A stretch of 21,097 nucleotides of DNA, from positions 1-21,097 of the IMG/VR virus record IMGVR_UViG_3300025118_003236. One strand, given 5' to 3'. The notes below the pieces were generated by a model. It was not told the DNA's origin, searched no databases, and saw only the letters and a program-made list of their open reading frames with translations. Source of the DNA: a virus. The stretch's first letter is position 1, and the number at the start of each line of letters is the position of its first letter. Below, piece after piece: positions 1-21,097 of the stretch. The translations under genes and the position numbers were made by a program.

Positions 1-1193
1 CTGGAATTAATGCAGATGGTAATATAATTACTGCTAATTATATTGTTACAAGTGGCATAGATGGTAATGGAGCATCTAGATTTGGATTTTCTGGTAGTTT
101 ATTGACTACAGAAAATAATTTTGTCAATCCAACAGATATAGGAGTTACTACTAATCTAGCTTCTCAGAATGGATCTGAAATTGAATCTATAGATTCTGTT
201 AAATATTTTGCACCAAGAATCTATTCTGCACAAAATAGAGCAGTAACTAGTCGTGATTATGAAGCAATTATTAAAACAATCTATCCTGATACTGAATCTG
301 TTGCAGTTGTTGGTGGTGAAGAACTAAATCCACCAGAATTTGGGACTGTATCGATCAGTATTAAACCAAAAAATGGTACATTTGTCTCAGATTTAAACAA
401 ATCTAGGATTTTATCTCAATTAAAACAGTACAGTATTTCTGGAATTAATCAAAAAATAAAAGATCTTAAAATACTTTATATTGAAGTTGATTCTGCAATT
501 TATTATGATTATGCAAAAGTAACAACTGCAGAAACATTAAAAACAAAAATAATTAATTCACTTACATCATATTCTAATTCTATAGATATGAACAAATTTG
601 GTGGAAGATTTAAGTATAGTAAAATTCAACAAGTAATTGATAATACGGATACTGCTATTTCTTCTAATATTACTAAAATACGAATTAGGAGAGATTTAAA
701 AGCATTAATAAATCAATTTGCTCAATATGAATTATGTTATGGTAATAGATTTCATGTAAATTCTAAGGGATATAATATTAAATCAACTGGATTTACACTA
801 TCAACAGAACCTGGCATAGTGTATTTGACAGATATACCAAATCCAGATGGATTAACTGGTACTATATCAATAGTAAAACCAATTAATAATGAAATAACAC
901 GTGTTATTTCAAAATCTGCTGGAACAGTTGATTATGTGAAGGGTGAAATTATATTGGGAACAATAAAGATTACTTCCACAGAACTTGATAATAACATTAT
1001 TGAAATACAAGCATATCCAGATTCAAATGATGTTGTTGGATTGAAAGATTTGTATTTGAATTTTAGTATTTCAAAAAGTGCAATAAATATGGTAAAAGAC
1101 GTAATTACTTCTGGTGATGAAATATCAGGTACTGTATTTACTAAAGATTATTATACATCAAGCTACTCAAACGGGAATTTAATAAGAAAGTAA
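1..1193 (+). CDS. 6: Baseplate wedge protein gp6, 3' part (start outside window)
   Basis: The reading frame is open from base 3 to the TAA at 1191-1193, giving 396 visible codons. It begins before the window, so the TTG at 102 is not its start. T4 gp6 is about 660 residues, so roughly the C-terminal 60% is present. In T4, gp6 forms the inner baseplate ring and clamps the wedges around the hub as a component of the gp10-7-8-6-53-25 wedge. The segment at bases ~212-370 is the recognisable part: YFAPRIYSAQNRAVTSRDYE, then IYPDTESVAVVGGEE and GTVSISIKPKNG. This matches the C-terminal baseplate-J-like region of gp6 proteins as I recall them. The last ~150 residues are less conserved and beta-rich. 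Only one base separates its stop from the next gene, so the two are probably co-transcribed and translationally coupled. No membrane segment or signal peptide is seen. Confidence 0.9.
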   Translation, partial: GINADGNIITANYIVTSGIDGNGASRFGFSGSLLTTENNFVNPTDIGVTTNLASQNGSEIESIDSVKYFAPRIYSAQNRAVTSRDYEAIIKTIYPDTESVAVVGGEELNPPEFGTVSISIKPKNGTFVSDLNKSRILSQLKQYSISGINQKIKDLKILYIEVDSAIYYDYAKVTTAETLKTKIINSLTSYSNSIDMNKFGGRFKYSKIQQVIDNTDTAISSNITKIRIRRDLKALINQFAQYELCYGNRFHVNSKGYNIKSTGFTLSTEPGIVYLTDIPNPDGLTGTISIVKPINNEITRVISKSAGTVDYVKGEIILGTIKITSTELDNNIIEIQAYPDSNDVVGLKDLYLNFSISKSAINMVKDVITSGDEISGTVFTKDYYTSSYSNGNLIRK

Positions 1194-1194
1194 T

Positions 1195-4100
1195 ATGATA
1201 CAAACTGGATTTGAATCTAAGGTTAAGGTTCAGCAGATTATTAACAATCAACTTCCAAGCTTTCTTTTGGAGGAGAATCCTAAATCTGTTGATTTTTTAA
1301 AACAATATTATATTTCACAGGAATATCAGGGTGGACCTGTTGATATTGCTGAGAATTTAGATGAATATTTAAAATTAGATAATTTAACTCCAGAAGTAAT
1401 TGTAGATAGTACATATATTACATCCGGAATATCTGCCACAGATACTACAATTTCGGTTAATAGTACTAAAGGATTTCCACAAAAATATGGATTATTCAAG
1501 ATTGATAATGAAATTGTTACATATACTGGGTTAACAACAAATACATTTACTGGATGTCAACGTGGGTTTAGTGGCATTACATCATATCATGATGATTTAA
1601 ATCAAGAAGAACTTGTATTTTCAGATACTACAAAAGCAGAACATATTACAAATGATTCTGTACAGAATTTAAGTTCTTTATTTTTAAAAGAATTTTATAA
1701 AAAATTAAAATATACTTTTGCACCAGGATTAGAAGATGTAGAGTTTGTTGAAACGATAAATGCTGGTAATTTCATAAAAGAAGCAAAATCATTCTATCAG
1801 GCTAAAGGAACTGATGAATCATTTAGGATATTATTCAATGTTCTTTATGGAGAAACACCAAGAGTTGTCAATTTAGAAGATTTTCTAATTAAACCATCTG
1901 CATCTGAATATGTTAGAAGAGAAATTGCTATTGCAGAGGTAATTTCTGGTAATCCGCAAAAATTAGTTGGACAAACAATTGTAAAATCTACCGATTCTGG
2001 AACAAGTGCATCAATATCTGAGATAGAACCTTTTACGAGAGATAATAAGCAATATTTTAAACTTTCACTTTTTATTGGATATGATGAATTATCCACAATT
2101 CAGGGAACATTTAATATTACACCAAGCACCAAATCTTTGGAAACAGTTGCAATTGGTGCTTCTGTAGTTTCGGTTGATTCTACAATTGGATTTGCCAAAA
2201 CCGGAATGGTTATATCCGGTATTAATAGTATTACATATTCCAATAAAACTATTAATCAGTTTTTAGGATGTACTGGAGTAGATACTGCAATTTCTGCCGC
2301 AGATAATATAAGATCTGATGAAATTTATTATGGATTTGAAGATGGTGATGTTAATAAAAGAGTTGAATTAAGATTAACTGGAGTATTATCTGATTTTGTA
2401 CAAATATCAGATACTTTACAAGTTTCTGAAAATGATACTATTTCTGTCAAAAATATTGGTGAATTAATTCTAAATCCAGAGCAGAATAAGACTTATACAG
2501 AAATTTTTGGAAATTCATGGATATACAACACAAGTTCAACTTATGAAATAGAAAGTTTTGGTCAATCATTAACTTTAACTCTTAAAAGTGAAATTGATAG
2601 ATCTAGTCTTAAAAAAGGAGATAGAATAGAGATACTTCAAAGAGGTGGATCTGATGATGGCAAGGTGGTATATCCAACATCAGTATCAAATACCCCATAT
2701 GTAGATCAAGATATCCCTAGAGGTCAAAAATCTGTTAGTTTATCGAATTTTTCTTTTAATCCATCTACAGGTGTAGAATATAGTATAAGAAGAAAAATTA
2801 ATAAAGTAAGTAGTTCAACTGTACCTGTTGAATATGGTAATAATGTTCTTATTTCAGATATACAAAACGTATATACAGTATTAGATGAAGATTATGCTTA
2901 TGTTGCATCTAATTCATTACCATCTAATAATAATGGATTATCTATTCCATATGCATATCAAATAACAAAAAATATTAATAGTGCTTCAATAAATTCTCTT
3001 TCAAATTTAACTAATAAAAACTCAGTAGGTCAGTATACTACTTTAACATTTGGAAGTAATGTACCTTTTATCACTGGTGATAGAATTTATTATCAACCAA
3101 ATTTAGATGCTCTTGATGGGTTAGTTTCTGGATCATCATATTATGTTGAAGTTTTAACTGATAAGAAAACAATTAAATTATATAATTCTTTGGTTTTTAT
3201 TGGAAGTGATAGTTACTTAACTTTTAATGTTCCTAGTTCTGGGATGGATACTCATAAGTTCACTTTATATTCCCATAGATTTAATGAAATTGGATCACAA
3301 AAAATATTTAAAAAGTTTGATATACCTGCAAATAATAAGGTAGGTATTAGAGAAGAAACAGTTCCAGGATCAACTGGAATGTTAATTAATGGTGTTGAGA
3401 TTGTTAATTATAAATCTTTAGATCAAATTTATTATGGACCTTTAGAATCAGTTGATGTAATGAATGGTGGTTGTGGATATGATGTTATTAATTTGCCATC
3501 AGTAACAGTTGCTGGATCAGGTACAACTGCATTACTTCAACCAGTAATTAGTGGTAGTGTTGAAAAGGTATATGTGGATGCTTTAGATTATGATATTGAA
3601 GATGTTGAATCTATTGATGTTACTGGTGGAAATGGTACTGGAGCAGTCTTAAAACCAACTATTACTAAAAGATCCAGAGAGGTATCTTTTGATGGAAGAG
3701 GGACTGGAGATGGTGGTGGTGTAAGTACTTCTATATCTGGAACATCATATCAGATTACATTCTTATCATCCCATAATTTTGCTAATGGACAAGAAATAAT
3801 TTATGATTCTAATAGTAATTTAGGAATTGGAGTTGGTATAGGAACCTCAACTTTAGTTAATAAAGCAAGTTATTTTGCAAAAGTAGATAATAATACAACT
3901 GTTAAATTATTCTATTCTTATAATAACTACTCTCTTGGAATTAATACTGTAGGATTTAATACTGTTAATACAACAGGAATTCATAAATTTAAGACTAAAA
4001 ATGTTAAGAAAACTATAAGTGAAATTAAAGTACTTGATGGTGGAAAAGGATATACTAATAGGAAGTTAATTGTTAAACCAACAGGAATTTCAACTGTCGA

Positions 4101-7100
4101 TAGTGCAGTTAACTTTAATAATCATGGATTTATTGATGGTGATAAAATTTTATATTCTACAGATGGAACACAAATATCTGGATTAACAACATCTACTGGA
4201 ATAACAACTACAGCAAATCATTATCAGATTCTTAAAATAGACGATAATTCCTTTAAACTTTCAGATGCTGGTGTTGGAGGAACGATAACTTCTAATTATG
4301 AGAGTAGAAAATTTGTTAATATTAGTAGTATTGGTTCTGGATATCAGAATTTTGCTTATCCAGGTATTTCGGTAGTTGTAAATTATACACCAGTTGGCCT
4401 TGGTACTACTCAATCTAAGAAAGAAGTTGTTTCAACACCTTTAGTTAGGGGTAGTATTATTGATACCTATGTTTATGAAGGTGGAGTTGGATATGGTTCA
4501 AGTATATTAAATCTTGAAATTAAACCAAAAATAACTGTAAAGACTGGTAGAGATGCTCAATTAAAACCAGTTATTGTTAATGGAATATTTAATTCTGTTA
4601 ATATACAGTTTGGTGGATTTGAATATTATTCAATTCCAGATTTAGATGTAGTTGATTCTAGTGGAATGGGATTGGGTGCAGAATTAAGACCAGTTATATC
4701 TAATGGACGAATTACAGATGTTAAAGTTATAAGTACTGGAATTGGATATTCTGCTTCATCTACTTCCATTCAAGTAAAATCAAGTGGATCTAATGGCAAA
4801 TTTGATCCAAATATTAGACAATTGAATGTCAGTACCATTCAAAAGTTTGGAAATGAAATTTTTGAAGAAACTAAAAATAATAAATTAAAATATTGTGTCG
4901 GTGGATATTTTGATACATTAAGAGATTCATTTAATGAATCTGCATCTTCTGTGTCTGGAATAATTGGATGGGCATATGATGGAAATCCAATATATGGTCC
5001 ATATGGACATGAAGATGTAACTGATACAAATTCCAATCCGAAACGTTTAAGTTCTGGATATGGTCTAAGTACTTCTCGTATTGAAGATCGACCTTCTGGA
5101 TTTGTTGATGGGTTCTTTGTAGAGGATTATGAGTATACCAATTCTGGTGATCTAGACATTCATAATGGTAGATTTTCAATAACTCCAGATTTTCCAAATG
5201 GTGTTTACGCCTATCATGCTACAATTGATTTTAGTGGAAATCCACAATTCCCATATTTTATTGGAAATTTATATAGAGCAAATACGATAGAAGAAAATAA
5301 GACTAATAATCAATCATTCGATTTCAATAATTCAAATTTATTACGTAATACTTTCCCATATAAAGTATCTGATGAGTATGCGGATAATGATTTTATCATT
5401 GAGACAAATGAGATTACAGGACAAAGGGCAATCATTGAATCTATAGACAGTGGATCTGTAAGTGGATTTAATATTATCAATTCAGGAACAGATTATAAAG
5501 TAGATGATGTTTTAAATTTTGATAGTAGTGGCACAGAAGGTGGTGGATTAATTTCAAAAGTAGATTCTTTAAAGGGATCAGATATTTTAAATATAGAAAC
5601 TTCTATAGAGACATATGAAGATGCTATATTCAGTTGGGAAAATGAAAATGAAGTAAAAGTTTCTATTTTACCTCGACATGAATTGAGGAATAATGATGAT
5701 ATTGTTATTTCAGGATTTAGTACATATTTAACAAAATTAAACAGTTCTTATGAAATAGGAATTACTTCTTATTATTCCAATCTTTTATCTCCTATTGTTG
5801 GTACGGATGCTTCTCCAGGAGCAGCAACAACAGAAATATATGTTACTCAATTGCCAAAATCTGTATCTGTCGGAAGTAGTATTGGTATAGGAACAGAAAC
5901 TTTACAAGTATTGAATATATTCCCGAATTTGAATATATTGAGGATAAAGAGAGGTATTTTAGGAACTGCCCATACAGCAACATCACGTATAGATTTTATT
6001 CCTGATTCTTTTGTAGTTTCTCAAAAAATAGATTATTTTGAATCATCTGTTAATGAGAAGATATATTTTAATGCTAGAGAATCTGTAGGTGTTGGTACTA
6101 CACCAGGTACAGCTGGAATTTGCACAGATGCAGTAACATTTGAGTTTGGTGCTTCTTCAATTACAAGAGCTGTTCCGACTCAATCAATTTATATTGAAAA
6201 TCATCCATTTGTTGACAATCAACCAGTTAATTTGACAGTACCAACTAGTGGGACACTTTCAATATCGACTAATGCTGTAGCAACACCATTTAATTTACCA
6301 ATATCTGGTCTTACTACTACAGTTTTTGTTGTTAATAAAACCATTAATAGTATTGGAATAAAAACAGGTGTAGGTACAGATCATAATGGTAATCAATATG
6401 AAGAGGTATTTTTCCGCAATACTGTTCCACAATTATTGAATAGTGATGAATTTCTTCTTGAAAGTATATTTGCACAAAAGACAGGAAAAGTTCAAAGAAT
6501 TAATAGTGTAGTTTCAGTTGCAGCAACTCATGAATTAATTGCTGGAGATGTAATTAGTTTGGATGTTGAACCAAAACTTGCTGTTGGTATTGGAACATCT
6601 ACTGGTGTAGTTGTAAAAAGAGATTCAACTACAGAAAGTATTGTAATTAATCCAATTAAGATTGATCCTTCTGATATTGATACAACAAATAATAGAATTA
6701 CAGTTGCTTCCCATAATCTAAATTCCGGAGATAAAGTTAGCTATGCAGCGTCTTTACCTGCTTCTGGTTTGTCTACATCTACTTATTATGTTTATAGGAT
6801 TAATGATGATATTATAAAATTCTCTGAAAGTTATATTGATGCTACAAAGAATCCACCCACTATAGTAAGTATTGCAAATACTGGTGGTGCCACACATAGC
6901 ATTTCACCTATTAATCCTAGAATTTCATCAGTTAAAACTAATAGTTTAGTATTTGATTTATCAGATTCTTCATTGTCGGGATATAATTTTAAGATTTACT
7001 ATGATAATGAATTTAATAATGAATTTGTTTCTACAGGAACAACAACTGGATTTACATTAGTTGGTGTAGGAACTGTTGGAGTTACAACAAATGCTTCATT

Positions 7101-10100
7101 AACAATTAATTATAATACTACTTCTCTGAATAAATTACCAGAACGATTATATTATAATTTGGAGAAATCTGGATACCTGAGTACCGCAGATACTGAAGTA
7201 AAGAATAATTCTGAGATATTGTTTATTGATAGTACATATACATCAGATTATGTTGTTTCTGGAGTTAGTTCCTATACTTTCAATATTGCTTTAAACAATA
7301 TACCAGAGAAAACATCATATATTTCAACAGATTGTTCTACATTTGAATATACTACAAAATCCAAAAATGTAAAAGGTTCTATAGATAAAGTTTCTGTTAT
7401 TTCTGGTGGTAGTGGATATAAAAAACTTCCTAAATTTGTAGGATCTAATTCTGCTGAAGGTACTGGTGCTTATTTAAGTCCAACATCTAATACGATAGGT
7501 AATATAAAACAAGTAAGAATTCTTAATGAAGGATTTGAATACTCTTCAGATAGAACTTTACAGCCGAATGCTAACATATCACCATTAATTGCACTTAAAG
7601 ATTCAAATACTATTGGAGTTGTTACTGTTACTAATGGTGGAAGAAATTATACAACCCCACCAAATATTATTGTAGTTAATACTGATGGTGGAGAAATAAT
7701 TGATAATGGAATTTTAAGAGCATCATTATCTGGTAATTCTATTATTTCTGTAGATGTAGTACAGGGTACAAAAGGACTTTCTGAAACTACATCAAAATTA
7801 TATGCTGTAAATAATACAAATGGAATTAGTATTCAGAAGATTGCACAACAATCTGATACTAAGTTTATATGTCAATTAACAACACCAACTTTAGGATTCT
7901 CTACAGATGTCTTTAGTGCTGGTGAGAAGGTTTATATAGAAGGAATACAAAAGGTTGGTACTGCTGGATCTGGATTTAACTCGGAGGATTATGGATATAA
8001 TTTCTTTACTGTTGAAAGTTATAAGAATTCTACGTTTATTGGAACAATTACTCAAGATGAGGTTACAATTAATGTAAGTGCATTAACAACCAATACTGGA
8101 ATTGCAAAAACAATACAGGATTCATTTGGATCTATTATAAAGAAAGGTGATTATCCTACCTTTGTTATAACACAAGTATTATCACATTTTAAAGAAGGTG
8201 AAAAATTAATTAGCAATGGTGTTGAAAGGGATTTGATTATTAAGAGTTATGATCCAACTGGTTATATTAAAGTAGATGGATCATATGGACTATCTGTGGG
8301 TGAGATTATAACTGGTAAAGAAACAGGATCTATTGCAACAATAGATGTAATTGAAGATAATACTGGAAGATTTGTAGTTAAATATGCTAATAAGAAAGAT
8401 ATTGGGTGGGATGATAATACAGGAAAATTAAATGATGATATGCAGGTAGTTGCTAATAATGATTATTATCAAAATCTTTCTTACACTATTAAGAGTCCTA
8501 TTGAATGGAAAGATTTAAGAACTCCTGTTAATAGTTTAGTTCATACTAGTGGATTGAAAAATTTTGCAGATACAGGAATTACTTCAACTGCAACTGTTAG
8601 TATTGGTAGTTCAAATGCTACAACTATAGTACGTGATGTACTTGAAGAATTACGTGTTGATACAATCTATGACTATGATAATGTATTAGATATTGATGTT
8701 ATTGGAAGTCAATCTAAGTTCTTAAAATTAGAAAATAAGAAATTGACAGATTATACTCTTTCTAAGACTAATATTGTATTGAAAATAGACAATATAAACA
8801 ATTTGTTTAATGATGATGATGGTAACCCATCTGAATATATTGATCTTTATGAATTATCCCCATCAGTTTCATATGATAGTGTTTTAGTACGAGTAACTAA
8901 TACTGTAGATAATAGTGATATTCAATTGACAGATTTGGTCATTATGAATGATGGTACTAATAGATTATTATTAGAAAAAGGAAGTTTAGATAATGCTGGA
9001 ATAGCTTTAACTCATACCACAAGTGACGAATATGGTACATTTTCTATAGCAGAAGATAAGTATCTTCGTTTTATTCCTGAAGAAACATACAGTACAGATT
9101 ATGATTTAAAATTTATAAAAAGTAATTTTGGATCTGCATCTTCTGGGATTGGAACTACTTCTATTGGATGTGTTGATTTAACGTCATTTAGTGGTATTGT
9201 AACTTCAGGTGGAAGTGGAATAACAAGTTCTATTGTAGATGTTGCAATTGGAAAATATCGTTCATTGCATGTTAATGCTCAAGTTCTTGATTCTTCAACA
9301 AATGCTCTTAATTTTGTTGAGTTATATGTAACTCATGATGAAACAAATACTTATCTTGCAGAATCTTATTTCGATTCAACTACTGGTTCATATTCTGGTA
9401 ACTTTATAGGTTCATTTACTTCTAGTATTGATTCTGGAATTCTATATCTTAATTATACCAATGATACTTCTCATGACGTTAAGATTAAATCAAAGATTGT
9501 TGGATTTGCTGCAACAACACTTGGTATAGGAACTTATAGATACCAATCATCTGGTCAAACTGAGGGATCTGAAAGAACAGCAATATATCAATCAGATTTT
9601 AGTGAAACTTCTTCAGCTTCTCCAGCAAATGTTTTAACTTTAAATAAAAATCTCTTTAATGCTGCCAAATCTATAGTTGAAGTTGGTATGGGAGTATCAA
9701 AATCTCTTCATGAGGTTTTGATGGTACAAGATGGTACTGATGTGTATGTACAACAATCTTCATTCCTTTCAATTGGAAGCACATTAACTAGTGCTAGTAG
9801 TGGTAGTGGAAAAAATGCAGGTCTGGGAACTTTTGGTGGATACTATTATGGTACTGATCTTACATTGAAATTCTTCCCTGATGCAACAATGACATCAGAT
9901 ATGAATATTGCAGCATTTAGTGAATGTTTATATACAACCTTAGATCAAGATAATATTCCAAATGATTATACTTATGGTGATAGTACAGAGATTTTAGATA
10001 TAAAATTCTATAATGCAATTGGTGGTAGTAGAATTAATAGACTTGATTTCCCAATAAAAACTGATGGTACCTATATTTTTGCTAAATCTTTTAGTCCAAC

Positions 10101-13100
10101 AAATTCCAGTCAATTAAATTTATCTACTGGTGTATTTACTATAGAAGATCACTTCTTTAGAACTGGTGAAACATTAACATATACTCCAGAATCTACAATT
10201 ATTGGAATTGGATCAACAGCTATGACTGACAGTACTGGTACTGTTTTGCCATCAACTGTTTATGCAATTAGAGTAGATGATGATAACTTTAAACTTGCTA
10301 CATCACATAGCAATGCAATGGCAGGAACTAATGTTTCCTTTGGATCATCTGGTGAAGGAAATGCTCATGAATTAGCAATGACTAAAACTAATTCAAAATC
10401 AATTATCACTATTGATAATATAATTCAATATCCATTAACATATACTCCTATTTCATACACATTATCTGGAAATGCTGGAGGTTCAATTGGTAAAGGAACT
10501 ACAATATTTGCTTTAAGTGGAATAAGTACGTTATCTGCAAATGATATTTTAAGAATAGATGATGAATATGTTAAGGTTGAGAATGTTGGATTGGCATCAA
10601 CTGCTATTGGACCAATAACAGGAGTAGGAGCATCTACTATAGTTCATGTTGAAAGGGCATTTGCTGGATCAGATGCTACATCTCATACAGATACGACAAC
10701 TGCTAGATTGTATAAGGGTGCATTTAATATTATTGGTAAAAATATATATTTCACTGAATCACCTAGAGGAAATTCTCAAATTACAAAGGATAGTAGTAAT
10801 TTGGATTTCCCAACATCTGATTTTGGTGGAAGAGTATTTTTAAGAGAAAATTATGATACTAATCAAGTATATGATGATATTTCAGATCAATTTACTGGTA
10901 TTGGCAGAACATTTACATTAACTGTTGGTGGAGCAAATACTGCTGGAATTGGAAGTACTGGTGGAAATGGAATTGTGGTTATTAATGGTGTATTCCAAAC
11001 TCCAACTACTATAAACAATCCTGAAAATAATTTTGATATAATAGATCCAGAATCAAATATAGCAGGTATATCAACTCTTATCTTTAGTGGTATTACTTCT
11101 ACAGATGGAACTCAGTATATATCACAATCTGATGTAAATAGAAATCAACTTCCAAGGGGTGGTGTCATTGTTTCTCTTGGATCTTCTGGTGGATTGGGAT
11201 ATGCACCTCTTGTTAGTTCACAAGTAAGACCTAAAGTTGATGCTTATGGTGCTGTTACTGGTATTGTTGGTATTGGAACGACTCAATCTGCTCTTGCTAT
11301 TAGTACAGCATCTTATACTAATACTACCGGTTTATTGAAAATTACAACGGTAGAACCACATGGTCTTGTGCTTGGTATTGTAAATGAAGTAACGATGGTT
11401 GGACTTCACTTTACTTGTCGTGGCACATTTGATGTTTCTGGTGCTGATTATAATGAAGTAACAGGTGATTTAACACTAGCAATTGGTGATCATAATCTAT
11501 CTGTTGGTGAAGGAATTCGTCTTAAAAATAATTCCTTAGTATTTAAGTGTGATAAGGATTCTTATGGCAGTACTCACAGTTATCCTCGTGCAGGAACTGA
11601 TCCTATTGCTGGTATAAGCACTCCTATAACATCTATAGGTTCAACTACAATTACGATTAGTGCTGGTATTGGAACAATCAGCAAACATACATTTGCAAGT
11701 GCTGTTGCAGGGGCAGTAGGGTATGGCACAGAACATTCGGGTGTAACTACAACTATTTTCCCAGATGCTGCTAATGATAGACCATTTGCAATTACCGGAA
11801 TTAATTCAACAAATACTTTCACTGCAAATGTAGGTATAAGCACTATCCCTCACATGTATGTTGGTCAAGGAACAGCATTCTCATGGTATGGGGATCTTAC
11901 ATACGGTTCTGGATATAATGATGCTATTTCTATTGGAGTATCAATAAGAGATGTAGGATACGCTCATACCTTCATAGGAGCAGCAACAGGTGCTGTTACT
12001 GGCACTGGAGGTCCATTCACACCCACAGATGCAGCATATGTCTCAGACACCGGTATACTGACCTTAACTATTCCTAGTCATGGAAGAAGTAGTGGTAATG
12101 TTCAGATTGTTCAGAATTCATTAGTATTCACTTGTGCTAGAGATGATCATCAAACATTCCATAATTATCCAAGATCTACTGATCCTGCTGGCGGTTCAGC
12201 AAATCTACCAATTACTGTAATAGATGCTGATACTCTTTCTGTTAATGTTGGTGCTGGATCAAGTGGTAATGGTGCAACTATAACTGCACATCCAGTTGGA
12301 GTTAATACACATCTATTTGTAAGTGCTACAACTGGTGGTGTTAGAAGACTTAGTGGTACACCTGCTGATCTTACTTCATTGAGTGTTACTCCTCCATATA
12401 ATCCTTCTACAGGATTATTAACAATTAGAACTGGTGGAACCCATGGTTGTACTGCTGTAACATATAAAAATGTAACTGGTGCTGTTTATACTCCTTTAAC
12501 AGGAATAATGACAGTTACCTCATCATCTCATGGATTTAGTAATGGTGATTATGTCAAGATTGCAGATAATTCACTTACATTTAAATGTGATCTTGATGGT
12601 GGTGTTAGTAACCATAGTTATCCAAGATCATCAGATCCAATCAATAATAGGTGGATAGCAATTGCAAATAAAACTACTAATACATTTGAAATGCAGGTTG
12701 GTATAACCACTGCAGGAAATTATGCTCATACTTGGGTTAGTGCTGCAACAAGTGCTATTATGAAGGCAAATTCTTGGATTGGAATTGCAACAGGTTCATT
12801 CACAATGACATGTGCTCAGGATAGTCATAGTACTCTTCACACATATCCAAGAACAACAGATCCAGCACATTGGACTGATGGAAATGTATTAGGTGTTGAA
12901 GATGTTACTGGTAATATGTTCACTGTAAATGTTGGTAAATCTCCATATGGAAGTGGTGGTGCACTAACATTCAATATTGGTGCTGCTGGTACAAATTATT
13001 CAAATCCAGAAATATATGTTTCTGAACCAAGATATGATAATCTTACTGTTGAAGGAATATCAAGATTATCAGTAGGTCCTACATCTGATACTGGAAATAA

Positions 13101-14793
13101 TCTTTTAGTAGATTTGGCAGTTAGTGCTGCTTCAACTACTGGAATAGCATCAGATACATTTGAGGTATCTTCATTCGATATATCTAGAAATGGATATTCA
13201 TTTAGACAAGGTGATATATTCACACCTGTTGGATTAGTTACACATAGAACATTACAGAATGCTATATCAAAATATCAATTAACTGTTAATGAAGTATTTG
13301 AAGATACATTTGCTGCTTGGCAATTTGGTGAACTTGATTATATTGATTCTGTTAAAAATTATCAAGATGGTGTAAGAACTAGATTCCCAATATACTATAA
13401 TGACGAATTACTTAGTTTTGAAAAAGAAGAAGGTAGTAGAGTTGATTTAACTAATGCATTATTAATTGTTATTAATGGAATAGTTCAAGAACCTAATGTA
13501 GCATATGTCTTTGATGGTGGAACATCATTTAGCTTTGTTACTGCTCCAAGAGTTGAAGATAATATAGATATTTTCTTCTATAGAGGAACAAGGAATGGTG
13601 ATGATGAATTAGTAACTAATATCAATCAGACTATAGAAAGAGGAGATACTGTACAAGTATTTAAAAACAATAGTATTAATGGAACTATAACACAGGATAA
13701 GAGATTGGTATTTGATTTATCATACTCAGATAAATTTGAAACTAATAAGTATCTTGATCAAGGAGTAGATGAGATTAATTATAAACCATTAGCATGGACT
13801 AAACAAAAGATTGATAGGGTAATTAATGGTGACGTAATTTATAAAGATAGAGATTCTATTGAACCAATGGTATTCCCAACAGCAAAAATTATTGATACGA
13901 TTGGATCAAGTGATACTGAATTATTTGTTGAGGATGCAGATCTCTTTGATTATGATTCTGCTACTGATTTCTCTGGAATAATTGTTTCTGGTGCTGCAAA
14001 TCCTGTAGCAGCAGCGGTAACTGCTACCGTTTCTGTTGGAGGAACTGTCAGTGGATTTGTGATTACGGGAGGTAGTGGATATACATCAGTACCTACTGTA
14101 TCAATTGCTGCTCCGTTGGAAGTTGGTGTTGGTGTTGGAACTACTGCTACAGCAACTGCTACTATATCTGGAGGTGCAGTTAGTGGAATTAGTATTAATA
14201 ATATAGGATTTGGATATACTGTTGCTCCAACAGTAATGGTTTCAATTCCAAGTCCAGTATATGAAAATGTATCAGGTATTGATATTATTCAGGGGTTTGC
14301 TGGAATTGTCACTGGTATTAGCACATGTAATGCTGCTGGTCTAACAACCCATGCAATTAAATTTGAATTGCATCGTGATACTACTAACTATACAAATTTG
14401 AATATTGGGTATCCAATTTATGTTTATGATACACGAGTTGGTAGTGGTGTAACATCAGTTGCTTCTAACGATTTATCAATAGTTGGAGTTGGAACAACAT
14501 TTGCTGATAATGTTTATATGATTCAAGAGATTTCAAATGTTGGTGCTGCTGGATCTATTATTTGTTATATAGATTCGGGTACAAATGTTGTTGGACTTGC
14601 TAGTACTGGAAGTTCATCTGATCCAATTGGTAAATTCTCTTGGGGAAGACTTGCTGGAATTAGTAGGTCTAGTTCACCAGTTTCTATAGCAGTAACTGGA
14701 AATATTGTTGATGTTGGATTGACAACATTCCCAACAATTCAGAGAAGAGGTACTGGTTTAAGAGATACCGGAGCACTTCCCAAGAAAACTTAA
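1195..14793 (+). CDS. 7: Giant gp7-like baseplate wedge protein with multidomain repeat extension (4532 aa)
   Basis: One uninterrupted frame starts at ATG 1195, one base after the gp6 stop and preceded by a purine run (AAGAAAG, 1184-1190). It ends in tandem stops TAATAA at 14791. The N-terminus (~1-300) is the diagnostic part: VKVQQIINNQLPSFL, VDFLKQYYISQEYQGG, LFLKEFYKKLKY, FYQAKGTDESFRILFNVLYG and KLVGQTI. It aligns, from memory, with the C-terminal third of T4 gp7 (FYSTKGIEASYKFLFKVLYN, LVGQTI). T4 gp7 is 1032 residues; this protein is over four times longer. Downstream, in order: HGF-xGD modules and GGxGY motifs (~620-1190); a YHYH-type domain (~1230-1365); more of the same (~1530-2180); conserved LNDDMQV/NDYYQNLSY/VHTSGLKNFADTGI (~2410-2465); a three-copy module (2559-2915); a four-copy Cys-Asp-His-YPR-DP unit (3431-3932); a conserved C-terminal domain (~3989-4240); two GGxGY motifs (4292, 4338); and a C-terminal cap with KFSWGRLAGI and LQRRG-like IQRRGTGLRD. 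No transmembrane segment or signal peptide is seen. gp7 identity rests on the N-terminus and the 6-7-8 order. Much of the rest may be surface decoration or fibre docking, which is inference. Confidence 0.85.
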   Translation: MIQTGFESKVKVQQIINNQLPSFLLEENPKSVDFLKQYYISQEYQGGPVDIAENLDEYLKLDNLTPEVIVDSTYITSGISATDTTISVNSTKGFPQKYGLFKIDNEIVTYTGLTTNTFTGCQRGFSGITSYHDDLNQEELVFSDTTKAEHITNDSVQNLSSLFLKEFYKKLKYTFAPGLEDVEFVETINAGNFIKEAKSFYQAKGTDESFRILFNVLYGETPRVVNLEDFLIKPSASEYVRREIAIAEVISGNPQKLVGQTIVKSTDSGTSASISEIEPFTRDNKQYFKLSLFIGYDELSTIQGTFNITPSTKSLETVAIGASVVSVDSTIGFAKTGMVISGINSITYSNKTINQFLGCTGVDTAISAADNIRSDEIYYGFEDGDVNKRVELRLTGVLSDFVQISDTLQVSENDTISVKNIGELILNPEQNKTYTEIFGNSWIYNTSSTYEIESFGQSLTLTLKSEIDRSSLKKGDRIEILQRGGSDDGKVVYPTSVSNTPYVDQDIPRGQKSVSLSNFSFNPSTGVEYSIRRKINKVSSSTVPVEYGNNVLISDIQNVYTVLDEDYAYVASNSLPSNNNGLSIPYAYQITKNINSASINSLSNLTNKNSVGQYTTLTFGSNVPFITGDRIYYQPNLDALDGLVSGSSYYVEVLTDKKTIKLYNSLVFIGSDSYLTFNVPSSGMDTHKFTLYSHRFNEIGSQKIFKKFDIPANNKVGIREETVPGSTGMLINGVEIVNYKSLDQIYYGPLESVDVMNGGCGYDVINLPSVTVAGSGTTALLQPVISGSVEKVYVDALDYDIEDVESIDVTGGNGTGAVLKPTITKRSREVSFDGRGTGDGGGVSTSISGTSYQITFLSSHNFANGQEIIYDSNSNLGIGVGIGTSTLVNKASYFAKVDNNTTVKLFYSYNNYSLGINTVGFNTVNTTGIHKFKTKNVKKTISEIKVLDGGKGYTNRKLIVKPTGISTVDSAVNFNNHGFIDGDKILYSTDGTQISGLTTSTGITTTANHYQILKIDDNSFKLSDAGVGGTITSNYESRKFVNISSIGSGYQNFAYPGISVVVNYTPVGLGTTQSKKEVVSTPLVRGSIIDTYVYEGGVGYGSSILNLEIKPKITVKTGRDAQLKPVIVNGIFNSVNIQFGGFEYYSIPDLDVVDSSGMGLGAELRPVISNGRITDVKVISTGIGYSASSTSIQVKSSGSNGKFDPNIRQLNVSTIQKFGNEIFEETKNNKLKYCVGGYFDTLRDSFNESASSVSGIIGWAYDGNPIYGPYGHEDVTDTNSNPKRLSSGYGLSTSRIEDRPSGFVDGFFVEDYEYTNSGDLDIHNGRFSITPDFPNGVYAYHATIDFSGNPQFPYFIGNLYRANTIEENKTNNQSFDFNNSNLLRNTFPYKVSDEYADNDFIIETNEITGQRAIIESIDSGSVSGFNIINSGTDYKVDDVLNFDSSGTEGGGLISKVDSLKGSDILNIETSIETYEDAIFSWENENEVKVSILPRHELRNNDDIVISGFSTYLTKLNSSYEIGITSYYSNLLSPIVGTDASPGAATTEIYVTQLPKSVSVGSSIGIGTETLQVLNIFPNLNILRIKRGILGTAHTATSRIDFIPDSFVVSQKIDYFESSVNEKIYFNARESVGVGTTPGTAGICTDAVTFEFGASSITRAVPTQSIYIENHPFVDNQPVNLTVPTSGTLSISTNAVATPFNLPISGLTTTVFVVNKTINSIGIKTGVGTDHNGNQYEEVFFRNTVPQLLNSDEFLLESIFAQKTGKVQRINSVVSVAATHELIAGDVISLDVEPKLAVGIGTSTGVVVKRDSTTESIVINPIKIDPSDIDTTNNRITVASHNLNSGDKVSYAASLPASGLSTSTYYVYRINDDIIKFSESYIDATKNPPTIVSIANTGGATHSISPINPRISSVKTNSLVFDLSDSSLSGYNFKIYYDNEFNNEFVSTGTTTGFTLVGVGTVGVTTNASLTINYNTTSLNKLPERLYYNLEKSGYLSTADTEVKNNSEILFIDSTYTSDYVVSGVSSYTFNIALNNIPEKTSYISTDCSTFEYTTKSKNVKGSIDKVSVISGGSGYKKLPKFVGSNSAEGTGAYLSPTSNTIGNIKQVRILNEGFEYSSDRTLQPNANISPLIALKDSNTIGVVTVTNGGRNYTTPPNIIVVNTDGGEIIDNGILRASLSGNSIISVDVVQGTKGLSETTSKLYAVNNTNGISIQKIAQQSDTKFICQLTTPTLGFSTDVFSAGEKVYIEGIQKVGTAGSGFNSEDYGYNFFTVESYKNSTFIGTITQDEVTINVSALTTNTGIAKTIQDSFGSIIKKGDYPTFVITQVLSHFKEGEKLISNGVERDLIIKSYDPTGYIKVDGSYGLSVGEIITGKETGSIATIDVIEDNTGRFVVKYANKKDIGWDDNTGKLNDDMQVVANNDYYQNLSYTIKSPIEWKDLRTPVNSLVHTSGLKNFADTGITSTATVSIGSSNATTIVRDVLEELRVDTIYDYDNVLDIDVIGSQSKFLKLENKKLTDYTLSKTNIVLKIDNINNLFNDDDGNPSEYIDLYELSPSVSYDSVLVRVTNTVDNSDIQLTDLVIMNDGTNRLLLEKGSLDNAGIALTHTTSDEYGTFSIAEDKYLRFIPEETYSTDYDLKFIKSNFGSASSGIGTTSIGCVDLTSFSGIVTSGGSGITSSIVDVAIGKYRSLHVNAQVLDSSTNALNFVELYVTHDETNTYLAESYFDSTTGSYSGNFIGSFTSSIDSGILYLNYTNDTSHDVKIKSKIVGFAATTLGIGTYRYQSSGQTEGSERTAIYQSDFSETSSASPANVLTLNKNLFNAAKSIVEVGMGVSKSLHEVLMVQDGTDVYVQQSSFLSIGSTLTSASSGSGKNAGLGTFGGYYYGTDLTLKFFPDATMTSDMNIAAFSECLYTTLDQDNIPNDYTYGDSTEILDIKFYNAIGGSRINRLDFPIKTDGTYIFAKSFSPTNSSQLNLSTGVFTIEDHFFRTGETLTYTPESTIIGIGSTAMTDSTGTVLPSTVYAIRVDDDNFKLATSHSNAMAGTNVSFGSSGEGNAHELAMTKTNSKSIITIDNIIQYPLTYTPISYTLSGNAGGSIGKGTTIFALSGISTLSANDILRIDDEYVKVENVGLASTAIGPITGVGASTIVHVERAFAGSDATSHTDTTTARLYKGAFNIIGKNIYFTESPRGNSQITKDSSNLDFPTSDFGGRVFLRENYDTNQVYDDISDQFTGIGRTFTLTVGGANTAGIGSTGGNGIVVINGVFQTPTTINNPENNFDIIDPESNIAGISTLIFSGITSTDGTQYISQSDVNRNQLPRGGVIVSLGSSGGLGYAPLVSSQVRPKVDAYGAVTGIVGIGTTQSALAISTASYTNTTGLLKITTVEPHGLVLGIVNEVTMVGLHFTCRGTFDVSGADYNEVTGDLTLAIGDHNLSVGEGIRLKNNSLVFKCDKDSYGSTHSYPRAGTDPIAGISTPITSIGSTTITISAGIGTISKHTFASAVAGAVGYGTEHSGVTTTIFPDAANDRPFAITGINSTNTFTANVGISTIPHMYVGQGTAFSWYGDLTYGSGYNDAISIGVSIRDVGYAHTFIGAATGAVTGTGGPFTPTDAAYVSDTGILTLTIPSHGRSSGNVQIVQNSLVFTCARDDHQTFHNYPRSTDPAGGSANLPITVIDADTLSVNVGAGSSGNGATITAHPVGVNTHLFVSATTGGVRRLSGTPADLTSLSVTPPYNPSTGLLTIRTGGTHGCTAVTYKNVTGAVYTPLTGIMTVTSSSHGFSNGDYVKIADNSLTFKCDLDGGVSNHSYPRSSDPINNRWIAIANKTTNTFEMQVGITTAGNYAHTWVSAATSAIMKANSWIGIATGSFTMTCAQDSHSTLHTYPRTTDPAHWTDGNVLGVEDVTGNMFTVNVGKSPYGSGGALTFNIGAAGTNYSNPEIYVSEPRYDNLTVEGISRLSVGPTSDTGNNLLVDLAVSAASTTGIASDTFEVSSFDISRNGYSFRQGDIFTPVGLVTHRTLQNAISKYQLTVNEVFEDTFAAWQFGELDYIDSVKNYQDGVRTRFPIYYNDELLSFEKEEGSRVDLTNALLIVINGIVQEPNVAYVFDGGTSFSFVTAPRVEDNIDIFFYRGTRNGDDELVTNINQTIERGDTVQVFKNNSINGTITQDKRLVFDLSYSDKFETNKYLDQGVDEINYKPLAWTKQKIDRVINGDVIYKDRDSIEPMVFPTAKIIDTIGSSDTELFVEDADLFDYDSATDFSGIIVSGAANPVAAAVTATVSVGGTVSGFVITGGSGYTSVPTVSIAAPLEVGVGVGTTATATATISGGAVSGISINNIGFGYTVAPTVMVSIPSPVYENVSGIDIIQGFAGIVTGISTCNAAGLTTHAIKFELHRDTTNYTNLNIGYPIYVYDTRVGSGVTSVASNDLSIVGVGTTFADNVYMIQEISNVGAAGSIICYIDSGTNVVGLASTGSSSDPIGKFSWGRLAGISRSSSPVSIAVTGNIVDVGLTTFPTIQRRGTGLRDTGALPKKT
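1387..1662 (+). other. Module inserted inside the gp7 core (residues ~65-156)
   Basis: Between the two halves of the gp7-like core (VDFLKQYYISQEY at ~28-40 and LFLKEFYKKL at ~162-171) lies a ~90-residue segment. It has the pattern TTISVNSTKGF, then IDNEIVTYTG, then GCQRGFSG and a His. The same pattern occurs three more times in this protein (near bases 2140-2310, 5824-5990 and 10480-10720). T4 gp7, as I recall it, has a different short stretch at this point. It is most likely a small beta domain projecting from the core. Confidence 0.6.
3466..4740 (+). repeat. GGxGY motif cluster with HGF-xGD modules in gp7-like protein
   Basis: Five related short motifs occur here. They are GGCGY (residue 758), GGKGY (949), GGVGY (1096), GGFEY (1140) and TGIGY (~1181). 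Most are followed 4-12 residues later by a hydrophobic beta-like strand such as LPSVTVAG or LNLEIKP. Interleaved are modules starting with an H-N/G-F/L then G-D/Q pattern (NFANGQEIIY near 3775, HGFIDGDKILY near 4123) and ending in a 'DDNSFKLS'-like strand. The HGF-xGD type resembles the small fold that databases label E1_FCCH in phage proteins. The repeats are divergent at DNA level, so the duplications are old. Confidence 0.7.
4882..5265 (+). other. YHYH-type domain within gp7-like protein (residues ~1230-1357)
   Basis: Residues 1259-1271 read WAYDGNPIYGPYG. About 70 residues later comes YAYHATI (Y1338, H1341), followed by FPYFIGN. The DGNPIYGPYG block followed by a Y-x-Y-H block is the hallmark of the YHYH domain family, found in secreted bacterial proteins and in marine phage structural proteins. 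The function of the family is not established. The acidic, Asn- and His-rich loops could bind a metal, but that is inference. The domain lies in the middle of a repeat-rich region, like an insertion on a scaffold. Confidence 0.75.
7405..7665 (+). repeat. GGxGY motif cluster in gp7-like protein (residues 2071-2157)
   Basis: Three copies lie in ~90 residues: GGSGYKKLPKFV (2071), EGFEYSSDRTLQP (~2111) and GGRNYTTPPNIIVV (2148). Each is a Gly-Gly-x-x-Tyr turn followed by a proline and a hydrophobic strand. The ~37-40 residue spacing fits a regular repeated beta unit. Confidence 0.65.
8869..9939 (+). repeat. Three-copy ~90-105 residue module in gp7-like protein
   Basis: Three segments share one plan. 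Copy 1 is at residues ~2559-2650, copy 2 at ~2678-2783 and copy 3 at ~2826-2915. Each has a strand leading to a hydrophobic-rich stretch (DLVIMNDGTNRLLLEKG, ELYVTHDETNTYLAES, EVLMVQDGTDVYVQQSS), then a Gly/Ser-rich linker (GTFSI, GNFIGSF, LGTFGG), then a strand ending in a TSDxxxK/A-like block (YSTDYDLKFIK, TSHDVKIKSK, MTSDMNIAAF). The repeat is visible only in protein. I do not know a named family for it. Its regular spacing suggests consecutive beta-sandwich domains. Confidence 0.6.
11485..12990 (+). repeat. Four-copy Cys-Asp-His-YPR-DP module in gp7-like protein
   Basis: Four units occur in residues 3431-3932. Their central lines are NSLVFKCDKD...HSYPRAGTDP (from 11485), NSLVFTCARD...HNYPRSTDP (from 12073), NSLTFKCDLD...HSYPRSSDP (from 12523) and SFTMTCAQD...HTYPRTTDP (from 12793). 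Before the core most units carry TGxLTxT followed by H-G/N and G-D/N. After it come a strand ending in VNVG-like residues, a His, and an SAxTGAV-like tail. The Cys, Asp, His, Tyr, Pro, Arg and final Asp-Pro are kept in all four. A degenerate partial copy (LHFTCRG) precedes them near base 11404. In DNA, TATCCAAGA is shared by copies 2-4, but the copies are otherwise divergent. The role is unknown; the fixed Cys and His could bind a metal or stabilise the fold. Confidence 0.75.
13159..13914 (+). other. Conserved C-terminal domain of gp7-like protein (residues ~3989-4240)
   Basis: This region lacks the repeat patterns and is richer in charged residues than its surroundings. Recognisable blocks are FEVSSFDISRNGYSF, FRQGDIFTPVGLVT, YQDGVRTRFPIYYN, LLIVINGIVQEP, FDIFFYRGT-like DIFFYRGTRNGDDE and ERGDTVQVFKNN. 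I recall similar blocks near the C-termini of large structural proteins in marine T4-like phages. The NGIVQEP/YRGT segment looks like a compact beta domain repeated across such phage proteins. The role is not known; it may anchor the C-terminus to another baseplate component. Confidence 0.6.
14068..14250 (+). repeat. GGxGY pair near the C-terminus of gp7-like protein
   Basis: Two clear copies, GGSGYTSVPTVSIAAP (residue 4292) and IGFGYTVAPTVMVSIP (Gly 4338), are 46 residues apart. An Ala/Thr/Val-rich stretch lies between them. These are the best-preserved copies in the protein and closely resemble the GGTGY copy in gp8 at 15651. Confidence 0.7.
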
Positions 14794-14813
14794 TAATACT
14801 TCTTCATAAAATT

Positions 14814-14823
14814 CTTATAAATA
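14814..14823 (+). promoter_or_regulatory. T4-type late promoter box upstream of gene 8
   Basis: The sequence CTTATAAATA fits the T4 late consensus TATAAATA, with the leading C/T-T seen in T4-like cyanophage late promoters. It sits in the only sizeable gap in the window and ends 17 bases before the gene 8 ATG. Transcripts would therefore have a leader of only a few bases. In T4 such boxes are read by host RNA polymerase with gp55 and gp33. I saw no matching box before genes 6-7 or before the DUF4815 gene, though I did not search exhaustively inside genes. Confidence 0.85.
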
Positions 14824-14840
14824 TCTAAAAAACTATTAAT

Positions 14841-16388
14841 ATGGCTGCAGTCGTAACAGATCAATTTAGAATATCAAATGCAGGCAATTTTGTAGATTCT
14901 GTATTAAATACAAGTAATTCGTATTATGTATTTTTAGGTCTACCTAATCCTGGAAATGCTGGATTTGGTAGAACAACATCTGAAAGTTCGTGGGATGATG
15001 ATACTCCCGTTCCAACCGATAATTTACAATATTCTACACAATATAGAGATACTGCCTTATTTGGCAAAAAGATTACTAGTGCTAATGTTAGAAGACTTAT
15101 AAGAAAAGTCTCTTGGTCTAGTAATACAAGATATGACATGTATAGGCATGATTATAGTATCGAAAATCCGGCACCAAATTCCAATACAAGTAGATTATAT
15201 GATGCTAATTATTATGTAATTAATAGTGATTTTAGAGTATATCTATGTATAGGTAATGGATCATCAGGTTCATCCCTTAAAGGTGGAGTATCTAAAGATG
15301 AACCAACATTTACTGATTTAGAACCATCTGCTGCTGGAACTAGTGGTGATGGTTACATATGGAAATATCTATTTACAGTTTCTCCAAGTGATATTATAAA
15401 ATTTGATTCCACTGAATATGTTGTTGTTCCAAATGATTGGAGTACATCAACAGATACTCAAATACAAAATGTAAGAGAAGCAGGTAATTCTGCAATTAAT
15501 TTAAATCAAATTAAGAAAATATACATTGCAGATGGGGGAAAAAATTATAGTTCGGGGGTTGTTAATATCCTTGGTGATGGTACTGGAGGTAAGGTATCTA
15601 TTGGTGTAGATGCTGGAACTGGAGAAATAACTTCTGCTGAAGTTACTTCTGGTGGAACTGGATATACCTTTGGAATTGTTGATTTGGGATCACTTCAACC
15701 AGCAGGAACTACTGTTGCAAATCCGGCTGATTTAATACCAATTATTCCACCTTCTAATGGGCATGGATATGATATTTACACAGAATTAGGTACTGATAAA
15801 ATATTAATATATGCAAGATTTGATGATTCTACAAAGGATTTTCCAACAGATACTAAATTTTCTCAAGTAGGAATTATAAAAAATCCAGAACAATATTCAT
15901 CAACTACCATTTTTACAGGAAGTGATTATTCGTCTCTTAATGCGATAAGACTTACTTCCGTTAATTCTACACCAGTTGTTGGTTCTGCCATAACACAATC
16001 GGTGACAGGAGGTGCTGCTGAAGGGTATGTAGCATCATATGATAGTGAAACTAAAGTATTAAAATATTTTCAGGACAGATCTTTATATTTTGGAAATAAT
16101 AAAGATCATACTGATTGGAATGATGTTAGTAGTGGAGGTAAAGTGTTAGCATTTGAATCTACATCTAGTACTATTTCCCCATTCACTGGATCAGTTGACA
16201 CTGGATTTTCTGGTATTAAAACTACTGTGGGATCAAAAGAGATAGATTTAGGGGTAACCTTTACAGATGGACTTGCAGATTCTGAGATAAATAAAAAGAC
16301 GGGTGATATTATTTACATTGATAATCGACCTTTGGTAGAACGAGATTCCCGACAAAAAGAAGACGTAAAAATTATCTTGGAATTTTAA
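14841..16388 (+). CDS. 8: Baseplate wedge protein gp8 (515 aa, enlarged)
   Basis: The ATG at 14841 follows the late promoter. There is no clear Shine-Dalgarno sequence in the short AT-rich leader, and the gene ends in TAA at 16386. In T4, gp8 dimers join gp7 and gp10 in each wedge and link to gp6. Three stretches match T4 gp8 as I recall it. They are GDGYIWKYLF (169-178; T4 GDGYVWEYLF) with EYVVVPNDW after it; FSQVGIIKNPEQ (T4 FRQISIITNPLE); and the C-terminus IIYIDNRPLVE...KIILEF (T4 MIYMENRPPI...NILFTF). The N-terminus (VTDQFRISNAGNFVDSV) also fits. At 515 residues it exceeds T4 gp8 (334) by about 180. The extra residues fall into two insertions: a GGxGY pair (~225-300), and a segment with VGSAITQSVTGGAAEGYV (~378-485). 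No signal peptide or membrane segment is seen. Confidence 0.93.
   Translation: MAAVVTDQFRISNAGNFVDSVLNTSNSYYVFLGLPNPGNAGFGRTTSESSWDDDTPVPTDNLQYSTQYRDTALFGKKITSANVRRLIRKVSWSSNTRYDMYRHDYSIENPAPNSNTSRLYDANYYVINSDFRVYLCIGNGSSGSSLKGGVSKDEPTFTDLEPSAAGTSGDGYIWKYLFTVSPSDIIKFDSTEYVVVPNDWSTSTDTQIQNVREAGNSAINLNQIKKIYIADGGKNYSSGVVNILGDGTGGKVSIGVDAGTGEITSAEVTSGGTGYTFGIVDLGSLQPAGTTVANPADLIPIIPPSNGHGYDIYTELGTDKILIYARFDDSTKDFPTDTKFSQVGIIKNPEQYSSTTIFTGSDYSSLNAIRLTSVNSTPVVGSAITQSVTGGAAEGYVASYDSETKVLKYFQDRSLYFGNNKDHTDWNDVSSGGKVLAFESTSSTISPFTGSVDTGFSGIKTTVGSKEIDLGVTFTDGLADSEINKKTGDIIYIDNRPLVERDSRQKEDVKIILEF
15531..15692 (+). repeat. GGxGY pair inserted in gp8 (residues 231-284)
   Basis: Two copies occur, GGKNYSSGVVNILG (from Asp 231) and GGTGYTFGIVDLG (Gly 271), 39-40 residues apart. 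They share the Gly-Gly-x-x-Tyr turn and following strand with the gp7-like protein. T4 gp8 has only a short segment here, so the pair looks like an inserted or swapped module. Confidence 0.7.
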
Positions 16389-16394
16389 CGAAAA

Positions 16395-19300
16395 ATGGCA
16401 CAAAAAACAAATTTAAATATTAGCCCTTATTATGATGATTTTGATTCTGAGAAGAATTTTTATAAGGTGCTGTTTAGGCCAGGATATCCAGTCCAGGCAA
16501 GAGAATTAACGTCTTTACAATCTATATTACAAAATCAAGTCGAATCTTTTGGTAGTCATATATTTAAAGAAGGATCTATGGTTCTTCCTGGAAATATTGC
16601 ATTTGATGGTCAGTTTTATTCAATAAAGTTAAATGCAACAAATTCTGGAATAGATATTGCTTTATACATTAAGAATTTTATTGGTAAAACCATAACAGGT
16701 CAAACATCAAATATAACTGCAAAAGTTCAACATGTAGAGCTTACAGATAATGTTAATGTTCAGGAATTAACATTATATGTTAAATATTTGGATTCTAATA
16801 GTGATTTTTCGTTTACACAATTTGAAGATGGTGAGCAATTAACATGTGATGAGAATGTAGTTTATGGAAATACTACTATTAGTGCTGGAACACCTTTTGC
16901 TTCATTAATTGCATCTGATGCAACATCTATAGGATCTGCAGCTTCAATTGGAAAGGGTGTTTATTTTATTAGAGGATCTTTTGTAAATGTTTCTCAACAA
17001 ACTTTAGTTTTAGATTATTATACTAATACTCCTTCATATAGAGTTGGATTAAAAATTGATGAATTGATAATTAATGCAAAGGATGATGATTCTTTGTATG
17101 ATAATGCAAAGGGATTTTCTAATTTTGCTGCTCCTGGTGCTGATAGATTAAAAATTAATTTAACCTTAACTAAAAAATTATTAACAGATATTAATGATAC
17201 AGATTTTGTTGAACTTCTTAGGTTAAAAGAAGGAAAAATACAGAAACTTAATACAAAGACTCAATATAATAAGATTCGTGATTATTTGGCAGAAAGAACT
17301 TATGATGAATCAGGAGATTATGCAGTAAAAGCATTTGATCCAACAGTACATAATTCATTGAATAATAGATTGGGTAATAATGGCATATTCTTTGATACAG
17401 AAAAAACTGAAGATGGAAATATACCAACTAATGATTTAATGTGTTTAAAAATATCTCCAGGAAAGGCATATGTTAGGGGATATGATGTTGAGAAGGCAGG
17501 TACAACAATTATTGATGCTGATAAACCAAGAGATACTGACAAAGTTTCTAATATACAAGTTCCATTTGAAATGGGACATTTGGCAAAAGTTAATAATGTA
17601 ACTGGAATAGCAAAACAGAAGGCACAATGTTCTCTTTGGAATAGAAAAGTTGGAGATTCACCATCTGTAATAGGAATGGCACGAGTATATACTTTTAATC
17701 TTACTGATGCAGCATATACTGATGGTTCTACTCCATATGATTTAAGATTATATGATATTCAGACGTATACAAAATTAACTTTAAATCAAAGTGTAGATGC
17801 TACAGATATTCCAAGTACTGCTTATATAAAAGGTAAGAGTAGTGGTGCTAGTGGATATGCTGTTGATGCGGGTGGTGGTTCTACTTTTATTAATATAAGA
17901 GAAACTTCTGGTAAATTTGTTAAAGGGGAGCAGATAACTATTAATGGTATTGATGCTCCAAGAACAATTAGTGATTTTGTTGAATATGGAACTCAAAATA
18001 TTAAATCAATAACTCAGGGTGCTAGTACTGGATATCCAGCATTTAGTGCTGATACAGTATGTACAAAATTCCCAATGCCTGGTGGAATTAATCAAATAAC
18101 AATGCCACCTATACTTAGTGGTGTTGCGACTGTAACTGCTGGTGGAAAACTCTTTACAGGAATAAGAACAGATACTATTATTTCGTATCACAGACCCGGA
18201 TTTAGCACAGAAACATATAATAGAGTCTCTAGTGTTGCATCGGATGGATTATCGATAGAATTAAGTCCAATAGCTGCTGGTGCTGCTGTTACTGGTGTTT
18301 ATGATGGTCAAGTACTAAGTAAATTTAATGTCTCATCTAGCCGTCCTCAAGGTGATGAAACATTGGTTACTCCATTTGCTATGGGTCCAGTTATTAGTGA
18401 TTCTGGGGGATTATATGCCGAATTACCAGATTCGAATGTTTCTTCTGTAAATTTATTAAATTCTACATTATTAGTCTCAGAACAATTAACAGGTGAATCA
18501 ACAAGTTCTGCTGGTGTATTAACCTTCGATCTTGCAAGTTCAGGAATTACTAGTGCAGCATACTCAACTTTTGATCAAGAAAGATATGGAGTTCATTATT
18601 CTACTGGTATAGCAGGAACTGTTACCGATGATACTTTTGATTTAACCAATAATACTGTAACTATTAGAGGTCTAAGAGTTTCACAATCTAATGTTGTTGT
18701 TAATACAACTCTTCAAAAATATGGAGTACAAAGTAAAGTAAAACAATATAATAGAAGTCAACAAGTTAGTATAACACGTTCTAAGTATGAAAAATCAGGA
18801 ACAGGAATTAATACTTCAGTCGTTGATGGATTAAATCATAATTCTCAATATGGATTAAGAGTTCAAGACGAAGAGATATGTTTAAATTATCCAGATGTAG
18901 CAAAGGTATTAACAGTTTATGAATCTCTTGATACTTCAAATCCAACTTTAGATAAAGTATTATTTACCTCAACGGCAAGTGTTCATACAAATGCTGTGAT
19001 GGGTGAGCATGTAATAGGTGGTACAAGTAATGCTGTTGCACAAGTTGTTTCTACACCAACAGCTAATACTTTAGAAATTGTTTATTTGACTGGAGATACA
19101 TTTGAAGTTGGAGAAACTGTTACATTTGAAGAATCAAATATAGTAACAGAAGTTGAAACAATTACTTTAGGAAATTATAAAAATATTACAGATTCATATG
19201 AAATAGATAAAGGACAAAAAGAACAATATTATGATTATTCTAGACTTATTAGAAAGCGTGGTGCTCCAGAACCAACTAGAAGATTATTAGTAGTATTTGA

Positions 19301-21097
19301 TTATTATTCTGTACCATCTGGTGATGATGGTGATGTATTTACAGTTTTGAGTTATGATAAAGAAAGATTTGGTAAAGATATTCCAAATATTGGACCATTT
19401 AGAATAAGAGCATCTGATACTCTTGATTTTAGACCTAGAGTTCCTGTATTTGATCCATCTACTAGTTTTGATTCCCCATTTGATTTTAATTCTAGAGATA
19501 TAGATGGTTCTAACGGTCCTAAATTATTATTATCTTCTGGTGAAGGTTCTATAATAGGATATGATTATTATTTACCAAGAATTGATAAGTTATATTTAAA
19601 TAAGTATGGTGAATTTATAGTTGAAAAAGGTGTATCTGCTAAATTCCCGAAAGCACCTATTAAAAATGATGATTTATTAGAAATTGCGACAATAAATCTT
19701 CCTCCCTATCTTTATAATCCTCAAGATGCTTCTTTAAGATTAGTTGATAATAGAAGATATACTATGAGAGATATTGGATATATTGAAGATAGAGTAGAAA
19801 ATTTAGAACAAGTAACTACATTATCTTTATTGGAATTAAATACACAAGCTCTTCAAATTCAAGATGCTGATGGAAGAAATAGATTTAAGAGTGGATTTTT
19901 TGTTGATCCATTTAAAGATTATACACTAATTGATAGATCATTATCTTCTGTTGAGGTTAATCCAGAATCAAATGAATTAGCACCAATTCTTGCTAGAAAT
20001 TCACTTAAGTCGCAAATTGCCCCTTCTGCAAGTATTACAGATCAGAATTTAGATCTTACTGATAATTTCGAATTATTAGATCCTAATGTACAAAAGACAG
20101 GACAATCAGTAACTTTAAAGTATGATGAAATAGATTGGATTGAGCAACCATTTGCAACAACTATAGAAAATGTTAACCCATTTAATGTTGTTGTTTATAC
20201 TGGAACTGTTCAATTAAATCCAGAGGTTGATACCTGGGTTAGAACTATTCAGCTTCCTGATAGGAATATTAATATTACATCTAATAGATCTAGGTCTATT
20301 ACTAATAATCTTAATAGTAGAATAAACTTGGATTTAGGAGAAGCTAGTTTTATACGAACAGATTTTGGCACAACAAGAACAGGTAGTGGTAGATTTGATT
20401 CAAGAAGAGTAGTATGGTCTAATGTACAGAGTGAAAGACTTAGAGCTAGAAGTAGAAGTAATTCTACTTCTACTAATGTCGATACAATAAGTTTTGATGA
20501 TGTTAATACTAGAAATGAATTGGTATCAGCATCATCTGAAACTTTTATGAGATCTAGAAATACTGAATTTAAGATATCAAATTTAAAACCTTTTACAAGA
20601 TTTTACCAATTCCTTGATGGTAATAGTGGTGTTGATTTTACTCCAAAATTAATTGAGATTGCAAATAGTTCTTCTTTAGATAGTTATGGTACAGAAGGTG
20701 GAACATTTGAAGTTGGAGAGACTGTAATAGGATCTGTTGAAACTAATTTTAGTGGTGCTTTTGGACCAACAAATCATATTTCATTTAGAGTTGCTACTTC
20801 CAATCATAAGGCTGGTACATTTAATAATCCAGATTCTGTATATAATGTTAACCCATATATTAGGGGAGAGTCTATACCAGCATCTTATAGTCAATCATCA
20901 AAGATTTTAAATATAGACACTGCTTCATTATCACAAGAAGCACAAGGATTATATGCTGGTTATCTTATTAAAGGTATGAAGTTGGTTGGTCAAAATAGTG
21001 GTGCAATTGCTTATGTGAAAGATTTAAGATTAATTAGTGATAATTATGGAGACTTGAATGGTACATTCTTCTTAAGAGATCCACATACAAGTCCTGT
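16395..21097 (+). CDS. DUF4815-type large virion structural protein, 5' part (runs past window end)
   Basis: The frame opens at ATG 16395, six bases after the gp8 stop, with GGAA 12 bases upstream as a weak possible ribosome site. I read it through to base 21097 without a stop, giving 1567 complete codons; the 3' end is missing. The N-terminus is characteristic of the DUF4815 family of marine T4-like phage structural proteins: NLNISPYYDDFD (6-17), RPGYPVQARELTSLQSILQN (28-47) and HIFKEGSMVLPG (55-66). Further family blocks are AERTYDESGDYAVKAFDP (from 299), GKAYVRGYDVEKAG (~356-369) and RRYTMRDIGYIEDRVENLEQ (from 1120). The last leads into a heptad-like, probably coiled-coil segment. Later come ENVNPFNVVVYTG (~1260) and PFTRFYQFLDG (1399). 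It holds the place of T4 genes 9/10 and probably acts as an outer baseplate or fibre-attachment protein. That role is inferred from position. It is likely co-transcribed with gene 8. Confidence 0.88.
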   Translation, partial: MAQKTNLNISPYYDDFDSEKNFYKVLFRPGYPVQARELTSLQSILQNQVESFGSHIFKEGSMVLPGNIAFDGQFYSIKLNATNSGIDIALYIKNFIGKTITGQTSNITAKVQHVELTDNVNVQELTLYVKYLDSNSDFSFTQFEDGEQLTCDENVVYGNTTISAGTPFASLIASDATSIGSAASIGKGVYFIRGSFVNVSQQTLVLDYYTNTPSYRVGLKIDELIINAKDDDSLYDNAKGFSNFAAPGADRLKINLTLTKKLLTDINDTDFVELLRLKEGKIQKLNTKTQYNKIRDYLAERTYDESGDYAVKAFDPTVHNSLNNRLGNNGIFFDTEKTEDGNIPTNDLMCLKISPGKAYVRGYDVEKAGTTIIDADKPRDTDKVSNIQVPFEMGHLAKVNNVTGIAKQKAQCSLWNRKVGDSPSVIGMARVYTFNLTDAAYTDGSTPYDLRLYDIQTYTKLTLNQSVDATDIPSTAYIKGKSSGASGYAVDAGGGSTFINIRETSGKFVKGEQITINGIDAPRTISDFVEYGTQNIKSITQGASTGYPAFSADTVCTKFPMPGGINQITMPPILSGVATVTAGGKLFTGIRTDTIISYHRPGFSTETYNRVSSVASDGLSIELSPIAAGAAVTGVYDGQVLSKFNVSSSRPQGDETLVTPFAMGPVISDSGGLYAELPDSNVSSVNLLNSTLLVSEQLTGESTSSAGVLTFDLASSGITSAAYSTFDQERYGVHYSTGIAGTVTDDTFDLTNNTVTIRGLRVSQSNVVVNTTLQKYGVQSKVKQYNRSQQVSITRSKYEKSGTGINTSVVDGLNHNSQYGLRVQDEEICLNYPDVAKVLTVYESLDTSNPTLDKVLFTSTASVHTNAVMGEHVIGGTSNAVAQVVSTPTANTLEIVYLTGDTFEVGETVTFEESNIVTEVETITLGNYKNITDSYEIDKGQKEQYYDYSRLIRKRGAPEPTRRLLVVFDYYSVPSGDDGDVFTVLSYDKERFGKDIPNIGPFRIRASDTLDFRPRVPVFDPSTSFDSPFDFNSRDIDGSNGPKLLLSSGEGSIIGYDYYLPRIDKLYLNKYGEFIVEKGVSAKFPKAPIKNDDLLEIATINLPPYLYNPQDASLRLVDNRRYTMRDIGYIEDRVENLEQVTTLSLLELNTQALQIQDADGRNRFKSGFFVDPFKDYTLIDRSLSSVEVNPESNELAPILARNSLKSQIAPSASITDQNLDLTDNFELLDPNVQKTGQSVTLKYDEIDWIEQPFATTIENVNPFNVVVYTGTVQLNPEVDTWVRTIQLPDRNINITSNRSRSITNNLNSRINLDLGEASFIRTDFGTTRTGSGRFDSRRVVWSNVQSERLRARSRSNSTSTNVDTISFDDVNTRNELVSASSETFMRSRNTEFKISNLKPFTRFYQFLDGNSGVDFTPKLIEIANSSSLDSYGTEGGTFEVGETVIGSVETNFSGAFGPTNHISFRVATSNHKAGTFNNPDSVYNVNPYIRGESIPASYSQSSKILNIDTASLSQEAQGLYAGYLIKGMKLVGQNSGAIAYVKDLRLISDNYGDLNGTFFLRDPHTSP

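Follow-up and report, generated by a model that had tools for sequence, protein, structure and literature searches.

Gp7 in T4 and related phages

The baseplate protein gp7 of T4 (1,032 aa; NC_000866) is present in six copies per virion, according to PMC3004832. In T4 and other Straboviridae its gene lies in the order gp6-gp7-gp8, and the protein carries, in this order, a conserved piece (core A), domain V and a second conserved piece (core B), preceded by about 640 further residues and recognized by Pfam domains V, VI and helical. The simple phage XM1 has a gp7 orthologue, gp17, of 242 aa. As described in PMC10457771, its core lies near the N-terminus, with N-terminal core-bundle helices, and outer parts (tail spikes) attach to it at an internal loop and at the C-terminus. 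The spikes are separate proteins there, and the comparison with the protein discussed below is by description, not by sequence.

Very large gp7 proteins are already on record from cyanomyoviruses (phrog_2885, 'baseplate wedge subunit'; P-SSM2 PSSM2_111, S-SZBM1_208 and S-SM1 SSM1_102). A different picture is given in PMC7029224, according to which cyano- and pelagimyophages lack T4 gp7 and apparently have VrlC in its place. Genes g10, g11 and g12 are listed as missing from cyanomyoviruses in PMC2984593.

The locus

The window, that is, the whole stretch of DNA analysed, is the 21,097-base IMG/VR virus record IMGVR_UViG_3300025118_003236. No tRNA was found within it, and its four genes all lie on the plus strand:

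3..1193, plus strand: gp6 orthologue, C-terminal part (5' end beyond the window); phrog_219 baseplate wedge subunit, 341 bits
1195..14793, plus strand: giant gp7 orthologue, 4,532 aa, ~486 kDa; phrog_2885, 3517 bits
14841..16388, plus strand: gp8 orthologue, 515 aa; PF09215, 43.7 bits (cut-off 25), and phrog_438
16395..21095, plus strand: DUF4815 protein (PF16075), named 'VrlC' in cyanophage records; its 3' end lies beyond the window

The gp6 part also matches Pfam Gp6_C-III at 20.9 bits, under the cut-off of 27, and the DUF4815 protein has BLAST matches to VrlC-named proteins of S-SRM01, S-T4, P-HM1, HTVC008M and phiM7. Between gp6 and gp8 lies one uninterrupted ORF; a sequence-only reading of this DNA had described its product as a protein of 4,532 residues, over four times the length of T4 gp7, and that is correct. 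The two motifs by which that reading recognized gp7 are present (FYQAKGTDESFRILFNVLYG at residue 200, KLVGQTI at 256), and the T4 counterparts that it gave are right in wording and in place (FYSTKGIEASYKFLFKVLYN at 734 and LVGQTI at 781 of the 1,032 residues). Gene order, profiles and a fold search all support gp7 orthology. The best stretch of the phrog_2885 match covers residues 2-3589, and T4 gp7 itself matches that family at E 1.3e-4.

Another contig, L004, shares 8,481 bases with the window at 99.93% identity. Residues 1-342 were used to fetch 80 IMG/VR relatives. In 78 of them the frame is open to the end of the available sequence, and in two it ends at a stop codon, after 1,517 (L020) and 3,550 residues (L067); it exceeds 3,000 residues in 32 of the 80. 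The L020 ORF ends in this way on a contig of 207,616 bases.

A probable two-piece core

The reading that we prefer, and consider probable, is that this ORF is the gp7 wedge protein of a cyanomyovirus-like phage whose core comes in two pieces (residues 8-306 and 2405-2475) that are about 100 residues apart in T4. The parts of the protein are given below with the results on which their placement is based; A2 is an alignment of 28 bridging IMG/VR short forms, drawn from 73 ORFs with both pieces, and the insertion boundaries are approximate, within perhaps 20 residues.

1216..1389, plus strand: core A, helical segment (residues 8-65); A2 profile i-E 2.2e-9, three helices in the model
1399..1677, plus strand: residues 69-161, inserted within core A; the short forms of alignment A4 lack them, and the model is a small beta-barrel of phage type
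1684..2112, plus strand: core A, FYxxKG motif and domain V (residues 164-306); A2 i-E 3.3e-16 across 164-363
2113..8406, plus strand: insertion within the gp7 core (residues 307-2404, ~2,100, limits approximate), the gap from core A to core B
2113..2331, plus strand: residues 307-379, which resemble residues 63-142 in the core A insertion (30% identity and E 1.4e-5 by self-BLAST)
4573..4779, plus strand: GxGY module (residues 1127-1195); A2 profile slot columns
Residues 1416-1461, 2040-2128 and 4284-4350, plus strand: further GxGY modules; A2 profile slot columns
4834..5235, plus strand: YHYH-family domain (residues 1214-1347); PF14240, 93.1 bits, E 2.9e-26, cut-off 25
8407..8619, plus strand: residues 2405-2475, gp7 core B; i-E 9.3e-12 with A2 and 1.4e-10 with the core B profile
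8620..14790, plus strand: C-terminal extension (residues 2476-4532, ~2,060), beginning after core B
11275..13074, plus strand: HxYPR repeat modules (residues 3361-3960); self-BLAST, and the motif at 3461, 3656, 3807 and 3882
12907..14790, plus strand: conserved C-terminal block (residues 3905-4532), aligned in four giants

This anatomy departs from the sequence-only reading in several respects. The core was said to begin about 30 residues from the start, which is true of the helical segment; the FYxxKG motif (here FYQAKG) comes 200 residues in, and the ~90-residue insertion at 69-161 separates the two. What follows was said to be some 4,200 residues made up of modules that T4 lacks; this is not confirmed, as a second segment of the gp7 core recurs at residues 2405-2475. 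That the core had moved to the N-terminus is misleading: it is split in two, and the T4 group has the ~640 extra residues in front. With the core near the N-terminus in the short forms and giants compared, those leading residues are a peculiarity of the T4 group, and the direction of 'moved' is therefore reversed. Taken as a whole, the observation made in that reading is partly confirmed and its interpretation partly supported.

The sequence evidence starts from six short gp7 forms (pf16, BUCT-ZZ01, Cr30, Melnitz-1, phiM7 and HTVC008M; PF23786), which occupy the same slot after gp6 and have the same core order. Compared with nine T4-type gp7s, they gave three collinear matches, to T4 641-679 (weak, P 0.31), T4 725-824 (E 7.4e-9, prob 95.8) and T4 851-893 (E 4.4e-4, prob 33.7), the last of which is core B. 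Its motif is YYQ..SY, then one aromatic residue, then HPxG in short forms and T4-type proteins (HxxG in general). A profile of core B was made from the six short forms, which match it by construction. It matches 10/10 giants, the window protein at 2405-2458, and every one of the nine T4-type gp7s, the latter with i-E 2.3e-5 to 0.04 when 25 proteins are searched.

Against 177,635 PDB sequences, the top matches of the A2 profile are T4-type gp7s (E 6e-13 and 3.4e-11), in which core B gives a second, weak domain match in collinear position. By way of the GxGY module, tail sheath proteins rank after gp7, and unrelated chains begin at E 0.0078, below both. With the window protein the same profile gives E 4.6e-36, its match falling into three pieces in collinear order (8-65, 164-363 and 2181-2475), and it connects the first two of these with T4 643-849. 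For core A, profile comparison gives E 4e-18; the A1 profile has two PDB matches at E<=10, both to gp7. The core A of the window family alone, by contrast, reaches gp7 in the PDB only at E 0.078, with no other match at E<=10.

It might be held instead that the core ends at about residue 320 and that core B is a common phage module present in both proteins by chance. Direct comparison of the window-family core B with T4 lends this some weight: the score is 21.3, and one of 60 decoys reached 27.5; the same profile finds no gp7 in the PDB, its single match (0.98) being unrelated. The A2 domain scores of T4-type core B (7.8-11.5 bits) are also near the 7.7 bits reached by the highest-scoring of 275 decoys with reversed or shuffled sequence, and T4 core B taken with full-length alignments scores 22.3 (prob 0.4). 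We nevertheless judge this alternative unlikely. The short-form core B segment, when excised, scores 42.1 against T4 840-1032, the best of 60 column-shuffled decoys reaching 19.1, and window-family core B matches short-form core B at prob 99.0 and E 5.8e-18 in profile-profile comparison; as a matter of sequence comparison, the link from window core B to T4 is transitive, by way of the short forms. Pfam PF23786, which matches 28/28 short forms at E<=0.1, places both pieces within one domain of 284 positions. Both pieces were found in 98 of the 104 proteins scanned (25 named proteins and 79 IMG/VR ORFs), a frequency biased upwards because the query held both pieces and the ORFs came from the best 80 of 509 relatives, and in each of the 98 the order is core A, then core B. 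(A core match was present in a single ORF from 79 of those 80 relatives: 73 of these ORFs have both pieces, five have A alone and run off the contig end, and one has B alone.) Neither piece was found in 13 control baseplate proteins, on which the core A and core B profiles reached at best -0.8 and 2.0 bits, respectively. The core-only profiles served for these controls because the full A2 profile touches some of them (S-SM1_097 at <=9.8 bits, window gp8 at 8.7, HTVC008M gp56 at 6.9 and DUF4815 at 6.4), the matches falling in slot and domain V columns, outside the core A and core B motifs.

The two-piece protein is not a gp7 of T4 type. The Pfam families Gp7_helical, Gp7_5th and Gp7_6th, present in T4, have no match in it at E<=0.1. 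With these three families and the ~640 leading residues missing, it is by its core that the protein is an orthologue. The family of the short forms, PF23786 (Baseplate_wedge), reaches 13.7 bits on it, with a cut-off of 27, at residues 187-220 only.

Short and giant relatives

Matches to residues 1-402 (tblastn, E<=1e-5) occur in 462 of 50,697 phage records, and those 462 are named Synechococcus, Prochlorococcus, cyanophage or marine virus. Giant gp7s measured in 11 cyanomyoviruses, the window counted, are of 1,937-6,619 aa. Those in the same slot are of 6,619 aa in S-SZBM1, 6,180 in S-SM1, 5,195 in P-SSM2 (annotated gp7), 4,749 in S-T4, 4,446 in P-HM1, 4,225 in ACG-2014f, 3,895 in S-SRM01, 3,048 in S-PM2, 3,045 in S-CAM3 and 1,937 in S-CREM2. 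Thus, the size of the window protein is usual for cyanomyoviruses. Like it, the phrog_2885 giants have core A and core B and a YHYH-family domain in the insertion; they differ in length and in the number of HxYPR motifs, and S-SM1 and S-SZBM1, unlike the window, have a far larger insertion inside core A. In these two (L089 10852-29394 and L187 1519-21378, respectively) core A is split by about 600 GxGY-rich residues.

The short forms in the same slot measure 523 (pf16), 607 (BUCT-ZZ01), 767 (Cr30), 896 (Melnitz-1), 1,006 (phiM7) and 1,016 aa (HTVC008M). BUCT-ZZ01 is a cyanophage, of Synechococcus elongatus, and yet its gp7 is among these. The gap from core A to core B is 100-102 residues in the nine T4-type gp7s, 80-875 in short forms (176-779 in the six just named) and 1,565-2,690 in ten giants, and the giants have from 19 (S-CREM2) to 2,681 residues (S-SM1) after core B.

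Some further observations on these genes may be recorded. The gaps in short forms seem to cluster, at 162-171, 217-243, 304-326, 379-412 and 538-576 residues, which looks like gain of modules in units, the kinship of the relatives being uncorrected for. Some short-form ORFs have about 85 more residues ahead of the core if read from their first start codon. The short gp7 of BUCT-ZZ01 (L105 5869-7692) shows by eye, at its end, a tandem array of near-identical units of the RSDTQGLSD type, each about 17 residues long. The start of the S-SKS1 gp7 gene (L084 16501-28900) lies in sequence without an annotated CDS, and its coding stretch is broken into four open pieces that lie in three frames, perhaps through errors of assembly.

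Modules of the additions

The YHYH-family domain is placed in the core insertion in 10/10 giants aligned, and tblastn finds it in 459 of the 50,697 phage records. The family is predicted, from conserved histidines, to be a metal-dependent hydrolase (PMC7824862). At the position of the motif that gives it its name, the window protein has YAYH and nine other giants have YAYF, YCYF or YAYY; the string YHYH is absent from 11/11 giants. Nine relatives have a histidine just ahead of IIGWAYDG, and the window protein lacks it. With the name motif missing, a catalytic reading that relies on the YHYH string was set aside; the absence of the string, and of that histidine in the window protein, makes a structural or binding role likelier than that of a hydrolase.

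The HxYPR motif occurs in four copies in the window protein, five in P-SSM2, two in P-HM1 and none in the other eight giants, and the region that carries it has no counterpart in the S-SRM01 alignment. The GxGY modules are related to tail-sheath domain I: PF22639 matches 10/28 short forms. The model of residues 69-161 resembles phage virion barrels (VIA Z 8-9, rmsd ~2). Profiles of four blocks of the additions (~321-1110, 1360-2390, 2481-3360 and 3905-4532) found nothing in the PDB better than E 0.24; phmmer with the whole protein gave no PDB match at E<=0.1, and an NCBIfam search gave none.

Structure models and selection

For L165, residues 1-300 were modelled as a short-form core (pLDDT 67, pTM 0.36). 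The model has three Foldseek matches at E<=0.001, all of them T4-type gp7s (the best at 1.5e-10 over 316 columns), and a VIA Z of 11.3 over T4 639-882, the top unrelated chain scoring 5.8. For window residues 1-342 (pLDDT 57), Foldseek ranks gp7 first (E 1.1e-5); VIA gives gp7 a Z of 7.6, beneath five barrels that match the insertion and one further chain. Superposition of model on gp7 gives a TM of ~0.2 and an rmsd of ~20 A, with core B not placed against core A, and the models thus do not reproduce the domain arrangement of gp7.

Six regions within residues 1-3360 were compared with relatives in 14 mutually non-independent comparisons. No region reaches a dN/dS of 0.5 in any of them, and core A has the lowest value each time (0.08-0.22); residues 1-3360 are under purifying selection. 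The dN of core B is under that of both flanking regions in 13/14 comparisons, the one with L047 being a near tie.

Giant gp7 proteins in virions

Published proteomics of purified virions shows that giant relatives occur in them. S-SZBM1_208 (6,619 aa), which carries core A and core B, is reported from mass spectrometry with 71 peptides and 13.5% coverage (PMC9146016), and S-CREM2 ORF122 (1,937 aa) with 91 unique peptides and 27.2% (PMC10665884). Gene cluster T4-GC 969, the number carried by the 6,180-aa S-SM1 gene, is listed from S-SM1 virions (PMC3037559). The coverage of the 6,619-aa homologue is low enough to accommodate cleavage of the product during assembly, with just part of the 4,532 residues entering the virion. 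This seems to us quite improbable: the 71 peptides were assigned to one 724-kDa product (a predicted mass, not a measured one; PMC9146016), and the presence of a core piece halfway along the chain speaks against a simple cut behind core A.

The proposal in PMC7029224 that these phages are without gp7, its place being taken by VrlC, is hardly credible and was rejected: neither the window DUF4815 protein (a VrlC homologue, partial) nor the VrlC of HTVC008M scores for core A or core B, and the HTVC008M protein that follows gp6 matches the A2 profile, built without HTVC008M, at E 2.5e-76. That gp7 orthologue (L106 33435-36485) is annotated 'head closure Hc2'; phrog_460, which bears this name, also matches window gp8 at residues 206-277, a GxGY-like stretch, and this may explain the label.

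A platform for insertions?

The window protein is, then, a genuine orthologue of gp7. Its sequence is new, its kind known, and its core interrupted and not relocated. Its identity and gene order are as described above, and the two-piece core is found in short and giant relatives. If, as we think probable, the two pieces make one gp7 core, A and B would fold with two copies of gp6 into the (gp6)2-gp7 wedge core. The chain would exit after domain V, run for about 2,100 residues, come back to complete the core and exit again as a C-terminal arm of about 2,060 residues. Loop and arm would project from each of the six wedges and build the periphery of the baseplate, where the giant additions may stand in for T4 gp10, gp11 and gp12 and modules in these arms would serve to anchor fibres or to make contact with the surface of the host. 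A large peripheral structure made by giant gp7 is plausible. The window protein exceeds T4 gp7 by ~367 kDa, or ~2.2 MDa if there are six copies, which may be set against ~2.6 MDa per virion for T4 gp10, gp11 and gp12 at 18 copies each (values from PMC3004832); this match of mass is only suggestive of a replaced periphery.

A broader proposal, which we put forward tentatively and at somewhat less than even chances, is that gp7 serves T4-like contractile tails in general as a platform for insertions, with a small two-piece core, a C-terminus that is free and two internal slots (one between helical segment and FYxxKG, the other separating domain V from core B), and that in cyanophages these are filled with arms of up to ~2,700 residues, a single covalent chain in each wedge replacing gp10, gp11 and gp12. 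Searches of an open-access library, most subscription papers lying outside it, gave no description of the split core.

These results correct the reading in which the gp7 core has moved to the N-terminus with all else appended, and also the view, as stated in PMC7029224, that gp7 is missing from cyano- and pelagimyophages. If the core is indeed in two pieces, baseplate models of these abundant marine viruses could be built on the T4 wedge, with the points at which the arms leave and return known, and the arms would be the place to look for contact with the host.
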